From an uncultured Poribacteria bacterium (GTDB taxonomy: Bacteria > Poribacteria > WGA-4E > WGA-3G): a stretch of 64,000 bases of DNA. The notes below the pieces were generated by a model. The model did no database searches, was not told the DNA's origin, and was given only the letters and a program-made list of their open reading frames with translations. This document shows, piece by piece, positions 1 through 64,000 of the stretch. The position numbers and the translations under genes are program-made. The stretch is taken from assembly GCA_951812525.1 (NCBI GenBank), contig OX638316.1:868001-932000 (forward strand), in the 5' to 3' direction. How positions within the stretch are numbered: the stretch's first letter is position 1; each line of letters begins with the position of its first letter.

Positions 1-823
1 TCAGCAATTCATTTTCCGGGACTAAGACCTCAGCAGCAACCTGATTACAAAAGACTTCAATCGGATCTAGATTAGGAGAAGTTATTTCTTCAAAGTCAGT
101 ATTCTGGATAGCACTTTCCCCAAGTGCTATATGAACCAACTCGTGAATGAGCGTAAAAATACGACCATAGGGACTGTCCTTAGGATTAACCACGATTACT
201 GGGAAAGGCCTCTGTGCAACACAGAATCCACGGACTGTTTCCAGTTCAACAGAAAGATGTGTGTTCACGGAAGTATGACAGACCAAAATACCTTTCGCTT
301 CGACAGTCTGTTTCCAAAACTTCAAGGCGGCGTATGGGTCATTTGCTCTGTGTAGATTTGTTCTGTTGAATTCAAGAAATTCCGTTATTTTTTGCACCGC
401 GCGTCCCAGATCCTCATGCCTATTAACATCCAACATAATCTCAGGTGGAGACTCTTCTAATAATTCATAAAGTTCAATGAGAATCTCACGCCTTTCAAAT
501 GCCTCAACGATATTGGCATTTAATCTATAGAGTTGTTCCTCATCAGTCGCGAGTTGTTCAGGCAATACTCGATAATCTGTAAGTGGCTGAAAATCGGTAG
601 GCGGTTTCGGTAGATAGAAAATAGAGATATGGGTTTTATACAGTTTCGCAATTTTTTTTAGCTGCGTAAAGGTGGGTTGCTCTGTTCCATTTTCCCATGC
701 TTCAAGGCGTTTGGCATCTATCCCTAACCTTTTTGCCACGTAATCTATCTCTAACTTGATGCGTCTTTCACGCGCCCATTTGAGAACTTCCGGCGTAATG
801 AGTGCTTTGACAGATTTAGCCAT
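1..823 (-). CDS. XRE-family regulator with ImmA/IrrE metallopeptidase domain (partial)
   Basis: Reading the minus strand from an ATG at 821-823 gives an open frame that runs off the left edge, so the C-terminus is missing. The first ~70 residues look like an XRE/Cro helix-turn-helix (ending near WENGTEQPTFTQLKKIAKLY). A zinc-peptidase motif HELVH lies at residues 227-231 (nt 131-145), followed by a stretch ending VAAEVLVP, the usual ImmA/IrrE pattern. Family members act as cytoplasmic regulators that cleave a partner repressor or antitoxin, or as antitoxin-like controllers. No partner is visible because the downstream side is outside the window. The upstream side is a 278-bp gap before sodC. 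The domain assignment is firm, but the target is unknown. Confidence 0.85.
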   Translation of the reverse strand, partial: MAKSVKALITPEVLKWARERRIKLEIDYVAKRLGIDAKRLEAWENGTEQPTFTQLKKIAKLYKTHISIFYLPKPPTDFQPLTDYRVLPEQLATDEEQLYRLNANIVEAFERREILIELYELLEESPPEIMLDVNRHEDLGRAVQKITEFLEFNRTNLHRANDPYAALKFWKQTVEAKGILVCHTSVNTHLSVELETVRGFCVAQRPFPVIVVNPKDSPYGRIFTLIHELVHIALGESAIQNTDFEEITSPNLDPIEVFCNQVAAEVLVPENELL

Positions 824-1014
824 AATCTGTATCCCTACAAACTGATTGGTTCATTGTAAAATCATCAATTGAGCGATGTTAACTCCAAGAATCACACAAG
901 TAAATAAATCGAACAGCAAAAATATACTTAACATGTCTTACTTACAAGTAATTTAAAGTATACCATAAAAAAATTGAATTGTCAAAAGAGGGTTTGTATA
1001 AACGTGCCACCAAA

Positions 1015-1070
1015 GGCGAGATTAGGATACCTCGCTGACAGAAAAACGGGTGAGGCACAGGACCTCACCC
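1015..1070. repeat. Two palindromic elements downstream of sodC
   Basis: An imperfect GCGAG..CTCGC palindrome (1015-1036) is followed by a perfect 8-bp stem GGGTGAGG / CCTCACCC at 1048-1055 and 1063-1070. They lie 32 bp past the sodC stop on the minus strand and could act as a 3' end stem-loop, but there is no clear T-run. Confidence 0.6.
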
Positions 1071-1101
1071 AACAATATTTGGCAGAAGTGGAATTTTAAG
1101 A

Positions 1102-1677
1102 CTATTCTGCCAACGCAATTGCACCGCAACCGATGCGTGCGCCTGCATCGCCTGACGGCTGCGAGGTGAAATCGTCTGCACCGGCATGGACGACGATGCC
1201 TCTGCCGACAACATCTATGTCAGAACCGGTCCCGATTTCCCAAAGACTTGTCGTCAATTCAATACCGCCTGTGCCGTCCTCACCGACAGTAATATTACCA
1301 AGATCTCCGAGATGGAATTCGCCTTCTCCCCATTTTCCGTGTGCGACACCGGTCGGATTCCAGTGACCACCGGCGGATTTACCGTCAGGTGAACTACAAT
1401 CGCCGTTTTCGTGGATGTGAACGGCATGGATACCCGGAGATGCGTTCTGGATCTCAATGGTAAGTGTGATTTGGTCGCCGTTTTGTGTGAAAGTCGCCAT
1501 TCCGGTTACGCTACTACCGCTCGCTGAACCGATTGTGGCGATTGCCTGTTTCGTTGAAGGGATTGAAAGAACACCTGCTTGTTGTTGTATTCTATCACAA
1601 CTCATCAACACAAGAAAAATACCGATTAGTAAGAGAAATGAGGTATTTATGCCAAGCGTAATTAATCTCTTTTTCAC
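1102..1677 (-). CDS. sodC: Cu/Zn superoxide dismutase, lipoprotein
   Basis: This 191-aa protein converts superoxide to hydrogen peroxide and oxygen outside the cytoplasm. It has a lipoprotein signal with a lipobox ending in Cys27 (LMSC). The copper/zinc ligands are recognisable: HIHENGDC near residue 87, GGHWNP, GEFHLGD, and VVHAGADD towards the C-terminus. The conserved disulfide cysteines are in NGDC and in the terminal ARIGCGAIAL segment. Length fits bacterial SodC. It appears to be a single-gene transcript, with palindromic repeats on both sides. Function is confident; outer or inner membrane placement is not determined. Confidence 0.95.
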   Translation of the reverse strand: MKKRLITLGINTSFLLLIGIFLVLMSCDRIQQQAGVLSIPSTKQAIATIGSASGSSVTGMATFTQNGDQITLTIEIQNASPGIHAVHIHENGDCSSPDGKSAGGHWNPTGVAHGKWGEGEFHLGDLGNITVGEDGTGGIELTTSLWEIGTGSDIDVVGRGIVVHAGADDFTSQPSGDAGARIGCGAIALAE

Positions 1678-2058
1678 TGTTGGGTCCCCCGTTACAACTT
1701 GTTAATCTATGGTAGATTTTAGAATTACCTATACATTGCACATCGATAAGAATAAGTCGGGAATCGGAGTTCCCTCCTACAGAAGAATCATTAAAATGTA
1801 AATGTATTTTCATAATTCACCATAAATGCTAATATTACAGAATCGCGGTGGTAAATTCCTGACCACCTATCCATCAAAATGATAAGGGATTTCACAGGAA
1901 AAGTAAAGGTTAAATATCGAATGTAGAAGGATTTTTTGAGGTCTACCGGCGAGGTTGGGAAACCTCGCCTACCAATTTTAAAGAAAAACCTAGCCTGCCA
2001 ATTTTAAAGCAGAAACCTCGCCTACCGTGCTTGGAAGAGAGTATAGTCGACAACGCGC
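1678..2058. repeat. 381-bp gene-free stretch with palindromic repeats
   Basis: No gene seen. It holds a GTCGGGAATC..TCCCTCCTAC element (1756-1784, same family as copies at 54342, 54376 and 60653). It also has a perfect GGCGAGGTT / AACCTCGCC palindrome at 1948-1969, followed by partial copies spaced by AATTTTAAAG (to about 2028). Confidence 0.6.
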
Positions 2059-3804
2059 CTACGGTGTGTCTTCGTCAATACGGATGAGTTGGTTGGGTTT
2101 GACATTCTTGCGTGTGCTGACAGTGCCGCTGGGCCAGAGGACTTCGATTGTCTCAATAGTGGTGTCCCCGTTTATGCCGAAGATAGCGGTGAGTTCGCTC
2201 TGTGAACAGTAGCTGGAACCGCTCTTGACGGTTCGAGTCTGTGTTCCCAGTGCGGAGGTTACGCGAATCTGCGCACCGATGCCGTCGCGATTGCTCGTTT
2301 GTCCTACGAGTTGGATCTTGATCCACGCATTGCGGTTGCCGCCATCGTTTCGGAAGAGATATGCCGGTCCATTGGAAGTGGTGACGAGTAGGTCCCAATC
2401 ACCGTCGTTGTCGATGTCGCCGTAGGCACCACCCCTCCCGACCATCGGCGTTGCCAAATCAGTGCCGACTTTATCGATCGCATCGGTGAATTTGCCTTGT
2501 CCGTCGTTATGAAATAGGTGAGGGAGTTGCGCATAGGTAACCTGACTCTGAATAGCGTTGATGTCTGTTTCAACATGTCCGTTGGCAGTGAATATGTCAA
2601 GGTTTCCATCAAAATCAAAGTCGAAGAAGAAGCATGCAAAGGTGAGTGTCAATAAGGTAGCGTTTCCGATGTGAGCGGCGGGGGCATCGTCAATGAAAAA
2701 GTCGCCTTCGTTGTGATAGAGGTTGAGCATCTCGTTGGAGAAGTTGCCGATGACGAGGCTCTCCCTACCGGTGCGATCGTAGTCTGCAGCATCAATACCC
2801 ATTGCCCCAGTCGCAACACCGCTCTCGTTATAGGCAATCCCGGCGAGCATTCCGGCTTCAATGAAAGTGCCGTCGCCGTTGTTTTGATAGAGTTTATTGG
2901 GCTGTGTATCGTTCGCTTCAAAAATGTCAGGTAGACCGTCGGCATTGTAATCGAAGATGCAAACGCCGAGTGATTTGCTTGTGCTGTCCTCAATGCGGGC
3001 AATACGAGAGACATCAAGAAACGTGCCGTCCCCACGATTTCTGAAGAGTTTGCTGGACTGACCTGTGTAGGATTCAGGCGTGCAGTAAGATTTATTTTTC
3101 CCGTCGAGGGTACAGTACAGATCGTTCTCTCTGGTCCATTCAACATAGTTTGCCACATAGATGTCGAGGTGTCCATCGTTGTTGTAATCGAACCACGCGC
3201 AGCTTGTGCCGAAACCCGGATTATGGATACCGGCTACTTCTGTGACATCAACAAAGGTACCGTCACCACGGTTCTGAAAGAGTCGGTCAGCTTCAAGGGT
3301 GCTGATATAGACATCTGGATCACCGTCGTTATCGTAATCGGCGACGGCGACACCCATACCGTAGAGTGGTGTAGCGAGTCCCGCGGCTTCGGTGACATCG
3401 GTGAAGGTGCCGTCTCGGTTGTTCCGGTAGAGCATCATCGTCTGCCGCTTCTGGGTTGGATTGCCGTCCCAGTCTTTCCCGTTGACGAGAATGATGTCTT
3501 GCCAACCGTCGGTGTCGTAGTCGAGGAAAGCACATCCTGATCCCATCGTTTCAGGGAGGTATTTTTCGCCGAAAGCACCGGTGTTATGGATAAAGTCGAT
3601 GCCTGCGGCATGTGTAATGTTGGTGAACTGCGGCAAGTTTTGCGCAGCGGCGTTTAAAGAGAGGAAAAAGCAGCAGAATATTATATTGGCTATCAGCAGC
3701 CAGCAGTCAACAGTCGGCGTGAATTTGGGTATCGCGGGCGTTCTACAACCCACTACTGACGGCTGATAACCGATGGCTGACCGCCACTTTAGACAGAAAT
3801 CCAT
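2059..3804 (-). CDS. FG-GAP/VCBS repeat protein with UnbV/ASPIC C-terminal domain (CRTAC1-like)
   Basis: This is a secreted protein of 581 aa from the chosen start. It contains repeated calcium-binding FG-GAP-type blades ([69 protein letters not shown]) predicted to form a beta-propeller. A UnbV/ASPIC domain follows ([17 protein letters not shown], ending [11 protein letters not shown]). The ATG at 3802-3804 is preferred over the one at 3817-3819 because a strong GGAGGAGG ribosome site precedes it. It overlaps the upstream oxidoreductase by 16 bp, so translation is probably coupled. Part of the signal-peptide region is encoded by an interspersed repeat (about 3690-3790). Ligand and role are unknown. 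Confidence 0.85.
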
Positions 3805-4949
3805 CGATCCTCCTCCCATGAGGTTAGGATGGCAGTCTGCACATCGGCAACTGCAGCAGCTTCCCGGAAACCTGGATTTGCTTGCTTTCCTGCGTGGATA
3901 GCCTGTAAGAATTGGTAGGTTTCGATCGTCTTCAGATCGTCGTAGCCCAATCCAACACCCGGACCGGGGTTAAAATCGGCGTGGAAGGGATGGCTGGGAC
4001 CGCTCAGTATACGCGTGTATCCGTCAGGGAAGCCGTCCTCAGCGGGAAGATAAAGTTCCAGTTCGTTCATCTGCTCGAAATTCCAACGCAACGCACCTTC
4101 GGTTCCATGCACCTCAAACGCCATTTCACACTTCGGTCCGTTAATAATTCTGCACGCCTCAAATGTCCCGCGGACACCATTCTCAAATCGGACTAACACT
4201 CCGACATAGTCTTCGTTCGTAACAGCATCCATTTTGCCATCCGTCCCAAGGGAGAAGTGCGTACCACTACCTGCCGCCGCTACCGGACGTTGAGGAATAA
4301 ATGTCTCCTGTTGTGAGACAACGCTGTCAACACCGCCAACAATAAAATGTGCCATGTCAATGACATGGGAAATCAGGTCGCCGAGCGTGCCGAGTCCAGC
4401 AATCTCTTTTTGAAAACGCCACGAAAGTACTGCGCGCGGATGCGCGGCGTAACCAGCAAAAAACCTACCGCGATAGTGGGTTAACGTGCCGAGTTTCCCG
4501 TCCGAAATCAGTTGGCGTGCGTATTGGACAACTGGTGCCCATCTGTAATTATAGCCGACCCCCGTGAAGACCCCTGTCCGCTGTGCAGCGGCGTAGATAG
4601 CCTTCGTTTCAGCAGGATTCCGTCCAACGGGTTTCTCACAGAAGACGTGCTTCCCAGCAGCTGACGCTGCCTCGACAATCTCAAGGTGCATGTTATTTGG
4701 CGCGGCGATATTGACGACCTGTACATCCTCGCTCTCTATGACCTGCCGATAGTCAGTCGTTGTACGTTCAAATCCGAAGCGTGCTTTTGCTTCGGCTGTG
4801 CGTTCGATAACGTCATCCGCACAGATGACGAGTTTGGGTTGAAGGGGACTGTCGTGAAATCGGTCTGTGATCTGGCGATATGCGCGGGCATGCGTCATAC
4901 CCATCCATCCCATTCCGATAATGCCTATGCCTATTGTGTGTTTTTCCAT
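3789..4949 (-). CDS. Gfo/Idh/MocA family NAD(P)-dependent oxidoreductase
   Basis: 386 aa. The N-terminal Rossmann fold has the GIIGMGWMG dinucleotide motif near residue 10, and the family CEKPVGRN motif (EKP lysine) is present near residue 110. A C-terminal alpha/beta domain carries a [13 protein letters not shown] segment typical of sugar or inositol dehydrogenases. The likely reaction is oxidation or reduction of a cyclic polyol or sugar derivative with NAD(P). The substrate cannot be assigned. No signal peptide, so cytoplasmic. Its 3' end overlaps the start of the FG-GAP/UnbV gene, so the two are probably co-transcribed. Confidence 0.92.
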
Positions 4950-5125
4950 TCTTTTAGTATACGTGTTGGGTTTCCATATAATCAGCCCAACCTATAGCAC
5001 TAGTGATTTAATAGTACAGAGTTGTGTTTCACTTGAATATCTCCGCAATGGCGGTGTACGGATCAAGTACAATTTCTTTTGCGATACCAACGCTTGGTTG
5101 CGAGCGTTCAACCCAACCTACTAGA

Positions 5126-5845
5126 CTATCTTGGTCTGAATGTGCTACCTTTTTTTAGATTTCCCCAGGTGGTTGCAAGTTTGGTCCGCGGCTCGACAGG
5201 ACGTGGTTTTCCAGGACCGCCATTCTTGACATTTGGACCCGTGATCTCGACATCATCAAAATGTGCCTGTCCATCTGCAACAACGAGTCCGGCTTGCCCG
5301 CCTTTTAATGGATCATCGTCAATAGCCGTAAACACTTCGTCGTTGACTTTGAATTCAAGAGTGCCATCTTCGTGAATAGTGGCAGTCATCTCATACCACG
5401 TATCAATTTCGGCATCAAATGAATAGATGACGGGAAACCAATTGTCCCGAAGTGCCTTTACAAGTCGGACGGTGCCGAAAACGTAGTCTATAAAAAAGAG
5501 ATAACGGCTATCCTCCTCACCCCTATCGTGGAGTGTAAGTCCAATGCTTGGAGGTTCATTCTTGTCTTTTACTAATTTCGCACGACAAGAGAGAGAGTAG
5601 TTCTTCCATGTGAGTTCACCTGTGAGCCAGAGGCTCATAAAACCCGGCAGAAAGATTTCGCCGACGGCTTCACCGTCATCAATCCACCACTTTTCAACCT
5701 GTCGGTCAAGATTAAAAATTTTCCACTCACGGATATCTTTGTCCTCAAAATCGTCGCGCCATGTCCCCGCCAGGACAGGTTGCCATGCCTGTATTGAAAA
5801 GCAGGCGACCGTGATGATTGCGATTACTGGTATGAATTTTTTCAT
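5126..5845 (-). CDS. Secreted LamG/concanavalin-like domain protein
   Basis: 239 aa with a signal peptide (MKKFIPVIAIITVACFS, cleavage near VLAG). The mature part, from WRDDFEDKDIREWKIFN to HFDDVEITGPN, has the pattern of a laminin-G/DUF1080-like jelly-roll that binds or hydrolyses carbohydrate. No catalytic residues can be assigned. The tail KLATTWGNLKK resembles that of the LamG protein at 34723-35472 (KLTTVWARLKAN). Only 10 bp separate it from the upstream helicase gene stop, so it is probably the last gene of that transcript. Confidence 0.7.
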   Translation of the reverse strand: MKKFIPVIAIITVACFSIQAWQPVLAGTWRDDFEDKDIREWKIFNLDRQVEKWWIDDGEAVGEIFLPGFMSLWLTGELTWKNYSLSCRAKLVKDKNEPPSIGLTLHDRGEEDSRYLFFIDYVFGTVRLVKALRDNWFPVIYSFDAEIDTWYEMTATIHEDGTLEFKVNDEVFTAIDDDPLKGGQAGLVVADGQAHFDDVEITGPNVKNGGPGKPRPVEPRTKLATTWGNLKKGSTFRPR

Positions 5846-5855
5846 TTTCTTCTCC

Positions 5856-8800
5856 TTATGCTTCGGTGATTATACATTGTCCATCTGGATCCGCATAGGG
5901 GCAAGAGCAGCAATGGTTAAGATTTTTCCCATAATCTCCCCGCTGCAGCGCTGAGATTCGTTTTATCCATTGTTCCTGAATTTCCTGCAGCTGTGATGCC
6001 GTAAAACGCTTCTGCTCGCATCGATTGTGTTGAGAAAAAAAGAAATTAATTGTCAAAGTCGATTGGCTTGGATAACGCCGATGCAAGAGTAAGCTGTAAA
6101 GTTCCATTTCCAGACGGCAGTCATCTATATCCTGCACCTCACCGGTTTTGTAATTGATTACTTGCCAGTCTCCTGTCTCATCTCTAAAGAGTCTATCAAA
6201 TCCGGCATCAATGATATGCCCGTTAATATCGGCGTGAATTTGTTGATTGGTAGAGGTTTCGGATGCATTAAAAACAGTTTCTCCGAGTTCAGAATTAAGA
6301 AAATTATTCGCATGCATACGAAACGCCGGTTCTGATCCGTTGGTTACCTCAGGATAGCTCTTGGATACCTGATCAATCAGTAGGTCAAGATTTTCTGCAT
6401 CTGAGCGGCGTCTGATTCGTGAGAGCGTGTAGCGGATCGCAGCGTCCACCTCATCCGAATCGGCCTCCCCTCGTCCATTCACTGGAATCTGCAACTCATT
6501 TTCCAATTGATATCGTAGCGGACACCGCGCATAGTTCGCAAGCTCCTCTACAGAGAAGGCTGTAGGAACTTCAGTTGGTTCCAATTCTGATGGGATAAAC
6601 TCCGGAAATTCGACAGACGTTGTTTCATCGGAAGCTTCATCGGTAGCAATAATGTTTTCAAGTGGTCGGTTGGTATCAGAAAACACTTCGAGTGTGAAAG
6701 GTAGGTTTGACAAATTGTCTTCTTCACCGATGCTGAGATGTTTATGAAGCCATTCGAGCATCTGCCGCGGTTTGCCCGTGTCTGATAACGTTCCTGATAA
6801 AATGAGCCGATCGCGGGCACGTGTTGCCCCAACATAAAATAAACGTTTCTTTTCGGCATTTTCTTTTTTTCTTGATCGGTCTTTCATGTGTGAAACGATG
6901 CGAGGTTCAGTTTTTCTGTAATCCTTATCAGGATTAAGAGGACTAAAACCGATCCCGAAGATCTCATCAATGAAAGGCTCTCTATCGCTTTGCCCGCCGC
7001 GATCCAGACATGGAAGGATCACGACCGGAAATTGAAGCCCTTTAGCGGCATGGATTGTCATGATTTGGACCGCGCCGCTGTCTGCGTCAATCGGTGCTTG
7101 CCCTTCACGAGGCTCTTCGGTAATTAAGATATCCAGAAATTCGATGAAATCTGGAAGTATTCGCCTACTTTCATCTCCGTCAAAGTTTCTCGCGAGTTCT
7201 AAGAGTTTTTGATAGTTTGCCCACCGTTGCTGTCCCTGCTTCCCGGTTTGCAACGTTCCAATCATTCCTGTTTCATTAACGATGGTTAAGATGAGTTGGT
7301 TTACAGACATACGGTGCGCAATCTGGATGTGTCTTTTTAGGATGTCTATAGCGTTTCTGAGATTATCAGAAGGTGCTCGGTACGCTTCCGCTTTGTCCCA
7401 GAAGTCTGTTCCTTCTTGTTGTGAAATTTCATATAGCTCAGTATCGGATATACCGAAGGCGGGCCCCCGAAGGACTCCGATGAGAGAGGTCTGTTTTTTT
7501 TCTGGTGTGTCAAGGAAGTTAAGGTAATTCCAGATGTCGTAGATTTCCTGTCTTTGATAGAAACCGATGCCACCTGTGGTAAGGTAAGGAATATCTCTCT
7601 CAAGTAAGGCGTGCTCAATATCAGGGAGATGTCTTCTGCTGCGGATCAGTATGGCAATGTCGCCATAGGCAATCGGACGTTCCGATTCCTTTCCATCCTC
7701 GCCCCGCACCGACACACTCTCTTTTCCGATTTTCATATTTTTGATATGGTGAGCGATAAGAGCGTATTCGTTTGCTGCGTCGTCGCCCCTTGTTCCCAAA
7801 AGAATCTGGACAGCACCGTTTGTACTTGTGCCTCGCGCTTTGATAAGAGATTCATAGGGCACTTCAAAATCACTTTCGTTCCCGTTACCCATCAAACGCT
7901 CGAAAAAATAATTGACGAACTCAATAACATTGTGAAGGGATCGGAAATTCTCTTGTAGGGGGATATTCTCACCTCCGGCATCGGTGAGCTCTCGCTGTGT
8001 TTTTTTAAATACACGGACATCAGCACCGCGAAATGCATAAATACTCTGTTTCGGATCACCGACAATGAAAAGTTTTGCGTTCTTGAGATCGTTTGTGAGC
8101 AGCATTACCAAGTCGTACTGTAATTTGTTTGTGTCCTGATATTCATCTACCATATAGTACTTGTAGCGTTTTACTAATTCTTGTCGGATTTCTGTGTTGT
8201 CTTGGAGTAAGGTACGGGTTTTCAGCTGCAGGTCATTGAAATCAAGTTTGCCTTGGGAAAACTTGGCAGTTTGATAGGCGTTGGCGATTTTTTGGTAGAG
8301 CGTGAGCAAGTCACGGGTTGTGCTAAGCAGAAAATCGTCATCTGTTTCATCCCCCGCCTCAACAACGGGAGTGGTTTTAATCTTTTCCACAGCCGATACC
8401 AGAAAGTCGATTTCGGTGTCAATGTCCGTTGTTTTAACCCTTCTGCCGAGAAAATCGTTTTTTGCGATACTACCGGTCTTCGTTGTAATTAGATCTGCGA
8501 TTTTTTTTAGCACGCCCATCACTTCAGGTAAGTCGGGATCTTTCTCAGGTAACGCTTCTAATTTGTGAACTAAAGGTGTAACTGATATAGCATTTTTGCC
8601 CTTCGCACGCTGCAAAACAGTATTTAAGCATTGGATGAATTTGGCAACATCGCCCTCCGACATTAATTCGGCGCGAATAATTTGTTCCCAAGCGTCCGGC
8701 AACTGTGCATGGTGCTGATTGCCATAAACATCCCTGATGAGACGCTCAATTGTATCGCGCTGGTTGACCATCGTGGAAAAAAGGTCTTCCAGTTTCTGCC

Positions 8801-9296
8801 GTCCCCCATAGCGTTTTAGCAAGCGCGTGAGTTCGCCACGATGTTCACTCTCCTCGTTTGTGGCAATGTCCTTAAGGATTTCCCGAAGGATGCGTTGTAG
8901 TAAAAGTTTTTGATCGATGCCCTGCAAGACGCTGAAGTTGGCTGGAACACGGGCTTGGAAGGGAAATTCTCTCAGGATACGTGAGCAGAAAGCGTGGATA
9001 GTTGAGATGGGTGCCGAATTCATTTCTTCGCGAAAGCGTTGAAGTGAATTGCTCCGTTCTGAGCTGTTGCCTCCTTCTTGAAGGGACAGCTGCTCGGTAA
9101 CTCGTTCTCTCATTTCAGCAGCGGCTTTCTCGGTGAAAGTGATAGCGACAATTTCCCGCGGTGTAACATCGCCTTCGCGCAAAATTTCGAGGTAACGCTC
9201 GACCAACACAGTAGTCTTTCCGGATCCGGCACCGGCGGTTACGCAGACGTGTTTTTTTATGTTAAGGGCTTTTTCTTGGCTCGGGGTTAATTGCAT
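5856..9296 (-). CDS. UvrD/AddA-type helicase with C-terminal RecB/Cas4-like nuclease domain
   Basis: About 1146 aa. SF1A helicase motifs are clear: Walker A AGAGSGKT (residues 21-28), AITFTEKAAAEM, DEYQDTN, VGDPKQSIYAFRGAD, MTIHAAKGLQFPVV and VGATRARDRLIL. The C-terminus has a Cas4/AddB-style cysteine set: one in YARCPLRY and three in a terminal CCSCPY..C segment, suggesting an Fe-S cluster. In the nuclease motif the usual DYK reads INYKTG, with Asn (codon 6153-6155) replacing the catalytic Asp. The family processes double-strand ends for recombination or repair. No AddB-like partner is nearby. A GTG 39 bp upstream (9335) is an alternative start; the ATG matches the family's LTPSQ N-terminus. 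Confidence 0.88.
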   Translation of the reverse strand: MQLTPSQEKALNIKKHVCVTAGAGSGKTTVLVERYLEILREGDVTPREIVAITFTEKAAAEMRERVTEQLSLQEGGNSSERSNSLQRFREEMNSAPISTIHAFCSRILREFPFQARVPANFSVLQGIDQKLLLQRILREILKDIATNEESEHRGELTRLLKRYGGRQKLEDLFSTMVNQRDTIERLIRDVYGNQHHAQLPDAWEQIIRAELMSEGDVAKFIQCLNTVLQRAKGKNAISVTPLVHKLEALPEKDPDLPEVMGVLKKIADLITTKTGSIAKNDFLGRRVKTTDIDTEIDFLVSAVEKIKTTPVVEAGDETDDDFLLSTTRDLLTLYQKIANAYQTAKFSQGKLDFNDLQLKTRTLLQDNTEIRQELVKRYKYYMVDEYQDTNKLQYDLVMLLTNDLKNAKLFIVGDPKQSIYAFRGADVRVFKKTQRELTDAGGENIPLQENFRSLHNVIEFVNYFFERLMGNGNESDFEVPYESLIKARGTSTNGAVQILLGTRGDDAANEYALIAHHIKNMKIGKESVSVRGEDGKESERPIAYGDIAILIRSRRHLPDIEHALLERDIPYLTTGGIGFYQRQEIYDIWNYLNFLDTPEKKQTSLIGVLRGPAFGISDTELYEISQQEGTDFWDKAEAYRAPSDNLRNAIDILKRHIQIAHRMSVNQLILTIVNETGMIGTLQTGKQGQQRWANYQKLLELARNFDGDESRRILPDFIEFLDILITEEPREGQAPIDADSGAVQIMTIHAAKGLQFPVVILPCLDRGGQSDREPFIDEIFGIGFSPLNPDKDYRKTEPRIVSHMKDRSRKKENAEKKRLFYVGATRARDRLILSGTLSDTGKPRQMLEWLHKHLSIGEEDNLSNLPFTLEVFSDTNRPLENIIATDEASDETTSVEFPEFIPSELEPTEVPTAFSVEELANYARCPLRYQLENELQIPVNGRGEADSDEVDAAIRYTLSRIRRRSDAENLDLLIDQVSKSYPEVTNGSEPAFRMHANNFLNSELGETVFNASETSTNQQIHADINGHIIDAGFDRLFRDETGDWQVINYKTGEVQDIDDCRLEMELYSLLLHRRYPSQSTLTINFFFSQHNRCEQKRFTASQLQEIQEQWIKRISALQRGDYGKNLNHCCSCPYADPDGQCIITEA

Positions 9297-9356
9297 TTTT
9301 TTTACTATATGGTTGTGTTTGCTGGTTGACGGCACGACGGCGCGTGCCTACTACTT

Positions 9357-10430
9357 TTAATCTGGTAGCGGGACGACCATCTCCGCTGATATTGCAAGTT
9401 GGATGATGTCCCCAGGCTTTTTTGCTTCGGTGCCGGGGTTGTAGTGAACGGCTTTGAGCGGGATGTCTGCAGCTATCAATTGGTATTCCTCCACCCTACC
9501 CAAATAGTTGACGGCTGTAACCGTAGCGTTTACCCGGTTCTCAGCAGAACTACTGCCATTACTATCAACAATAAGTGCTTCTGGTCGAATTGAACACTGC
9601 ACGGACGTTCCTTGTGTCAGTTCGTGATACACGGTTTTGGAGTGGAGTGTTCCGACAGGCGTTTCGATTGTAGCAGTGCCGTTTGCGGCATGTTGGACTT
9701 TACCTGAGATAAAATTAGTTTCACCGATGAAGCTTGCCACAAAAGCGTTTTTTGGGAACTGATACACCTCACGGGGTGTACCAACCTGAACGATAACGCC
9801 GTCCTGCATAATTGCCATCCGATGCGCCATAGAGAGGGCATCGACCTGGTCGTGTGTAACGTAGAAGGTTGTGATATTTGTGCGATCGTGAATCTGTTTT
9901 ATCTCATCACGCATCTGCTGCCGGAGCGCGGCATCAAGGTTGCTAATCGGTTCATCGAGGAGCAGAACGCTGGGTTCAATGACAAGGGCGCGTGCGAGTG
10001 CAATGCGCTGTTGTTGTCCACCAGAAAGTGTGTTGACAGCGCGATCGTGATAGTCTTCCATTTGCACCATCTCCAGGGCGCGGGCAATCTTTTCCTGCCG
10101 TTCAGGTTTTTCAAGCTTGCGAAGCGTTAGTCCGTATTCAATATTCTCGGCGACAGACATGTGGGGCCACAGGGCATAGTTTTGGAACACCATTCCTGTA
10201 TTGCGCTGGTGCGGCGGCACATTGTTCACGACGGTGTCGTCAAATCGTAATTCACCAGTATCGGGTTTATAGAAGCCAGCAACGATACGGAGAAAGGTCG
10301 ATTTGCCGCAACCGGACGGACCAAGGAGAAAGAAAAATTCGCCTTTCTCAATTTTTAGGCTCACGTCGTTGACAGCGAGCGTTGTATCGAATGCTTTTGT
10401 GACATGGTTTAATTCAACTGCAACTGCCAT
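9357..10430 (-). CDS. ABC transporter ATP-binding protein (UgpC/PotA/MalK type)
   Basis: 357 aa. Walker A GPSGCGKS near residue 38, Q-loop in MVFQNYALWPHMS, signature LSGGQQQR, Walker B LLLDEPISNLD, and H-loop VTHDQ. A TOBE-type regulatory domain follows (from about residue 240; CSIRPEAL). This is the layout of ATPases that energise import of sugars, polyamines or iron. No permease or binding-protein gene is adjacent, so it may be shared by several importers. It lies between the SUMF1-like lipoprotein gene (58-bp gap) and the helicase gene (60-bp gap) on the same strand. Confidence 0.9.
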   Translation of the reverse strand: MAVAVELNHVTKAFDTTLAVNDVSLKIEKGEFFFLLGPSGCGKSTFLRIVAGFYKPDTGELRFDDTVVNNVPPHQRNTGMVFQNYALWPHMSVAENIEYGLTLRKLEKPERQEKIARALEMVQMEDYHDRAVNTLSGGQQQRIALARALVIEPSVLLLDEPISNLDAALRQQMRDEIKQIHDRTNITTFYVTHDQVDALSMAHRMAIMQDGVIVQVGTPREVYQFPKNAFVASFIGETNFISGKVQHAANGTATIETPVGTLHSKTVYHELTQGTSVQCSIRPEALIVDSNGSSSAENRVNATVTAVNYLGRVEEYQLIAADIPLKAVHYNPGTEAKKPGDIIQLAISAEMVVPLPD

Positions 10431-10488
10431 TTTTTATCCTTGCTCTAAGCGAGAAATAAGGGAAGATTGTGGTGCCTTACTGATTTTT

Positions 10489-11322
10489 TTAGGGTACGTC
10501 TTTGACGCACCGAAATCCAATAGTACTGCCAGATGAGAGATGATACCATCGATCGGCGACACGTAGATCTTCAGGAGCACCACCCCATCCGCCGCCTCGC
10601 AGGATACGGAAGTTTTCGTTATCCGGTGCCTGTTCTCTACCGAAACGCGGATTGTTTTGTGGGCTTACGCTATAGAATTCGCCGTTGTATTCGTCAAAAC
10701 ACCATTCCCAGACATTACCAGCCATATCGTATAGGTTATAGCCGTTGGATGGAAAGTTACCAACTGGGGCTGTCCATTCCCATTTGTCTGCTCCACTTGT
10801 GCCAGCCAAATTCGCGTCTTTATATGTTATTATATCACCATTCGGGTATCGTTTACCAACCAGACCGCCGCGTGCGGCATACTCCCATTCTGCTTCAGTA
10901 GGTAACCGTTTGTTTGCCCACGTCGCATAGGCGACAGCGTCACGCCAGTTCACACGGACAACTGGGGTATCGGGTGTGTTGAATCGCGGGTTATGCGACA
11001 ACGGTGGTTGTGGATAACCAGTGGTTTCAACGAATTTCTGGTACCGCGCATTCGTTACCTCATACATGTCCATGTAAAACGTCTTGAGGGTAACTGTATG
11101 CACGGGTTGTTCGTCGCTATCGCCGATAGTAGACCCCATCTGAAAAGTTCCCGCAGGGATCAGCACCATTGTAGCACCGTCAACTTCGGAGATGATCTCT
11201 GTGGATGGTTCAGCGGTAGACTGAGGGTCGCGCGTGCATCCACAGATACAAATGCTGAAGAAGCAAATCAGAAATAAGCCCGCTGCAGCACGTAACTTGC
11301 CGGTTTTCCACATTGCCCTCAT
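10489..11322 (-). CDS. SUMF1/FGE-like domain lipoprotein
   Basis: 277 aa from the chosen start. A lipoprotein signal ends at a lipobox in ICICGC. The rest is one formylglycine-generating-enzyme-like domain: MVLIPAGTFQMGS, MYEVTNARYQKF, RLPTEAEWEYAARGG, YDMAGNVWEWC and RILRGGGWGG..IGFRC. The two copper-binding cysteines of true FGE (the GGSxLCxxxYC region) are absent, so sulfatase activation is unlikely. A sensor, binding or other role is possible. The ATG at 11320-11322 overlaps the selA stop as ATGA, so it is probably translationally coupled to selA. A longer frame start (11361) lies inside selA and is less likely. Confidence 0.88.
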   Translation of the reverse strand: MRAMWKTGKLRAAAGLFLICFFSICICGCTRDPQSTAEPSTEIISEVDGATMVLIPAGTFQMGSTIGDSDEQPVHTVTLKTFYMDMYEVTNARYQKFVETTGYPQPPLSHNPRFNTPDTPVVRVNWRDAVAYATWANKRLPTEAEWEYAARGGLVGKRYPNGDIITYKDANLAGTSGADKWEWTAPVGNFPSNGYNLYDMAGNVWEWCFDEYNGEFYSVSPQNNPRFGREQAPDNENFRILRGGGWGGAPEDLRVADRWYHLSSGSTIGFRCVKDVP

Positions 11323-12728
11323 AACATTTTCGCAACCTCTGTAGCAGCTTCGACTATCCAAGCCTGTTCTCGCTCATAGACGGTGCGTAAATCCAGCCAA
11401 AAGAGGTCGTTCTTGATCCTGCCGATAACAGGAATCGCGGCACTCCGGAAATGCGCCGCAAGCATTTCGGCGGAAATATCCGAAGTTTCAAGGACAAGCG
11501 CAACACTCGGCAATGTTTCAACAGGGAGCGCACCACTTCCGATCTGTCCATAAGTTTCCGACACCTGAATGTCAACCTTTTCGCCAAAGAGGTTGTGTAG
11601 TTGCGTTTTAAGTTCCGTCGCAAGGGTGTGGAGTGTCTCTATCGAGCGCGTATAGCGGTTAAGCATCGGAAATTGTGCAGTAATAGGACCACCGATAAGA
11701 TAGCGTTGCAATGTGGCTGATAAACCGGCAATGATGAGTTTATCTACTCGTAGTGCACGCATCATCGGGTTTTTACGCATCTTTTCAATCCATTCCGCTC
11801 TACCGACGACGATCCCCGCCTGCGGTCCACCGAGCAGTTTGTCACCGCTAAAGGTGACCACATCAACACCACTGGCGATGCGCTCTCCGACAAGCGGCTC
11901 ATGTGGCAGCCCATAAGCTGTCATATCAATGAGTGCACCGCTTCCAAGGTCTTCCATTGTCGGAACGCCGCGCTGGGCACCGAGTTCGGTCAATTCCTCC
12001 ATCGTAGGCGTCGAGGTGAAACCGAGAATCTTGTAGTTGCTCGGATGTACCTTGAGCAACAGTCCTGTGTTTTCATTGATAGCCTCGGCGTAATCCCGAA
12101 GATGCGTGCGGTTAGTGGTGCCGACTTCACGTAGTATAGCACCGCTTGCTGCCATCACATCCGGAATGCGGAATGCCCCGCCAATTTCGATCAACTCCCC
12201 TCGTGAAACGATGACCTCTTTGCCGCGTGCCATCGTCTGAAGCGCGAGCAGCACTGCGGCGGCGTTGTTATTGACGACAGTAGACGCCTCGCAGCCTGTC
12301 AGCTGCTGCAGGAGCGGTTCGGTGATCCTGTCTCGATGTCCCCTTTTACCTGTTGTGGTGTCGTATTCGAGGTTGACGTAGTTTTGTGCCGCTTGCTGAA
12401 TTGCTTCACAGGCGGCAGTACTCAACAATGATCTGCCTAAGTTGGTATGCGTAACCGTGCCTGTTGCATTGACGACAGGTCGCATGCGTGCGCCTATCTT
12501 TTCCACAATTTTTTGGAGTGCCCGTTCAGCGTATTCTGCTTGTTCTGGTAGTTGCGTGCGGTCTCCACTCAGGATGTCGCTTCGGACATCAGCGACAACG
12601 GCGCGTAGTGTCTCTGTCACGAGCGGGCGCGCGTAGGCGGCTTGCAAGTCGAGCATCTCCTGTGTGTTCAGAAGATTTTCAATGGCCGGTAATTGCCGTA
12701 GGAGGTTTGTATGTGTGTTCTGTGTCAA
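11319..12728 (-). CDS. selA: L-seryl-tRNA(Sec) selenium transferase
   Basis: 469 aa, a PLP enzyme that converts Ser-tRNA(Sec) to Sec-tRNA(Sec) with selenophosphate. The family N-terminal region (LRQLPAIENLL) and core (RPVVNATGTVTHTNLGRS) are clear. The PLP lysine is in VTFSGDKLLGGPQAG. Length matches bacterial SelA. It implies selenocysteine use, but neither selB, selD nor a tRNA-Sec gene is visible in the window. It is first in a minus-strand run with the SUMF1-like lipoprotein, whose start codon overlaps its stop. Confidence 0.95.
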   Translation of the reverse strand: MTQNTHTNLLRQLPAIENLLNTQEMLDLQAAYARPLVTETLRAVVADVRSDILSGDRTQLPEQAEYAERALQKIVEKIGARMRPVVNATGTVTHTNLGRSLLSTAACEAIQQAAQNYVNLEYDTTTGKRGHRDRITEPLLQQLTGCEASTVVNNNAAAVLLALQTMARGKEVIVSRGELIEIGGAFRIPDVMAASGAILREVGTTNRTHLRDYAEAINENTGLLLKVHPSNYKILGFTSTPTMEELTELGAQRGVPTMEDLGSGALIDMTAYGLPHEPLVGERIASGVDVVTFSGDKLLGGPQAGIVVGRAEWIEKMRKNPMMRALRVDKLIIAGLSATLQRYLIGGPITAQFPMLNRYTRSIETLHTLATELKTQLHNLFGEKVDIQVSETYGQIGSGALPVETLPSVALVLETSDISAEMLAAHFRSAAIPVIGRIKNDLFWLDLRTVYEREQAWIVEAATEVAKML

Positions 12729-12850
12729 CTGATTTCTCCGTTGAAAACAAGAATTAACTTGGCAGAACTAAAAAATTTCAGTAATAGTTAAAACCGTGCC
12801 GATTTTCATTACATTTACAGATTGAAATAACAGGCAAGAAGCGCAACGAT

Positions 12851-15466
12851 TTAAGGCACTACAGACCTGGCACAACGGAAACCGGTATTTCCCCATCGCA
12901 CATGTGAATCAGTTTCGCGACGACTGGCAATCCATACACTCCGCGGCCCATCGTTCCATGAAGCCCCACGTGATACACGCAGTTTATTAATATCTATAAT
13001 ATTACTTTTTTTATTTTTTATAATAATATCAGCAACCGGATTACGATAAGGGGAATTCACATAGAAATTTTTGTCATACGCATCAAAGCACCATTCCCAG
13101 ACGTTTCCTGCCATGTCGTATAAACCATACTCATTTGGTGGATAACTGCCAACCGGTGCAGTGAATGCATAACCGTCGTCAATATTTTTGTCCGCGTAAT
13201 TATCCTCAGTGATCCATCCTCTGCCCCAAACTTCGCTCAGACTTTTATCCGCAAAATTGCACTGTGTCCCATCCAGTTCGGCGTTGCCCCACGGATGCTC
13301 TTTCCCAACCAAACCACCTCTCGCAGCTTTTTCCCACTCCGCTTCAGTCGGTAGGCGTTTACCTGCCCATTTTGCATACGCCAGCACATCATGCCAACTC
13401 ACACCCACAACAGGATGCCGATCTATTGGAGAATACTTAGAAATATCAAGTAAAGGACGATGCCCAGTGGCACGAACAAATTGATTGTATTGTCCAAGGG
13501 TCACCTCGTGTGCGTCCATATAGAACGCATCAACATAGACTGTATGTGCAGGAGTCGTAGAGGACGTGTAAACAGTCCCTGGACCGCTTCCCATCTGAAA
13601 CTCACCAGCAGGGATTAACATCATTGGTGCTCCATCATTTCCAAGAATCGTCTGTGGCATATTTGAAGAAGATGATCGCGCTTCCTCGTTTAGAGTGAAG
13701 TCATTTTCAATAATCGTTTGTGGAGCATCGGGTTTTACTTTAGATAGGACAGATTGCCCTGTCCGCAATAAACGTGCATTACCAAGTATCCAGTGATCGC
13801 AGTGAAGACCATCACCTCCATCAGTCACCCGTATCGTAATCGTCTCGGCATTAGAAGGGATATTAAATGTGACATGTAGAGGTTCAAACACTCTTATCCT
13901 ACCTGAATTATATACTACTATATCATCAACGAGACACATTAATTCTACAGTTTCTATACATGGATTAGGTGTAATTAAATAGCCATCAAATTTAGAATGC
14001 TCACCACCACTTATATCATAAACGATTTCGCTTTCAGCATGTGAGTAAATCCACTGATTAAATCTATTAACATAGGACCCAGAGAAACCAGCAGGTGGTT
14101 CGGTAGGTTGTTCTTCTCTTGTTTTTTCCCAGAACCACCCATTCCAACCACTCCACTCGCTCATATTATTTATTGGAACAAGAGTTTCCGAGTCATCAGA
14201 TGTCAGCGAGAGATATGTTACGTTTCCCTCGTCAATCTGGACATCATTCATAGGCTTAGGTTGCGGGACGTTGGGTTCCCATTTTAGCGACATAGATTGT
14301 TCTGTCATCTGGTCTAATCGAACATCCCAAGGAAACTGCTGTCCACCTTTTAGTACTATTCTTCTAACACGGCTTTTGTAACCTGAAAGTTCCAGTCCCA
14401 CATTTACTTGCTTTTCACGCATCACACCGGTGTCAATCTGGTAACTACGCAACGGCGTTACCCCGATAAAAACACCATCAATGTAGATTGCTGCACCGCT
14501 CGGCGTGCTGCTTATGTTCAACACAGCTACCGTATCCAACTCAACTCCACCATTCGCACCCCCATTCTGTCCACTTTGAGAAAGCACAAACACAAAATCG
14601 CCGGTGTTTAGCTGCTGATCGTGGATTTTCCCGTGTTGTGGGTGTTGTCCTTCAGAGAACTTAGGTACAGTTCTGTATAAGTAATCCCCCAATTCAACAC
14701 CAGTCAAGTAACCATCCGGCGTTGGTTCCTCAACTCGACCCTCAAGCAGATTCAAAAATGCCTTCTTAAACTCGCTTCTGCCTGGCATGGGTTCATCTGC
14801 ACGTCCAGCAGTGATAAATTGACGCACTGGATTTTTAATTCGATCTGTGATGTCCGGGGGTGTCACCTTGTTTCTGAGATTGAGGATTGTACCAGAGAAA
14901 CAACTATCAAACATGAATAATACATGCTTAGCGTGAATCTTCTTTGAATCTGATACGAACTTAACCATATCCACACTATAGAGATCGAACTCAGCTTCAT
15001 TCTCTGGATGTGGGGTATCAAGCATCACAAGGTAACCGAGGTCTTCATCGGTCACCGATTTCGTCGTGTAGCCATGGCCAGCATAGTAGAACAGGAGCCG
15101 ATTATCTTTATCTTTGCCTGATTTATAGATAAACTCCGAAAACGCTTTGTTAAACTCAGCTTTTGTCACATCTACCTTCAGTGTCACATTGAACCCGCGG
15201 CGTTCGAGAACTTCTGCCACTTCCCTGACATCATTCAGTGCACCTATGAGTGGATTCCAACCGTTCTTCGCTGGATAGGATCCATTTCCGATAACGAGTG
15301 CGTAGGAATCCTTATAGAGGGAGAGTTCCGCTCCATCTTCAGTGCGAACGATAACCTGCATGCCACGTTGTGGGAACAACTCTGAAACAGTGAGGAGTAT
15401 AACAGCACTGCAGAAGATAGTAAAAAATAGAAATAGCGATACTTTTTTCACGGATATGATAAACAT
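12851..15466 (-). CDS. Caspase-PEGA-NPCBM-SUMF1 multidomain protein
   Basis: 871 aa with an N-terminal membrane or signal segment (residues 7-28). A caspase/metacaspase-like peptidase domain (about 50-295) has both catalytic residues visible: His131 in YYAGHG and Cys189 in FDSCFSG. A PEGA domain follows (about 315-385; STPSGAAIYIDG), then an NPCBM-like carbohydrate-binding module (about 435-567; ending HCDHWILGNARL). A SUMF1/FGE-like domain completes it (about 613-871; MLIPAGEFQMGS, RLPTEAEWEKAARGG, GNVWEWC). The SUMF1 part lacks the FGE catalytic cysteines. An extracytoplasmic protease with sugar or peptide recognition modules is plausible. Target unknown. Monocistronic by spacing. Confidence 0.88.
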   Translation of the reverse strand: MFIISVKKVSLFLFFTIFCSAVILLTVSELFPQRGMQVIVRTEDGAELSLYKDSYALVIGNGSYPAKNGWNPLIGALNDVREVAEVLERRGFNVTLKVDVTKAEFNKAFSEFIYKSGKDKDNRLLFYYAGHGYTTKSVTDEDLGYLVMLDTPHPENEAEFDLYSVDMVKFVSDSKKIHAKHVLFMFDSCFSGTILNLRNKVTPPDITDRIKNPVRQFITAGRADEPMPGRSEFKKAFLNLLEGRVEEPTPDGYLTGVELGDYLYRTVPKFSEGQHPQHGKIHDQQLNTGDFVFVLSQSGQNGGANGGVELDTVAVLNISSTPSGAAIYIDGVFIGVTPLRSYQIDTGVMREKQVNVGLELSGYKSRVRRIVLKGGQQFPWDVRLDQMTEQSMSLKWEPNVPQPKPMNDVQIDEGNVTYLSLTSDDSETLVPINNMSEWSGWNGWFWEKTREEQPTEPPAGFSGSYVNRFNQWIYSHAESEIVYDISGGEHSKFDGYLITPNPCIETVELMCLVDDIVVYNSGRIRVFEPLHVTFNIPSNAETITIRVTDGGDGLHCDHWILGNARLLRTGQSVLSKVKPDAPQTIIENDFTLNEEARSSSSNMPQTILGNDGAPMMLIPAGEFQMGSGPGTVYTSSTTPAHTVYVDAFYMDAHEVTLGQYNQFVRATGHRPLLDISKYSPIDRHPVVGVSWHDVLAYAKWAGKRLPTEAEWEKAARGGLVGKEHPWGNAELDGTQCNFADKSLSEVWGRGWITEDNYADKNIDDGYAFTAPVGSYPPNEYGLYDMAGNVWEWCFDAYDKNFYVNSPYRNPVADIIIKNKKSNIIDINKLRVSRGASWNDGPRSVWIASRRETDSHVRWGNTGFRCARSVVP

Positions 15467-15581
15467 TTCATTTTCGCAAGGCTTGAAGGATGCTCGTCTT
15501 CCTTAATTTTTTGTTTTATTATATACGAGAATAGTCCTCTAAATCAAGAAAAGTCTTATAGAATATCAAAAAGATTCGCCT

Positions 15582-16442
15582 CTATACCATTGAAATAGCC
15601 GCATATTCATCAAGTAAATCTCTCAAAATATTTGCCTTGTCAAGGATCTCGTGACTCTCAAAGTTACTTATCTCAAACAGACGTGGCAACTGGTCATAGA
15701 GTTCTGGTAACTCCAAAATCTCTACAATCTGTTCTCGGATCCATTTGTCGTAAGCGATGGGGTAGGTGCGACGCGCAATAAAGAGTGCTTGTAAGAATTC
15801 ACGGAAAGCATCGTAGAACCGATGAAAACACTGAAAATGGAGTCCTCGTTCAACATAGAGCGGGATATGGTCAAGGTTGTTGAGACAATACTTCCGCACT
15901 ATCAACAACCGCTCACGCCGCAAGCTCTCATCGTAATAAGGCATCCACTTCGCCTTGAGTTCAGCGAAGTAACTGCTTTTCTGATAGAGCGGAACACTAT
16001 AAACAAGGTAATTTCCAATCACAAGTTCAAATTCGTCAGGTCCACCTGTCCAGCCGCGAGATGTCGGGACGAAGTGTCCATCGCTGAACTCTAAATCGAC
16101 GTGTGCGTATTTTCCGACAGCGGCGAGTTTTTGGAAAATAGGGTCAGTTGTATAAAATTCGTCCCACGCGTCTTGGATGCCTACCTGTGAGGCAGCCATA
16201 ATTTCCGGCTTGCCGAGGACAAGCATATCCAGACAACTGTCCCGACTTGCCTTGCTACGAGCGCATGAACAGATTAGACAAACAGCGTCAATTTCTGGAA
16301 TTGTGGTGAAGAACTCGACAATCGCTTCAGCTGCGCGCTGATGCTCAGGGGTTGGATAGGGGTTCATAGCTATTGGTGTGTTCATGAATCCATTTGCAAC
16401 CGATTGGGCTGCAGAGGTATGCAAAATATGTGATATTTCCAT
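15582..16442 (-). CDS. Degenerate nucleotidyltransferase-like protein
   Basis: 286 aa from the ATG at 16440-16442. A longer frame to 16517 reaches back through a promoter for the opposite gene and is less likely. Residues 58-72 (CSCARSKASRDSCLD) follow the nucleotidyltransferase GSxARG..SDLD pattern, but Gly is replaced by Cys58 and the first Asp of DxD by Cys70, so catalysis is doubtful. The C-terminal half is helical, with a terminal segment starting LRDLLDEYAA. It may be an inactive member of the antibiotic-resistance or MNT-type NTases. Codons for residues 18-37 lie in a 58-bp sequence repeated at 17153-17210. Confidence 0.6.
   Translation of the reverse strand: MEISHILHTSAAQSVANGFMNTPIAMNPYPTPEHQRAAEAIVEFFTTIPEIDAVCLICSCARSKASRDSCLDMLVLGKPEIMAASQVGIQDAWDEFYTTDPIFQKLAAVGKYAHVDLEFSDGHFVPTSRGWTGGPDEFELVIGNYLVYSVPLYQKSSYFAELKAKWMPYYDESLRRERLLIVRKYCLNNLDHIPLYVERGLHFQCFHRFYDAFREFLQALFIARRTYPIAYDKWIREQIVEILELPELYDQLPRLFEISNFESHEILDKANILRDLLDEYAAISMV
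16334..16391. repeat. 58-bp perfect direct repeat, copy 1
   Basis: This stretch is identical to 17153-17210 (offset 819 bp). Copy 1 lies inside the nucleotidyltransferase-like gene, in frame. Together the copies bracket the hicBA pair. Confidence 0.9.
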
Positions 16443-16451
16443 CAAAATTTC

Positions 16452-16481
16452 TTGACTTGAGTGTTCAAAAGCATATATACT
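16452..16481 (+). promoter_or_regulatory. Promoter for hicBA
   Basis: -35 TTGACT (16452-16457), 18-bp spacer, -10 TATACT (16476-16481). It lies 63 bp upstream of the HicB start and overlaps the 5' end of the divergent NTase-like gene. Confidence 0.6.
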
Positions 16482-16544
16482 ATATTTCTGTGTATACTTT
16501 ACCAATACTCGAAACAATCCTAACGCTGTAAATACGGAGGCTGC

Positions 16545-16829
16545 ATGAAAAATTTAGTGATAACGGAAGAAATTTGGAAAGAAGGCACTATGTACACTGC
16601 TTACTGTCCAGAGTTAGATGTTGTGAGTTGCGGAAGGAGCATTGATGAAGCAGGAAAAAATCTCCTTGAGGCTATCGAAATTCAATTAGAAGAAACTGCT
16701 CGACTCGGAACACTCAAGACATTTTTAGAAGATGCAGGTTACGACCTAAATACTTCACAACCGACCCTTCAACTCGATAAACAGGTAGTTGCCTTTAACC
16801 AACGTACCATAGCCCTTGGTGCCCTTTAA
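16545..16829 (+). CDS. hicB: HicB-family antitoxin
   Basis: 94 aa with the partially degraded RNase H-like fold of HicB: CPELDVVSCGRSIDEAGKNLLEA is the family core. HicB neutralises HicA and usually represses its own promoter. The TAA stop overlaps the hicA start as TAATG, indicating coupling. A GGAGG site (16535-16539) sits 5 bp before the ATG. No extra DNA-binding domain is obvious in the short C-terminus, so any autoregulation would need the HicAB complex. The pair is the only plus-strand block in this part of the window. Confidence 0.88.
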   Translation: MKNLVITEEIWKEGTMYTAYCPELDVVSCGRSIDEAGKNLLEAIEIQLEETARLGTLKTFLEDAGYDLNTSQPTLQLDKQVVAFNQRTIALGAL

Positions 16830-17059
16830 TGCCGAGACTCTCGCCAACAGACTGGCGTACCCAAGTTAAGATTTTTGAAAAATTCGGGTGTCACTATGTC
16901 CGACAAAAAGGAGTACATCTCATTTATCACTATCCTGATGCCAAACGTGCTGTGGTCATCCCTCGCTATGATGAAGTGCCGGTTACCATCATTACCAATA
17001 ACATGCGAACTGTCAATATGAGCAGAACGGAATACTTTCAACTGCTCGCAGAAGTTTAA
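16829..17059 (+). CDS. hicA: HicA-family mRNA interferase toxin
   Basis: 76 aa, the usual size of HicA, a dsRNA-binding-fold ribonuclease that cleaves mRNA. The expected catalytic His is His30 in KGVHLIYHYP, and the domain ends with the LQ-like NMSRTEYFQLL segment. A typical HicA has GSH where this has GVH, so activity should be tested rather than assumed. The start codon overlaps the hicB stop by one base. Confidence 0.87.
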   Translation: MPRLSPTDWRTQVKIFEKFGCHYVRQKGVHLIYHYPDAKRAVVIPRYDEVPVTIITNNMRTVNMSRTEYFQLLAEV

Positions 17060-17152
17060 TTTCCCCAATACAACACTTCTTTTTTCCAAACCACGAATTT
17101 ATACACCTCAACCCCACCGAATGCTATACGCACATTCGGCGTTGATCCCTTA

Positions 17153-17210
17153 CGCGCTGATGCTCAGGGGTTGGATAGGGGTTCATAGCTATTGGTGTGT
17201 TCATGAATCC
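17153..17210. repeat. 58-bp perfect direct repeat, copy 2
   Basis: Identical to 16334-16391. Here it overlaps the 3' end of the cytochrome-TPR gene, encoding its last residues (HEHTNSYEPLSNP) in another frame from that used in the NTase-like gene. Confidence 0.9.
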
Positions 17211-19845
17211 GTTGACGTTCGCGATTGACATCTGGATCTGCTCGGCGAGGGATACCGGTGATTGCATCGACGGATTCATCGGCTTTAAAGCGGAGGTAGA
17301 GTTTCTGCGATTTCGCAGCGAGCGATGGATTCTTGAGGGCACGATAGCAGCGCATCATGTTGTAGTGTGCGTCCAAATCTTCTGGATCAACGGTAAGCGT
17401 CTTCTGGAATTCAGTCAGCGCGGCTTCGTAGTTGCGCTTCAGGAAATGCATGCGTCCAAGTTTATTGCGGACACGGGTGTCACGCGGAAATTGTGCAGCG
17501 GCGTGTTGGAGGTGCTCGATTGCTGTGTCGTAATTGCCGTAAGTCTCCTGAACGAGCGCATAAAAGTAGTGAACCTTGGCGCGATGTGGATTTTCAGGTG
17601 GTAGGGTCTTCTGGATCTCAAACGCTTTTTCGAGCATCGCTTCCGCACCCTGCATATCTCCTTCCTCAATCCGGCACCGTGCTATGTTCACCCACCCATC
17701 AAGGTATGCGGGATCTATCTCGGTCACCTTCGAGAACGCAATCTGTGCGGCTTTCAGGTCGCCTTGTAAAAGAAGTCCGATGCCGTAGTCGTTCCAACGC
17801 TCACGTGCATTTCCAGACTGTGACAGAGCGACGACTTCGGTTGACAGCACAGGGACTGTGTCTACTACTTTTAAGGTTGCTTTTTCAGATGCCATGACGA
17901 CAATTGGTAGGTTCGGAATCGCCTTGATTTTCCCAGCGACATCTGAGGTATCACCCGTCCAGACCCACTTCCCGTTATCATAGCTTTTATCCACCTGAAA
18001 ATCGGTGTCTTCTGGATCGCGCACACCGGCATAAGCCCATTGTGTATGCCACCAGTTGAATTTGCGGTAGTTAAGCTTCGCCTCCAGCGTTAGCATTTTT
18101 CCAGCATCGGGTGGGATTTCGAGTCGGTAACGGACGGTATCGGCCGCACCCGGTGGGATTGTATTTGAATAAAGTACAGTTCGGGCTGCCCAAGCGTTTC
18201 GTTTATTAATGAGGTTTCCGTGTTCATCGAGCATATAACCGCGGTAGAAATGTGCACCCGGATCGACAGGTCCATTTCCATCGGGTGCGGCAATTCTACC
18301 GTTCCAGAAGATGATTTTTCCGTTTTCATCGATGGCTTTCAGTTCCAACCAGATGTCAAAAGCATCAATTGTCCCAGCAGGGAAACGGTGCCCGACGTTC
18401 CGCGTGCGGACAACTACATCAACACGCGTGCTCTCGCCACGCGTAACTTCAACCCCGTTAGCCGGAATCGGCGCGCCATCTGCGAAGAAATCTAATGTGA
18501 CTGCTTCATTCTGTAGAAATTCCGTTACGGCTCTGAGTTGATCCGGATGCTGATTTACAAAAGGCAGTGCCGTGTTCGCAGCAGGAAAGCGGTGATTGTG
18601 AACCTTGCCGTTGATATTTCCTGCATCTGCAGAATCAACAAGTGGCATGTGGCAATCGACACACTTCTTCGCTTTTTCGGGATAATAGAAGGATAACGCG
18701 CCTTGGTGAGAAACACCACTTTTCTGCCACTGGTCATAGTCGTTAAAGCCGCGTATCCATCGGAAATTGTTAACCGGTTCATCCAGATGCACTTTATGAC
18801 AAGTTGAGCAGAATTCGGCAGTATTTTGACGATGGAACGGCTTGAGGAAACTCTTTTTGTGCGGTTCCGGGTCGAGTCGGATGAGGTAGTTGTGTAAATT
18901 GCGGATGACCGGATTATCGCTGGCAGCAATATCGTGAAGTGGCGGGTATTTGATTACATATCCGCTGTTGCCCATCGTATCTTTGACTTTCTCAATAGAA
19001 TGGCATGCTGTGCAGGCGAGTCCTGCTTGTGCAGCAGGCGTATGGAGATTCTCTCGAATAGGTCTGTCCATCACGCCGTTGAGGAGAATCGCAGGGTCGT
19101 GGCACCCTCCGCACCACTTAGAGGGCTGAATACCATTGACTTCTTGCATATAGATAATAGACTTTCGGTACCACTGGTTATTGAAGGAAGAAAAATGGTG
19201 TGCCGATTCGTTCCACTGCCGATAGATATCTGGATGGCACCCTTTTGTGGCACAGGTTTCGGATGTGAGAAAGAAATCGGTCGGAATCAGAGCACCTGTC
19301 TCGGTTTCGACGGACGCTGGGAAAAAGTGACCGGTTGTGCCACCCCCTTCCTCGTACATACTTGTGGGAGGTAGTGCGGGATTTTCGACGAGGTAGGTCT
19401 CATTCGGCAGATAGTGCTGCGTAAGGCGGGCACCAATCGGGAACAGGATAATGCCAATCAGTACTGCTATACCTACTTTTCTCAACGATGGAGTAAGCAG
19501 ATCGCCGTCTCGCAACAGATGAACGGAGAAAAGGAGGCTACCAGTGCCGACACTGACAATATGCGCGATGAGAAGCCAACGATACGGAGTTATCGCACCG
19601 ACAACCATCAGATAACCACCGGAAACGATACCGACGGCTATCCCGATAACGCCTATTCGTCCGAGCGTTGAGATCTGCCCAAACTGCTTATAGACATAAA
19701 CGCTGAACGGGAGTATCAGCACAATACCGAGTCCAACATGGAGCAGCACGTTAAAGATATAAAAGAGTGTCGGTTCGCCGAAACTAAATAGGTACGCGCT
19801 GTTTATGAGTAGAATGAGAAAGACAGATAAGGAAATTTTTCTCAC
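17164..19845 (-). CDS. Membrane multihaem cytochrome c with C-terminal TPR repeats
   Basis: 893 aa. The first ~150 residues contain about five transmembrane helices. The periplasmic part has five haem-binding motifs: one CX4CH (CATKGCH) and four CX2CH (CGGCH, CTACH, CSTCH, CVDCH). A beta-rich region follows (about 430-620), and then TPR repeats (from about 690; WVNIARCRIEEGDMQ, HYFYALVQETYGNY, RNKLGRMHFLKRNY). It probably passes electrons between the quinone pool and a periplasmic acceptor, with the TPRs holding a partner. The last dozen residues come from the 58-bp repeat, so the original stop may have been altered. Confidence 0.85.
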   Translation of the reverse strand: MRKISLSVFLILLINSAYLFSFGEPTLFYIFNVLLHVGLGIVLILPFSVYVYKQFGQISTLGRIGVIGIAVGIVSGGYLMVVGAITPYRWLLIAHIVSVGTGSLLFSVHLLRDGDLLTPSLRKVGIAVLIGIILFPIGARLTQHYLPNETYLVENPALPPTSMYEEGGGTTGHFFPASVETETGALIPTDFFLTSETCATKGCHPDIYRQWNESAHHFSSFNNQWYRKSIIYMQEVNGIQPSKWCGGCHDPAILLNGVMDRPIRENLHTPAAQAGLACTACHSIEKVKDTMGNSGYVIKYPPLHDIAASDNPVIRNLHNYLIRLDPEPHKKSFLKPFHRQNTAEFCSTCHKVHLDEPVNNFRWIRGFNDYDQWQKSGVSHQGALSFYYPEKAKKCVDCHMPLVDSADAGNINGKVHNHRFPAANTALPFVNQHPDQLRAVTEFLQNEAVTLDFFADGAPIPANGVEVTRGESTRVDVVVRTRNVGHRFPAGTIDAFDIWLELKAIDENGKIIFWNGRIAAPDGNGPVDPGAHFYRGYMLDEHGNLINKRNAWAARTVLYSNTIPPGAADTVRYRLEIPPDAGKMLTLEAKLNYRKFNWWHTQWAYAGVRDPEDTDFQVDKSYDNGKWVWTGDTSDVAGKIKAIPNLPIVVMASEKATLKVVDTVPVLSTEVVALSQSGNARERWNDYGIGLLLQGDLKAAQIAFSKVTEIDPAYLDGWVNIARCRIEEGDMQGAEAMLEKAFEIQKTLPPENPHRAKVHYFYALVQETYGNYDTAIEHLQHAAAQFPRDTRVRNKLGRMHFLKRNYEAALTEFQKTLTVDPEDLDAHYNMMRCYRALKNPSLAAKSQKLYLRFKADESVDAITGIPRRADPDVNRERQRIHEHTNSYEPLSNP

Positions 19846-19905
19846 GGCGTTGCTGAGTCCTTATAATGGCGTTGCACGGGGAGATAGTTTTGGGATTGTA
19901 CATCC

Positions 19906-20655
19906 TTATCCGGCAGTATAGCCACCGTCAATGGGTAAGGCGATGCCTGTAACAAACGCCGATTCATCGGAGGCAAGGTATAGTGCACCATAGGCAATTT
20001 CTTCGGGCTGTGCCAGTCGTCGCATGGGATGTTTATCTGCTAAGACGCGATACTCCTCTGGCGTTTTGATGACCCCGGCGACTAACGGTGTTTCAACGAA
20101 GCCTGGACAGATGCAGTTAACGCGGATGTTGTCCTCCGCATAATCGAGTGCCATGCTGCGCGTGAGGTTTGTCACACCACCTTTAGAGGCGACGTACGCT
20201 GCCCGTACATCTGCCCCGACGAGGCCATAGATGGAGGACAAGTTGATGATAGAACCGCCACCGTTTTTTTGCATCGTCGGAATCGCTGCCTTGGCAGAGA
20301 GATAGACACCGGTTAGGTTGACATTCAGACATCGATGCCAGTCTGCTTCTGGTAACTCACCAACAGGTAGCCGCATTGCAATTCCAGCACTGCTGAGCAG
20401 GATATCCAGTTTTCCGTAGTTGTTAAGAGCTTCCTGCACCATTCGTTCGGTGTTATCTGAAATTGTGACATCGGTTTGCACGTAAACCGCTTCATTGCCT
20501 GCATCGTGGATGTTCGCAACGGTTTGGTTGGCACCGTTTTCATCGATGTCGGCGACAATAATCTTCGCGCCGTGTTCGGCAAAAAGAATCGCAGTGGCTT
20601 TTCCGATGCCGGATGCGGCACCTGTAATGATGGCTACTTTGTCTTTAAGTCGCAT
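19906..20655 (-). CDS. Short-chain dehydrogenase/reductase (FabG-like)
   Basis: 249 aa. It has the cofactor motif TGAASGIG (residues 11-18), an NNYGKLDILLSSAG segment (the family NAG motif reads SAG), and the catalytic set Ser in IINLSSIYG plus YVASK. It ends DGGYTAG as classical SDRs do. It is likely an NAD(P)-dependent oxidoreductase of an alcohol or keto substrate. It is followed on the same strand by the cytochrome gene (60-bp gap) and preceded by a tandem repeat and an FAH-family enzyme, so a sugar- or aromatic-acid catabolic role is possible but not shown. Confidence 0.92.
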   Translation of the reverse strand: MRLKDKVAIITGAASGIGKATAILFAEHGAKIIVADIDENGANQTVANIHDAGNEAVYVQTDVTISDNTERMVQEALNNYGKLDILLSSAGIAMRLPVGELPEADWHRCLNVNLTGVYLSAKAAIPTMQKNGGGSIINLSSIYGLVGADVRAAYVASKGGVTNLTRSMALDYAEDNIRVNCICPGFVETPLVAGVIKTPEEYRVLADKHPMRRLAQPEEIAYGALYLASDESAFVTGIALPIDGGYTAG

Positions 20656-20679
20656 TATTTTGCTTTCTTACAGCTAACC

Positions 20680-20839
20680 GGCGAGGTTAGAAACCTCGCC
20701 TACCTTTATAGGAGATATTCGACGCGGTTAGAAACCTCGCCTACCAAATTATAGGAGATATTCGACGCGGTTAGATACCACGCCTACCAAATTATAGGAG
20801 ATATTCGACGCGGTTAGATACCACGCCTACCAAATTATA
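20680..20839. repeat. 43-bp tandem repeat of a palindromic element
   Basis: Copies start at about 20678, 20721, 20764 and 20807. The first has a perfect GGCGAGGTT / AACCTCGCC palindrome. In the last two the arms become CGCGGT / ACCACG, which still pair as RNA on the minus strand through one G-U wobble. Linker ATTATAGGAGATATTCGA is conserved. Confidence 0.85.
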
Positions 20840-20840
20840 G

Positions 20841-21782
20841 TTAAAGTCCTTTTTCTGTCCATTCCGCTGGGTTTTTTTCCGGTTCACCAATTCGATTTCT
20901 GAGCATGCCGATGTTTTCAACCTCAAGTTCAATAACATCACCGGGTTGAATCCAACGATCAAGTTCCCAACCGCACCCTTTTCCGACAGTGCCGGATCCT
21001 AAAAACTCACCCGGATAGAGGGTCTCTGATTGCGAAACAAACGAAATCATCTCTTCAAACGAGTAATACATATCTGAGGTGTTGCCATCCGCCCAGACTT
21101 CATCGTTGACCTTGGCAATCATTCGGAGATTGTAGGGATCCACAATTTCATCGGGTGTAACGAGACAGGGTCCCATAATGTTGCTATTGTCGAAATCCTT
21201 TCCTTTGGCGGGACCGAGTGCCATCGTCATGTGGCGGAATTGAATGTCGCGTGCACTGATGTCGTTGTAAATGGTATAGCCTGCGATATATTCGTGTGCC
21301 TCTTCTATTGGAATGTTTTTCCCAATTTTGCTGATATAGACACCCCACTCCAGTTCAAAATCAAGTTTCTGGGTGTAGTTGGGCCAGGTAACAACTACCT
21401 CGTGTCCAGCAATCGAAGACGGAGTTGTGCTGCCGCGGTAGTAATTCGGCAGTTTAAACCACTCTGGCGAGATCTCTTTGCCAGTGATAAGTGCGGCGGC
21501 ATCCATGTGAGTTTTGAATACACCGAAATCCCGTAGACTTTCTGGACGCGGAAAGGGGGCAAGCAATTGGACATCAGCAACAGCAAAAATCGCATCGGAT
21601 GTGTTTCCACCACTTTCAACTTGCGCAACACGCTCTTGGGCATCAGAAACGCAATTTTGTTCAAAGAATTGCATCATATCTGGGGCAATTGTGGTGAGGT
21701 CAACGATCTGGTCATTAGCAATCCATGCCCCAATTTTCGATGTGGTATCTGTCGATTTGGTTCTAAAGGTAACAAGTCTCAT
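20841..21782 (-). CDS. Fumarylacetoacetate hydrolase family protein
   Basis: 313 aa. The C-terminal FAH fold (about residues 100-305) includes the metal-site stretch LDFELEWGVYI, the YNDISARDIQF segment, and GTVGKGCGWELDRWIQPGDVIELE. Members are hydrolases, decarboxylases or hydratases acting on 2-oxo acids with Mg2+ or Mn2+. The upstream part (1-80) is shorter and variable. Cytoplasmic. The SDR gene lies downstream after the tandem repeat, and a shared pathway is plausible. Confidence 0.9.
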   Translation of the reverse strand: MRLVTFRTKSTDTTSKIGAWIANDQIVDLTTIAPDMMQFFEQNCVSDAQERVAQVESGGNTSDAIFAVADVQLLAPFPRPESLRDFGVFKTHMDAAALITGKEISPEWFKLPNYYRGSTTPSSIAGHEVVVTWPNYTQKLDFELEWGVYISKIGKNIPIEEAHEYIAGYTIYNDISARDIQFRHMTMALGPAKGKDFDNSNIMGPCLVTPDEIVDPYNLRMIAKVNDEVWADGNTSDMYYSFEEMISFVSQSETLYPGEFLGSGTVGKGCGWELDRWIQPGDVIELEVENIGMLRNRIGEPEKNPAEWTEKGL

Positions 21783-21943
21783 AAGTATTCTTTTTTAGAC
21801 GACGGTGCCTCCCAGTTTAAATAATTTCGTAGTATTGATTATACGATAGATACATTTAGAAATCAAGATTTTTTTGGAAAAGTCTGACGGGGCAAGAGGG
21901 ACAGCATACGTGGTTGCGTTGTAGCAGACATCTGAGATTTTCC

Positions 21944-21972
21944 TTGCATGGGCAATAGAGATATGGCATAAT
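21944..21972 (+). promoter_or_regulatory. Candidate promoter for MNT-HEPN gene
   Basis: TTGCAT (21944-21949), 17-bp spacer, CATAAT (21967-21972), 92 bp upstream of the gene. The GGCATAATTAG around the -10 also occurs upstream of paralogue B (40921-40931). Confidence 0.4.
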
Positions 21973-22063
21973 TAGCATTATACCTTTTACGCCCATTCGC
22001 GGTGTACCCCTTTAATATCACCAGTCCTGTTATGGACATGTAGAGACAGAAAAGGGTGCGAGT

Positions 22064-22810
22064 ATGGTTACCCGAGAAGACATTCAAACTATATGTGATG
22101 ACATCGTGCGCGAATTCGCGCCACTACAGGTTATTCTCTTTGGCTCTTATGCATACGGCACACCTAAAGAGTACTCGGATGTCGATTTGTTGGTGGTGAT
22201 GGCGATACCGGAATCAGAAACGCGTCGTCAGGCAATAGAGATACGGCAGCGTATCCCGCACCACTTTAGCATGGATTTGTTGGTACGCTCGCCTGAAGAG
22301 ATTGCTTATCGCCTCTCGTACAACGATTGGTTTCTGCGTGAGATTACTGAAAAAGGCGAAGTGCTTTATGAATCTGCTAATTTTTCCCCGAAACCTCTGA
22401 AGAAGGAGCCGTGTGCTGTGAATCCACTAACACTGGAATGGGTCCAGAAAGCTGAAGGCGATTACACTGTGGCACAGCAAGTTCAGCAGTTGGAGAACCG
22501 AGTACATGATGCTATCTGTTTCCATGCCCAGCAATGCATTGAAAAGTATTTAAAGGCGTGGCTGCAAGAAGCAAACATCCCTTTCCCCAGAACACACGAT
22601 TTAATAGAATTGTTGAAACTGATTGTTCCGACTATGCCAGCCTGGCACTCGTGGCAAGCTGAATTTTCAGACCTTTCCGAACACGCTGTTGACAGTCGTT
22701 ATCCCGGAAAATTCGCGACTGCGGATGATACAGCATACGCCATGCGTATCTGCGATGAAGTGCGGCGGGAAATTCGCGAACAGTTAAAACTACCGATTGA
22801 TATGCCATAG
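22064..22810 (+). CDS. MNT nucleotidyltransferase-HEPN fusion
   Basis: 248 aa. The N-terminal minimal nucleotidyltransferase has an intact active site: Gly27-Ser28 and Asp39/Asp41 (GSYAYG, SDVDLLVV). From about residue 120 a HEPN domain begins (KAEGDYTVAQ, DAICFHAQQCIEKYLKAWL). MNT and HEPN are usually separate toxin-antitoxin genes in which MNT AMPylates and silences the HEPN RNase; here they are one chain. No clear RX4-6H RNase motif is seen, so the HEPN half may be non-catalytic. It stands alone on the plus strand among minus-strand genes. Confidence 0.85.
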   Translation: MVTREDIQTICDDIVREFAPLQVILFGSYAYGTPKEYSDVDLLVVMAIPESETRRQAIEIRQRIPHHFSMDLLVRSPEEIAYRLSYNDWFLREITEKGEVLYESANFSPKPLKKEPCAVNPLTLEWVQKAEGDYTVAQQVQQLENRVHDAICFHAQQCIEKYLKAWLQEANIPFPRTHDLIELLKLIVPTMPAWHSWQAEFSDLSEHAVDSRYPGKFATADDTAYAMRICDEVRREIREQLKLPIDMP

Positions 22811-22980
22811 CGTCTCCATTGGTAGTTGTGTGTTAGTCTGGATTGCTGGGTTTCGCTGTATCATCTAATGAATACGGTATTGAAAAGTGAAACCCTCTCT
22901 ATAAACGAGACGACCTTGTTTCTTTCCGCTCAACCCAACCTACATCCACATATACCGTTTTACTTTCAAATTTACGTTAA
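22811..22980. repeat. Short gap with interspersed GCTGGGTTTCGC..CAACCCAACCTAC element
   Basis: No gene. The right arm, CTCAACCCAACCTAC at about 22928-22942, resembles the element near 4966-5120 (GTTGGGTTT..CAACCCAACCTAC). Confidence 0.4.
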
Positions 22981-24252
22981 TTAAGGGAGCTTAGGCTTGA
23001 TTAGCAGATGTGCGGGTGGTGGTTCGCCTGTCAATGTCTCTAAAAACTCCACGAGATCTTGTTTTTCCTGTTCAGTGAGATGGAGAGGTTCCACTCTCAC
23101 TGCACTCCTGCCAGCAAATTCATTTGTCGTGCCACCGGCGTTATTGAACTCTATTACGGAGGCGAGTGTTGGAAACTCACCTGTATGAAAGTAAGGTGCC
23201 GTTAGAGCAACGTTCCGGAGAGTCGGCGTTTTGAACTCCCCTTGATGCTCCAATCGCGGTTCCAGAAGACGGAGCATCTGCGCTGCATCCGCTCTCGAAT
23301 CACTATAGATACTTGCGCTGTTAAAAGGATCCGCTAAGAGTTTCTCGACGCCCTGGAAACGTCCAATATCTTCTGGCAATCCATCTTGGGGTATCCCAAT
23401 GTTATGGAAATCGTTATCCCTAAAATGCGGTGTGCCGTGGCAGAGCACACAAACTCCCTTTCCGATGAATACTTTCAACCCGCGCTTCGCTTCAAGTGTG
23501 ATTGCCTCTTCATCGCCCGCAACATACCGGTCAAACGGTGCATTTCGGCTAATTAGGAGACGTTCATAGGCTTCAACAGCCTTACCGATGTTCGCAAAGA
23601 CAGTGTTTATAGCAATCCGATCTGCTTCGGACATATCGTCAAACGTCGGATCCCCCGGTTTGCCATCAGGTGGGAAGCGCGCGGCATCTTCGAGGTTAGG
23701 AAGAGGTCCAAATACTGCTTCGTAATCTGCTTGATAGTGCCGATGAACCAGATGTGCGTATTGCAGCCGTGTGCCAGCCTGTTCGTCCTCACCTTCAAGC
23801 GCAAATAACGCTTGCGCCCAGAGGGTGTCAGCGCGTCCGTCCCAAAACTGCCATTCATTGTAGGCAGCGTTCAGCACAGTGGGCGCATTTCTTGTGCCAC
23901 GCCGGTTGCCCAATGAAGTCGCTTCCACATCGGCGAATCCGTGAAAAGGCGAATGGCATGTCGCGCACGAGATTGTACTATCCTTTGAAAATCTGGCATC
24001 AAAGAAAAACATCTGACCTAACTGTGCTGCATCTGGATTATCGGCAACCCGATTTGTGGGACTTGGCGGTGGTTTGTTAGGTAGCGGCGATAGACCCTGA
24101 ACTACTGCCCATTCGCTGTCGCTAAAGAGGCCAGACATCTCTGTGGTTTGTTCTGCCTCCCGTTCTGATTGCATCTCCACGAGGTCTTCCTCACCACAAC
24201 CAAAGAAGAACAGGACGAGGTTGCATAGAATCCAGATAGCTATTAGACGCAT
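22981..24252 (-). CDS. Di-haem cytochrome c peroxidase/MauG-family lipoprotein
   Basis: 423 aa from the ATG at 24250-24252; a TTG start at 24273 is possible but weaker. A lipoprotein signal ends in FFFGC. Two CX2CH haem sites are seen, CATCHSPFHG (N-terminal haem) and CVLCHGTPHF (C-terminal haem), with the family sequences RNAPTVLNAAYNEWQFWDG and FKTPTLRNVALTAPYFHTG. It likely reduces peroxide or oxidises a partner protein in the periplasm. The upstream flank carries no coupled gene. Confidence 0.92.
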   Translation of the reverse strand: MRLIAIWILCNLVLFFFGCGEEDLVEMQSEREAEQTTEMSGLFSDSEWAVVQGLSPLPNKPPPSPTNRVADNPDAAQLGQMFFFDARFSKDSTISCATCHSPFHGFADVEATSLGNRRGTRNAPTVLNAAYNEWQFWDGRADTLWAQALFALEGEDEQAGTRLQYAHLVHRHYQADYEAVFGPLPNLEDAARFPPDGKPGDPTFDDMSEADRIAINTVFANIGKAVEAYERLLISRNAPFDRYVAGDEEAITLEAKRGLKVFIGKGVCVLCHGTPHFRDNDFHNIGIPQDGLPEDIGRFQGVEKLLADPFNSASIYSDSRADAAQMLRLLEPRLEHQGEFKTPTLRNVALTAPYFHTGEFPTLASVIEFNNAGGTTNEFAGRSAVRVEPLHLTEQEKQDLVEFLETLTGEPPPAHLLIKPKLP

Positions 24253-24303
24253 GATTGCTATTCCAAGACACAAGCTGAATTAGTGGTATTTGTGAAGAGT
24301 GCC

Positions 24304-25278
24304 CTATACCGTTAAGGAGAGGAACAGTTCCTCCAAGGACATCTCAGTCGTGTACATTCCGAGGAGCTGCCAACCGTTTCCGACAACGGTTTCCGCAACC
24401 AGTGCTCGAATGTCGGCTATCGGTGTATAGTGAAGATGGAAAGTCGTGCCGTCATCTGTACGAGACGTGCTCCGCTCAACTCGAATCACATTTGGAATGT
24501 CCTCAAGGGCAGCGCGCATCTCATCAACCGGTGCGCCTGCAACCTCAACGGAAAGGATCAGCGGCGCGACATGCGAGTTCTCTACATCGCTGAGAGGTAC
24601 GTTGTTTTGTTCAGATACAGCGCGTCCATTTTCTAACCGGATATCCCCCGTGATTTCGCCCCTGCTGATAACAATCAAACGCTCACACGTGAGGCTGGCT
24701 TCGGGCAAGATGTGGGTACTGAACAGAATCGTCCGCTCTTTGCCGAGTGTTTTGATTAACTCGCGGATCTCGACGATTTGGCGTGGGTCTAATCCAGAAG
24801 TGGGTTCATCGAGAATCAAAACATCGGGTTCGTGAATAAGTGCTTGTGCTAAGCCGACACGTTGTCGAAAACCGCGAGACAACTGCGCGATAATTTGATG
24901 TCGACGTTCCGTGAGTCCGCACGCCTCAATAGCACTATCTAACTGCTGTCTGATACTGCCACGCGGAACACCTCGGATCTTTGCCATGTATTTCAGGTAC
25001 TTTGTCACAGTCATTTCAGGATAGAGTGGGACGTTTTCAGGGAGATAGCCGACGCGTTTTCTAACCTCTTGCGACTCTTTGAATACATCATATCCAGCGA
25101 CAGTCACGTTTCCACTACTCGCAGGCATAAAACAGGTAAGGATTCGCATCGTCGTGGTTTTGCCTGCCCCATTGGGACCAAGAAAACCGACAATTTGTCC
25201 CTTGTCTACCTGAAAGGAGATGTCTTTGAGTGCTTGGAAGGGACCGTAATTTTTTGTAACATTTTGAACTTCAATCAT
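24304..25278 (-). CDS. ABC-2 type transporter ATP-binding protein
   Basis: 324 aa from the ATG at 25276-25278, which is preceded by GGGTGG. A 63-bp longer frame would be translated from a palindromic repeat and is rejected. Walker A GPNGAGKT, signature-like LSRGFRQR, Walker B LILDEPTSGLDPRQ and H-loop STHILPE are present. The C-terminal extension (from about residue 225; VAGAPVDEMRAAL) is typical of GldA-like ABC-2 exporters for drugs or surface polymers. No permease gene is adjacent. Confidence 0.9.
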   Translation of the reverse strand: MIEVQNVTKNYGPFQALKDISFQVDKGQIVGFLGPNGAGKTTTMRILTCFMPASSGNVTVAGYDVFKESQEVRKRVGYLPENVPLYPEMTVTKYLKYMAKIRGVPRGSIRQQLDSAIEACGLTERRHQIIAQLSRGFRQRVGLAQALIHEPDVLILDEPTSGLDPRQIVEIRELIKTLGKERTILFSTHILPEASLTCERLIVISRGEITGDIRLENGRAVSEQNNVPLSDVENSHVAPLILSVEVAGAPVDEMRAALEDIPNVIRVERSTSRTDDGTTFHLHYTPIADIRALVAETVVGNGWQLLGMYTTEMSLEELFLSLTV

Positions 25279-25295
25279 TTTTCCACCCGAAAACG

Positions 25296-25317
25296 GGCGA
25301 GGTACGGAAACCTCGCC
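25296..25317. repeat. GGCGAGGT / ACCTCGCC palindrome
   Basis: Arms 25296-25303 and 25310-25317, just upstream of the ABC ATPase start. A degraded second copy follows near 25343. Confidence 0.7.
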
Positions 25318-25389
25318 AGCAATATGTATTTTCACAAGCAAGGAGGGACGGAAACCTTACCAATAAATATGTATTCTGATATGTGAATT

Positions 25390-26289
25390 TTAAGTTTCGT
25401 TAGTAGAAAATTGCGAATTTCGAGGAATACTGAAGTTTAAATCCCGATCTCTGCCCAATAGGTAAGGATTGTTATCTGGTTGGACGGCTTCTGATTCGGC
25501 AAGCACATCGGGGAGATCAATTGCCTTAGACCGGACATCAACTCGATCAGGATAAACCAGTACCTGCCGCCACATCATCGGGTAACAGATAATGCCAGAC
25601 GAGACGATGCACAGCATACCCTGATCCCTAAAAACGCGATTAAGATGTAGATGTCCACAGAAGAACCCCAAAATCTGTTCCTCAAAAGGGGTCATAACTT
25701 CAAGAAGCTCCGCAGAATTGGCGATTCTTGAACCGATACCTTGAAACTCAACACTCGGAAAAGGGAGTTGGTGCGAAAAGACGAAGACCTCTTGATCGTA
25801 ATCGCCTGCTCGCTTTAATTCTCGTTCCGCCCACGCCAACTGGTTAGTGCTAACATACCCGTGGGTTAAATCTTCAGGCACCTCCTGAGAATCCAAGAGG
25901 AGAAATCGAATATTTTCATGCACAAAACAGACTGATCCCATGCCGTTGATGCCAAAGCGTGCCAAATAAGAATCTTTAGTACCGGTTTCGGGATGGAGAT
26001 CATGGTTACCCGGAATGTAATAACAAGGCGCGTTGATACGTCCACCAAGCTGCTGTGCGCTATCAAGTGCAGCTTCGTATTCTTCGGCGGACATGCCAAA
26101 GCTGTTGCCACCGCACACAATATCTCCACCATGAATCACGAAATCAGGATCAAAGGCATTCAGTTGTTCAACCAACTTCTCATAGAGCAGGAGACTGTTT
26201 TTTTGTTGTTGTAGCCCACCTGAGAAGTTCTGCGTCGCGTTTAGGTAGAGATGTGTATCGGTAATAAAGGCAAATTTAAAGAGTATCAT
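25390..26289 (-). CDS. Calcineurin-like metallophosphoesterase
   Basis: 299 aa. All five metal-binding blocks are present: TDTHLY (residues 8-13), HGGDIVCGG, IPGNHDLHPE, VFSHQLPFP and CGHLHLNR. It resembles cAMP phosphodiesterase/3',5'-cyclic nucleotide-type phosphoesterases, but the substrate cannot be read from sequence. No signal peptide is visible, so it is probably cytoplasmic. Same-strand neighbour of the methyltransferase, 60 bp away. Confidence 0.88.
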   Translation of the reverse strand: MILFKFAFITDTHLYLNATQNFSGGLQQQKNSLLLYEKLVEQLNAFDPDFVIHGGDIVCGGNSFGMSAEEYEAALDSAQQLGGRINAPCYYIPGNHDLHPETGTKDSYLARFGINGMGSVCFVHENIRFLLLDSQEVPEDLTHGYVSTNQLAWAERELKRAGDYDQEVFVFSHQLPFPSVEFQGIGSRIANSAELLEVMTPFEEQILGFFCGHLHLNRVFRDQGMLCIVSSGIICYPMMWRQVLVYPDRVDVRSKAIDLPDVLAESEAVQPDNNPYLLGRDRDLNFSIPRNSQFSTNET

Positions 26290-26349
26290 AGTATATCTCG
26301 TTTTTTAGGCTAGGTTTGAAACCCCACCTGCAAAAGCGGATCATTAATT

Positions 26350-27093
26350 TTATGAATATGAATGTTTCGCTAAAATAGCAACGTAAGTCGGTGTATTGGT
26401 TGAGTCAATATAGCGTTCAACCTGCCACACTGTTCCTGCAAGGATGCCCTCCATCTCCGCTTTTGAAACAAACAGGTAATCAAACCATGGTGTGGTATAT
26501 TGTCGGTAACGAATTCGCAGTCGCAATTGTCCGCTCATTCGTCCCCGATCCCGATTAAATTGTTGATAGGCTAAATGGCAAGGCTCCTCTGTTTGATAAG
26601 GGTCAAGCGTTTCGGCGATAATTTTTGCGGTATCGCTTGTCATAGCAGCAAAACGTCTCAATAGCCATTTTGCTCTCTTATAGCTTCCGACGAGTCCAAA
26701 ATTGTGTCCCATCATGAGAATTGTGTCGAAGATACCGAGTTTGGAACTTAATTGCGTGATAGGCGCGACAATCGCATTTTTGAGACCGCGACGTTGACAT
26801 GTTTGGATAGCCAATGGCGAGATGTCCGCACCTAAAACATCGTGTCCTCGTTCTTGAAGATAGAGACAATGCCGTCCTGCACCACAGCCGATATCTAAGA
26901 CCCGTCCTGTGGCGTGTTCTACTGCAAGTCTTTGGTGTTCCGCCCAATTCTCATAATCAGCGAAATAGTCAATAGGTCCCAGTCTGCTTACATCAATGAA
27001 TCCATCTCCGCGCTCCACAACTTCGACGTTTTCTCGACCGTTATGATAATCCGAAATGAGGTGTCCATAAGCATCTTGGATATCAGTTAGCAT
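26350..27093 (-). CDS. Class I SAM-dependent methyltransferase
   Basis: 247 aa. SAM motif I is VLDIGCGAGRHCLYL (about residue 65). Motif II acidic residue is in DVLGADISPLA, and a later TILMMGHNFGLVG segment matches motif IV. Substrate unknown. The start is 3 bp downstream of the sulfatase stop, so the two are almost certainly co-translated. Confidence 0.9.
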   Translation of the reverse strand: MLTDIQDAYGHLISDYHNGRENVEVVERGDGFIDVSRLGPIDYFADYENWAEHQRLAVEHATGRVLDIGCGAGRHCLYLQERGHDVLGADISPLAIQTCQRRGLKNAIVAPITQLSSKLGIFDTILMMGHNFGLVGSYKRAKWLLRRFAAMTSDTAKIIAETLDPYQTEEPCHLAYQQFNRDRGRMSGQLRLRIRYRQYTTPWFDYLFVSKAEMEGILAGTVWQVERYIDSTNTPTYVAILAKHSYS

Positions 27094-27096
27094 TTA

Positions 27097-28446
27097 CTAC
27101 CTCTTGACATAACCGGTCGTTCCATTGGGGTTAACCCATTCGGTTTCCCAATGTGTTTCAATGCCCTCGCGCCACGCCTGTGCCGCTTGCGTTAGTTCAG
27201 CGGTGAGTTCGGGATGTGCGTTTTTTAGATTCCTCGTTTCACCCATGTCGGTTTCGAGATTAGCGAGGTGTACATCGTCTTCCGGGGACGCTCCCTCTAC
27301 CAACTGACCATTGAGTACTAATTTCCAGTTATCGCGGCGCACGGCGGTCTGCTTGCCCATTTCCCAGTAGATTTCGCGATGGGATGTAGATTCACCGTCC
27401 ACAACCATGGTTAGAACATCCTGTCCATCAAGTTCGTATTCGGAAGGATCACCACCTGCCGCGGCGAGGAAGGTTGGGAAGACATCCATTGCTGCCCCGA
27501 CCTCACCAATCACCTGTCCAGCAGGAATACGCTCGGGCCAATTCATAATTCCGGGTGAACGGATACCACCTTCATAGAGGCTGAACTTGTGTCCTTTCAA
27601 TTTACCAGCCGTACCGCCGTAATACGGATCCTGCGTACCGTCTAACCAGTTTCGGGTTTCCCGTGAAGGTCCGTTATCGCTCTGGAAATAGGAGAAGGTA
27701 TTTTCTGCGAGGCCGAGTCTCTCCAGTTCGGCGAAGATTTCGCCGACACTATCATCAACAGCACTCAGCATCGCCGCCATAATTTGCCTATCCCAAGGCA
27801 GATTCGGGAAGCGGTCGACATATTTCTGCGGTGCGTGCATTGGATAGTGCGGAGCGTTGTAAGGCACGTAAAGGAAAAAAGGCTTGCCGAGTTCAACGGA
27901 TTTGCGAATATATCCAATAGCGTATTCGGTGATCAGCTCGGTGAAATACTCACCGTTTCGGTAAATTTCTTCACCGTTTTCCCAGAGGTCGTGTGTCTGG
28001 TCAATGCCGCGCTGTGCCATACCCCAGTAGAAAATGTGCGAGAAGAAATCAATGCAGCCCGCCATGAACCCGAACCAGTCATCGAATCCGTGGTGTTCTG
28101 GTCGCGACCCGTCTGCGAGTCCTAAATGCCATTTGCCAGACATAGCGGTGTAGTACCCGCGCGCCTTGAGAGCAGTTGCGAGGGTGGGGACAGAAGGTGG
28201 CAATCCTGTGGCGGTGCGATGTCCCGATAAAATGGAGCGGACACCGGCGTGGCACGGATAGCGTCCTGTCAGCAGCGATGCGCGTGAAGGGGAACAGACG
28301 GGTGAGTTCGAGTACCAATCTGTGAAGCGTGCGCCTTCCGTTGCCATCCTATCAAGGTGTGGCGTTTTGAAATCGGTAGCGCCCATACATGACAAGTCGC
28401 CGTATCCTTGGTCATCCGTTAGAAAAATAATAAAATTAGGTTGCAT
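27097..28446 (-). CDS. Arylsulfatase, Cys-type
   Basis: 449 aa. The N-terminal metal site LTDDQGYGD (Asp11, Asp12) is followed by the modification motif CSPSRASLLTGR, with Cys51 expected to become formylglycine. Further active-site blocks are SGKWHLGLADG and FSYFQSDNGPSRE. It hydrolyses sulfate esters, probably of a polysaccharide or sterol. No signal peptide is visible, unlike many secreted sulfatases. None of the three SUMF1-like proteins in this window has the FGE cysteines, so its maturase must be elsewhere. It lies in a block with yifB upstream (21-bp gap) and a methyltransferase downstream (3-bp gap). Confidence 0.94.
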   Translation of the reverse strand: MQPNFIIFLTDDQGYGDLSCMGATDFKTPHLDRMATEGARFTDWYSNSPVCSPSRASLLTGRYPCHAGVRSILSGHRTATGLPPSVPTLATALKARGYYTAMSGKWHLGLADGSRPEHHGFDDWFGFMAGCIDFFSHIFYWGMAQRGIDQTHDLWENGEEIYRNGEYFTELITEYAIGYIRKSVELGKPFFLYVPYNAPHYPMHAPQKYVDRFPNLPWDRQIMAAMLSAVDDSVGEIFAELERLGLAENTFSYFQSDNGPSRETRNWLDGTQDPYYGGTAGKLKGHKFSLYEGGIRSPGIMNWPERIPAGQVIGEVGAAMDVFPTFLAAAGGDPSEYELDGQDVLTMVVDGESTSHREIYWEMGKQTAVRRDNWKLVLNGQLVEGASPEDDVHLANLETDMGETRNLKNAHPELTAELTQAAQAWREGIETHWETEWVNPNGTTGYVKR

Positions 28447-28467
28447 TTTTCCGCTTCTCCCATATCC

Positions 28468-30006
28468 TTATTTTTTCCAGAAACTCCGATCAAGACTCCG
28501 ATATTGTATGGCTTCAGAGACATGGACTGCCTCTATATTCGGGTTCCGATCCAAGTCAGCGATGGTGCGTGCAACTTTCAAGATTCGGTCATAGGCACGC
28601 GCACTCAATCCTAATTGGTTAATCGCGACGCGGAGCAGCTCTTGTGCTTCGGAATTGACCTTGCAATACTCCCGAATCTGCCTAGGTTGCATAGTTGCAT
28701 TGGCGTGTAGGGTTGTTCCAGCAAAACGGTGGTGCTGGACTTGGCGTGCCGCTTCCACTCTTTCTCGCACGATTGCCGAAGGTTCTCCAGTTGCATCGTC
28801 AGCGAGTTCAGCGTATTTCACGGCTGGCACCTCAACCTGAATATCAATCCTATCCAACAGTGGACCGGAGATACGCGAAATGTAGTTCTGAATCTGGTTC
28901 TGTGAGCATTTACAGTCTCGGTTCGGGTCACTAAAAAATCCGCAAGGGCAAGGATTCATTGCGGCGACAAGCATAAAATTTGCGGGGTAAGTGAGAGATG
29001 CCGCTGCACGCGAGATCGTCACCTGTCGGTCTTCAAGGGGTTGGCGCATGACCTCAAGGACGTTGCGGCGAAATTCGGGGAGTTCATCTAAAAAGAGCAC
29101 CCCATTGTGTGCGAGGCTCACTTCACCAGGACGCGGCACATTTCCACCACCAATCAAGCCTGCATCTGAAATGGTATGATGTGGTGAACGATACGGACGC
29201 ACCACAACCAAGGGTGTATCACTTGGGAGAATACCAATGATGCTCTGAATTTTCGTCGTTTCTAAGGACTCCTCCATTGAGAGTCTGGGCAAAATCGATG
29301 GAATTCGCTTTGCAATCATCGTTTTACCTGAGCCAGGGGGTCCAATCATGATGAGGTTATGTCCACCGGCGGCGGCTACCTCAATAGCACGCTTGACATG
29401 CTCCTGCCCCTTTACATCGAGCAAATCGAGAAGGGATTCTGTGTGAGTGGTATGTGGATCAGTGCTGAGTGTGGTAGGTTCTGGTGATATTTCTTTCTCA
29501 GAATTAAGGAACGCAGCAGCTTCTGCTAAACTCGCAACTGGATAGACGTTGACTTCTTCTACAATCGCGGCTTCTCTGGCATTTTCAGCAGGAAGGATAA
29601 GGTCTTGGATACCGTTCTCTTTCGCAGCAATAGCTATAGGAAGTACACCCTGTATTCCACGAATGCTCCCGTCGAGAGCAAGCTCACCTAAAATTATGGC
29701 ATTTTCAAGCTTTGCAGGAACTATCTGATTGGTAGCCGCCATGACACCGATTGCGATAGGGAGATCAAACGCCGAACCCGCTTTTCGGATGTCCGCAGGT
29801 GCAAGGTTTGCTGTAATTCGAGTCTGTGGAAAATAGAAGCCAGAGTTCTTGATAGCTGCAGTAACCCGGTCTCTACTCTCTTTGATGGCACTGTCTGGTA
29901 AACCGACGGTGCTAAAAGAGGGGAGTCCCCCAGCTACATCGACTTCAACTTTCACGATATAAGCATCAATTCCCAGCATTGCACTGCTTAGGACGGTTGC
30001 GAGCAT
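28468..30006 (-). CDS. YifB/ComM-family Mg-chelatase-like AAA ATPase
   Basis: 512 aa from the ATG at 30004-30006, giving the family N-terminus [16 protein letters not shown]; a TTG 18 bp upstream is less likely. The order is a Lon-like N-terminal fold (to about 165), AAA core with Walker A GPPGSGKT, Walker [13 protein letters not shown], a CPCG..CKCS zinc-like insert, and the [11 protein letters not shown] arginine-finger region. ComM promotes branch migration in natural transformation. It is co-oriented with the sulfatase gene. Confidence 0.93.
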
Positions 30007-30059
30007 ACAGATATTTCCTTCCAATAGTTGTCAACTATCAGCAATCGGTTGTTAGTAGA

Positions 30060-30075
30060 GAGGTTAGGATACCTC
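30060..30075. repeat. Palindromic GAGGT..ACCTC element
   Basis: A reduced copy of the GGCGAGGTT family between yifB and the K+ channel gene, next to a TCAACTATCAGC-type repeat at about 30030-30055. Confidence 0.45.
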
Positions 30076-30176
30076 ACAAGCGGTTCACAGGTGTACGCCT
30101 CTCAATTCTGCAAGTCCTGCTAAAAACGTTGTGGCTTATTATAGGCTTGGTGTATTATAAGACGCAACCAAGCAGG

Positions 30177-31196
30177 CTAATTTAAATCTCCAGTAAGTTT
30201 ACGCAATGTCTGTAATTGCCGCGGATTGGCTATTACCAACACTGCGTCCCCGGCTTGAATCAATTTATCTGAAGGCGGATTATAAAGGAACGCACCATCC
30301 GTAGCGCGGATAGCAAGGACAACTAACCCGGTCTGTTCTTGAATATTTGCGCTTTTGAGAGAAAGCCCATCTAACGGGGAATCCTGCTGAACAATAGCTT
30401 CAGCAAAATGGATGCCCTGATGATCTGCGGTGATATTCTCCAAAAACTCTACGAGATGCGGATAGAGTATACTCGAGGCGAGGCGGAGTCCTCCAATATG
30501 ATCTGGCAGTACGACTTCATCTGCCCCAGCAGTTACGAGTTTTCCTGGAGAGTTATCTTCAACAGCCTTAGAGGCTATTTTTAAATGGGGGTTGAGCTTT
30601 CTTGCCGAGATCACAACGAATAGATTATCTTGGTCTCGACTGAGGCATGTGACGAGCCCCTGTGCTCGCGTGATACCTGCCCGTATGAGCAATTCATCAT
30701 CGGTGGCATCGCCTTGAAGATACGGAAAGTCCCGTGTGTCAGAGAGTTGGATAAGCCGTTCTTCCTCGAATTCAATACCGACGAAACGTACTTCTGCCTT
30801 CAACATTTCGTCAAGTACATGCACGCCAGTATCGCCAAGTCCGCAAATAATATAGTGATCTGATAATTTGTCAACAGTTCGAATCATTTTTTGTTGGCGG
30901 AAAAAACTTTGTAATTGTCCTTCAATTAGAAATGCGGTAGCGATTGTGACACTATAGGTGAATACACCTATCCCACCAATGAGGAGAAATATTGTGAAAA
31001 CACGTCCACCATCGCTCATTTCGAGATCTTCATGACCGGCGGTTGTTAAGGTAATAACGGTCATATAGATCGCATCAAGAAGATGCCATCCGCGCTGCGG
31101 ATTGTCTCGCTCAAGCATCAGGTATCCGACGGTTCCAATCACGAGCAACCCAACAAGCATGGCCAAAGCGATAATGATCTTGCGTTGATAATTCAT
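30177..31196 (-). CDS. Two-TM potassium channel-like protein with RCK (TrkA-N/TrkA-C) domains
   Basis: 339 aa. Transmembrane helix 1 is at residues 8-28, the pore loop at about 40-60, helix 2 at about 67-90, then a TrkA-N NAD-binding fold (IICGLGDTGVHVLDEM, about 115-240) and a TrkA-C domain to the end. This is the MthK/GsuK architecture. The selectivity-filter position reads TTAGHED (nt 31025-31046) instead of the usual TVGYGD, so K+ selectivity is doubtful. Separate transcript by spacing. Confidence 0.85.
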   Translation of the reverse strand: MNYQRKIIIALAMLVGLLVIGTVGYLMLERDNPQRGWHLLDAIYMTVITLTTAGHEDLEMSDGGRVFTIFLLIGGIGVFTYSVTIATAFLIEGQLQSFFRQQKMIRTVDKLSDHYIICGLGDTGVHVLDEMLKAEVRFVGIEFEEERLIQLSDTRDFPYLQGDATDDELLIRAGITRAQGLVTCLSRDQDNLFVVISARKLNPHLKIASKAVEDNSPGKLVTAGADEVVLPDHIGGLRLASSILYPHLVEFLENITADHQGIHFAEAIVQQDSPLDGLSLKSANIQEQTGLVVLAIRATDGAFLYNPPSDKLIQAGDAVLVIANPRQLQTLRKLTGDLN

Positions 31197-31268
31197 TCTT
31201 CTCTTTTATGGCAGGAGGCTTAGTATTTTCCAAGCACGTCCCATGAAATTGTTATGATTCTTTTGAAT

Positions 31269-32324
31269 CTAATGCCTCCTTTTAGCACTACGTTTGACCG
31301 CAGGATTTGGATCGTGCCGTGCGATGTCAAAGAGGGTAGGGTGCGCAATTCTATCGAGTGTAGGCAAAAGCCTCGCAACTTCCATACGTACACATGCTGC
31401 TGGGTCTTTGAGCCCGCGTTCAAACCACCGTTCGGGTTCGTCCGAAGCGTGTTTCGCGAGCGCAGTGAGTGCACCAGCACGGATGCGTTTATCCTCGGAT
31501 TCAGCGTAAGGCAGAATAGGGGCAACGTACCCGTCATCGCACCGGCTCATAATTCGCAAAGCATTGTAAACTACGTCTACTGATTCGTCTTCAAGATGCA
31601 GGACACACCATTCAAATAGGTCTGTAATTCCGAACTTTTCAAGAGATTGAAGCCCGCGTATGCGTTTCTTCGGATTTAGATCGGAAACATCAGATATCGC
31701 TTTAGCGTAGCGTGCATCTACCTCTTCTGATTGAGGCAGCACCTCCTGAGTATCGGTATACCGGACCTGGAGTTCAATCGTGTCGTTCTGAAGATGCTGG
31801 ATAGGAAGCACCTCAGGATTGAAAGTAATTTTGTCAAAGAACCCCGGTAACCATTGCTTGCCTTTCATAACAAACTCTTGCCGGTCAATGCGTTTTCCAG
31901 TCCCTGATGCCATCCGATTATCCATCCAATGCGCCAACCGGACGATACCCCAATGGTTCCGACTCACACCATTGTCGGAGTAGAGCCCCAGTTGACGGTT
32001 AACCCATTGTGCGAGTGCGGCTGGGTAGGCGAGCAACTCAAAAAGATTGGACTGTAGGAGTTGAACAGCCAAGTGTTCGCGTATAGCAATAATACCGCCA
32101 CGGATATGAAATTTTCCTGGACCGAGGCATCTGCGAAGTTCTTCCACATCCAATTCAGTCTGAATCACGACAGGTCTACCATGTCTGCGGCGTGCTTTAT
32201 GTCCAGCACGGCTTTTCGCATAAGCCCAGCTTGTTGTAAACCAGACGGCTCCACTGCGTGGACGAAACCCGTTTTCAATAATGCCTCTCGCGCTACTTAA
32301 GGTCGTGCCGTGATAGAATTCCAT
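31269..32324 (-). CDS. Putative ADP-ribosyltransferase-like domain with HEAT repeats
   Basis: 351 aa. The N-terminus (1-75) reads YHGTTLSSARGIIENGFRP, then FTTSWAYAKSRA and VIQTELDVEEL. This is the His...Tyr...Glu spacing of ART-fold proteins of the HGT/KptA-PARP-like type. Residues ~75-205 are unassigned. From ~210 there are HEAT/PBS-lyase-like helical repeats (ISDVSDLNPKKRIRGLQSLEKFG, RIRAGALTALAKHA, ACVRMEVARLLPTL, PNPAVKRSAKRRH). A DNA, RNA or protein modifying role is inferred only. No antitoxin-like neighbour is obvious. Confidence 0.6.
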   Translation of the reverse strand: MEFYHGTTLSSARGIIENGFRPRSGAVWFTTSWAYAKSRAGHKARRRHGRPVVIQTELDVEELRRCLGPGKFHIRGGIIAIREHLAVQLLQSNLFELLAYPAALAQWVNRQLGLYSDNGVSRNHWGIVRLAHWMDNRMASGTGKRIDRQEFVMKGKQWLPGFFDKITFNPEVLPIQHLQNDTIELQVRYTDTQEVLPQSEEVDARYAKAISDVSDLNPKKRIRGLQSLEKFGITDLFEWCVLHLEDESVDVVYNALRIMSRCDDGYVAPILPYAESEDKRIRAGALTALAKHASDEPERWFERGLKDPAACVRMEVARLLPTLDRIAHPTLFDIARHDPNPAVKRSAKRRH

Positions 32325-32441
32325 AAACGACCCCCATAAAAGTTTAACAGGGTCAACCCGATTTGCGACAGATTATTCATGAAAACCTGCAGTATTTAGG
32401 TGCGCGATCTTGCTATGCCTCAGCTCTCGCTGTCCGTTCCG

Positions 32442-32819
32442 TTAAGACGCATCTTCGTTTTCCTCAACTGATGCCTCTTTTTCCGTTTCCTCAGTAGGCA
32501 CCTCTTCCTCGGTCTGCTCACCGGCGGCTGCCTCCTGTCTACTGAGCACACGAACGTAACCCATCCTCAGTTCATAGAGAGTATTTGCCAAGAAATTGGC
32601 TTCCGGGGCAGTGAGGTTACCTTTCGTTTTCTCCTCAAGCATCTCAATCGTATCAATAATATGCTTCACGAGCGGGAGATTTATAACCACCTCGTCCGTT
32701 TCGGGGTTAGGAATCCCCTCTAAGTAGAGCCTTCCCGTTTCTACAAGATTCGTCAGATAACTAATGAAATCGACAGGTGGAACCTGTTGCGCCTCCTCCT
32801 GAGCCGTGGTTTCTTCCAT
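32442..32819 (-). CDS. DUF1844-family protein
   Basis: 125 aa. The core matches DUF1844: VDFISYLTNLVETG, then INLPLVKHIIDTIEMLEEKTKGNLTAPEANFL. The C-terminus is an acidic Glu-rich tail. Function unknown in the family. An AGGAGAG ribosome site precedes the ATG. It is followed on the minus strand by a gap and the ART-HEAT gene, with no obvious functional link. Confidence 0.85.
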   Translation of the reverse strand: MEETTAQEEAQQVPPVDFISYLTNLVETGRLYLEGIPNPETDEVVINLPLVKHIIDTIEMLEEKTKGNLTAPEANFLANTLYELRMGYVRVLSRQEAAAGEQTEEEVPTEETEKEASVEENEDAS

Positions 32820-32867
32820 CTATCTCTCCTGATTTGTTTTATGCGGATATTTCTACGAAAGATTCCG

Positions 32868-33239
32868 CTATTCGTCATCCAAAAGAATAATTTGCGCGAG
32901 CAGGCTGCCTGCTTGGTTATTGTTGCGTGGATTTTCGTTCATAGCGAGAAAGATAACACCATCGGCGGGCGCCGGATTGTCGTAGCGCGAACCGACAGCA
33001 AAAACGACATCCTCAATTTTGGCAATAAGAGCACCGATATTCGTGCCCGGTAGCAGATAATCGCTGGATCCAGGCGTATTGGCAACACCGTCACCGCCAC
33101 ACCACCCAATCCGATTTTGTAAATCCGGGGACCATGCGCCCTCCGCATCAATAACGAGGCGCTGCCCTTTTTTCACGCGTACGTAACTTTCCTGCCAAAC
33201 GGGACTTGGACGCGCCGTTCGGATAACAGTTAATGCCAT
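32868..33239 (-). CDS. LecA/PA-IL-like galactose-binding fold protein
   Basis: 123 aa from the ATG at 33237-33239, chosen because GGAGG lies 5 bp upstream; the ATG 12 bp earlier has no ribosome site. It shows the PA-IL pattern: YVRVKKGQRLVIDAEGAWSP, GTNIGALIAKI, ADGVIFLAMNEN, then a conserved N..AGSLLAQI ending. Such domains bind Ca2+ and galactosides. No signal peptide. Biological role unknown. Confidence 0.75.
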   Translation of the reverse strand: MALTVIRTARPSPVWQESYVRVKKGQRLVIDAEGAWSPDLQNRIGWCGGDGVANTPGSSDYLLPGTNIGALIAKIEDVVFAVGSRYDNPAPADGVIFLAMNENPRNNNQAGSLLAQIILLDDE

Positions 33240-33514
33240 ATATGCCTCCATCTATAGTGAAATCTATACGTGGTAGGCGAGGTTTCTAACCTCGCCGGTT
33301 CAGCGTATATGCCTCTATCTATAATGAAATCTATACCAACAATAGAATATAGTCAGCGAGGCAGCGAGGTTCCGAAACCTCGCCAACAGTAAACCGGGTA
33401 TAGCAATAAAATCTCAGTCAGCGACAGGATATTGTCAGCGAGGTTCGCAAACCTCACCAGCGGTGAACTCAGATAAGGATTCCGGTAGGGTCATTGATTG
33501 TATCAGTATACTAC
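33240..33514. repeat. Three palindromes and a partial duplication
   Basis: Palindromes at 33276-33296 (perfect GGCGAGGTT / AACCTCGCC), 33364-33384 and 33438-33457. A ~30-bp segment with TATGCCTC..ATCTATA at 33240-33268 recurs at about 33307-33335. Confidence 0.7.
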
Positions 33515-34117
33515 CTATTCTTTATCTCGGATCGTAATGTTCGTAATTGCATCGCCAACATTGATGCTATCAACGACCTCCATGCCGCTGGTAATACTCC
33601 CGAAAATAGTGTAATCACTATCAAGAATTGCGTCGCCACGGCAGATAAAGAACTCGGATGCATACGAAACGCTTGCCCCCTCTTCTTTTGCCATAGCGAC
33701 AACGCCCCGCGACATTTCTTGCGAACCGTTCTCAATCGGGAGAGTATCTCCAGCAGCGAGCCTTGAGCCTGCTTGGATGAGGAGTTCCTCTGCGCGATTA
33801 AACTTCTCACCTTTGTAATACATGACCTGCGCGTTTTTGATGAAATTCTTGGAAGTTTCCGGTGCTTCGGCTGCGAGAAATTCAAACTCAATAGTGCCTT
33901 TTGCCGTTTCAATGACGGCTACCACCATTGCCGGATTAATCTCGGGTTTTGCCACTGTTTGCGCTGTGCCTGTGCCAGCGCGACGCGCGCGGGGTACAGG
34001 TGCCGGCTTATCTTCTTGCGCGCAACTGAGCACAAAAGTAGCGAAGAGAGTCGCCAAAACCGTGAGTGCCGCAGATGCGAAGAATTGGTGTTGCTTATTC
34101 CGCTGTTGCCTTAACAT
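33515..34117 (-). CDS. Cyclophilin-type peptidyl-prolyl isomerase lipoprotein (second copy)
   Basis: 200 aa with a signal ending in FVLSC (lipobox). The cyclophilin fold runs from about 66: VIETAKGTIEFEFL, APETSKNFIKNAQ, RGVVAMAKEE, SEFFICRGDAILDSDYTIFGSITSGMEVVDSI. Catalytic surface residues are less well kept than in the upstream copy, so activity may be weaker. Its start overlaps the upstream cyclophilin stop by 23 bp. The pair arose by tandem duplication and is probably translationally coupled. Confidence 0.88.
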   Translation of the reverse strand: MLRQQRNKQHQFFASAALTVLATLFATFVLSCAQEDKPAPVPRARRAGTGTAQTVAKPEINPAMVVAVIETAKGTIEFEFLAAEAPETSKNFIKNAQVMYYKGEKFNRAEELLIQAGSRLAAGDTLPIENGSQEMSRGVVAMAKEEGASVSYASEFFICRGDAILDSDYTIFGSITSGMEVVDSINVGDAITNITIRDKE

Positions 34118-34703
34118 ATTTTGACTTCGCCTCCAATCGAATTTTTGTCATGACATCGCCTATCGCTAAGCGATCAACGACATCCATCCCTTGAATGACA
34201 CCACCGAAGGTAGTGTAATTGCCATCAAGGTGGGGTTGGGGTTTGAAGCAAATGTAGAATTGGCTCCCGGCTGAGTTCGGGGCGTTTGCGCGAGCCATCG
34301 CCACTGTGCCTCTGACATGTGGACGCTGGTTCGGATTTGTGTACTCGTCAACGATATTCCAACCGGGACCGCCTGTTCCATCGCCTTTTGGACATCCGCC
34401 CTGAATAATATTCAGTCCGGGCGCGTCAACTTTCCTATGAAATGTCAATCCATCGTAGAATTTCTGGTCAATTAACTTGATGAAGTTATCTACTGCCACG
34501 GGGGCAGCATCTGAATAGAACTCAAGTACAAATACACCTTTGTCGGTTGTGACGACTGCGACCTGCTCTTCAGGTGTTAGGTTGCGATTGAACGGAAGCG
34601 CGCAACCACTCACGGTTAGTAACAAGAGCAGAAGGGTCGAACATTTATATAGCGAGTTTTGGCTTCTAAGCTTCGCCCAAAAATAACGAGCTGCTTTCAT
34701 CAA
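34095..34703 (-). CDS. Cyclophilin-type peptidyl-prolyl isomerase lipoprotein (first copy)
   Basis: 202 aa with a lipoprotein signal ending in TVSGC. It catalyses cis-trans isomerisation of prolyl bonds in exported proteins. The cyclophilin core is well conserved: FYDGLTFHRKV, IQGGCPKGDGTGGPG, RGTVAMARANAPNSAGSQFYIC, YTTFGGVIQGMDVVD. It precedes the second copy with a short overlap. Confidence 0.93.
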   Translation of the reverse strand: MMKAARYFWAKLRSQNSLYKCSTLLLLLLTVSGCALPFNRNLTPEEQVAVVTTDKGVFVLEFYSDAAPVAVDNFIKLIDQKFYDGLTFHRKVDAPGLNIIQGGCPKGDGTGGPGWNIVDEYTNPNQRPHVRGTVAMARANAPNSAGSQFYICFKPQPHLDGNYTTFGGVIQGMDVVDRLAIGDVMTKIRLEAKSKYVKATAE

Positions 34704-34722
34704 CTCTCCTTTGCTGTGCCAG

Positions 34723-35472
34723 TTAGTTGGCTTTAAGACGTGCCCAGACGGTTGTCAACTTCTGCTGTGCATCAACGCGCAGGCTGACAGGCTCCGCCAT
34801 ATCCTTGAGCAACTCATCCTTGGTTAAGGCATAATTATAGACTTTGATCTCATCAAGGGCACCGGTAAGAAACCGTCCACTCCCACCGCGCGCACCAATA
34901 AAAAGAGGATCGTTGTTTGGTTGCAGCTCACCCTTACACGGCATATCAGCTTCGAGCTCGCCATCAATATAGAGTAGAATATCATCGCCATCCCAAATGC
35001 CAGCAAGAAAATGCCACTCTCCATCTTGGATACTGGGACCGATATTCTCGTCGTTACAGCCTTCTGGTAAATCAAAGAATTGAAGAATTGTTCCGCCGTT
35101 GTAAAGCGCGGCTAGGTTATACAGACCAGAGACCCAAGCAGCTCCCTTTTCAACACCACTCTGAATTGCCTCTCCACCTCCGACAATTGCCCAAAACTCA
35201 ATAGTAATTGCGTCAACAATGTCAAGACTAGCGTGGTCAGGGATTTGTCCGGAGGTTTTACCGTCGAACTCCAGTGCTTTTCCGAAAACGCCCTCAATTA
35301 ATTTTGGACTACCCTTAAAAGTTGCATCGTTACCGAATTCGGATAAATCTTTCGCGACTTTCCCATTTAACTCATCAAAAGTGAGATGCAAGACCAACTC
35401 TTGTGCATCGCAAACCGCTGTGATGCTTATCAGAATGGGAAAAATTAGCCAGAATATAAAAATTTGTTTCAA
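34723..35472 (-). CDS. Secreted LamG-domain protein
   Basis: 249 aa with a signal peptide (cleavage near VCDA). It is a LamG/concanavalin jelly-roll: VLHLTFDELNGKVAKDLS, LEFDGKTSGQIPDHASLDI, GEWHFLAGIWDGDDILLYIDG, LFIGARGG, GALDEIKVYNYAL. The tail LRVDAQQKLTTVWARLKAN matches the protein at 5126-5845 and may be a sorting or processing signal. The gene precedes the cyclophilin pair on the same strand (19-bp gap). Confidence 0.85.
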   Translation of the reverse strand: MKQIFIFWLIFPILISITAVCDAQELVLHLTFDELNGKVAKDLSEFGNDATFKGSPKLIEGVFGKALEFDGKTSGQIPDHASLDIVDAITIEFWAIVGGGEAIQSGVEKGAAWVSGLYNLAALYNGGTILQFFDLPEGCNDENIGPSIQDGEWHFLAGIWDGDDILLYIDGELEADMPCKGELQPNNDPLFIGARGGSGRFLTGALDEIKVYNYALTKDELLKDMAEPVSLRVDAQQKLTTVWARLKAN

Positions 35473-35873
35473 TATGCTATTCCTTAAGGGTGAATTATAG
35501 GCGACATTTTTTCAGATGTCAACCAAAATTGGATACCTCTAAACAGTTAATACAATTTTAATATAGCAAGGGTGAAAAAAAATATCAAGGGTTTTCGATT
35601 TTATGTTGTCAAAGGGAGGAAACCTGACCAACGATACAGAGGTAAACATAGAAATCGACGGTTCTGATCCTCTTTCAGATTTCCTTTCAAAAAAAGCTGT
35701 AAATACTGTATAATAGAATTTGAATTAGGATAGGTATCTCACCTTGGTGCCTTCCCTTCGCACCGAGTTCTGTCGCACCCGTGATAGGTGGAAAAATTCC
35801 GTTTTAATCCGACCTATACCAAAATTACACGTAGCATATTGAGCCACTTATACCATACAAAGGAACAGTTATT
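35473..35873. other. 401-bp gap with one promoter-like element
   Basis: No gene seen. It contains the divergent control region between the LamG gene (minus) and the HTH gene (plus), an AT-rich stretch, and a TAGGTATCTCACCTTGGTG segment at about 35731 that resembles degraded palindromic repeats. Confidence 0.4.
35686..35714 (+). promoter_or_regulatory. Candidate promoter for HTH/coiled-coil gene
   Basis: TTCAAA (35686-35691), 17-bp spacer, perfect TATAAT (35709-35714). It would leave a leader of about 160 nt before the ATG at 35874. Confidence 0.45.
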
Positions 35874-36254
35874 ATGCCAGAACCGACCTATAACACACCA
35901 CAATGGTTTACAGTAACGCAAGCCTCGGAGTTGATACAGGTCCCGAAAAGCACAATCTATAAAGATTTTGAAAACGGTTTGGAACATGAAACCAATGACA
36001 GAGGCATAAAAGTTATTCACAAGGAAGTCTTGGAGCATTTTTATTGCCCATTCAAAAGAGCCGTGAACTACGGACGCGCCCGGGCAGACGCGACAATGCA
36101 GATCCAAACCAGTATCATCTTGCAGCAGACACAGATGATTGAGATGCTCAAGGCTCAGATCGAATCGCTTCAGAACGAACTCTGTACCGCGCATGAAGAA
36201 AAATCGAAACTTTTAGAATTAATTTTCAATGAAAGAAAAAAAGATGCTGGATAA
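35874..36254 (+). CDS. Small HTH/excisionase-like protein with coiled coil
   Basis: 126 aa. Residues 10-60 look like a MerR/excisionase-type helix-turn-helix (WFTVTQASELIQVPKSTIYKDFENG, then a RGIKVIHKEVLEHF wing). Residues ~80-118 are a likely coiled coil (IILQQTQMIEMLKAQIESLQNEL). AAGGA precedes the ATG. Such proteins are common regulators of integrated plasmids and phages, and this one sits immediately upstream of the four-paralogue array on the same strand, which suggests but does not prove a functional link. Confidence 0.7.
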   Translation: MPEPTYNTPQWFTVTQASELIQVPKSTIYKDFENGLEHETNDRGIKVIHKEVLEHFYCPFKRAVNYGRARADATMQIQTSIILQQTQMIEMLKAQIESLQNELCTAHEEKSKLLELIFNERKKDAG

Positions 36255-36719
36255 CTGCGTATAATGGAGGGTTTAAAAATTTTATTTCTATAGAAATAAA
36301 ATTATTTGTTTTTTTGAAAAGTTTGCTGTATAATACATATTATGTGCTAAATCATAATCATTCATACAAATTAATACAATTATAGCATGGTTTAGCACAC
36401 AAAATATGTATTAAACACATATATTTTGTGTTTTTTATTTGAAAATTTGACAAAAATTGTTGATAATACTGTTACCTTATACTAACCCAAGTTGGCACTC
36501 CTAAACATGTTGATTTTATCCTGCATGTATTTTTTTCGTCGCCATTATTATCATATTAGTGCATTATTAAAAACGATTTGAATTATAAAACATAGTTGTC
36601 CTAATATGATTTTTCCAATTCGCGTTACCTTGTTTAAGTGCTGGCTTCGGTTATATTAATGTTGGAAAGTACGAATGGATTAGAAATCCAAAATTTGATA
36701 TTCGTCTCATGGACTAATT
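36255..36719. promoter_or_regulatory. AT-rich control region upstream of paralogue A
   Basis: No gene in 465 bp. Promoter-like TTGTTT-17-TATAAT (36306-36311, 36329-36334). Inverted repeat TGTGCTAAA / TTTAGCACA (36343-36351, 36391-36399). A terminator-like hairpin follows at 36398-36437 and a second inverted repeat ATCATATTAG / CTAATATGAT at 36550-36559 and 36601-36610. No ribosome site precedes the ATG of A. Confidence 0.5.
36398..36437 (+). terminator. AT-rich hairpin plus T-run
   Basis: Perfect 10-bp arms CACAAAATAT (36398-36407) and ATATTTTGTG (36421-36430) followed by TTTTTTATTT. Could end the HTH-gene transcript. Confidence 0.5.
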
Positions 36720-39047
36720 ATGGATTCTTTGAAAGATATTATTCAAGACTGTCACCAACAGCGGAAAAAATCGCTTCGACAACGAAAAACAATCGTAACA
36801 CCGGCACTCTATAAGGGCTATCCTTATCACTTCACTATCCATTGTGCCCGAGGATATCGGGTCAGACTCCATGATCTGGAGCAGGCTGATATCTCCTTTA
36901 TGCCGATAGGACACGCTCCTGAGTCCGACCATCCGCCAAGGGATTTTGGAGGCGAACGCTTCTTAAAACGTCAAGTAACACAAGACTGGATACGCAGACA
37001 ATGGTTTGAATCGTGGGGAATTCACGTGTACACTGGCATTCCTTCCGCAAGAGAGGGCGCGCAATGGCACGACATTAATTTCAAATATGATGCTATTTGC
37101 GCTGCACCAGATGCCGTTTTTGCTTGTATTGAGAAACTCATCGATTCAGTTGTGAATCCACTGTTGACATTGACGAAATCTGGTGGATTGCGGTTTTCTT
37201 GTAGAGTACCGGATTACCTCCATCCAAATACTAAACAGGAGAGACAGTATATCCACAAATACAGACCGACCCTAGACAACCCACACCATCGCGACATTTA
37301 TCTTGAAATTTTAGGGGACAAAGGACACAATTGCTGGGATGGACGTCATGAAATCTTGTTAGGTGCCTTGTTGGATCCACCTGTGATTATGAAAGACGTT
37401 TTGTTCGCGCCTATTGACACTCTCCGTAATGCGCTGCATGAACCTGCTCCATCATTAGAAGAAACCTCGGAAGTTACTTTTCAATCGGTTATCGTCTCCC
37501 CGCCGGTGTCAGATCCCGTAAATGAGAAAGTGATTGCGATCCGAGAAGGGAAACTAAGTCCATTAGCAATAAAACGTCCGTCTCCAGTGTTACACAAGTC
37601 AGCGTATAAGGATTCGTCGCCAAGGTTTCCTGCTTTACGCGTTCTCGAACACAATGAGAAAACAGGGCAGCTTTGCGCAGTCAATGAAGCGGGAACACGC
37701 CTACAGTTTCTCGAAGTTAGTATATCGAAAGATGTATTGGATGCATGGAATATCCAATACCAAGGGAGCACTTTAGGGAACTTTGCGAAGGCTTTACTTA
37801 ATGCTTTAGAAAACAAAAGACACGTAGAAGACGGTAAGGTCGTCACACGCGTTCACACGGTAATAGAGGCATTTGAGGGGCAGGAGGAGATACTTGTTCG
37901 ACAGATGGACACAGAGAATGTGAATCAGACTTTGTGGCACCAATTGAAACGTTTTTTTCAACATTACCAACGGGATGTCGATGCACCGATGATGTGGGAC
38001 GCTAGCGCGATGCGTTTTTGGGTGCCCTCGACACTCAATGATACATTCCCAGATGAAAAGATTGACGTTAATCGGGTTGAACCAACAGCGTGGTTGGCGG
38101 GAAACCGAGTTTTTCAGATTCGCACGGGTATTTATTCTGCGCATGATATTTTAAACTACGAAAACAGTTGGGATGATCTTGGACTCTCTGTAACCGGACA
38201 GCGGTTTTTTTCGGGTATCCGCGCAGAAATTGAGAGAGATCCAAACGTTCAGCATATACTCATCTGCAATCATCGTGCTGCCGAGCAGGTGGCAGACCTG
38301 ACATCAAAGGAAAACGTCCGTTTCCTACGCCATATTAAAAGAGCAGCCGATGTAGAAGTATTGCAGAGTGAATTTGAACTGGCAGATGTGATTTGGATCG
38401 TTGGTGCGCCGTACTGGCCACCGCACCTGATGTGGAAGCAAGCACAGATTTTGCTTGGAAACGATACCGAACCGCTGTGTTATGATGTAGAATTTAAGCC
38501 TTACCGTTATGAAGACGAACGGATCCAAGCACTGTGTGAACAGAATATTGTTGGTATTCTCACACAGATTATAAGACAGGCTGGACTGGATCGGGCAGAA
38601 AACAAGACAGTGGTATTGCTCACAGGGATGTCATTGCCTGAGATCACTAGCAGACCTGAAACATTGCTTTTTGACTGGGAAGATTTTGAGATTGCAGATA
38701 GACTCGATAAACTCGCAGAGACAATCACCACACGTCAGCGTTTTGAAGAGGAACGCGCGAACCTAACAGCGGAGTCCCATAGAGAGAAAGTTGTGGAGGT
38801 CTTGGGAGTCTCCAAAAGCCAAGCGAATCGTATTTTGACGAAACTTAGGGGTGGGAAACGTCCAACCATGCACGAGCAGATCCACACCCTTCTTGAAAGT
38901 GGCGACAAAAAGACAGCGGAATTAGTTTCAGCCATTGAGGGACATCCAAACGCCATAAAAAATGAACTCAAACGTCTCGTCGATACTGGTGAAATTGTAA
39001 AGGTTCGGCGGGCGGTCTACACGCTTCCGCCTTCGATCTCCTCATAG
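36720..39047 (+). CDS. Paralogue A: helicase-family protein lacking catalytic motifs
   Basis: 775 aa, first of four related genes. It shares the N-terminal domain (1-245; WHDINFKYDAIC at 116, LTKSGGLRFSCRV, WDGRHEILLG at 206) and the C-terminal HTH plus winged helix (about 685-770; VSKSQANRILTKLRGG, NAIKNELKRLVDTGEIVKV) with C and D. Compared with D it lacks the P-loop, the cysteine cluster and motif III. The Walker B equivalent reads NEAG (322-325) and motif VI reads IIRQAGLDR, with the GR pair lost. The frame is otherwise open and well conserved, so it is probably a non-catalytic paralogue rather than debris. No Shine-Dalgarno before the ATG. Function unknown. Confidence 0.8.
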   Translation: MDSLKDIIQDCHQQRKKSLRQRKTIVTPALYKGYPYHFTIHCARGYRVRLHDLEQADISFMPIGHAPESDHPPRDFGGERFLKRQVTQDWIRRQWFESWGIHVYTGIPSAREGAQWHDINFKYDAICAAPDAVFACIEKLIDSVVNPLLTLTKSGGLRFSCRVPDYLHPNTKQERQYIHKYRPTLDNPHHRDIYLEILGDKGHNCWDGRHEILLGALLDPPVIMKDVLFAPIDTLRNALHEPAPSLEETSEVTFQSVIVSPPVSDPVNEKVIAIREGKLSPLAIKRPSPVLHKSAYKDSSPRFPALRVLEHNEKTGQLCAVNEAGTRLQFLEVSISKDVLDAWNIQYQGSTLGNFAKALLNALENKRHVEDGKVVTRVHTVIEAFEGQEEILVRQMDTENVNQTLWHQLKRFFQHYQRDVDAPMMWDASAMRFWVPSTLNDTFPDEKIDVNRVEPTAWLAGNRVFQIRTGIYSAHDILNYENSWDDLGLSVTGQRFFSGIRAEIERDPNVQHILICNHRAAEQVADLTSKENVRFLRHIKRAADVEVLQSEFELADVIWIVGAPYWPPHLMWKQAQILLGNDTEPLCYDVEFKPYRYEDERIQALCEQNIVGILTQIIRQAGLDRAENKTVVLLTGMSLPEITSRPETLLFDWEDFEIADRLDKLAETITTRQRFEEERANLTAESHREKVVEVLGVSKSQANRILTKLRGGKRPTMHEQIHTLLESGDKKTAELVSAIEGHPNAIKNELKRLVDTGEIVKVRRAVYTLPPSISS

Positions 39048-39105
39048 GGTTGATTAACAGTAGTTGAAAAACTATAGATTTCAGTAATTTTATTCTAAAA
39101 AACCG

Positions 39106-39134
39106 TTGACTTTTTTCGTCGAAAATGGTATAAT
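39106..39134 (+). promoter_or_regulatory. Promoter upstream of tnpB
   Basis: TTGACT (39106-39111), 17-bp spacer, perfect TATAAT (39129-39134). Could be part of the insertion or belong to the array, as similar TTGACT boxes precede B, C and D. Confidence 0.65.
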
Positions 39135-39138
39135 AATA

Positions 39139-39227
39139 ATATCGTGTTGGCAAGCATGACAAGCGTAGTCGCAAGGCTACGTGCTTGCCTTCCCACTTGT
39201 CAGGGATAAAGGCACGATACACGATAT
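39139..39227 (+). other. Nested inverted repeats in tnpB leader (IS605-type left end)
   Basis: Outer arms ATATCGTGT (39139-39147) and ACACGATAT (39219-39227). Inside are GCAAGCA / TGCTTGC (39150-39156, 39182-39188), TGACAAG / CTTGTCA (39157-39163, 39196-39202) and CGTAG / CTACG (39164-39168, 39177-39181). The two 7-bp pairs interleave, so they form either alternative stems or a pseudoknot. Subterminal hairpins of this kind mark IS200/IS605 ends. Confidence 0.65.
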
Positions 39228-39230
39228 ACC

Positions 39231-40319
39231 ATGATTTTACGAACACAGAAGATAGAACTCAATCCGAATAATAAGCAATCCACGCTTATGTCCCAACACG
39301 CTGGCTATGCTCGTGTTGCTTTCAACTTCGCATTGTCGTCTTTCAATGCGGGTTTGGAAGTTGACGAATGGCGAACCTATCAAGACATAAAGCGTGAGTT
39401 CAACGCTGTCAAGCGTGATAGGTTTCCATGGTGTGACGGCTTATCGCAGAATGCCTCCAAGAATGCTATCCACAACTTCGGTGATGCCCTGACCCGTTGG
39501 AAAAGTAAACAGAACCGATTCCCTACATTTAGGAAACGATCTGGTAAATGCTCTTACCAAGCAGACAATGGCGTGGGAACGGTTGAAGTCTACAAAAAGC
39601 GTATCAAGTTACCCAAGATTGGGTGGGTCCGTATGCGAGAGGCGTTGCGGTTTACGGGTGAGGTATCAAAGGTTGTGGTGTCCAAGCGGAACGGACGCTG
39701 GTTTGTTTCCATACTCGTTAGATGCGATAGTAGCAATTACACACACCAACCCACTCTATTTGATGATAAGCAACCGATAGGCATTGATGTAGGTATCAAT
39801 ACGCTTGCCACTTGCTCTAATGGTGTGAAATATGAGAATCCACGCCCTCTGAAGCGGTATCAACGCAAGTTGAGGCGTGCGAACAAGGCTTTATCGCGCA
39901 AGTCCAAAGGTTCACAGAATTGGCAGAAAGCAAAGAAACGGCTTGGTGCAGTCCACTATCGTATAGGTTGTATCCGTGAAGATACACATCATAAAGCATC
40001 AACGGCTATTGTTAAACGTGCATCTGCTATCGGTATAGAAACACTGAATATCAGCGGACTGCTCAAGAACAGACGGCTTGCGAAGGCGTTGTTAGATTCT
40101 GCGTTGTCTGGTTTTCTTACGATGCTGAAATATAAAGCAGATAGGCGCCGTGTATCTATCACACAAGCCAATAGGTTCTTTGCCAGTTCAAAGACGTGTA
40201 GCAACTGCGGACACAAGAAAACGGACTTGACGCTCTCGGATCGCACGTACCACTGCACAGGTTGTGGCTTTGAATGCGATAGAGACCTCAACGCGGCTAT
40301 CAATCTGTGTCCGGTTTAG
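39231..40319 (+). CDS. tnpB: TnpB-family RNA-guided nuclease (IS605 OrfB)
   Basis: 362 aa, full length for TnpB. It has the N-terminal helix-turn-helix/REC-like part, then the split RuvC triad: Asp in GIDVGINTLAT, Glu in GIETLNISG, and Asp in CDRDLNAAINL. A zinc finger with CSNCG and CTGCG lies between the last two. All active-site residues are present. TnpB uses an omega RNA made from the element's 3' end to cut DNA and keep the transposon. No TnpA transposase gene accompanies it, so it depends on one elsewhere or is immobile. It interrupts the interval between paralogues A and B. Confidence 0.95.
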   Translation: MILRTQKIELNPNNKQSTLMSQHAGYARVAFNFALSSFNAGLEVDEWRTYQDIKREFNAVKRDRFPWCDGLSQNASKNAIHNFGDALTRWKSKQNRFPTFRKRSGKCSYQADNGVGTVEVYKKRIKLPKIGWVRMREALRFTGEVSKVVVSKRNGRWFVSILVRCDSSNYTHQPTLFDDKQPIGIDVGINTLATCSNGVKYENPRPLKRYQRKLRRANKALSRKSKGSQNWQKAKKRLGAVHYRIGCIREDTHHKASTAIVKRASAIGIETLNISGLLKNRRLAKALLDSALSGFLTMLKYKADRRRVSITQANRFFASSKTCSNCGHKKTDLTLSDRTYHCTGCGFECDRDLNAAINLCPV

Positions 40320-40440
40320 AACATCGTCGTCGCCACGAGTTGCGAGGAGACGTAAAACGCCTGTGGAGTCCGTGTAAGACCTCATTCGGAGGCAGTGGGT
40401 GCTGAAGCAGGAAGTATGACAAGAAGTCTACGGATTTCTA
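40320..40440 (+). ncRNA. Putative omega RNA/right-end region of the TnpB element
   Basis: The sequence directly after the tnpB stop contains short stems (CCTC..GAGG near 40380-40392) and a GGTGCTGAAGCAGGAAG segment. By family rule the guide scaffold overlaps the tnpB 3' end and the guide is the flanking DNA. Exact ends not determined. Confidence 0.4.
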
Positions 40441-40770
40441 TAGGTTCTACACAACGGTAAAAATAGATACCGCTGCCAACGCTCTTACCTACAGTATTTC
40501 AGTCATACCAATATGCCGCACGGCTACGACTTGTGTAGTAACCTGCCCCCTGGTGTCCGACGGACAACACTACCACACATATTATAGATCTAAGTTCACA
40601 CCATTCGGAGAACGAACGTGTCTTCTGTCAACCCGATTTTCACCGGATGGTGGACTCACTTCCTACCTTTTACAGAAAAACCAAACATTTCTAATTAAGT
40701 CATAAAAACTTGAATAAAAAATCACATTTGTGATAGGATTTAATTAAGCTGAGACTTTTATTTTCCTAGG

Positions 40771-40809
40771 ATTGCTTCCACTTTGAAGCCATACTGGAAG
40801 CAATTTTTA
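40771..40809 (+). terminator. Hairpin with T-run upstream of paralogue B
   Basis: Perfect 10-bp arms ATTGCTTCCA (40771-40780) and TGGAAGCAAT (40795-40804), then TTTTTAT. It has the form of a rho-independent terminator. It may end readthrough from tnpB. Confidence 0.65.
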
Positions 40810-40899
40810 TACAATCAGCGAGTTGGGCATGAGATGCCAAATCATGTGAATCATTAAGGGTTTCTTCGAGAAAATTGGGAATTTCTCTGCAGATTTTAT

Positions 40900-40928
40900 T
40901 TGACTTATAAGTCATACTATGGCATAAT
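40900..40928 (+). promoter_or_regulatory. Promoter for paralogue B
   Basis: TTGACT, 17-bp spacer, CATAAT. The TTGACTTATAAGT start and the CATAATTA around the -10 recur at 47320-47350 before paralogue D. Confidence 0.55.
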
Positions 40929-41145
40929 TAGTCATAATAAGACATTTTATTTTACATGTTATTTTTATGAAAACAATTTCTTTATATGGATTTTCGAGAT
41001 TTACCCAGTATTTCTACCGCAGTAGCAATTCAGGTTACTGCCGCGTAAAGATATGATATCACAGCGTACCCAACTTTCTGGCACCGTTGCTGGGCGTTGC
41101 TCACAGATATTTATCAAATGAAAGAAACTTGCTGGAGGTATGGAG

Positions 41146-43506
41146 ATGAGAAGAAACAACCGACAATCCCGTTCTTATGGTCTAACTATGAATGCTTTTA
41201 ACAATCTCATTCAACGTTGTCATCAACACAGGGAACAGCCGCTGCGACAGCGGAAAACAATCGTAACACCCGCGCTCTACAAGGAGTATCCTTATCATTT
41301 CACTGTCCAGTGCGCCCGAGGGTGTCCTGTGAGACTCTATGACCTCGAGCAGGCTGACATCTCATTTATGCCCATAGGACACGCGCCCAAGGCAGACCAT
41401 CCACCTAAGGATTTTGGCGGTGAACGATTCTTAAAACGACAAGGAACGCGAGACTGGATTCCCAGACGATGGTTTGCATCGTGGGGCATCCAGATTTACA
41501 CCGGGGTCCCCTCCGGGTGCCAAGGAGCGCAATGGCACGACATCTATTTTAAGTATGATGCTATTTGCGCTGCACCAGACGCTGTTGTTACCTGCATTGA
41601 GGCACTCGTTAACGCCGTCGCGAACCCGCTATTGACGTTGACAAATTCTGGGGAACTCCGCTTTTCTTGCAGAGTCTTGGATTACCTCCATCCAAATAAC
41701 GAACAGTCAACGGAGTATATTCATAGACACCGACCGACCGCAGACAATCCATATCACCGTGACGTGTATCTCGAAATCCTTGGGGAAGCAGGATATAGCC
41801 GCTGGGACGGACGCTATGATATTTTGCTTGGCAATCTGTTAGACCCACCTATTATCACCAAAGAGGTTCTCTTTGCTTCGATTGATGTGTTTCGCGAGGC
41901 ACTACATGAACCCGCACCACCAGTAGCAAATAACTTGGAACCTGCTTCTCAAGCTGCCTCTGTCGTGACATCGATGCCAGCACCTGTAGATGAGAAGGTG
42001 ATTGCGGTGCGGGAAGGGAAACTGAGTCCGTTGGCGATAAAACGTCCATCTCCTGTGCTGGACAAGTCGGAACATGACTACTCACCGCGAGACGTTTCTA
42101 CTTTGTGCGTTCTCGAACACGACCAGAAAACTGGCTGGCTTTGTGCCGTCGACGAAACAGGATCACATTTCTCGTTTGTTGAAATTAGTATATCGAAAGA
42201 CGTATTAGATGCATGGAGTGTCAACCAACAAGGTAATACTTTACGGAACTTCGCAAAAGCTTTACTCAATGCTTTAGAGAGCAAAAGCGAACTTTATGAG
42301 AATCCTGTTAGACGCGTGCGCATGACAATGCAAGCATTTGAGGCGCAGGAGGAAACGCTTATTCAGCAGATGCACGAAGATAATCTGAATCGGACGTTAT
42401 GGCACCAGTTGAAACGTTTTTTTCAACATTACCAGCGGGATGCCGATGCACCGATGGTGTGGGACCAAGGCGTGCTGCGTTTCTGGGTACCAGCACTCCT
42501 GAATGGTGAAAAGACATTGCCAGATGCAGTGAAAAACAGCGAATTGGAATCCGGACTATTAAGAAACCGAGTTTTTCAGATTCGCACGGGTATTTATTCT
42601 GCGCATGATATTTTAAACTACGAGAACAGTTGGGATGATCTTGGGCTCTCTGAAATCGGGCACCGATTTTTTTCCGGTATTCGCGCAGAAGCTGAGAGAG
42701 ATCCAAACGTCCAACACATCCTCATCTGCAATCAACAGGCTGCTGAACAAATGCCAGATCTTACATCAATGGAAAATGTTCGTACCCGGAGCCATATTAA
42801 AAGAGCAATCCATGTAGAAGCGTTGGGAAGTGAATTTGAGCTGGCAGATGTGATTTGGATCATCGGTGCACCTTATTGGCCCCCACCTCTTATGTGGAGG
42901 CAAGCACAGGCTTTGTTTGGAGACGATGAAAAACCGCTCTGTTATGATGTAGAGCTTAACCCGTACCGCTATGAAGACGAACGGATCCAAGCACTGTGTG
43001 AACAGAATGTCATTGGTATCCTTACAGAGATTATAGGTCAAGTGGGGTTGAACCGCTTGTCAAACAAGACAGTCGTACTGCTCACTGCTATGCCCCTGCC
43101 TGGTATCACTAACGGACCTGAAACATTGCTTTTTGACTGGGCAGACTTTGAGGTTGCTGATGGACTCGACAAACTCCCTGAGGTAATAGCCGAACGTCAG
43201 TGTTTTGAAAACGAACGGGACAATCTCACTGCGGAGTCCGGTAGAGAGAAAGTAGAGGAGATCTTGGGAATCTCCAAAAGTCAGGCGAACCGTGTGTTGA
43301 TGCAGCTAAGGGGTGGGAAAATCCAACGTGTTCCTTTCCACGAGCAGATTCACGCACTTCTTTCCGATGGTGAGAAAACGACAGCGGAACTCATTGACGC
43401 TATTGAGGGACATCCAGGTGCTGTGAAAAATGAGCTTAAACGCCTTGTTGATATAGGTGAGATTGTGAAAGTTCGTCGCGCCGTCTATGCCCTGCCGCCA
43501 GAGTAG
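41146..43506 (+). CDS. Paralogue B: helicase-family protein lacking catalytic motifs
   Basis: 786 aa from the ATG at 41146, chosen because GGAGG lies about 8 bp upstream, as in paralogue C; an ATG 6 bp earlier is too close to it. Same domain order as A: N-terminal domain (WHDIYFKYDAIC, LTNSGELRFSCRV, WDGRYDILLG), no P-loop or cysteine cluster, Walker B equivalent DETG in CAVDETGS, motif VI IIGQVGLNR (arginine changed to glutamine), and C-terminal HTH plus winged helix (GISKSQANRVLMQLRGG). It shares A's deletions, but its last ~150 residues and 5' leader are nearest to C. Probably non-catalytic. Function unknown. Confidence 0.8.
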   Translation: MRRNNRQSRSYGLTMNAFNNLIQRCHQHREQPLRQRKTIVTPALYKEYPYHFTVQCARGCPVRLYDLEQADISFMPIGHAPKADHPPKDFGGERFLKRQGTRDWIPRRWFASWGIQIYTGVPSGCQGAQWHDIYFKYDAICAAPDAVVTCIEALVNAVANPLLTLTNSGELRFSCRVLDYLHPNNEQSTEYIHRHRPTADNPYHRDVYLEILGEAGYSRWDGRYDILLGNLLDPPIITKEVLFASIDVFREALHEPAPPVANNLEPASQAASVVTSMPAPVDEKVIAVREGKLSPLAIKRPSPVLDKSEHDYSPRDVSTLCVLEHDQKTGWLCAVDETGSHFSFVEISISKDVLDAWSVNQQGNTLRNFAKALLNALESKSELYENPVRRVRMTMQAFEAQEETLIQQMHEDNLNRTLWHQLKRFFQHYQRDADAPMVWDQGVLRFWVPALLNGEKTLPDAVKNSELESGLLRNRVFQIRTGIYSAHDILNYENSWDDLGLSEIGHRFFSGIRAEAERDPNVQHILICNQQAAEQMPDLTSMENVRTRSHIKRAIHVEALGSEFELADVIWIIGAPYWPPPLMWRQAQALFGDDEKPLCYDVELNPYRYEDERIQALCEQNVIGILTEIIGQVGLNRLSNKTVVLLTAMPLPGITNGPETLLFDWADFEVADGLDKLPEVIAERQCFENERDNLTAESGREKVEEILGISKSQANRVLMQLRGGKIQRVPFHEQIHALLSDGEKTTAELIDAIEGHPGAVKNELKRLVDIGEIVKVRRAVYALPPE

Positions 43507-43615
43507 AAACATCAGTGGTTAGTAGTACTCAGCAGTCAGTCCACTGCCGAAGATTCACTTGACTTTTAATGCTAACTATAATATTTTGGGTCAGGTCATT
43601 GCTGGAGGTACAGAG

Positions 43616-46600
43616 ATGAGAAGATTCAACCAACGACCGCGCCCCCACGATCTAACTATGAACTCTTTAAAAAATCTAATTCAACGTTGTCACCAACGGC
43701 ACAAGAAACCACTTCGACAGCGGAAGACAGCGGCAACACCTGCCCTTGATAAGGGGCGTCCTTTTCATTTCACGGTTCAATGCGCCTGGAAATACCCTGT
43801 AAGGCTCTATGAACTCGAGCAAGCAGACATCTCTTTCATGCCGATAGGGCGCGCGCCCCATTATGACCACGGTCCAAGAGATTTTGGCGGTGAACGGTTC
43901 TTCAGACGGCAACACCCGGAAGACTGGAATATCCTACTCTGGCAGAGATCATGGGGTATTCAAATCTATACTGGCATACCTTCAGAATGCAATGATGCAC
44001 AATGGCACGACATTGATTTTAAGTATAGTGCGATTTGTTCTCACCCAGATGCTGTTTTTGCTTGTATCGAGGCACTCCTCATTTCCGTTGCGAACCCATT
44101 ATTGACGCTGACAAAGTCCGGCGGACTCCGCTTTTCTTGCAGGGTGCAGGATTATCTCCATCCGAATACTGACGATGCGAAGTATTACATCTATAAACAC
44201 ACATCGACCCTAGAAAATCCATATCACCGTGATGTGTACCTCGAAATCCTTGGAGAGTCAGGCTACAGCCGCTGGGATGCGCGCTATGAGATTCTGATCG
44301 GGAATCTATTAGATCCGCCTATTGTCGCCAAAGAAGTCCTCTTTGCTCCGCTTAATGTGCTTCGCGAAGCACTTCACGAACCTACACCATCCGGAGAAAA
44401 GGAATCCGAGTTCACTGCTCAAACTGAGACTGCCGCACCACCATCTCTGGGTTCGTATAACCTGGACCTCGCAAGAGATGTATTTTTGAGACGAGGATTT
44501 TTTTATATCCGAGAAGATAATAGCGTTCATTACTGGAACCGACCGGGCAGCATCGTTGGTGATGGAAACGTATCGCTATGGGAGCAAGAAGGTGGTGTCT
44601 GGGTTCGCGCATCTACGCCCAATACTGGTCTCCCGACGGAAGCAACACTCATAACAGATATCTGGGACGATACGGGTATCTTGTCACCGTTACCAGCTAC
44701 CGGATTGCCTGTGTCTGAGCAGATGCTTGCAGTTCGGGAAGGGAAACTGAGTCCACTGGCGGTAAAACGTCCATCTCCCGTGCTGTGCAAGCCAGAATCC
44801 ACAGAAAAGACTTACGGCACACTCGCAGAAAACGCCACTCAAATGGAGCGTGTTTTCAATGGGAACGCTCGCATTCTCGGACTTATTGCCGAGACAGGAG
44901 CAGGGAAGAATTACGCAGTAGAATCTTATGTCCGCAACGGCGGTGTAATCAGTTTAGCCTCGAAACCTCTGTTAGCAGCAGAAACAGAGCAACGCTTTCA
45001 AAAACGAAACCTATCGTCTTTTCTGCGCTGGAAACCTCGGATGCACTTGTGGGATCAGGTAAAAGATATACCGCTTGATATCCGGATAGCGACTCCCTTT
45101 CAACATGGAAATGTTTGCGAAGATCCTGAAAGGTGTGACACACTTGAGGCAAAGGGTGGAAATCCGAGCGAAAGTATCTGTCCGATGTGTCCGGTCTATA
45201 CAGAGTGTCAGCAGCACGGCTATTTATCGCAACTCACTACATTAAAAAACATCGACGCACAGATATTAGAAAACCCCACACTGTATTTAAATCCCGAATA
45301 CTCGGAAGTGACAGAAGAAATACTCAAATCGATCGATAATACAGAACGGCTTTGTATCATTGATGAAATGTCACCGCACTCCCTGTTCCTTTACTGCCGT
45401 GTAGCAAAGGAGACGTTAGTAGATTGGCGCGTAAACTGGCAACGGAGTGCTTTGGGATACTTTGCCAACGCTTTACTACATGCATTGGAAATCAAAAACG
45501 TACTTAACGATAATGCCGTCGGACGAATCCGCGCAGTGATGCACGCATTCACAGATCAAGAAAAAATGATCGTCCAACAGATGTGCCAAGTGAATATGCA
45601 AGGTAAAGTGGTGGCGCGTGAACTTGTTGATGATGAAACTGACAGGTTGTTGGCGCGCCTTTGCATTGAGTTTGAGGGAGGTATCCATGCTTATATTCCT
45701 TTGGACTCTAACGCTGCGGACAAACTCGCGGCAAAAGGTCAACCTGCTTTTGAACTTGACTCCTTTGAAGTAGACACAGAGGTGAAGATCCCGATGTCGA
45801 TGACCCAAGCCATTGCGTTGGGCACCCTAGAGGCATCAACCGTAGAGAATATTCAAGCATTTCCACGCGTCTACCAGAATCCAAATTGGACGCTTTGGCA
45901 TCAACTCAAACGTTTTTTCGCGTATTATACGCGAGATGCAGATGTCCCGATGTTATGGACTCGCAAGAATATACAGTTCTGGATACCACCGGTATTGCAT
46001 CCGAGCCTCAAACGTCTGCTGTTTATATCGTCAACGCTCTCTGAGTACTATCTCCGTAAGGCGTTTCCAGATGAGGAAATTGAAGTCACACACATCAAGC
46101 CGACGGCGTGGGTCCCAGGGAACCGAGTTTTTCAGATTCGCACGGGCATCTATCTACGACAAGCAATTTTTAACTACGACACCGACTGGGACGCTCTTGG
46201 CATGTCTAAAACGGGGCAGCGCTTTTTTCGCGGTATCTCCGCAGAAATTGAGAAAGATCCAAACGTTCAGCACGCGATTATCACCAACGCGCCAACACCA
46301 CAGCGATTGCAGCATATCGCAGCAAAAGAAAACGTTTGTCTCGTGACGAATTATAAAGCAGCAGAAAGGTTCGGTACAACCTTCGAAGCAGCAGAAGTGA
46401 TTTGGATGGTCGGTGTACCGCACTGGACACCCGGTATCTATTGGAGAGAATCACAGATTTTGTTTGGAAACGACGAAAAACCACTCTGTTATGAGGGAGA
46501 AACGGAATCTAATACCTACAAAGACGAACGCGTCCAGAGTGTTTATAAACAGGATGTTGTTGGTTTACTCACACAGATTATAGGTCGAATCGGATTGAAC

Positions 46601-47053
46601 CGCTTGTCAAATAAGACGATTGTATTGCTCACGGCTATGCCATTGCCTGACCTTACCGATAGACCTGAAACATTGCTTTTTGACTGGGAAGACTTTGAGA
46701 TCGCCGGTGGACTCGACAAACTCCCTGAGGTAATAGCCGAACGCCAGCGTTTTGAGACGGAACGAGACAATCTTACTGCCGAATCTAGCAGACAAAAAGT
46801 AGAGCAGGTTCTGGGAATTTCCAAAAGTCAGGCGAACCGTGTGTTGATGAAACTGAGGGGTGGTAAAATCCAACGTGTTCCCTTCCATGAGCAGATCCAC
46901 GCACTTCTTGAAGGTGGCGAGAAAACAACAACGGAACTCATTGACGCTATTGACGGACACCCAGGTGCCGTAAAAAATGAACTCAAACGCCTCGTTGATA
47001 TGGGTGAAATTGTAAAGGTTCGTCGAGCGGTTTATGCCCTGCCGTCAGAGTAG
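43616..47053 (+). CDS. Paralogue C: DinG/XPD-like Fe-S helicase family, altered Walker motifs
   Basis: 1145 aa from the ATG at 43616, which has GGAGG about 8 bp upstream; a TTG at 43559 lies in the promoter. Domains: N-terminal domain (WHDIDFKYSAIC, SGGLRFSCRV, WDARYEILIG); a short insert with SLGSYNLDLARDVF and HYWNRPG; P-loop AETGAGKN (nt 44888-44911), where the usual Ser/Thr is Asn; a cysteine cluster C-x5-C..C-x2-C-x5-C (nt ~45115-45207); Walker B IIDEMS instead of DEAx; motif III LFISSTLS; motif VI IIGRIGLNR; C-terminal HTH plus winged helix. XPD/DinG helicases unwind DNA with an Fe-S cluster between motifs I and II. ATP hydrolysis by C is uncertain because of the changed motifs. Confidence 0.82.
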   Translation: MRRFNQRPRPHDLTMNSLKNLIQRCHQRHKKPLRQRKTAATPALDKGRPFHFTVQCAWKYPVRLYELEQADISFMPIGRAPHYDHGPRDFGGERFFRRQHPEDWNILLWQRSWGIQIYTGIPSECNDAQWHDIDFKYSAICSHPDAVFACIEALLISVANPLLTLTKSGGLRFSCRVQDYLHPNTDDAKYYIYKHTSTLENPYHRDVYLEILGESGYSRWDARYEILIGNLLDPPIVAKEVLFAPLNVLREALHEPTPSGEKESEFTAQTETAAPPSLGSYNLDLARDVFLRRGFFYIREDNSVHYWNRPGSIVGDGNVSLWEQEGGVWVRASTPNTGLPTEATLITDIWDDTGILSPLPATGLPVSEQMLAVREGKLSPLAVKRPSPVLCKPESTEKTYGTLAENATQMERVFNGNARILGLIAETGAGKNYAVESYVRNGGVISLASKPLLAAETEQRFQKRNLSSFLRWKPRMHLWDQVKDIPLDIRIATPFQHGNVCEDPERCDTLEAKGGNPSESICPMCPVYTECQQHGYLSQLTTLKNIDAQILENPTLYLNPEYSEVTEEILKSIDNTERLCIIDEMSPHSLFLYCRVAKETLVDWRVNWQRSALGYFANALLHALEIKNVLNDNAVGRIRAVMHAFTDQEKMIVQQMCQVNMQGKVVARELVDDETDRLLARLCIEFEGGIHAYIPLDSNAADKLAAKGQPAFELDSFEVDTEVKIPMSMTQAIALGTLEASTVENIQAFPRVYQNPNWTLWHQLKRFFAYYTRDADVPMLWTRKNIQFWIPPVLHPSLKRLLFISSTLSEYYLRKAFPDEEIEVTHIKPTAWVPGNRVFQIRTGIYLRQAIFNYDTDWDALGMSKTGQRFFRGISAEIEKDPNVQHAIITNAPTPQRLQHIAAKENVCLVTNYKAAERFGTTFEAAEVIWMVGVPHWTPGIYWRESQILFGNDEKPLCYEGETESNTYKDERVQSVYKQDVVGLLTQIIGRIGLNRLSNKTIVLLTAMPLPDLTDRPETLLFDWEDFEIAGGLDKLPEVIAERQRFETERDNLTAESSRQKVEQVLGISKSQANRVLMKLRGGKIQRVPFHEQIHALLEGGEKTTTELIDAIDGHPGAVKNELKRLVDMGEIVKVRRAVYALPSE

Positions 47054-47655
47054 ATCCAGCGGCAGAATAACGGTCAGCAGTCAGATCCAGCAAACCTGTT
47101 ACGCTAGTGTTTTTAAATTCCTTCATGTTTTACCCCTTTACCAGAGATAAAGAGATACCCCTCCAAGCGAGTTATCGCCAGTGTTTGATACTCACTAACA
47201 AAAGAAATCGCTTCTATCCAGTATCCTTCAAGTGACCATCTGTATTTATGGTGAACCGTCAGAATACACAGATCATCAGTGAACGGTAAGAGCAAAGTCA
47301 TTCCTCGCCCTAGATCCACTTGACTTATAAGTTTTATTACGTCATAATTAACCCTATTAAGACGTATAAGGGATGCTTTCCCGATTAGGATAATAAGTGA
47401 CTTTGTATGCTTTTCTAAGCAATGGTATTTTTTGAATTTAATTTGACTTTTAATCTGAACCAATGTATAATTAAGTCATCTTAGCGCATTATATAAAATT
47501 ATAATGTTATAGATAAAATTGATGCGAAATGATATAATTGAATGCGTTATTTTGCTTAGGCAACAACATAGGTTATGCCACAATATTATGCCACATTAAT
47601 TCGAGAATCCCAAATCTGATAGAAACTGTGGTTTCATATCCATTTTTAAAAAACC
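47054..47655. promoter_or_regulatory. 602-bp control region upstream of paralogue D
   Basis: No gene seen. Promoter 1 is TTGACT-17-CATAAT (47320-47325, 47343-47348) and promoter 2 is TTGACT-17-TATAAT (47443-47448, 47466-47471). A direct repeat TTATGCCACA sits at 47573-47582 and 47586-47595 (13-bp period). The start of the stretch has a CAGCAGTCAG-type interspersed repeat (about 47071-47080). No ribosome site precedes the ATG at 47656. Confidence 0.55.
47443..47471 (+). promoter_or_regulatory. Promoter 2 for paralogue D
   Basis: TTGACT, exact 17-bp spacer, perfect TATAAT; about 185 bp from the start codon. Confidence 0.65.
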
Positions 47656-50600
47656 ATGAATTCCTTGAAAGGTATTATCCAGCAGTGCCATCAACGTCAT
47701 GAGAAACCTCTGCGGCAGCGCCGGACAGTAAGAACACCCGCGCTCTATAAGGGGCTGCCCTACCATTTCACCGTCTATTGCGGGCGGACATATCCTGTAA
47801 AACTCTATGAACTCGAACAGGCAGGTATCTCTTTTATGCCGATAGGACGTGCCCCTCACTACGATCACGGTCCAATGGATTTTGGGGGTGATCGGTTCTT
47901 CAGACGCCAAGGCATAGAGGATTGGAATCATGAGCTATGGCACAGATCATGGGGACTTCAGGTATACACTGGTATTCCGTCTGAACGCGACGGTGCACGC
48001 TGGCACGATTTCCAATTTAAATATGAAGCCTTATGCATCGCACCCGATGCTGTTCTCGACTGCATCGATACACTTATTAGTGCTGTTGCGAACCCTCTAC
48101 TGATGATTACAAAGACCGGTGGGCTCCGCTTCTCTTGTAGAATACCGGATTACCTTCATCCAAATACCGAGGCGGCAAAGCAATATATCTATAAACACAC
48201 GCCGACTGTGGGAAATCCGAATGGGCGCGATGTATACCTCGAAGTTTTTGGGGAAGAAGGATATAGTCAATGGGATGCGCGTTACGAGATTTTGCTTGGG
48301 AATCTGTCAGATCCACCTGTGATTTCTAAAGAGGTCCTTTTTGCCTCTGTTGATGCCCTTCGCGATGTCCTCCACGAACCGGCACCGTCCGGGCAAGATA
48401 GCCTGAAACCTGTTCTGCAGACCGCCCCCACTGCGCCACCATCCCTCGGTTCCCATAAACTCGACCTCGCAAAAGAGGCATTTATTAAGTCCAGTTTTTC
48501 TTATGCTGGACAAGACAACGGAACGCATTACTGGACCCGACCCCCGGGTGAAGGTGAAACGTCAGAAGTATCACTATGGGAAAGCGATGGGATTGTGTGG
48601 ATATGTGCATCTACATCTAATACCGGGCTGCCGATGGAAGCAACATCCATAACAGATGTCTGGGACGATACTGGCATTCTGCCGCCGATACCATCAACGG
48701 GGCTACCTGTATCCGATAAGGTGATTGCTGTGCGAGAACGAAAACTCAGTCCACTGGCGATAAAACGTCCTTCCGCCGCACTCCACAAGCCAGAAGATAC
48801 AAACACGGTCTACCATACACTTGAAGAGAACGCTCTTCAGATACAGCAGGCTTTCGACCAGACGACACGCATCACTGGACTTATTGCCGAAACAGGTGCA
48901 GGGAAAAGCCATGCCGTAGAATCCTATATCCGCATCGGAGGCAGAATCAGCTTAAATGCAGGGTACTGGACAGTAGAAGAAATAGAACAACGCTTTCAAG
49001 AACACAACTTGCCACCGTTCGCACGTCACAGATCTCGGAGATATCTGTGGAATCAAGTAAAAGAAATACCTGTTGAGGTGCGGATGGCGAATCCTTTTCA
49101 ACACGGCAATGTTTGTGAGGACTTCGAGCGATGTGACGCCCTCGAGAAGAAGGGTGGGGATCCAAATGAAAGTATCTGTCCACAGTGTCCCGTCTATACA
49201 GCGTGTCAGGAACGCGGCTATTTATCGCAACTTGCTATACTCCAACACACCGAGGCACAACTGTCGGGGACACCTCGGCTGTTTTTGGATCCACGATACT
49301 CAGAAGTAGTAACGGAAATACTCAAACCAGTCGATAACACAGAGCGACTTTGCATCATTGATGAAGCACAAGCACCCAACCTATTTTTTGAATGTAATGT
49401 ATCAAAAAATACATTGGAAAAATGGTGTGTAGATTGGCGAGGAAGTGCCTTAGGAAACTTTGCCAATGCCTTACTCAATGCATTAGAAACCCAAAGTGAG
49501 TCTGAGGACAGCCCGATCAGACGGATCCGGACAGTAACGCTCGCATTTCAACAGCACGAAGAGAAACTTATTAGACAAATGTGCCAAGTCAATGTGCGGG
49601 GTAAGGTTATTGCGCGCGGCGTTGTTGACGCTGAAACTGGAGAGGGGTTGGCGCACTTTACTATTGGGTTTGAAGGTGGTGTTGCTGCTTATATCCCGCT
49701 GGATAATAACGCTGCAGATACCCTTAAAGAAAAAGGGCTGCCCTTCTTTCCGCTCGACTCCTTTACACCCAACGAGAATATAGAAATCGCAATGCCGATG
49801 TCACAAGCGATTCAATTGGGTATCTTGAATACAGAAACCACACAGAATATTGAGGAATTCCCTACAGTCTATCCGGATCCAAACCAGACCCTTTGGCATC
49901 AACTAAAGCGTTTCTTTGCATATTATCTTCAGGATAACGATGCACCGATGATTTGGCATAACAAAGTTCTGCGGTTCTGGATGTCACCGATATTGCATCC
50001 GAACGTCAAACGCCTTTTGCTCATGTCGTCAACGCTCTCTGAAGAAGATTTACGCATAGCATTTCCAAGTGAAGAAATTAATGTTATTCGTATCAGACCG
50101 ACAGTATGGGTTTCGGGAAACAAGGTTTTTCAGACGCGCGCAGATATTCACGCCGTACAAACGCTGTTAGAACACGATCAAAGTTGGGATGTTATTCGCA
50201 TGTCTAAAACCGGACAGCGCATTTTTATGGGGATCCAAGCAGAGATTGAGAGGGATCCAAGCGTCAAGCATGCTATTGTTACCTACAGTCCAATTGCCAG
50301 ACAATTGACAGATTTTTCAGAAATGGAGAACGTCTGCTTTGTGACGGATTTCAAAACGTTGGAAAAGTTGGAGGAAGCTTTTGAAGCGACAGAAGTACTC
50401 TGGATAATTGGTATACCAATTTGGGAACATGGCATCATTTGGCGGCGAGCGCAGATTTTGTTCGGAAACGATGAGACCCTCCTTTCCTACGACCCAGGAA
50501 TAGGATCCATTCGCTATAAAGATGAACGGGTTCAAAGTGTTTACGAACAGATGGTTACTGGCACACTCAAAGATATTATAGGTCGTATGGGGTTAAACCG

Positions 50601-51063
50601 TTTCACAGATAAGAAGGTAGTGCTGGTCAATAACATGAAACTGTCCAATATTACCGACAGATCTGAAACACGCCTCTTTGACTGGGAAGATTTTGAAGTT
50701 GCTGGTGGGTTGCATAGGCTTGAGGAAACGATACGCACACGCCAGCGGTTTGAAACTGAACGTGCGAACATAACAGCCGATACCAGCAGAAATGAAGTAG
50801 AACGTATATTGGGATGCTCCTCACGGCAAGCAAACCGTTTGTTAAAAAAACTTAGAGGTGGGAACATTCCACGCGTTCTCTTCCGCGAACAGATCTTCTC
50901 TCTTCTTGCCAGTGGTGAGAAAAGGACATCCCAACTGGTTGATGCGATCGAAGGACACCCAACATCGGTAAGAAATGAACTCAAGCGTCTTGTCGATGCC
51001 GGCGAGATTATAAAGGTCCGATGGGGCATCTATGACCTCCCGTCAAATTATCCACATCGGTAG
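47656..51063 (+). CDS. Paralogue D: DinG/XPD-like Fe-S helicase with N-terminal unknown domain and C-terminal winged helix
   Basis: 1135 aa and the only paralogue with all helicase motifs. Residues 1-245: unrecognised domain (WHDFQFKYEALC at 116, TGGLRFSCRI at 154, WDARYEILLGNL at 206) with faint PrimPol-like order. About 262-350: insert with SLGSHKLDLAKEAF and HYWTRPPG. 411-418: Walker A AETGAGKS. Cys487, 493, 508, 511 and 517: probable 4Fe-4S site. 569-572: DEAQ. 791-793: SST (motif III). 974-982: IIGRMGLNR (motif VI). About 1045-1130: HTH (CSSRQANRLLKKLRGG) plus winged helix (SVRNELKRLVDAGEIIKV). The order motif I, Fe-S, DEAx matches XPD/DinG. A DNA helicase tied to replication, repair or defence is likely; the exact role is unknown. 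Confidence 0.85.
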   Translation: MNSLKGIIQQCHQRHEKPLRQRRTVRTPALYKGLPYHFTVYCGRTYPVKLYELEQAGISFMPIGRAPHYDHGPMDFGGDRFFRRQGIEDWNHELWHRSWGLQVYTGIPSERDGARWHDFQFKYEALCIAPDAVLDCIDTLISAVANPLLMITKTGGLRFSCRIPDYLHPNTEAAKQYIYKHTPTVGNPNGRDVYLEVFGEEGYSQWDARYEILLGNLSDPPVISKEVLFASVDALRDVLHEPAPSGQDSLKPVLQTAPTAPPSLGSHKLDLAKEAFIKSSFSYAGQDNGTHYWTRPPGEGETSEVSLWESDGIVWICASTSNTGLPMEATSITDVWDDTGILPPIPSTGLPVSDKVIAVRERKLSPLAIKRPSAALHKPEDTNTVYHTLEENALQIQQAFDQTTRITGLIAETGAGKSHAVESYIRIGGRISLNAGYWTVEEIEQRFQEHNLPPFARHRSRRYLWNQVKEIPVEVRMANPFQHGNVCEDFERCDALEKKGGDPNESICPQCPVYTACQERGYLSQLAILQHTEAQLSGTPRLFLDPRYSEVVTEILKPVDNTERLCIIDEAQAPNLFFECNVSKNTLEKWCVDWRGSALGNFANALLNALETQSESEDSPIRRIRTVTLAFQQHEEKLIRQMCQVNVRGKVIARGVVDAETGEGLAHFTIGFEGGVAAYIPLDNNAADTLKEKGLPFFPLDSFTPNENIEIAMPMSQAIQLGILNTETTQNIEEFPTVYPDPNQTLWHQLKRFFAYYLQDNDAPMIWHNKVLRFWMSPILHPNVKRLLLMSSTLSEEDLRIAFPSEEINVIRIRPTVWVSGNKVFQTRADIHAVQTLLEHDQSWDVIRMSKTGQRIFMGIQAEIERDPSVKHAIVTYSPIARQLTDFSEMENVCFVTDFKTLEKLEEAFEATEVLWIIGIPIWEHGIIWRRAQILFGNDETLLSYDPGIGSIRYKDERVQSVYEQMVTGTLKDIIGRMGLNRFTDKKVVLVNNMKLSNITDRSETRLFDWEDFEVAGGLHRLEETIRTRQRFETERANITADTSRNEVERILGCSSRQANRLLKKLRGGNIPRVLFREQIFSLLASGEKRTSQLVDAIEGHPTSVRNELKRLVDAGEIIKVRWGIYDLPSNYPHR

Positions 51064-51399
51064 CCAGCAGTCAACAACTGCAGACGGAAACTATGGCGAA
51101 TTATAAAGTATGTGGACATCTCCGAACAACAGATACAAAATACCTATCACCCTTAGTAAAGTTCAGTAGTTTGTAACAGAGAAACCATTTATTGCTGTCT
51201 GTCATAGATACAACTTACCTCTTCACCGCTGGCAAGGTTTCCTGACCTCGTCCTTTCACACCATATCATCAATTCTAAAATCTACTATAAACAGGCACAC
51301 TTCTGATACAGCCACTTGACGCGAAGGGCGTTAATTGATATGATAAAAATAACAGAATGAATTCAGAACCCACTTTTGAAGAAAACAAAAAAGGAAACT
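51064..51399. other. 336-bp gap with promoter
   Basis: No gene. It begins with a CCAGCAGTCAACAACTG interspersed repeat (about 51063-51080), includes a degraded GGCAAGGTTTCC..GACCTCG element (about 51230-51255), and ends with the promoter below. Confidence 0.45.
51316..51344 (+). promoter_or_regulatory. Promoter for SUMF1-sialidase gene
   Basis: TTGACG (51316-51321), 17-bp spacer, TATGAT (51339-51344), 56 bp before the ATG. Confidence 0.6.
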
Positions 51400-53424
51400 A
51401 TGCAAAAGTTAGCGATTGAGGGAGAGACACATACGAATTCACTCGGCATGCAGTTCGTCAGAATTGAATCCGGCACTTTTATGATGGGTTCAGAGGATGC
51501 CGCGTTATCAGATGAATTGATCGCCGAAAAGGCATATCTTCGCGATGGAGATCCCGACGAGAAACCGGTGCATCAAGTGACACTCACCACGCCATTCTAC
51601 ATCAGCACTTTTCAGGTCACCAATGCACACTACGAGGAATTCCAACCCGCCCACAATGAACTTCGTGGAAAACTCGGCTTTTCACAAGATGATGACGAGG
51701 CGGTTGTGTTCGTCGATTGGCACGATGCGACCCGTTTCTGCGAATGGCTTTCCGAAAAGGAGGATCTCCCGTATCGATTGCCAACTGAAGCCGAGTGGGA
51801 ATACGTCTGTCGTGCCGGTACAACGACTCATTTTCATACCGGTGATACTTTACCACCAGAGTTTCACAAAAACGTTGGTGAGATCTGGTACCCAGACGCC
51901 GGACGGGGCCGTGGCGCAGAAGAGGTGATGCCCCTGCATGTCGGTCAAACGCCAGTCAATGCATGGGGTGTCTACGATATGCACGGAAATGTAGAGGAGT
52001 GGTGCCAAGATTGGTATGGACCCTACAACCCGAATCCACAAACAGATCCGGTAGGTAGGCAAACAGGTCTGTATCGCGTTACACGCGGGGGTAGCCACTC
52101 CACGTTGCTCTGTTACTTACGTTCTGCCAATCGAATGGGAGCGGTGCCTGAAGACAAACACTGGTACATCGGATTTCGTGTCGTCTGCGGTGAAATGCCC
52201 CAGACCGCTCCTACTCCTGCACCAAAGGTGGCATTATGGGGACGTGATGTTAAACAAGAACATGTGAGTTCACCTGCCCTGGATACTCCATACTTCGCGG
52301 ACCCACTGACTTATGTTAAAATTCCGGAAGGTTCAAATGGACCACTTTTTTCAGCACACAACCATGTCCCAGCGATTACGGAATGTCCCAATGGTGATAT
52401 GTTCGCCGCTTGGTATTCATGCGTGACTGAACGCGGACGCGAACTGACAGTCGCTGCCAGTCGGCTACGATTTGGCGAAACGGAGTGGGATCCTGCCGAA
52501 CCCTTTTGGGGTCCACCCGATCGGAATAACCACGCTACCTCTCTGTGGCGAAACGAAAATGGACGGATTTATCATTTCAATGGACTCTCGGCTGCGGCGA
52601 CATGGGGTCCGTTGGCACTGGTAATGCGCTATTCCGATGATAACGGCGCGAATTGGTCGATACCTCGCTTTATTTCACCAGAACACCGCCTCCGACACAT
52701 GCCGATTGCCTCTGTCTTCCGGCGGCAGGACGGTTCCATACTCCTCGCCTGCGATGCAGTGAGCGGTGGAAACGGTGGCACAGCAATATGGCTCAGCAAC
52801 GATGATGGCGAAACGTGGTTTGATCCGGGTGCCGGGCAGCCTATTCCCGAATTCTCGGCAGGAAAAAGTGGTGGGTGGATCGCTGGTATCCACGCCGCTG
52901 TGGTCGAACTCACCGATGGAAGACTGATGGCTTATGGTCGCGGCGACACCATTGACGGACAGATGCCAAAGAGCCTCTCTTCGGATAGTGGGAAGACATG
53001 GTACTACAGTGCAAGTCCATTTCCAGTGCTTTCGGGTGGGCAACGATGCGTCCTGCTGCGACTTCAAGAGGGACCAATCTTCCTTGCCTCTTTCACAGGC
53101 GATCGGAGAGCACCGACACCGGTGCCCATTGTTGATGCATCTGGAAACGAACGCCTTGTTACCGGACTCTTTGGTGCCTTGTCCTACGACGACGGCGAAA
53201 CGTGGGAACACATCCGTCCGATTACAGATGACGGTGCTGATCGGGACATCGAAACGATGGATGGACGGACATTTACGATGGGACTAAACAGTGCTGAACC
53301 CGGAGGTTACCTCGCCGTTCACCACGGACAGAACGGAATCATCCATCTGATTAGCAGCCGTCAACATTATCGATTTAATCTCGCTTGGTTGAAAGAACCA
53401 CCGCCATCAAAAGTGAGGGATTAA
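51400..53424 (+). CDS. SUMF1/FGE-like domain fused to sialidase-like beta-propeller
   Basis: 674 aa from the ATG at 51400 (AAGGA precedes; a TTG at 51376 is less likely). Residues ~10-275: SUMF1-like domain (FVRIESGTFMMGSED, FQVTNAHYEEF, YRLPTEAEWEYVCRAG, YDMHGNVEEWCQDWYG, RVTRGGSHSTLLCYLRSAN). The FGE cysteine pair is not in place. Residues ~300-670: six-blade sialidase/BNR fold with Asp boxes (SNDDGETWFDP, SSDSGKTWYYS, SYDDGETWEHI). It has no signal peptide. It may hydrolyse or bind a sugar acid. It is followed after 5 bp by a PhyH dioxygenase, implying co-translation. Confidence 0.88.
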   Translation: MQKLAIEGETHTNSLGMQFVRIESGTFMMGSEDAALSDELIAEKAYLRDGDPDEKPVHQVTLTTPFYISTFQVTNAHYEEFQPAHNELRGKLGFSQDDDEAVVFVDWHDATRFCEWLSEKEDLPYRLPTEAEWEYVCRAGTTTHFHTGDTLPPEFHKNVGEIWYPDAGRGRGAEEVMPLHVGQTPVNAWGVYDMHGNVEEWCQDWYGPYNPNPQTDPVGRQTGLYRVTRGGSHSTLLCYLRSANRMGAVPEDKHWYIGFRVVCGEMPQTAPTPAPKVALWGRDVKQEHVSSPALDTPYFADPLTYVKIPEGSNGPLFSAHNHVPAITECPNGDMFAAWYSCVTERGRELTVAASRLRFGETEWDPAEPFWGPPDRNNHATSLWRNENGRIYHFNGLSAAATWGPLALVMRYSDDNGANWSIPRFISPEHRLRHMPIASVFRRQDGSILLACDAVSGGNGGTAIWLSNDDGETWFDPGAGQPIPEFSAGKSGGWIAGIHAAVVELTDGRLMAYGRGDTIDGQMPKSLSSDSGKTWYYSASPFPVLSGGQRCVLLRLQEGPIFLASFTGDRRAPTPVPIVDASGNERLVTGLFGALSYDDGETWEHIRPITDDGADRDIETMDGRTFTMGLNSAEPGGYLAVHHGQNGIIHLISSRQHYRFNLAWLKEPPPSKVRD

Positions 53425-53429
53425 CTATT

Positions 53430-54320
53430 ATGAAACTCCCGTTTTTGCATCAAGAAGTAGAAGTCAGCACCGATCTACGAGAAAGCAACGACATCCTTGA
53501 CAATCCAGATGCCTTGCGAGAGCGCATGGCAACGGATGGTTATCTCCTGATACGCGGATTACACGACAAAGAGACTATCCTCACAGCACGCAGAGAAATT
53601 CTGGAGAAACTCAAGGAAAAAGACATGCTCGCACCGGACGTCCCCTTAATGGACGGTATCTTCAACCCAGATTACCCTGAACCGACATCCACCGGTTCAA
53701 TGGGCAACAAAGCGTTTACGCAGCTACCGGCATTCAAAGCAGTCGTTGAAGGTAAACCCGTGATGGACTTTTTCAAACAATTCCTCGGTGGTGAGGCACG
53801 GACGTTTGATTTCAAATGGCTTCGCACGGCAGGACCTGGGTCGGGATCCCCGATTCACTATGACATCGTCTTTATGGGCAGAGGTACACAAGACCTCTAC
53901 TCCTGTTGGACACCCTTTGGTGATGTATCACTTGATATGGGTCCTATCGTCTTCTGCCTCGGTTCCAACCAATTTGAAAACGTCCGCGCCACTTACGGAC
54001 AAGCAGACGTTGATCGGGATCTGATTGAAGGACATTTCAGTGATAAACCGCTCGAAATTGTCGAGAAATTCGGCGGACGTTGGGCGACAACAACATTTTC
54101 AGCAGGAGACATTATCATTTTCAGCATGTTCCTGATGCACGCCTCGCTCGTCAATACATCCAATAAAATTCGGATAACGGCGGATACGCGTTATCAACTC
54201 GCCTCGGAACCGATTGACGAGCGATGGATTGGTGAAAAACCGAAGGGACATTACGCATGGAAGCAGGAAAACGTAGAGATTGAATCTTTGGAAGAATCTC
54301 GACAAAGGTGGGGAGTTTAA
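53430..54320 (+). CDS. Phytanoyl-CoA dioxygenase family protein (PhyH)
   Basis: 296 aa from the ATG at 53430, which follows a GAGGG site; a longer frame from 53385 overlaps the upstream gene. A Fe(II)/2-oxoglutarate oxygenase: the iron-binding HxD is HYD in GSPIHYDIVF, the distal His is in FLMHASLVNTS, and the 2OG-binding Arg is in RITADTRY. The substrate is unknown; many bacterial PhyH proteins hydroxylate small secondary metabolites. Downstream of the SUMF1-sialidase gene by 5 bp. Confidence 0.92.
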   Translation: MKLPFLHQEVEVSTDLRESNDILDNPDALRERMATDGYLLIRGLHDKETILTARREILEKLKEKDMLAPDVPLMDGIFNPDYPEPTSTGSMGNKAFTQLPAFKAVVEGKPVMDFFKQFLGGEARTFDFKWLRTAGPGSGSPIHYDIVFMGRGTQDLYSCWTPFGDVSLDMGPIVFCLGSNQFENVRATYGQADVDRDLIEGHFSDKPLEIVEKFGGRWATTTFSAGDIIIFSMFLMHASLVNTSNKIRITADTRYQLASEPIDERWIGEKPKGHYAWKQENVEIESLEESRQRWGV

Positions 54321-54341
54321 AGCTTTGATTCGCCACTCCAT

Positions 54342-54404
54342 CTGTAGGAGGGATCTCCGAATCCCGACTCTCTGTCTGTAGGAGGAATCTCCAAATTCAG
54401 AATT
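54342..54404. repeat. Two copies of the TAGGAGGGATCTCCGAATC element
   Basis: Copies at 54342-54368 and 54376-54404. Related elements are at 1756-1784 and inside the UxaA gene at 60653-60680. Confidence 0.7.
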
Positions 54405-54420
54405 AGCATTCAAATAAAAT

Positions 54421-55488
54421 ATGAATAACGATTTAATCTCGCACGACACTCCCACAGCACCCGAGAACAGTAAACCTAAGTTCTTCGCCCCGTTCATCCT
54501 CGTTTTATTATGTGCCGTTGCGATCGGCTTCGGCATCAGACACTACAGAAGTAGCTCTGAAACGATTACCGAAGCGGCATCGGAGGTCTACTTTAGCGAG
54601 ATTGGTGCTGGGGGTCCTTCGCTTGAGAAACGGCTTGTTACAAGGCTCGCCAATGCCGCGGAACGAATTGATGCCGCCCTCTATCATCTGGATTCTGCTC
54701 CGATAGCCGATGCTTTAATCGAAGCACATAATCGCGGAGTACAGGTGCGGATGGTCACCGAAACAGATAATATTGATGAGAAAGCAATTGGACGACTGCA
54801 GGAAGTTGGTATTCAGGTCGCCGACGATGGAAATCCTGATAGCTATATGCATCACAAATTCATCGTTATTGATGAACGATACGTCTGGACAGGTTCCTAT
54901 AACACTACCTATAACGGCGCATACAAAAACAACAACAACGTCATATTCATCGATTCAGTCCCACTGGCATATAACTTCGCACAGGAATTTCGGGAATTGT
55001 TTCTGGATATGGAGGTAGGGCAATCTTCTGGCGGGTTTGCGACAAAACTGAGCGATGGCACGCAGATTTCCACCTATTTCTCGCCAAAAAATGACACAAT
55101 CTCACCGCTTCTGAAGGAGATCCAGTCAGCGAAAACGTCAATCCATTTCATGGCATTTTCGTTCACGCACGATGCACTCGGCAACGCGATGCGCGAATGT
55201 TTTCAATCGGGTGTCAATGTACAAGGGGTATTTGAAGAACGACAAGCTAACAATCAATACTCAGAATATAACCCTATGAAAGATGCTGGACTACGGGTTA
55301 TTCTTGATGAAAATCGAGGGGCTATGCATCACAAGGTGATTGTGATTGACGGAGAAACAGTAATTACAGGTTCGTATAACTTCTCAAAAAATGCAGAAAC
55401 CCGTAACAACGAAAACCTTCTGATTATTAAAGAAAATCGTGAGATTGCTGAGGCTTATGTATCCGAGTTTGAACGGATAACACGGTGA
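54421..55488 (+). CDS. Membrane-anchored phospholipase D-like protein
   Basis: 355 aa. One transmembrane anchor (about 20-40; FFAPFILVLLCAVAIGFGI), then two PLD domains, each with an HxK motif: YMHHKFIVIDERYVWTGSYN (near residue 145) and AMHHKVIVIDGETVITGSYN (near residue 305). The double HKD places it in the PLD superfamily of phospholipases, transferases and nucleases. The helical segment NALGNAMRECFQSGVNVQG is typical of the second half. A periplasmic nuclease or lipase role is possible; not resolved. Confidence 0.9.
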   Translation: MNNDLISHDTPTAPENSKPKFFAPFILVLLCAVAIGFGIRHYRSSSETITEAASEVYFSEIGAGGPSLEKRLVTRLANAAERIDAALYHLDSAPIADALIEAHNRGVQVRMVTETDNIDEKAIGRLQEVGIQVADDGNPDSYMHHKFIVIDERYVWTGSYNTTYNGAYKNNNNVIFIDSVPLAYNFAQEFRELFLDMEVGQSSGGFATKLSDGTQISTYFSPKNDTISPLLKEIQSAKTSIHFMAFSFTHDALGNAMRECFQSGVNVQGVFEERQANNQYSEYNPMKDAGLRVILDENRGAMHHKVIVIDGETVITGSYNFSKNAETRNNENLLIIKENREIAEAYVSEFERITR

Positions 55489-55502
55489 ATTAAGTCTATA
55501 AT

Positions 55503-56657
55503 TTACTCTTTTTCACCTAATATCGCTATATGATGCTTTTCGGTACCGCTTCTATCGACTTTAAGCCGGACTTTTGTATCGGGCCGCTTGGTTACAACAC
55601 ACCGTAACAATTCAGCATAGGAGTGTACAGATACTTCATCAAATTCAAGGATGATATCTTGGGGTAACAGTCCACATTTGTGTGCTGGGCTGCCCTCAAT
55701 CACACGGGTAACATAAACCCCAAACTCACCAACCTCTACCTCAACACCGAGCCAACCGCGCGCCACCTTGCCGTGTTCTATAATTTCTTTAGCAACGTCA
55801 CGTACCGTCTCCATCGGTATAGCAAAGGTAATTTCCTGATTGCGATTCGCTGGCTGTGCTGGTCGGATAAGGAGCTGTGTAACATTCGGGTTGTCCTCTT
55901 TATGAAACAGTGCGTTAGCCGATGGGTTGGTGCTGGTCGACTCCGTCAAGACTGCAAGTATCATTCCAACAATCTCTCCGGAGGTGTTTACAACCGCGCC
56001 GCCGCTGTTGCCCGGCGTAACTGCGGCGTTAATTTTAATTAAATCGCCGCACAATCGATCCGGCACGGTATCCCATCCACCCACAATTCCGAAAGAAACA
56101 ATCGGGCTACGCCCGTAAGAACTTCCGATCGTCACAACCCAAGAACCCGTATCAATCTTTGAGGAATCTCCCCATTTGACGGGCACTTTAGGGTTAATAG
56201 CACGCCTCGGTGGTGGGTCTCTAAATTTCCAATCTGAGACGCGAAGCACCGCGATATCGGTGAGTGCATCGCTTCCGAGCAGTTTCGCTGAAGATACCTC
56301 TCCATCATTAAAGATAACCTCAATCTTATTCAGAGCGTCCATTTCAAAAGTCGTTGTTACGACGTGCCCAGCGGTATCAATCAGGATACCGGAACCGATA
56401 TCTTGACGGGTGAACGCCAATACCTTAGGCTCCGGCTGAATCGATACCGAGTTAACCCGTGTCGTTACCACTTTGACAACAGCAGGACGGGCATCGGTGA
56501 CGATCCTTTGAAAATCCTTTTCAAACATCTGTAGGACGTTTTCATTCGCAAAACCAAAGGGGATTGTATAGAAAAGTAGACCCAGCAGTCCGATTATCAA
56601 TTGCCCCATACGCTGATCACTATAGGAACCGCGGTGTATTAATTCTTTGGCGAGCAT
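55503..56657 (-). CDS. HtrA-like trypsin/PDZ protein lacking the catalytic His
   Basis: 384 aa with an N-terminal signal or anchor (about 18-40). A trypsin-like fold follows: GSGILIDTAGHVVTTTFEMD, where HtrA has TNNHVV; the catalytic His is replaced by Phe (codon 56346-56348). The Asp (LTDIAVLRV) and the nucleophile Ser (GNSGGAVV) remain. A PDZ domain lies at about 295-375 (GWLGVEVEVGEFG). It is probably a pseudoprotease, binding rather than cutting misfolded or regulatory proteins. It is the last gene of a sigma / anti-sigma / HtrA group. Confidence 0.85.
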   Translation of the reverse strand: MLAKELIHRGSYSDQRMGQLIIGLLGLLFYTIPFGFANENVLQMFEKDFQRIVTDARPAVVKVVTTRVNSVSIQPEPKVLAFTRQDIGSGILIDTAGHVVTTTFEMDALNKIEVIFNDGEVSSAKLLGSDALTDIAVLRVSDWKFRDPPPRRAINPKVPVKWGDSSKIDTGSWVVTIGSSYGRSPIVSFGIVGGWDTVPDRLCGDLIKINAAVTPGNSGGAVVNTSGEIVGMILAVLTESTSTNPSANALFHKEDNPNVTQLLIRPAQPANRNQEITFAIPMETVRDVAKEIIEHGKVARGWLGVEVEVGEFGVYVTRVIEGSPAHKCGLLPQDIILEFDEVSVHSYAELLRCVVTKRPDTKVRLKVDRSGTEKHHIAILGEKE

Positions 56658-56736
56658 GTGTTATTTCCTTCAAATCTAAGTCTTTCGATACCTGTAAGTG
56701 CCTTTTATACATGCATCAATGCTACGAGTCCCCGGA

Positions 56737-57330
56737 TTAAAGCCCTCCGCGTGTGGAGGCGTTGGTATAACTTACCTGCTTTAAGATGTAGTGCTGTTGC
56801 ATCGGTTGTCTCGATGTTGAGATTACACCACGCGGCGAAAACGGATTGACGTCTTCCACTGAACGCCGAACATGCACGGGTAACTCAACAGGCGGTGTCG
56901 CAATTTGAGACCGTTCAGGTGTGGAGGTCACCACTACAGTCGGTTGAGAATTCTGATTGAATAAGGAACCTTCCTGATAGAGGTAGCCACCAACGGCGAT
57001 CAGAATCAATGCAACGATGCCACTGAATGCCCATCTGGGACGGTGAAATATGTCTTGTAGTCGTTCCCAAGTTGTTGCAGCGACCCCCTTAACGCCGCCG
57101 ATCTCACGCCGTTCTTCAGCAAGCCGTTGCTGCAACCTCGGCATAAAGTCGTGCGAAGGCTCTATCTGTGGCAATTGCCGGATCGCCTTAACAGATTCCT
57201 GAAATCCGGCATACTCGCTCTGACACGCTTCGCACTCAGCGAGATGTGCCTCAAAGTCGCGTAATACCTGATAATCAAGTGTATCTTCAAAATGGGCAGA
57301 GAAGTGTTCCTCAGCCTGTAAGCAGTTCAT
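56737..57330 (-). CDS. Zinc-finger anti-sigma factor
   Basis: 197 aa. N-terminal zinc-binding ZAS motif: His29, Cys33, Cys36 (HLAECEACQ), with Cys3 as possible fourth ligand. One transmembrane helix at about 90-112 (WAFSGIVALILIAVGGYLY), then a ~85-residue extracytoplasmic part. It sequesters the ECF sigma encoded just upstream (12-bp gap) until a signal triggers its proteolysis. Confidence 0.9.
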   Translation of the reverse strand: MNCLQAEEHFSAHFEDTLDYQVLRDFEAHLAECEACQSEYAGFQESVKAIRQLPQIEPSHDFMPRLQQRLAEERREIGGVKGVAATTWERLQDIFHRPRWAFSGIVALILIAVGGYLYQEGSLFNQNSQPTVVVTSTPERSQIATPPVELPVHVRRSVEDVNPFSPRGVISTSRQPMQQHYILKQVSYTNASTRGGL

Positions 57331-57342
57331 AAATTGCTACTC

Positions 57343-57945
57343 CTATGAACATGAAATAAAAGATTTTAACTTATCTTTAAGCATAAGCCGAGCACGATTA
57401 ATCCGGGATTTTGTTGTACCGTCTCGGAGTTCAAGGGTCTCACTGATTTCATCGTAACTCAGTCCTTGCAAATCGCGGAGGATAAGGGGTACTCTATATT
57501 GTTCTGGTAACTCTGCAATTGCTGTTTGGATAGCGTCGTGTAATTCCTTACGCTCAAGTGCGACTTCCGGTTGGAAAGATACATCGGCAGGTGCCCTCTC
57601 AATTAAGTCAATTTGCTCAATGTCTCCCTCATCACTGCTATCCACAACGTTATCAACCCTGTACCGATCGCGTCGTCCGCGATTCCGCAATTCATTTTTG
57701 CAGAGATTCGAGGCAATGTGATACATCCACGTCTTAAAATGTGCGCGCCCGGGCTGGTAGCGGCGCGATGCTTTAAAGATGCGAATGAACGTTTCCTGTG
57801 CCAAGTCCTCGGCACCATCTCTATCATTGATGAATCGAGCAATGAAATTGACGAGTGGCTGCTGATGCCGACGTACCAGAAGCGTAAACGCATCTTCATC
57901 TCCTGCTCGGTAGCGTTCCATCAACTCATCATCTAAATCAGGCAT
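57343..57945 (-). CDS. ECF RNA polymerase sigma factor
   Basis: 200 aa from the ATG at 57943-57945, preceded by GGAGG 6 bp away; a longer upstream frame lacks a ribosome site. Region 2 (FTLLVRRHQQPLVNFIARFINDRDGAEDLAQETFIRIFKA) and region 4 (AIAELPEQYRVPLILRDLQGLSYDEISETLELRDGTTKSRINRAR) are clear. It directs RNA polymerase to a specific regulon, controlled by the adjacent anti-sigma and probably by envelope stress through the HtrA-like protein. Confidence 0.93.
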   Translation of the reverse strand: MPDLDDELMERYRAGDEDAFTLLVRRHQQPLVNFIARFINDRDGAEDLAQETFIRIFKASRRYQPGRAHFKTWMYHIASNLCKNELRNRGRRDRYRVDNVVDSSDEGDIEQIDLIERAPADVSFQPEVALERKELHDAIQTAIAELPEQYRVPLILRDLQGLSYDEISETLELRDGTTKSRINRARLMLKDKLKSFISCS

Positions 57946-58075
57946 CAAGATCCTCCGGAGGTGCTTGTCTATAATATACACCAAAGCATGGATATGGTTG
58001 CAAATTTTTTTGCCACATCGAAAACGGAACGAAAATAGATATAATAACGTGAGTTCGATAAATACGGACTTGTAC

Positions 58076-58139
58076 CGCAAACTGTTAGTTTGCGGTGCTT
58101 CTGAAGTTTGTTTGGTATGCTACAAACTAACAGTTTGTG
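58076..58139. repeat. Two AACTGTTAGTT-type palindromes
   Basis: CCGCAAACT / AGTTTGCGG at 58076-58084 and 58088-58096 (perfect, 3-nt loop) and ACAAACT / AGTTTGT at 58123-58129 and 58133-58139. A third copy follows the next gene at 58877-58897. Confidence 0.8.
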
Positions 58140-58189
58140 CGACACTACATTTCCCGACTGCCGACTGCTAACCGCTGACAGCCATCCAC

Positions 58190-58218
58190 TTGACTTCAAA
58201 ACAGATTTCGTGTATGAT
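58190..58218 (+). promoter_or_regulatory. Promoter for O-methyltransferase gene
   Basis: TTGACT (58190-58195), 17-bp spacer, TATGAT (58213-58218). Confidence 0.65.
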
Positions 58219-58272
58219 TATTTCAGTAGGTGTCAGCCATCTGCTGACAGCCATCAACCAATGGAGGTCTAC

Positions 58273-58842
58273 ATGTTTGATCAGGTTTTACAAGAAGTTG
58301 AAGCACAATGTAGAGAAGAAAGAATCCCGATGCTCGGACCCGAAAAGGCGAAATTTCTCGCCGCTTGCGTCGAAAATGCGAAGCCATCTCTCATCGTCGA
58401 ATGCGGAACTGCTGTCGGTTATTCCGGACTATGGATGCTACGCGTGTTGAATACCCTCGGCACTGGACGCTTAATCACAATCGAAATAGACGCTGATCGG
58501 GCGGCACAAGCACAGACAAATTTTCAACGCGCTGGCTTGGCGGATCTCGTGGATTCACGCATCGGCGATGCACAGGAAGTACTCAAAAGCATCCAAGACC
58601 CTGTCGATTTTTTGCTCCTCGATAACAACTTTGATAACTATTTTCCCTGTTTTCAGGCGATTGAATCGCGGTTGACGAACCCTGCAACCGTTGTAGCAGA
58701 CAACGTCGGTATTGGTGCCGATACGATGGCGGATTATTTATCACATGTCCGTGAGCACTACGCATCCGAGACGCACTGGTTTGACATTGATTTGCCGTGG
58801 GTGAAACAGGACGCAATTGAAGTTAGTATCTATCGCCGTTAA
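58273..58842 (+). CDS. Class I SAM O-methyltransferase (catechol OMT-like)
   Basis: 189 aa from the ATG at 58273, chosen because GGAGG lies 5 bp upstream; longer frames run through palindromic repeats. SAM motif I: LIVECGTAVGYSGLWML; motif II acidic pair in ITIEIDADRA; metal-binding Asp in FLLLDNN. It is expected to methylate a hydroxyl group of a small molecule. Substrate unknown. Flanked on both sides by AACTGTTAGTT palindromes. Confidence 0.88.
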   Translation: MFDQVLQEVEAQCREERIPMLGPEKAKFLAACVENAKPSLIVECGTAVGYSGLWMLRVLNTLGTGRLITIEIDADRAAQAQTNFQRAGLADLVDSRIGDAQEVLKSIQDPVDFLLLDNNFDNYFPCFQAIESRLTNPATVVADNVGIGADTMADYLSHVREHYASETHWFDIDLPWVKQDAIEVSIYRR

Positions 58843-58876
58843 TTGAGGAAAATACATTATTCACGGCATTTTCATA

Positions 58877-58897
58877 CCGTAAACTGTTAGTTTGCGG
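58877..58897. repeat. CCGTAAACT / AGTTTGCGG palindrome
   Basis: Third copy of the element at 58076-58139, with one arm mismatch, in the gap after the methyltransferase gene. Confidence 0.7.
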
Positions 58898-58987
58898 GGT
58901 GCCAGCGGCAGCAAATTAAAGTGTGAACGCAAAGAACACAACCTAACAGATTGTGCTACAAGGAAAGTGCTAAGGAGTACACCGTAT

Positions 58988-61663
58988 ATGGACTACGATT
59001 TCACCTCAGTCGCGCGGTTGCCTGCCCCGGACGACAATGTTGCGATCGCCACACAGACACTGGAAGGCGGCACGCGTATCCGCCCTAACGGACAGCAGTT
59101 TGAGTTATCACACACCATTTTAGAAGGACATCGTTTCGCAATCCAGTCAATCCCAGAAGACGCACCACTCTTATCGTGGGGTTTGCCCTTCGGTTTCGCC
59201 ACACGTCCGATTGCTCCTGGCGACTACGTGTGCAATCAGAAAATGATTGACTCGCTGTCAATTAGAAATCTACCCTTTGCCTTACCCGAAACACCCAATT
59301 TCAGCGACAAAATGGCACCGTATATGCTCAACGAGGCAGAATTCCGATCAGGGCAACAGGTGCCACGTCATACAAAGGATCGGCACTTCCTCGGCTATCA
59401 GCGTCCCGGCAACCGCGGCGTCGGCACGCGAAATTACATCGTCGTCATGGGGACAACTGCACGCACTTCTGGTTTCGCGAGAAGACTCGCCGAGAGCTGT
59501 TCACGGAATGCCGAAGCCTATCCGAACGTGGACGGCGTCGTTGCCGTAACACACACAGAAGGCGGCGAAGGTAAGACTCCAAACAACATCGATATGCTCC
59601 TCCGAACACTCGCCGGTTTCACCATCCACCCGAATATCGGTGCGATGCTCCTCGTTGACTACGGCACCGAGGCGGTTACAAATGAAATGCTCAAAGCGTA
59701 TATGGCGCGTGAGGGATACGCTCTGGATGATGTCGTTCACCGTTTCTATCAGTTACAAGGGAGTTTCGACACGGACTTAGCCAACGGTGCGGAGATTATT
59801 AATGGATGGTTAGAACTGGTGAACAGTGTCCCACGTACCGATCAGTCTCTGGAAAATCTCAAAATCGCCTTGCAGTGTGGTGGTTCTGATGCCTTCTCTG
59901 GCGTATCGGGTAATCCACTCGCTGCTTATGTTGCGAAAGAGGTTATCCGTTACGGTGGATGTGCCAACCTCGCAGAAACCGACGAACTTATCGGTTCGGA
60001 GGCTTACGTGCTTCAGAACGCCCGTGACCTACCAACAGCGCGCACATTCCTCAATACAATTGAGCGTTTCAAGGAGCGCGCCGCGTGGCACGGACACTCG
60101 ACAGAGGCAAATCCGTCTGGCGGCAATAACTTCCGTGGACTCTATAATATCGCCATTAAATCAATCGGCGCAGCGATGAAACGACATCCTGAGGTCTGTC
60201 TGGATTATGTCATTGACTATAGCCAGTTGATGGAGAAATCGGGCTACTACTTCATGGACAGTCCCGGCAACGACTTGGAGAGCATCGCTGGACAGGTGGC
60301 ATCCGGGTCGAACATGATTTTCTTCGTGACAGGGAACGGCTCTATCACAAATTTCCCCTTCGTTCCGACAATTAAAATTGTCACAACAACGGGACGCTAC
60401 GAGATGCTTTCCAAGGATATGGATGTGAATGCGGGCGCGTATCTCGACGGCACCCCGATGGAAGAACTCGGCGAATCGATGCTCGATCTGACGGTCGATG
60501 TCGCGTCGGGTGAACGTTCTGTGGGTGAGAAAGCGGGACACTCTCAGGTTTCGTTGTGGCGGGATTGGAAGCAGACGGGTCCCGTAGATTTAGACCCACT
60601 GTTGACGGAATCCGAGATAAAGTCGGGTGAACCCATTCCAATCGAAACTGTGGTAGGAGCGATCTCTGAATCGCGACCACCAATGCAATTCCGCGCCCTC
60701 CAAACAGAAGACGGGTGCCGCACAGATCAACTCGGACTCATCTTGCCGACGAGTCTCTGCTCTGGACAAATCGCACAGATGATTGCACACCGTTGCAATG
60801 AACGAAAGATTGGCAAAGAACAGGGGATATCCCGTTTCGTCGCGCTTCCACATACAGAGGGGTGTGGCGTCTCCAGCGGACGTTCCGAGGAAATTTATAC
60901 CCGCACGATGATTGGACATCTCACGCATCCGACGGTTGCCCTGGGTTTACTCCTTGAACACGGTTGTGAAAAGACCCACAACGACCATGTCCGACACGAG
61001 ATCCAGAAACTCGGTATATCGCCTGAAAGCTACGGTTGGGCGAGCGTGCAATTGGATGGTGGGATTGATGCTGTTGTTGAGAAGGTGCAAGACTGGTTTT
61101 CAGAAACGCTTGCGGAGAAACCTACCGTTCCAGTCATTGATGCCGGATTAGAGCATCTCCGTATAGCCGTGACCTCAAGAGGTGAAGTAACAGAAGAGGT
61201 TTCACAGTCTCTGACGCATTTGACGCACGGTATTGTCGCCGCAGGTGGCACAGTTATCGTGCCTGCAAATGCGACGTTCTTGAGTTACGGCACACGGAGT
61301 GTGCCTACTACCCTAGCGTATGGGCAGCGTGTTGAGAAAACAGGTTTCCACATCATGGAGACACCCACGGATCAACCAACGGAGACGCTAACTGGATTGG
61401 GCGCGACCGGTGTCGATCTCGCACTGGCACATATTGTCGGAGCACCTTTGCAATCTCATGTGATGGTGCCGCTGATTCAGGTCTCCACGGATGCCACAAC
61501 GCAAGCCACTTACGGTGCAGATTTGGATTTAGTGACTGCTGATGTTGATGAATTATTGGCGTTGATTGTAGAGGTGGCTTCGCGTCGGTATACACCGAAG
61601 CTGCATGGTAAAGGAAATACGGATTTTCAGTTAACGCGCGGGTTATTGGGGATTTCGATGTGA
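58988..61663 (+). CDS. UxaA-family (altronate/galactarate) dehydratase
   Basis: 891 aa from the ATG at 58988, which has AAGGAG 10 bp upstream. N-terminal SAF-like domain (1-100; VAIATQTLEGGTRI), then a UxaA/GarD core (from about 130; GYQRPGNRGVGTRNYIVVM, NLKIALQCGGSDAFSGVSGNP). Cysteines lie in KIALQCGGSD, YGGCANLAET and PHTEGCGVSSG. Family members dehydrate aldonic or uronic acid salts with a metal. The linker near residue 556 (TVVGAISESRPPM) is encoded by a palindromic repeat (60653-60680). Larger than most UxaA (about 500 aa), because two core-like halves are fused. Confidence 0.85.
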   Translation: MDYDFTSVARLPAPDDNVAIATQTLEGGTRIRPNGQQFELSHTILEGHRFAIQSIPEDAPLLSWGLPFGFATRPIAPGDYVCNQKMIDSLSIRNLPFALPETPNFSDKMAPYMLNEAEFRSGQQVPRHTKDRHFLGYQRPGNRGVGTRNYIVVMGTTARTSGFARRLAESCSRNAEAYPNVDGVVAVTHTEGGEGKTPNNIDMLLRTLAGFTIHPNIGAMLLVDYGTEAVTNEMLKAYMAREGYALDDVVHRFYQLQGSFDTDLANGAEIINGWLELVNSVPRTDQSLENLKIALQCGGSDAFSGVSGNPLAAYVAKEVIRYGGCANLAETDELIGSEAYVLQNARDLPTARTFLNTIERFKERAAWHGHSTEANPSGGNNFRGLYNIAIKSIGAAMKRHPEVCLDYVIDYSQLMEKSGYYFMDSPGNDLESIAGQVASGSNMIFFVTGNGSITNFPFVPTIKIVTTTGRYEMLSKDMDVNAGAYLDGTPMEELGESMLDLTVDVASGERSVGEKAGHSQVSLWRDWKQTGPVDLDPLLTESEIKSGEPIPIETVVGAISESRPPMQFRALQTEDGCRTDQLGLILPTSLCSGQIAQMIAHRCNERKIGKEQGISRFVALPHTEGCGVSSGRSEEIYTRTMIGHLTHPTVALGLLLEHGCEKTHNDHVRHEIQKLGISPESYGWASVQLDGGIDAVVEKVQDWFSETLAEKPTVPVIDAGLEHLRIAVTSRGEVTEEVSQSLTHLTHGIVAAGGTVIVPANATFLSYGTRSVPTTLAYGQRVEKTGFHIMETPTDQPTETLTGLGATGVDLALAHIVGAPLQSHVMVPLIQVSTDATTQATYGADLDLVTADVDELLALIVEVASRRYTPKLHGKGNTDFQLTRGLLGISM
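60653..60680. repeat. Palindromic repeat inside the UxaA reading frame
   Basis: GTAGGAGCGATCTCTGAATC followed by GCGACCACC, matching the extragenic copies at 54342 and 1756. It is translated in frame as VVGAISESRP between the two halves of the enzyme. Confidence 0.7.
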
Positions 61664-61683
61664 TAACATCCACCGCCACGGTA

Positions 61684-61705
61684 GGCGAGGTTGGAAAATC
61701 TCGCC
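61684..61705. repeat. GGCGAGGTT..AATCTCGCC palindrome
   Basis: Between the UxaA gene and the next minus-strand gene; one mismatch from the perfect family palindrome. Confidence 0.65.
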
Positions 61706-61759
61706 TGCTCGCAGTATATCAGCAATTCTAAATCCACTATAAATACAGTGCTGTTTTGA

Positions 61760-62938
61760 TTAGAATGAGATCCGCACCAATTCCACAGGAAAATCAGCCA
61801 TAATAGTTGGCTTGCGGAATGCCATCAAACCGAGGGTAAACCACTCATTGATCGAAGGCAGCGAAATTGTGAATCTATCTGATTCAGGTATGAGATTATT
61901 TCTCGCAAAAGGAGCCGACTCGCCCCAACCCCGTGTCAAACGGTGTGCCAACCACATTCCCGTCGCTGATCCAAGAATATTCGCCACAACATAAGGTTTA
62001 TGGCTTTCCGCGTCAGCAATCAGCGGAAATCCGCTGCCAAATAGAGCACCTGCCCACGCACCGATTTGTATCAAAGCTGCGCGACCGCTTGTATACTCAT
62101 TTCCAGCAGTCAATTTATAGCCAAGATATGTGCCTATCGGCAAACCGAGCATGGCGGCTAAGACATAAGGCCTCGGTTCTTCCACATCCGTTAGGGACAT
62201 AATTCCGAGCGCATAGGCACTACCGATAGTGCCTCCAAGAGCGATTAAACTTGCCCTTCCTTCGTTAATCGGTTTATCGTAAATCAGCTTTGCTGTAGTC
62301 CACACACCAGCAGGTACACCAATCATCGCCGATGTAACATAGATTCTGGCTTGCGTCCAATCCTCGAGATTTTCGATATTGATGAGATACGGAATTGCGA
62401 GCCCGTACAATCCGCCAACCAACCCGCCCCTGCTAATCGTATGCGACTCACCCTCATTAAACCACCTGTGAGAACTAAGTCTATGGGCAATTAAACCTCC
62501 TATTGGCGTTGCGAGCATTGTGGATGCCCAATAAGCCTTTTCGTTCTCTGATTCAAATAGCACAGGCACTCCCAAACCATATAAGGTGCCTGCCAGACTG
62601 CCCGATAGGATTAGACTGGAGCGTCCGGCACCGAGTCGATGATTTCTCGTTGCGACAAGCCCACCCACAAAAGACCCGCCGCCAATCAACATCTCTAATC
62701 CAGCCACTTGTGCCCCGGATTCAATCTCAAGTAACCGAGCTGTTCCGGGTCCATACAACAGCAGGCCATATAGTGTTGTAGTGGTGACCAATAAGGTCCT
62801 GCCTTCCTTCTTCTCTTCTACGGAAACGCTCTGCTGCGTTTGTGTCTGCGGATAGCCTTCATGCACGAAGTGCATAAAAACAAAACCGGCAAAGCAAAAA
62901 AGAGAAACTGCTTTGCGAAGCATAAAACGAATTCTCAT
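61760..62938 (-). CDS. Glycine-rich internal-repeat membrane protein, function unknown
   Basis: 392 aa with a signal peptide (residues 8-30). From about 55 to 340 there are five repeats of ~60 residues built on G-x-LI-x-LGG-x-x-G-x-LYGLG, then a polar ExE segment and Y-V-x-x-x-M-LG-x-PxG. Examples are GRSSLILSGSLAGTLYGLGV, GRASLIALGGTIGSAYALGI and GRAALIQIGAWAGALFGSG. Each repeat has a hydrophobic Gly-rich stretch, suggesting short membrane-inserted hairpins or a channel-like fold. Not recognised as a named family. No operon partner. Confidence 0.65.
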   Translation of the reverse strand: MRIRFMLRKAVSLFCFAGFVFMHFVHEGYPQTQTQQSVSVEEKKEGRTLLVTTTTLYGLLLYGPGTARLLEIESGAQVAGLEMLIGGGSFVGGLVATRNHRLGAGRSSLILSGSLAGTLYGLGVPVLFESENEKAYWASTMLATPIGGLIAHRLSSHRWFNEGESHTISRGGLVGGLYGLAIPYLINIENLEDWTQARIYVTSAMIGVPAGVWTTAKLIYDKPINEGRASLIALGGTIGSAYALGIMSLTDVEEPRPYVLAAMLGLPIGTYLGYKLTAGNEYTSGRAALIQIGAWAGALFGSGFPLIADAESHKPYVVANILGSATGMWLAHRLTRGWGESAPFARNNLIPESDRFTISLPSINEWFTLGLMAFRKPTIMADFPVELVRISF

Positions 62939-63109
62939 CTTTTCTCCTGTTTAGATTTGCGTGAATGATCTCCTGTTCGTCAATATACAGAGACTGATGA
63001 ACGAAAACCAACTTCGGTAGTTACGTATTGTACCCCACCTCCGCAAGAAAAAACAAGAAAATGGCAAGACATAAGACCTTGACCTACAGACTGCAGAATT
63101 CGTTTTCAA

Positions 63110-64000
63110 TTACTTCCGAATCAACATTTTCCGTGTCGCCGTGAAATCACCTGCAGTGAGTGTATAGAAATATACACCACTCGCCACGGATTCACCGAAT
63201 GCATTCCTACCATCCCAATACGCTGCACGGTTCCGGTTCTCATACACACCTGCCGGTTGATGTCCAAGTGCCAATCGTCGGACTACCTGTCCGTTCACGG
63301 CATAGATGATGATTGTGACATCTGTAGGTTTGGACAGCTGATACGGGATCCACGTCTCTGGGTTGAACGGATTCGGGTAGTTTGCTAAGAGTGTCGTTTC
63401 TTTCGGAATTAGCACTACACGGAGCTTTTCTAAGAAGAGAACACCACTGTACGCCGTTGGATCTGTCAAATCTAATTGCCGTGCTTGCGTAAGCCACAGT
63501 CGCACCTCTGCTGCAGTTAGCATCTCCAATGATTGTAAACGAAGGAGTGGCGCAGCAGCAACATCGCCGAGTGCCCCAGCAACCAAAACGAGATCTACAA
63601 TATTGACAACATTATCCCCGTTGACATCTGCCACATTCCGTCCAGTCTGACCAATGTTAGATGAAACTAATACCAAATCCTGAATATTTACAATACCATC
63701 ACCATTCACATCTCCTGTGAGTTGGGTCGATTCAGTTATCCGCGCACCTCTAACCTTTGGGGTAAAAGTCTCTCCCACACTACTAACGAGGAGGACATCA
63801 GATAATGTTAAAGTGGATGCCTTCACAGCGATAACCTCAAATGTGAGCGTGGCGAGGGTGCCGTCACCACTGCTTTCTCCGGCGGATGCAGCGTTGAGTT
63901 TCACAAGATTTCCCTCCACTTTCGGCTCCACAAAGAATGCGCCAGCAGGTAGATAATCGCCATTCGCACCTGAAACATACCCGAGCGTAGATGTATCAAA
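63110..64000 (-). CDS. Cohesin-dockerin secreted protein with C-terminal sorting domain (partial)
   Basis: The frame continues past the right edge, so the N-terminus is missing; about 296 residues are visible. A cohesin-like end (YVSGANGDYLPAGAFF, TLATLTFEVIAVKA) is followed by a dockerin type I pair of calcium-binding loops (GDVNGDGIVNIQDLVLVSS, ADVNGDNVVNIVDLVLVAG). The C-terminal ~90 residues are a FlgD-Ig/T9SS-like domain (NYPNPFNPETWIPYQLSK, GVYFYTLTAGDFTATRKML). This is typical of proteins displayed at or released from the surface. Confidence 0.85.
   Translation of the reverse strand, partial: FDTSTLGYVSGANGDYLPAGAFFVEPKVEGNLVKLNAASAGESSGDGTLATLTFEVIAVKASTLTLSDVLLVSSVGETFTPKVRGARITESTQLTGDVNGDGIVNIQDLVLVSSNIGQTGRNVADVNGDNVVNIVDLVLVAGALGDVAAAPLLRLQSLEMLTAAEVRLWLTQARQLDLTDPTAYSGVLFLEKLRVVLIPKETTLLANYPNPFNPETWIPYQLSKPTDVTIIIYAVNGQVVRRLALGHQPAGVYENRNRAAYWDGRNAFGESVASGVYFYTLTAGDFTATRKMLIRK

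Follow-up and report, generated by a model that had tools for sequence, protein, structure and literature searches.

Restriction-modification genes are known to insert with long and variable target duplications on the order of 100 bp, according to the accessible text of three articles (PMC3874152, PMC3031569, PMC1643837), all of which credit this insertion with long target duplication (ILTD) to earlier work by Nobusato et al. (2000) and Furuta et al. (2010). Toxin-antitoxin pairs are also thought to move on their own, by a mechanism that is unclear. In Microcystis aeruginosa PCC 7806, a ParE/ParD-like module adjoins the orthocaspase MaOC1 and is fenced by 152-bp direct repeats, as described in the available portion of PMC7935541. 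A search of the literature on hicAB and toxin-antitoxin repeats, with most subscription journals outside its coverage, listed no published account of the locus described here.

Here, we describe a hicBA pair that lies between two direct repeats in a 64,000-bp stretch of a Candidatus Poribacteria genome (the whole stretch is referred to as the window). In our preferred reading, to which we assign a probability of roughly 0.6, the repeats are a duplicated overlap of two genes, hicBA entered this site once, the copies later exchanged sequence, and crossing over between them deletes the pair. The comparison set consisted of 37 congeners (Candidatus Poribacteria), which together with the own genome give 38 genus genomes; compared genomes are denoted by G numbers. 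The features of the locus are as follows.

15582–16385, minus strand: NTase-like gene; 267 aa when counted from the ATG that lies within R1, with an open frame that extends to 311 aa
16334–16391: R1, repeat copy 1, at the start of the NTase-like gene and including TPR-derived sequence upstream of the second ATG; 58 of 58 bp shared with R2
16392–17152, plus strand: inter-repeat segment, missing from one-copy relatives, with hicB and hicA as its only plausible genes (ORF list)
16395–16446: spacer from R1 to the hicBA promoter, weakly alignable to the same-site locus of G033 and missing from G028 and G034
16452–16481, plus strand: promoter-like site ahead of hicBA (TTGACT-18-TATACT), which agrees with the consensus at 10 of 12 positions
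16545–16829, plus strand: hicB-like antitoxin gene, 94 aa, with weak PDB matches; its orthologues adjoin hicA in congeners
16829–17059, plus strand: hicA toxin gene, 76 aa, PF07927 HicA_toxin; its start overlaps the hicB stop
17060–17152: spacer from hicA to R2, alignable to the same-site hicBA loci of G028, G029, G016 and G005
17107–17158: short palindromic dispersed repeat, found elsewhere in the own genome and in many congeners
17153–17210: R2, repeat copy 2, with which the cytochrome-TPR gene natively ends (3' end with stop); 34 of 35 genus genomes have a like tail
17164–19845, minus strand: multihaem cytochrome/TPR gene, 893 aa, with Cytochrome_C554 and TPR domains

The first-pass annotation had reported perfect 58-bp direct repeats here, and R1 and R2 were indeed identical at all 58 positions; the pair reaches 61 bp with one mismatch, and the two starts are 819 bp apart. 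A genome-wide dispersed repeat could be ruled out, as the whole 5,062,467-bp single-contig genome contained only these two copies, and a chance origin was ruled out by 100 shuffles of the window, in which the 36-base core was expected 0.00 times. Direct repeats of at least 35 bp with a spacing of 300–2500 bp were also sought in 864 kb (two 400-kb blocks and the window, corresponding to 17% of the genome). R1/R2 was the sole pair in the window, and 24 other pairs were detected in the two blocks; among the five block pairs inspected, four were located in internal protein repeats (WD40, ankyrin, and leucine-rich) and one in tandem paralogues. R2 is abutted by the palindromic repeat at 17107–17158, approximately 40–50 bp in length (CCGAATG...CATTCGG), and similar pieces occur once more in the own genome and in many places in congeners.

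The frames given earlier to the two copies also agreed with the ORF list, in which copy 1 is in frame in the NTase-like gene and copy 2 forms the 3' end of the cytochrome-TPR gene. On the minus strand, R1 encodes the NTase start and reads MNTPIAMNPYPTPEHQR, and R2 holds the final TPR codons with their stop and a further 11 bp; the C-terminal end of the TPR protein is ERQRIHEHTNSYEPLSNP, directly followed by the stop. The NTase-like protein of the window showed a sub-threshold match to Polbeta, and 10 of 12 aligned NTase members, including that of the window, matched Polbeta at E values of up to 0.5 (best, 1.3e-9). Some NTase-like relatives read GSCAR...D-ID, but most read CSCAR...DSCLD and so have two extra residues between the putative active-site acidic positions; the activity of this family may be altered or lost. 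The NTase gene separates hicBA from another gene (12851–15466) with caspase-like, PEGA, NPCBM, and sulfatase-modifying-factor domains.

Between the repeats, HicA matched PF07927 HicA_toxin with 41.5 bits (cut-off 27). HicB had no match in Pfam, NCBIfam or PADLOC and was weakly similar to TTHA1756 (E 0.19) and to an Antitoxin HicB chain (E 0.56); the former, from Thermus, pairs with a HicA partner. PADLOC applied to the locus returned only a weak NTase match. Promoter-like sites numbered three in the region versus 2.1 in shuffles, and the hicBA promoter-like site is hence weak by itself. The ORF list contained no integrase or transposase gene between R1 and R2, and no terminal inverted repeats of the 16392–17152 segment were found. 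The pair is a putative working toxin-antitoxin system.

The origin of the repeat can be traced by comparison with relatives in which the two neighbouring genes are separate. In G063, which belongs to a sister genus, the TPR protein ends in HEHTNSYEP before the stop, and the NTase gene is found approximately 200 bp downstream with its own start, reading ...ASYPTIEHQNAAEA; in G049, the TPR and NTase genes are approximately 700 bp apart. Within the window's genus, the NTase start reads MN(P/H)YPTPEHQ... and directly follows the TPR-derived ATGAACC, which points to a deletion that fused both genes out of frame. This comparison shows that, in the ancestor of the genus, a deletion brought an early codon of the downstream NTase-like gene up against the cytochrome-TPR gene end, leaving one stretch that serves two frames. 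Such a single stretch, read in both frames as TPR end and NTase start, is observed in G024, G012, and G022. The last TPR codons are thus NTase codons in another frame, an out-of-frame fossil kept even where the NTase gene is gone. A TPR tail ending in P and the stop was present in 34 of the 35 genus genomes in which the TPR end was read, including the own genome (the exception was G021), and most genomes with this NTase-derived tail were without any NTase gene; R2 is therefore the native end of the TPR gene. An intact NTase gene was present in only 4 of the 38 genus genomes (own, G024, G034, and G028), and fragments were found in G012, G022, G013, and G033. In G017, G026, and G007, a short remnant of the NTase continues past the overlap, so that the fused state was seemingly once present there too. 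Since both own repeat copies contain the fusion point, the fusion preceded the duplication, and the 58-bp repeat is, as far as these sequences indicate, the former TPR/NTase gene overlap duplicated around hicBA.

A one-copy site, for which a comparison of sister genomes had been proposed, was found in three of them. The sister species G024 has a single overlap and no hicBA at this site, and the two database matches found in it share 56 bp, a single stretch being used by both genes. The one-copy product predicted for the window aligned with G024 over 401 bp without a gap (90.3%), and with G012 and G022 over 301 bp each, again without a gap (84.4 and 84.7%, respectively). The latter two genomes have the same one-copy layout as G024, with truncated NTase frames. 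The earlier suggestion that recombination between the copies would remove the module cleanly agrees with the alignment, in that the predicted product is that expected of a clean deletion and is gap-free against G024.

Other congeners carry the module at the same place. In G028 and G034, hicBA lies between two copies of the repeat (37 bp including a single mismatch in G028, and 39 bp in G034), of which copy 1 is cut short on meeting the hicBA promoter region. G033 and G013 retain hicB together with decayed NTase pieces, whereas in G029, G016, G005, and G010 the module adjoins the TPR end and the NTase is absent. Across the genus, HicA of the window's family was matched in 20 of 38 genomes, including a fragment (G028) and a distant match (G020), and the module was located in at least five places, namely beside the TPR gene, at the three sites listed below, and at a site occupied only in G023.

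Site B: G001, G012, G019, G011, G015, and G061, with a remnant in G003
Site C: G006, G018, G007, G009, and G004
Site D: G024, G035, and G031

In a tree of hicBA (23 rows), the nine same-site copies formed one side of a branch with support of 100/97. Sites B, D, and C were supported at 100/98, 100/100, and 93/88, respectively, and every tested group sorted by genomic site; within the limits of the tree, each such site was thus entered a single time. The spacers agreed with this grouping: the 3' spacer of the window matched those of G028, G029, G016, and G005 with z values of 5.2 to 8.5 (0 of 200 shuffles). The same held for the 5' spacer. Spacer matches to other hicBA sites were weaker (z up to 3.3), and the match between the own and G033 spacers was weak (3 of 500 shuffles). 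The TPR tree comprised 37 rows, that is, 33 of the 38 genus genomes, G063, and three outgroups; G030 was partial, and G004, G013, G035, G060, and G061 were left out. In this tree, hicBA-bearing genomes fell into three subclades, and G024 was sister to the own genome (SH-aLRT 99). The simplest reading would be one early entry of hicBA at the site followed by repeated losses, one gene being a thin basis for it. G017 and G026 share an NTase remnant that is absent from G008 and G023, the nearest relatives of G017, and homologous exchange between species at the locus is thus likely. Alternatively, G024 could keep the ancestral one-copy state, with hicBA alleles spreading between species by recombination.

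These comparisons lead to the following proposed course of events. After the fusion, hicBA would have entered the junction once, before the genus diversified, and duplicated the shared stretch, as a result of which both neighbouring genes kept complete ends. The own repeat and that of G024 differ at 7 of 58 positions; for own copies that diverged independently after the split from G024, finding 0 of 58 differences would have a P of about 0.0006. In the first 38 bp, R1 and R2 differ at 3 positions in G028, 6 in G034, and 26 in G033 (by ungapped placement; R1 of G033 may be off). Given that the hicBA tree groups by site, which indicates a single and old entry here, the perfect identity in the window is more likely due to later exchange than to recent insertion, and the own copies probably exchanged sequence after parting from G024. 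The natural one-copy allele further suggests that crossing over between the copies would delete hicBA and restore a G024-like overlap, a loss that the addiction property of hicBA may delay. The first-pass annotation had described an insertion or duplication that carried the toxin-antitoxin pair; an insertion with duplication does appear to bracket hicBA, but the nature of the repeat as a gene overlap and the age of the insertion had been missed.

The main competitor is a recent insertion, in which hicBA entered a G024-like one-copy site after the G024 split and duplicated 58 bp. The 58/58 identity and the one-copy sister are both what such an event would leave, and an older duplication without exchange has the P of about 0.0006 given above. 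However, the window hicBA falls within the same-site clade (support 100/97), both spacers are common to the window and other same-site hicBA loci, and the two-copy layout recurs in G028 and G034, which makes this explanation rather unlikely. Because same-site hicBA copies form one group across three subclades, perfect identity is no sign of a fresh insertion, and the site-specific clade together with the shared spacers favours exchange between the copies over re-entry of hicBA into a one-copy site. It is also possible that an incoming hicBA allele from a relative recombined through the flanks.

Direct repeats that restore the 3' end of a gene are typical of integrated islands, and the window repeats resemble them in this respect. 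The 58 bp could accordingly be attL/attR or a target-site duplication, with an integrase or transposase acting in trans; such an origin is very improbable, as no gene of either type lies between the repeats, the ends lack inverted repeats, and the repeats at other sites (108 and 149 bp) are unrelated in sequence. Variation among sites in repeat length and divergence (61 bp at 98%, 108 bp, and 149 bp at 87%) would suit a Campbell-type event, in which a DNA circle bearing hicBA plus part of the target underwent a single recombination with the chromosome and the repeat length equals the shared piece, but the circle would need to have carried the target already, and we regard this as improbable. 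An assembly artefact is the least credible explanation, with next to no weight, because the separately assembled congeners G028 and G034 have two copies at the same place; the copies of the window, moreover, serve two different intact frames.

Long direct repeats were also sought at other hicBA loci by comparing, at each of 23 loci, the 500 bp preceding hicB with the 500 bp following hicA. Five loci (window, G028, G034, G001, and G007) scored between 53 and 203, and all 2169 control windows drawn from these 23 loci stayed at or below 44; the other 18 loci showed no flank repeat, with scores not above 28. The repeats of G007 (108 bp) and G001 (149 bp, 87%, versus 61 bp and 98% for the window pair) are unrelated to the window repeat in sequence. 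The G001 case is ambiguous because its repeats lie at the 5' ends of tandem neighbouring paralogues, so that another origin is possible. In G007, hicBA is located at a different site (locus L086, about 5300–6210) with a 108-bp duplicate of the beginning of a gene on one side and the complete gene on the other; judging from its letters, we take this gene to be hsdM. A clean target duplication of approximately 40 bp at site B was considered and rejected, being entangled with tandem paralogues and with a second promoter copy more than 3 kb away (G061 and G001). Among the matches listed, a flank-repeat score of 45 was reached by 0 of 30 loci with other HicA genes and 0 of 30 ParE loci. Nine of these sixty toxin-antitoxin loci were shorter than 2.8 kb and the control was noisy, as 17 of 280 random own-genome windows reached 50; these counts do not support the idea that toxin-antitoxin loci of the genus carry such repeats as a rule.

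The 18 near-full HicA copies (counting G015, with a stop, and G029, frameshifted) are distributed over five sites in 18 different genomes of the 38. Random placement would give approximately 2.7 genomes with two copies, and the probability of none is 0.02 when relatedness is ignored. Remnant second hicBA copies were found in G061 and G003, and G024, without hicBA at the TPR site, has hicA at another site. Tentatively, the hicBA family may be a transposase-free selfish unit that reaches new sites via ILTD, leaves the neighbours intact by duplicating their common stretch, and persists in each genome as a single working copy, since another copy would relieve addiction and then decay. A mobile unit with shared ends was rejected, since only about 530 bp were alignable between sites and no common end sequence was present. 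At sites C and E, the module closely follows another gene. ParE-type toxin matches were observed downstream of the TPR gene, at a distance of approximately 0.6 kb in G001 (C49:61136–61378) and 1.2 kb in G018 (C1:1425083–1425325), and this place, occupied by hicBA in other congeners, may be a landing spot for toxin-antitoxin pairs.

Compared with known systems, the window pair resembles HicBA type II systems (e.g., Thermus TTHA1756) in its HicA domain and hicB-hicA operon, but its HicB is short and matches no curated family. As in Microcystis, a toxin-antitoxin pair is fenced by two identical direct repeats, as far as the available portion of PMC7935541 describes that module. The Microcystis toxin, however, is of another family, its repeats hold a 16-bp inverted repeat, and the same portion of PMC7935541 reports no one-copy site or gene overlap. 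A caspase-domain gene is near both modules, but that of the window (12851–15466) is separated from hicBA by the NTase gene, whereas MaOC1 adjoins the Microcystis module according to the same source. The locus also resembles ILTD, which, in the accessible text of the articles cited above, likewise combines an addictive gene pair, no transposase, direct repeats of tens to more than about 100 bp, and one copy in insert-free relatives. In contrast to ILTD, the duplicated target here is a two-gene overlap with the ends of both neighbours intact, the event in the window is old, the copies seem to exchange sequence, and the cargo is a hicBA toxin-antitoxin pair instead of a restriction-modification unit; because of this cargo, we describe the locus as working like ILTD and not as a member. 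The locus offers a filled site, a gap-free one-copy sister site, an unfused outgroup, and other sites of the same module. Overall, it extends the mobility pattern of restriction-modification genes to a toxin-antitoxin pair, and shows an insertion landing on a gene overlap with neither gene broken.

Follow-up and report, generated by a model that had tools for sequence, protein, structure and literature searches.

What kind of protein is encoded by four large neighbouring genes of an uncultured Poribacteria bacterium, and what could keep so many relatives of these genes in one chromosome? The genes lie in a stretch of 64,000 nucleotides (the window) of a genome represented by a single contig of 5.06 Mb. 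An earlier note on this DNA had read them as a tandem array of XPD/DinG-like helicase paralogues, and had suggested a replication module of an integrated element or a defence array.

Domain composition of the array genes

All four open reading frames, A to D, were confirmed on the plus strand (Table 1). They are homologous end to end, with 54–61% identity to D, and the full-length alignment bears out the proposal that they share an N-terminal domain and a C-terminal HTH with a winged helix. In gene C the ATPase motifs are degenerate (AETGAGKN, DEMS) and the Fe-S cysteines are retained; in genes A and B Walker A, the Fe-S cysteines and SST are all absent. Thus, the motif set in the XPD/DinG order described by the earlier note holds for D, but not for C, A or B. 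The start of gene B was picked by reading the sequence for GGAGG spacing.

Table 1. Positions of the array genes and of the domains and motifs of D (window coordinates), and of the sigma54-activator-like genes found beside family members.
Feature	Coordinates	Strand	Description
Gene A	36720..39047	+	775 aa; AEP domain, then C-terminal half; without Walker A and Fe-S cysteines
Gene B	41146..43506	+	about 786 aa; short class like A; upstream ATG 41140, inner ATG 41188
Gene C	43616..47053	+	about 1145 aa; full length; alternative start 43559, inner ATG 43658
Gene D	47656..51063	+	1135 aa; sole family member of this genome whose P-loop, DE and SST are all intact
D, predicted AEP (PrimPol-type) fold	47770..48384	+	residues 39-243; WHD 116-118, R158, E196
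D, small alpha-beta domain	48448..48690	+	residues 265-345; weakly KA1-like; HYW.RP stretch matches PF09250 protein
D, Walker A AETGAGKS	48886..48909	+	residues 411-418
D, Fe-S cysteines	49114..49206	+	C487, C493, C508, C511, C517
D, motif II DEAQ	49360..49371	+	residues 569-572
D, motif III SST	50026..50034	+	residues 791-793
D, motif VI GR	50581..50586	+	residues 976-977
D, HTH GCSSRQANRLLKKLRGG	50773..50865	+	residues 1040-1070; strong conservation, dead copies included
D, C-terminal winged helix	50872..51045	+	ArsR/MarR and AbiEi_4 type
Sigma54-activator-like AAA+ gene	L039:10433-11536, L043:4392-5324, L044 9541-9699, L050:12064-13170		receiver-less; GAFTSA replacing GAFTGA; often divergent relative to family gene; sometimes remnant

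The N-terminal domain had been called unknown. In the AlphaFold2 model of D, built with 36 relatives (mean pLDDT 78, pTM 0.69), residues 39–243 are predicted to resemble the pRN1 primase-polymerase (Z 9.0 over 166–167 residues). When the N-domain was modelled separately (pLDDT 71, medium confidence), pRN1 was at the top (Z 8.6), followed by the NrS-1 PrimPol and, lower, by the LigD polymerase; a Foldseek search with this isolated model gave no significant match. The sequence evidence for the putative AEP assignment is independent of the structural models: the N-domain profile matched a PF09250-positive protein of 1302 aa (hhalign E 3.4e-5, probability 72%), the alignment spanning motifs II and III and the subsequent HYW.RP stretch, and the PF09250 model itself gave no direct match to the family. 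The domain can now be assigned, by the models and the profile match, to a predicted PrimPol-type AEP fold. The matched protein (L189:2791-6696, plus strand), a PF09250 PrimPol with an unassigned middle part, comes from a genome that belongs to the same phylum (Poribacteria) and order, and is the closest sequence relative of the family N-domain that we found.

The candidate AEP site departs from the standard one. The WHD of motif I is present in 89/90 copies; its second position is D or E in 59/90, and the canonical hDxD does not hold family-wide. Instead of the histidine of motif II, the canonical sxH, all copies scored (91/91) have an arginine (R158), and the acidic residue of motif III (E196) is found in 85/92. 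Residues 265–345 of D are similar to KA1 domains (Z about 6), which may reflect a common arrangement only.

In the same model, residues 387–1025 of D form two RecA-like domains in a predicted XPD/DinG fold (Z 12.3 to Xpd4, 10.9 to DinG; E 6.8e-10 for the D model against XPD). This predicted fold, the matches to the typeIV_DinG profile (3/36 members, best E 1.8e-7) and the motif order agree with each other in supporting the XPD/DinG-like core suggested by the earlier note. Compared by profile, the family and ordinary DinG are only weakly similar (E 0.0022), and the Pfam models Helicase_C_2 (PF13307) and DEAD_2 do not match the family. The single PF13307 match of the genome is an ordinary DinG gene elsewhere; these genomes encode it separately, as one gene. 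Between Walker A and DEAH lie four cysteines (487/508/511/517 in D), which all copies with the Fe-S region possess (84/84). In the AlphaFold2 model, residues 1073–1135 of D resemble winged helices of the ArsR/MarR type (Z about 9).

The comparison of A–D with Pfam, NCBIfam, PHROGs, PADLOC and PDB yielded only weak winged-helix or chance matches, and no model in these collections names the whole protein. In PADLOC the family matches nothing but the winged helices of AbiEi and, in a few cases, DinG; no defence system was called. We considered an AbiE toxin-antitoxin system and rejected it: only the winged helix matches AbiEi, and no conserved neighbour gene was found that could be the cognate AbiEii toxin. 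The likeness to CasDinG of type IV CRISPR consists of a profile match, and no conserved partner gene was observed around the family copies.

With the XPD/DinG (Rad3-type) Fe-S SF2 helicases, including CasDinG, the family has in common the motif order Walker A, four-cysteine insert, DEA[HQ], S[AS]T and GR, as well as the predicted fold of D 387–1025. In contrast to them, its helicase is situated behind an AEP and ahead of the HTH and winged helix, is missed by PF13307 and in most copies lacks the ATPase motifs. Phages and giant viruses encode proteins with an AEP and a UL9-like SF2 helicase, that is, a primase and an SF2 helicase in one protein; the Foldseek matches to them in BFVD reflect structural similarity only, and we know of no Fe-S cysteine quartet in these proteins. 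As far as the sections of the Kazlauskas 2018 survey (PMC5862659) used here describe them, the PrimPol-type AEP replication proteins of mobile elements (PF09250, pRN1 ORF904, PrimPol-PV1) share with the family an AEP, a small HYW.RP domain, a helicase and a winged helix. The family differs from them in having a helicase of the XPD/DinG type, which those sections do not mention, in the replaced motif II histidine, and in being chromosomal, multi-copy and PF09250-negative. According to the same sections, in mobile-element initiators the winged helix recognizes the origin, the AEP synthesizes the primer and the helicase unwinds DNA; by analogy, the predicted architecture of the family is that of a mobile-element initiator. 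The PrimPol-helicase kind of protein is already known; what is new is an undescribed family that is unusual for its repeated enzymatic loss under selection. The searchable literature yielded no report of a fusion between a primase and an XPD/DinG-type Fe-S helicase.

As to the array itself, the four copies are indeed neighbours; it is not a unique locus of the family, as there are 8 further ones on the same chromosome, and a TnpB gene (39231–40319, plus strand) separates A from B. Another species (G028) has a four-gene array with the same order A-B-C-D at the identical locus, the proteins being 67–73% identical to those in the window, and a flanking gene 88%. Thus, the array is old and does not result from recent amplification.

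The TnpB is a stand-alone, IS200/IS605-type protein with a Cas12f1-like TNB domain; in the homologous array of G028 (L053) the gap matching its site holds no called gene. Two other genes of the window may be mentioned: 51376–53424 (plus strand) encodes a formylglycine-generating-enzyme-like domain fused to a BNR/sialidase-like domain, and 12851–15466 (minus strand) is an 871-aa ORF whose N-terminus looks caspase-like by eye (YALVIGNGSY..NPLIGALNDV).

Loss of the ATPase motifs under purifying selection

The aligned set comprised 95 copies, each of 740 aa or more: 12 have an intact P-loop and DE (ATP+), 77 are dead, and the other 6 belong to the short class of A and B. Hence the catalytic Walker A and DE are both present in D and 11 others, and in 83/95 copies they are not. 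As most copies have no intact P-loop with DE, helicase activity does not define the family. The tree implies at least 7 independent losses of the ATPase motifs at any root position, the count being approximate given the FastTree topology with some weak branches.

Conservation of the Walker A columns in the dead copies is 30–54%, compared to 68% for the mean column. The four Fe-S cysteines are kept in 72/72 of these copies, W116 and D118 of AEP motif I in all of them, and the HTH residues G1053, A1059, R1061 and L1063 in nearly all. The median dN/dS is 0.236 for the dead, 0.181 for the ATP+ and 0.183 for the short copies (the pairs are not independent), the neighbour genes having lower values of roughly 0.04–0.14. 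For one dead copy, which keeps its synteny and continuous flanks in three species, omega is about 0.18. The dN/dS values rule out that the dead copies are pseudogenes.

The family can be regarded as a natural experiment, where the ATP motor was repeatedly lost, unlike the Fe-S site, the primase fold and the DNA-binding domains. With it one can ask experimentally whether the Fe-S domain serves a purpose by itself in helicases of this class, and in what way a replication protein is converted into a chromosomal regulator or barrier.

Range of the family and its probable role

Family members were found in 33/38 genomes of the genus and in 16/18 genomes of the sister genus; in other Poribacteria genomes there was no member, save one match to the winged helix alone. 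All named relatives belong to Candidatus Poribacteria, and no member was found in the plasmid, phage and IMG/VR collections searched. As 5/38 genomes of the genus do without it, the family is dispensable.

The window genome has 12 family genes at 9 loci including the array, one of them, D, with intact ATPase motifs (1/12). Among the captured copies of the other complete genomes sampled, the intact ones are 2/8 and 2/9 in two genomes and 0/3 in a third, these counts covering the copies present in the tree; in one more complete genome the only copy has its motifs intact and its reading frame disrupted.

The domain order of the family is a PrimPol-type AEP, a small alpha-beta domain, an XPD/DinG-like Fe-S helicase core, an HTH and a winged helix. 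Given this architecture together with the expansion, the repeated ATPase loss, the Fe-S retention and the purifying selection, A–D probably represent a new family of replication-initiator-type PrimPol-helicases, in which intact copies are few and the pseudo-enzyme paralogues are retained for binding DNA. In this scenario, an initiator of the mobile-element type would have turned into a dispersed chromosomal gene family in two sister genera of sponge-living Poribacteria, some sites being inherited vertically and others relocated. In the complete chromosomes sampled, the ATPase motifs are intact in 0–2 copies, and pseudo-enzymes are usually far more numerous (here C, A and B plus 8 more). Selection retains the AEP scaffold, both DNA-binding domains and, where a copy is full-length, the Fe-S domain.

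We infer a DNA-binding role for the paralogues, with interference or regulation as its outcome. Binding is the simplest reading, because most copies have neither the usual ATPase residues nor a canonical AEP site but are nevertheless under selection. The paralogues may bind specific DNA via the HTH and winged helix, the AEP and Fe-S domains holding single-strand/duplex junctions without unwinding. Fe-S domains of the XPD type touch single-stranded DNA at the fork, hence a pseudo-helicase could clamp such junctions. Bound paralogues might then block or modulate initiation at the cognate origins of related replicons, or act at their own promoters, and copies that are intact, like D, might retain the ability to unwind DNA. 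A more specific version, that the diversified chromosomal pseudo-enzymes are dominant-negative origin binders directed against related replicons, accompanied by an intact copy in many genomes, and that the Fe-S/arch region has a DNA-binding role independent of unwinding, seems rather unlikely in this full form.

Neighbourhoods, movement and alternative roles

At most sites the family gene has no companion, and no partner is conserved across about 80 neighbourhoods. One recurrent association involves a divergent sigma54-activator-like gene, or its remnant, which adjoins the family at 3/4 loci of one subfamily in the window genome and at 5–6/10 loci of this subfamily over four genomes, whereas the chance expectation estimated from the coordinates is about 2%. 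It points to a tentative alternative, that the proteins are transcription regulators or nucleoid-type proteins that arose from a replication protein, the enzymatic domains serving as a scaffold only; the HTH and winged helix being among the best conserved parts is consistent with this. However, the association is not obligate, as the gene is missing beside most copies, and a scaffold of 1100 residues with a retained Fe-S site and AEP core seems too much for a repressor. Beside the checked copies there was no consistent set of iterons and no shared operator. At two loci (L039:10108-10491, L044:8629-9527), small uncharacterised, mutually similar ORFs lie in the interval separating the family gene from its sigma54-activator-like neighbour.

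The family evolves faster than its neighbours (omega about 0.24 against 0.04–0.14), and each genome has many variants. Both observations would fit a defence array of fast-diversifying AEP-helicase proteins that block invading DNA. A precedent by analogy comes from Thermus, where the PrimPol (Ppol) of the mobile element ICETh2 hinders the uptake of environmental DNA (PMC7693054). Like the family, Ppol with the neighbouring helicase gene Hel combines a PrimPol with a helicase, here co-opted as a barrier to incoming DNA (PMC7693054); unlike the family, these are separate genes with another helicase type, single-copy and catalytic. We consider a defence role doubtful, since no nuclease or toxin domain, no co-localised defence genes and no PADLOC system were recognised.

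The presence of copies at many unrelated sites would fit single-gene selfish elements, self-mobile and leaving dead copies as decaying passengers. Some close relatives sit at unrelated sites, and copies that are not syntenic often have little in common outside the ORF. The clearest case is a pair from different species and different sites (L040/L055), with 94% DNA identity and dS of 0.12, compared to 0.8–1.3 for other homologues of this species pair, which shows recent transfer. As a general proof of horizontal movement, dS differences are weakened by a syntenic copy with continuous flanks that is also below the dS of its neighbours; some neighbour blocks have low dS as well, so that dS is a rough clock here and only the L040/L055 pair stays clear. 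The DNA shared by young pairs stops at different points (−1 to about +400; about −330 to +30; about −15 to +5), hence no transposon ends can be defined, and flank searches, swamped by other repeats, revealed neither transposon-like termini nor clean empty sites. Moreover, the family has no recognised nuclease, integrase or transposase domain, and its dead copies are under purifying selection, some of them being stable at one site in several species; several copies of the family are so in many species, e.g. next to an SNF2-type gene in about ten genomes. Thus, selfish elements appear an unlikely explanation.

The earlier note proposed the replication module of an integrated element, here taken as a plasmid or virus with an active module. 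The intact motifs of D would correspond to this, as would the PrimPol-helicase-winged-helix order, typical of the mobile-element replication proteins in the sections used of PMC5862659. It is nevertheless very improbable: the genes are mostly ATPase-dead and occur in isolation at many places in the chromosomes, no integrase, relaxase, structural gene or other partner is conserved in about 80 neighbourhoods, and the searches of plasmid, phage and viral collections gave no relatives.

Two further observations concern DNA exchange and repeats in these genomes. A repeat of roughly 130 bases in one genome (G000; e.g. L040 about 5699–5825), possibly a MITE, has at least 11 near-identical copies there, and related ones occur genus-wide. 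A block of neighbour genes (L141 6535–12000 against L047 9879–15500) has dS of 0.23–0.31, other genes of the species pair having about 1.0–1.4, which suggests that DNA blocks are often exchanged among these symbionts.

Follow-up and report, generated by a model that had tools for sequence, protein, structure and literature searches.

Proteins that join an archaeo-eukaryotic primase (AEP) domain to a helicase are known as replication engines of plasmids. Poribacteria are uncultured symbionts of sponges, and little is known about the way in which they handle plasmids and phages.

The AEP active site has been described by three motifs, I (hhhDhD/E), II (sxH) and III (hD/E), and in DR0530-like AEPs the histidine of motif II is replaced by Arg or Lys (PMC5862659). 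Mobile-element genes that have been exapted and stand under purifying selection are treated in a review (PMC8987985).

The window considered here is a stretch of 64,000 nucleotides (G000:C1:868001-932000) from a Poribacteria genome, G000, which consists of a single contig of 5.06 Mb. ORF calling in the window reveals four paralogues, A, B, C and D, that form one array with the following features (window positions):

36720..39047, + strand: paralogue A, 775 aa, with an AEP-like domain, a reduced Arch, HD2 (the second RecA-like lobe) and winged helices, without HD1 (the first RecA lobe) (ORF, alignment, deletion blocks, dN/dS)
37065..37082, + strand: AEP motif I of A, WHDINF, second metal-binding acid replaced by N (motif as defined in PMC5862659, placed by eye)
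37677..37694, + strand: remnant at the motif II position of A, AVNEAG (alignment)
38565..38594, + strand: motif VI position of A, QIIRQAGLDR (alignment)
39231-40319: IS605-type TnpB gene between A and B (Pfam)
41140..43506, + strand: paralogue B, 788 aa, architecture as A (ORF; AlphaFold2 model, mean pLDDT 80.3)
41260..41916, + strand: AEP-like domain (primase-polymerase fold) of B, residues 41-259 (VIA-align match to pRN1 ORF904, 1ro0)
41533..41550, + strand: AEP motif I of B, WHDIYF, second acid replaced by Y (alignment; motif placed by eye)
42112..43176, + strand: XPD/DinG-type helicase remainder of B (Arch remnant and HD2), residues ~325-679 (VIA-align, Foldseek)
42145..42162, + strand: remnant at the motif II position of B, AVDETG (alignment)
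43027..43056, + strand: motif VI position of B, EIIGQVGLNR (alignment)
43321..43503, + strand: C-terminal winged helix of B, residues 728-788 (VIA-align)
43559..47053, + strand: paralogue C, full-length (ORF, motifs)
44891-44911, + strand: P-loop of C, GAGKN (motif alignment)
45116-45208, + strand: cysteine cluster of C (motif alignment)
47656..51063, + strand: paralogue D, full-length, AEP-like domain, XPD/DinG-type FeS helicase and winged helices (AlphaFold2 model, mean pLDDT 84.8; folds, motifs)
48889..48909, + strand: P-loop of D, ETGAGKS (motif alignment)
49114..49206, + strand: five-cysteine cluster of D, CEDFERC...CPQCPVYTAC (motif alignment)
49354..49371, + strand: motif II of D, IIDEAQ (motif alignment)

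The sequence GGAGG lies a few bases 5' of the start codon of B, and motif II of C reads IIDEMS in the motif alignment. An orthologous array, conserved one to one with A-B-C-D, exists in G053; since TnpB is missing there, where the gap measures about 565 bp, its presence between A and B is probably due to a later insertion. Similar TnpB genes are found near other family copies (L121, L125, L148 and L152). Rfam gave no match anywhere in the window.

By its predicted fold, D combines an AEP with an FeS helicase of the XPD/DinG type and with winged helices. In the model, the pRN1 AEP primase 1rni aligns with residues 38-243 (VIA-align Z 10.6, rmsd 3.3, 171 aligned) and the XPD fold with residues 387-1021 (Foldseek 4a15, E 1.2e-8; helicase core against 6ro4_B, VIA-align Z 10.8, rmsd 5.1, 481 aligned), and VIA-align recognises a winged helix at the C terminus. 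The motifs of D also follow the XPD/DinG order, i.e., P-loop, cysteines, DExx, Arch, motif III and second lobe. For B, residues 41-259 match 1ro0 of pRN1 ORF904 (VIA-align Z 10.4, rmsd 3.3, 172 aligned) and the winged helix matches Z-alpha and ArsR-type winged helices (Z ~10); the match of the second helicase half to XPD/DinG chains is weak (Z 8.3-8.9, the stated background being 7-8), and Foldseek aligns the helicase remainder with 2vsf at E 3.5e-3. Since B retains an AEP part, half a helicase and a winged helix, A and B appear from the model to be primase-helicases lacking the first RecA lobe. Walker A (GxGK[ST]) and DExx, which D possesses, are absent from both, and so is the four-cysteine cluster between motifs I and II that is found in D and in 52/52 full-length members of the family.

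The AEP assignment is based on fold (Z ~10.4-10.6) and on motifs placed by eye. Pfam, PHROGs and NCBIfam name no family for these proteins, the Pfam Prim-Pol profile PF09250 matches none of them, and a sequence search of the PDB identified no family either (best E 1.6, winged helix only). Comparison of the family with 10 Prim-Pol proteins by hhalign gave a probability of 0.6%, not clearly above the 0.4% of a reversed control, and comparison with 12 Poribacteria DinG-type proteins gave 1.7%, the best stretch joining CPxY..C to DEA[QH]. The primase profile of the TOTE conflict system, PF22548, matched 0/30 genomes.

Compared with D, the same blocks are missing from A and B (residues 259-347, 385-402, 410-553, 645-739 and 782/784-800, a total of 363-365). 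They include the P-loop, the cysteine cluster, motif III and the entire ATPase lobe, and two further domains of D (259-347 and 645-739) have gone as well. A and B share 70% identity over 768 residues. An earlier note, made from the letters of this DNA alone, had described A and B as open frames without P-loop, cysteine cluster and motif III, with NEAG (A) and DETG (B) at the DEAQ position, and the ORFs and the alignment to D agree with this description. Its statement that the GR pair of motif VI is lost holds for A and B but not for their class as a whole, in which G000_4540k and a relative in G052 retain GR (ILGRTGLNR). Nor are the reference paralogues all intact: C has GAGKN and DEMS, and D alone has every consensus motif.

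The family to which the four paralogues belong has been found only in two Poribacteria genera. Matches were obtained in 21/40 relatives, all from the genus of the window genome, and B as query matched 32/38 genomes of that genus. In the sister genus g12 all 12 searched genomes match, most of them having been chosen for earlier matches, and g11 gave 0/1. Across named genomes, the 77 loci returned were all titled Candidatus or uncultured Poribacteria. From the listings of the PMC open literature, no paper was recognised as treating a Poribacteria AEP-helicase family. The window genome alone carries 12 members. The A/B class comprises 9 members in 6/38 genomes of the genus, and a class T consists of 3 proteins of ~720 aa that lack nearly the same blocks.

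Motifs were surveyed in 114/122 proteins, those of at least 600 aa, and the family alignment used 59/71 proteins after exclusion of 12 contig-cut or masked ones. Among the members whose alignment covers 90% or more of D, here called full-length (n=52), 15 have GxGK[ST] and another 6 GxGK, 20 have the DE of motif II and 17 the GR or GK of motif VI. At least four cluster cysteines are present in all 52, and nine members pass all four motif tests. Tree members with a cysteine region give the same picture: at least four cysteines in 63/63, with the P-loop lost in 42 of these. Of the members in the window genome, D alone matches the full consensus, and GAGKN is present in C and 3982k. The idea behind the earlier note, that A and B are two odd paralogues beside an active norm, is not supported: most full-length members have degenerate ATPase motifs, and the three genes of class T have lost near-identical blocks independently.

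Several peculiarities of individual members deserve mention. In three members of G000 (1445k, 2924k and 4571k) one of the five cysteines is changed to Phe (CEDPERF) and four remain, which hints at the identity of the four that may act as ligands. On three contigs (L185, L187 and L188) a full-length copy is split at a similar place into two open frames of 448 and 653 aa. A sigma-54-activator-like gene (GETGVGKE) or a similar one, in a neighbourhood where genes were named via similarity clusters only, lies near L028, L032, L033, L136 and L146, in four cases upstream and on the opposite strand.

The AEP part has its own pattern of conservation, assessed with motifs placed by eye. The first acid of motif I, D118, is invariant (100/100 members), position 120 is D/E in 73/100 members and N and Y in A and B, respectively, and E196 is retained in 87/103. 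By class, position 120 is acidic in 14/16 intact, 49/61 ATPase-lost, 3/11 partial, 4/9 A/B and 3/3 T proteins. With motif I intact in these 4/9, some proteins of the A/B class may still polymerise. The motif II position is Arg in 104/104 members; it is not taken as a sign of inactivation, since the residue also occurs in relatives whose motif I is intact and since DR0530-like AEPs have Arg or Lys there, according to PMC5862659.

Intact-type relatives outside the family indicate where these proteins may have come from. L243, a 918-aa protein of G019 with P-loop, cysteines, DEVN and motif VI, adjoins a gene for a Rep_3 initiator (Rep3_N 3.4e-15, Rep3_C 2.5e-18). The L243 module also contains an N4/N6 DNA methylase beside Rep_3 and the intact FeS-type helicase. 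L300 is a further intact-type protein with a Rep_3 gene on the same contig. With their Rep_3 initiator and intact FeS-type helicase, L243 and L300 are apparent plasmid-type replication modules. L299 (1048 aa), encoded close to a Dam-type methylase gene, bridges the family and the L243-type proteins: its AEP part shares 35% identity with D over 246 aa (E 2e-41) and its helicase 30% with L243 over 680 aa (E 4e-84). L242 has a related AEP part (32%) but a different helicase, again with a Rep_3 neighbour, and the contig of L245 is too short to display neighbours. From the Rep_3 genes we infer that the intact-type relatives are plasmids; the contig of one relative, tested for circularity, had no terminal overlap. 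Rep_3 was not found among the Pfam-scanned part of the genes around A-D.

The family tree was rooted on four outgroup proteins and contains 118 tips passing occupancy limits, 13 proteins being left out. All four outgroup proteins keep GK[ST], the cysteines, DExx and the motif VI arginine, and two adjoin Rep_3 initiators. On this tree the ATPase was lost 11 times under Dollo and changed 8 times under Fitch. The whole first lobe was lost twice, in the A/B class and in the T class, over near-identical blocks, and the common ancestor of the two classes spans 110/118 tips. The A/B class is monophyletic in the 118-tip tree with a support of 0.98; the AEP part alone (97-row tree set passing occupancy limits) does not recover it as a clade. 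The sister of the A/B class, a class of ~1007 aa, is ATPase-lost in 11/11 tips, and most members of the clade next to them are intact, so that the motifs probably decayed before the lobe was removed. The ~1007-aa class occupies a conserved locus together with a MoxR-like ATPase gene and others (L152, L155, L159, L160, L163, L171 and L182) and resembles a vertically kept gene.

Measured against the G053 orthologues, dN/dS (NG86) amounts to 0.195 for A (bootstrap range 0.15-0.24), 0.188 for B (0.15-0.22), 0.211 for C and 0.162 for D, and to 0.05-0.09 for flanking genes; A and B thus resemble C and D. Together with frames free of stops in 9/9 members of the A/B class, the values for A and B support the selection for an ATPase-independent role that had been proposed from the sequence. 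Independent, non-overlapping pairs, chosen greedily by tree distance at a whole-gene dS of 0.1-1.6, have a median whole-gene dN/dS of 0.205 for intact (n=8), 0.214 for ATPase-lost (n=29) and 0.175 for lobe-less proteins (n=5), figures to be read with the reservation that dS is ~1 or above in many pairs and that inter-copy recombination can distort trees and rates. HD1 has a higher dN/dS than HD2 in 19/27 ATPase-lost pairs (Wilcoxon p 0.0019) and in 3/8 intact pairs (p 0.95), and the HD1/HD2 ratio differs between classes (p 0.017). Values are low in every class for the AEP part (medians 0.13-0.16) and the winged helix (0.11-0.15). The ATPase-dead lobe thus relaxes while the AEP and winged-helix ends stay constrained.

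The explanation that we consider reasonably probable is that A and B are putative DNA-binding proteins without an engine, belonging to a chromosomal Poribacteria family that descends from plasmid-type AEP and FeS-helicase proteins. The ancestor would have been a plasmid-type replication protein in which an AEP primase and an XPD/DinG-like FeS helicase were combined. As the chromosomal family expanded, the ATPase would have become dispensable; point changes would have destroyed it many times, and on two occasions the entire first RecA lobe would have been removed. The parts retained by selection would be the AEP fold, the winged helices and the second lobe. Such descent, expansion, repeated motor loss and preservation of the ends point to a role in binding. 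Recognition of a DNA site or a replication intermediate would fall to the winged helix and the AEP surface, and A and B would occupy the bound site or recruit partners with neither unwinding nor priming. Architecture, repeated loss and its polarity, purifying selection and the exchange of cores in place can be read from the sequences, and we infer from them proteins without ATPase activity and, for A and B, without primase activity. DNA binding and site occupation presumably are the working mode of A and B, occupation of a DNA site being our best guess.

Binding could also serve immunity by interference with replication, in that the chromosomal engine-less copies would sit on the origin or the initiator of same-type plasmids entering the cell and poison their replication. 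We regard this as possible but rather doubtful. It would fit the descent from proteins encoded next to Rep_3 initiators, the retention of binding parts after loss of the engines, the variable copy number of the family and the faster evolution of its proteins relative to their neighbours, as well as the occurrence of intact-type relatives (E below 1e-50) in a few genomes of the phylum (4/84). However, these genomes are mixed, as G019 shows no chromosomal family copy whereas G069 and G081 show many. No plasmid record matches D, and PADLOC, whose only matches are weak ones of A and D to an AbiEi winged helix, yields nothing for B and C. With L243 as query, plasmid records gave one match covering 9% of its length and phage records no relatives; IMG/VR contained no relatives of the family or of L243. 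Equally tentative is the extension to a multicopy domesticated immunity set, in which each copy would block one plasmid type via its AEP and winged-helix ends and recombination would swap cores and ends. An exchange of the core in place is seen at a locus with flanks 87-92% identical, which holds an A/B-class gene in G010 and an ATPase-intact full-length gene in G013 (L116 vs L124). The AEP parts of the two share 79-91% protein identity and the C termini 84-91%, and the core, A/B-like in G010, is 42-59% identical, so that motor-less and motor-bearing forms share their ends.

It is unlikely that A and B are DNA-binding subunits of a complex in which D or another active helicase hydrolyses ATP. 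The four genes do stand in one array that is conserved one to one in G053, and the second lobe is maintained as though partnered, but in G044, a 95% complete draft with a gene of the A/B type, P-loop and DE do not occur together in any family member. The position of the A-B-C-D array is taken there by one A/B-class gene, and a C-terminal fragment of the family lies close by. Likewise, none of the five members in the single contig of G005, which include no A/B type, has both motifs. The hetero-oligomer envisaged in the earlier note is disfavoured by G044 and G005 insofar as it requires an active partner from the family. A partner might instead come from outside the family, e.g., the separate DinG-type protein that is present once per genome in 25/30 genomes examined.

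Family fragments do exist (a 68-codon piece at G000:C1:1437131 and C-terminal pieces in G043, G044, G052 and G053), copies have visibly exchanged sequence, and in the A/B class the two closest pairs are less constrained (dN/dS 0.38, YN00 0.52; and 0.40, YN00 0.70 at a dS of ~0.01), as if A and B were decaying pseudogenes that are still open through short time or gene conversion. This is nevertheless very improbable. All nine class members, from 6 genomes, are open over at least 773 codons with 0 internal stops, dN/dS lies at 0.14-0.24 in 34 of 36 pairs with identities down to 63%, and the AEP part and winged helix are under tighter constraint than the remainder. Decay had been expected to reveal itself by a dN/dS near 1, stops or frameshifts in A/B orthologues, and this is not what the orthologues display.

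Finally, family genes at L029/L136 and L033/L114 are 92-94% identical in mostly unrelated flanks, with homology running from near the start (or ~200 bp upstream) to less than 20 bp beyond the stop, so that single family genes change place; yet a selfish family spreading by recombination, with the short copies as non-autonomous passengers, is hardly credible, since passengers mobilised in trans would lose protein-level constraint and the loci of both the array and the ~1007-aa class are conserved.

If A and B are indeed binding proteins without an engine, the repeated shedding of the motor under selection for the DNA-facing domains would mean that the value of the protein lies in binding rather than in unwinding. 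The family offers a natural series of intact, point-dead and, twice, lobe-deleted forms, with both forms at one locus, which permits a direct test of the non-catalytic job of a helicase-like protein.

Among described systems, the plasmid AEP primase-helicases (pRN1 ORF904, and here L243, L300 and L299) share with the family an AEP-like N-terminal domain (Z 10.4-10.6 to pRN1), a helicase with P-loop, cysteines and DExx, and a C-terminal helix-turn-helix. In contrast to them, the Poribacteria family consists of multiple chromosomal genes, most of them devoid of ATPase motifs, and A and B lack the entire first lobe. With the XPD/DinG FeS helicases of SF2 it has in common the order of motifs and domains and a fold match over residues 387-1021 of D; it differs by the AEP-like fusion, by ATPase motifs that are mostly degenerate and by the absence of a Pfam match. 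The DR0530-like AEPs likewise have an altered motif II (PMC5862659), which is Arg in every member surveyed here, whereas the second acid of motif I is variable in the family and lost in A and B. As with the exapted element genes reviewed in PMC8987985, a host appears to keep a gene derived from an element, but this family is multicopy and has shed its enzymatic core many times.
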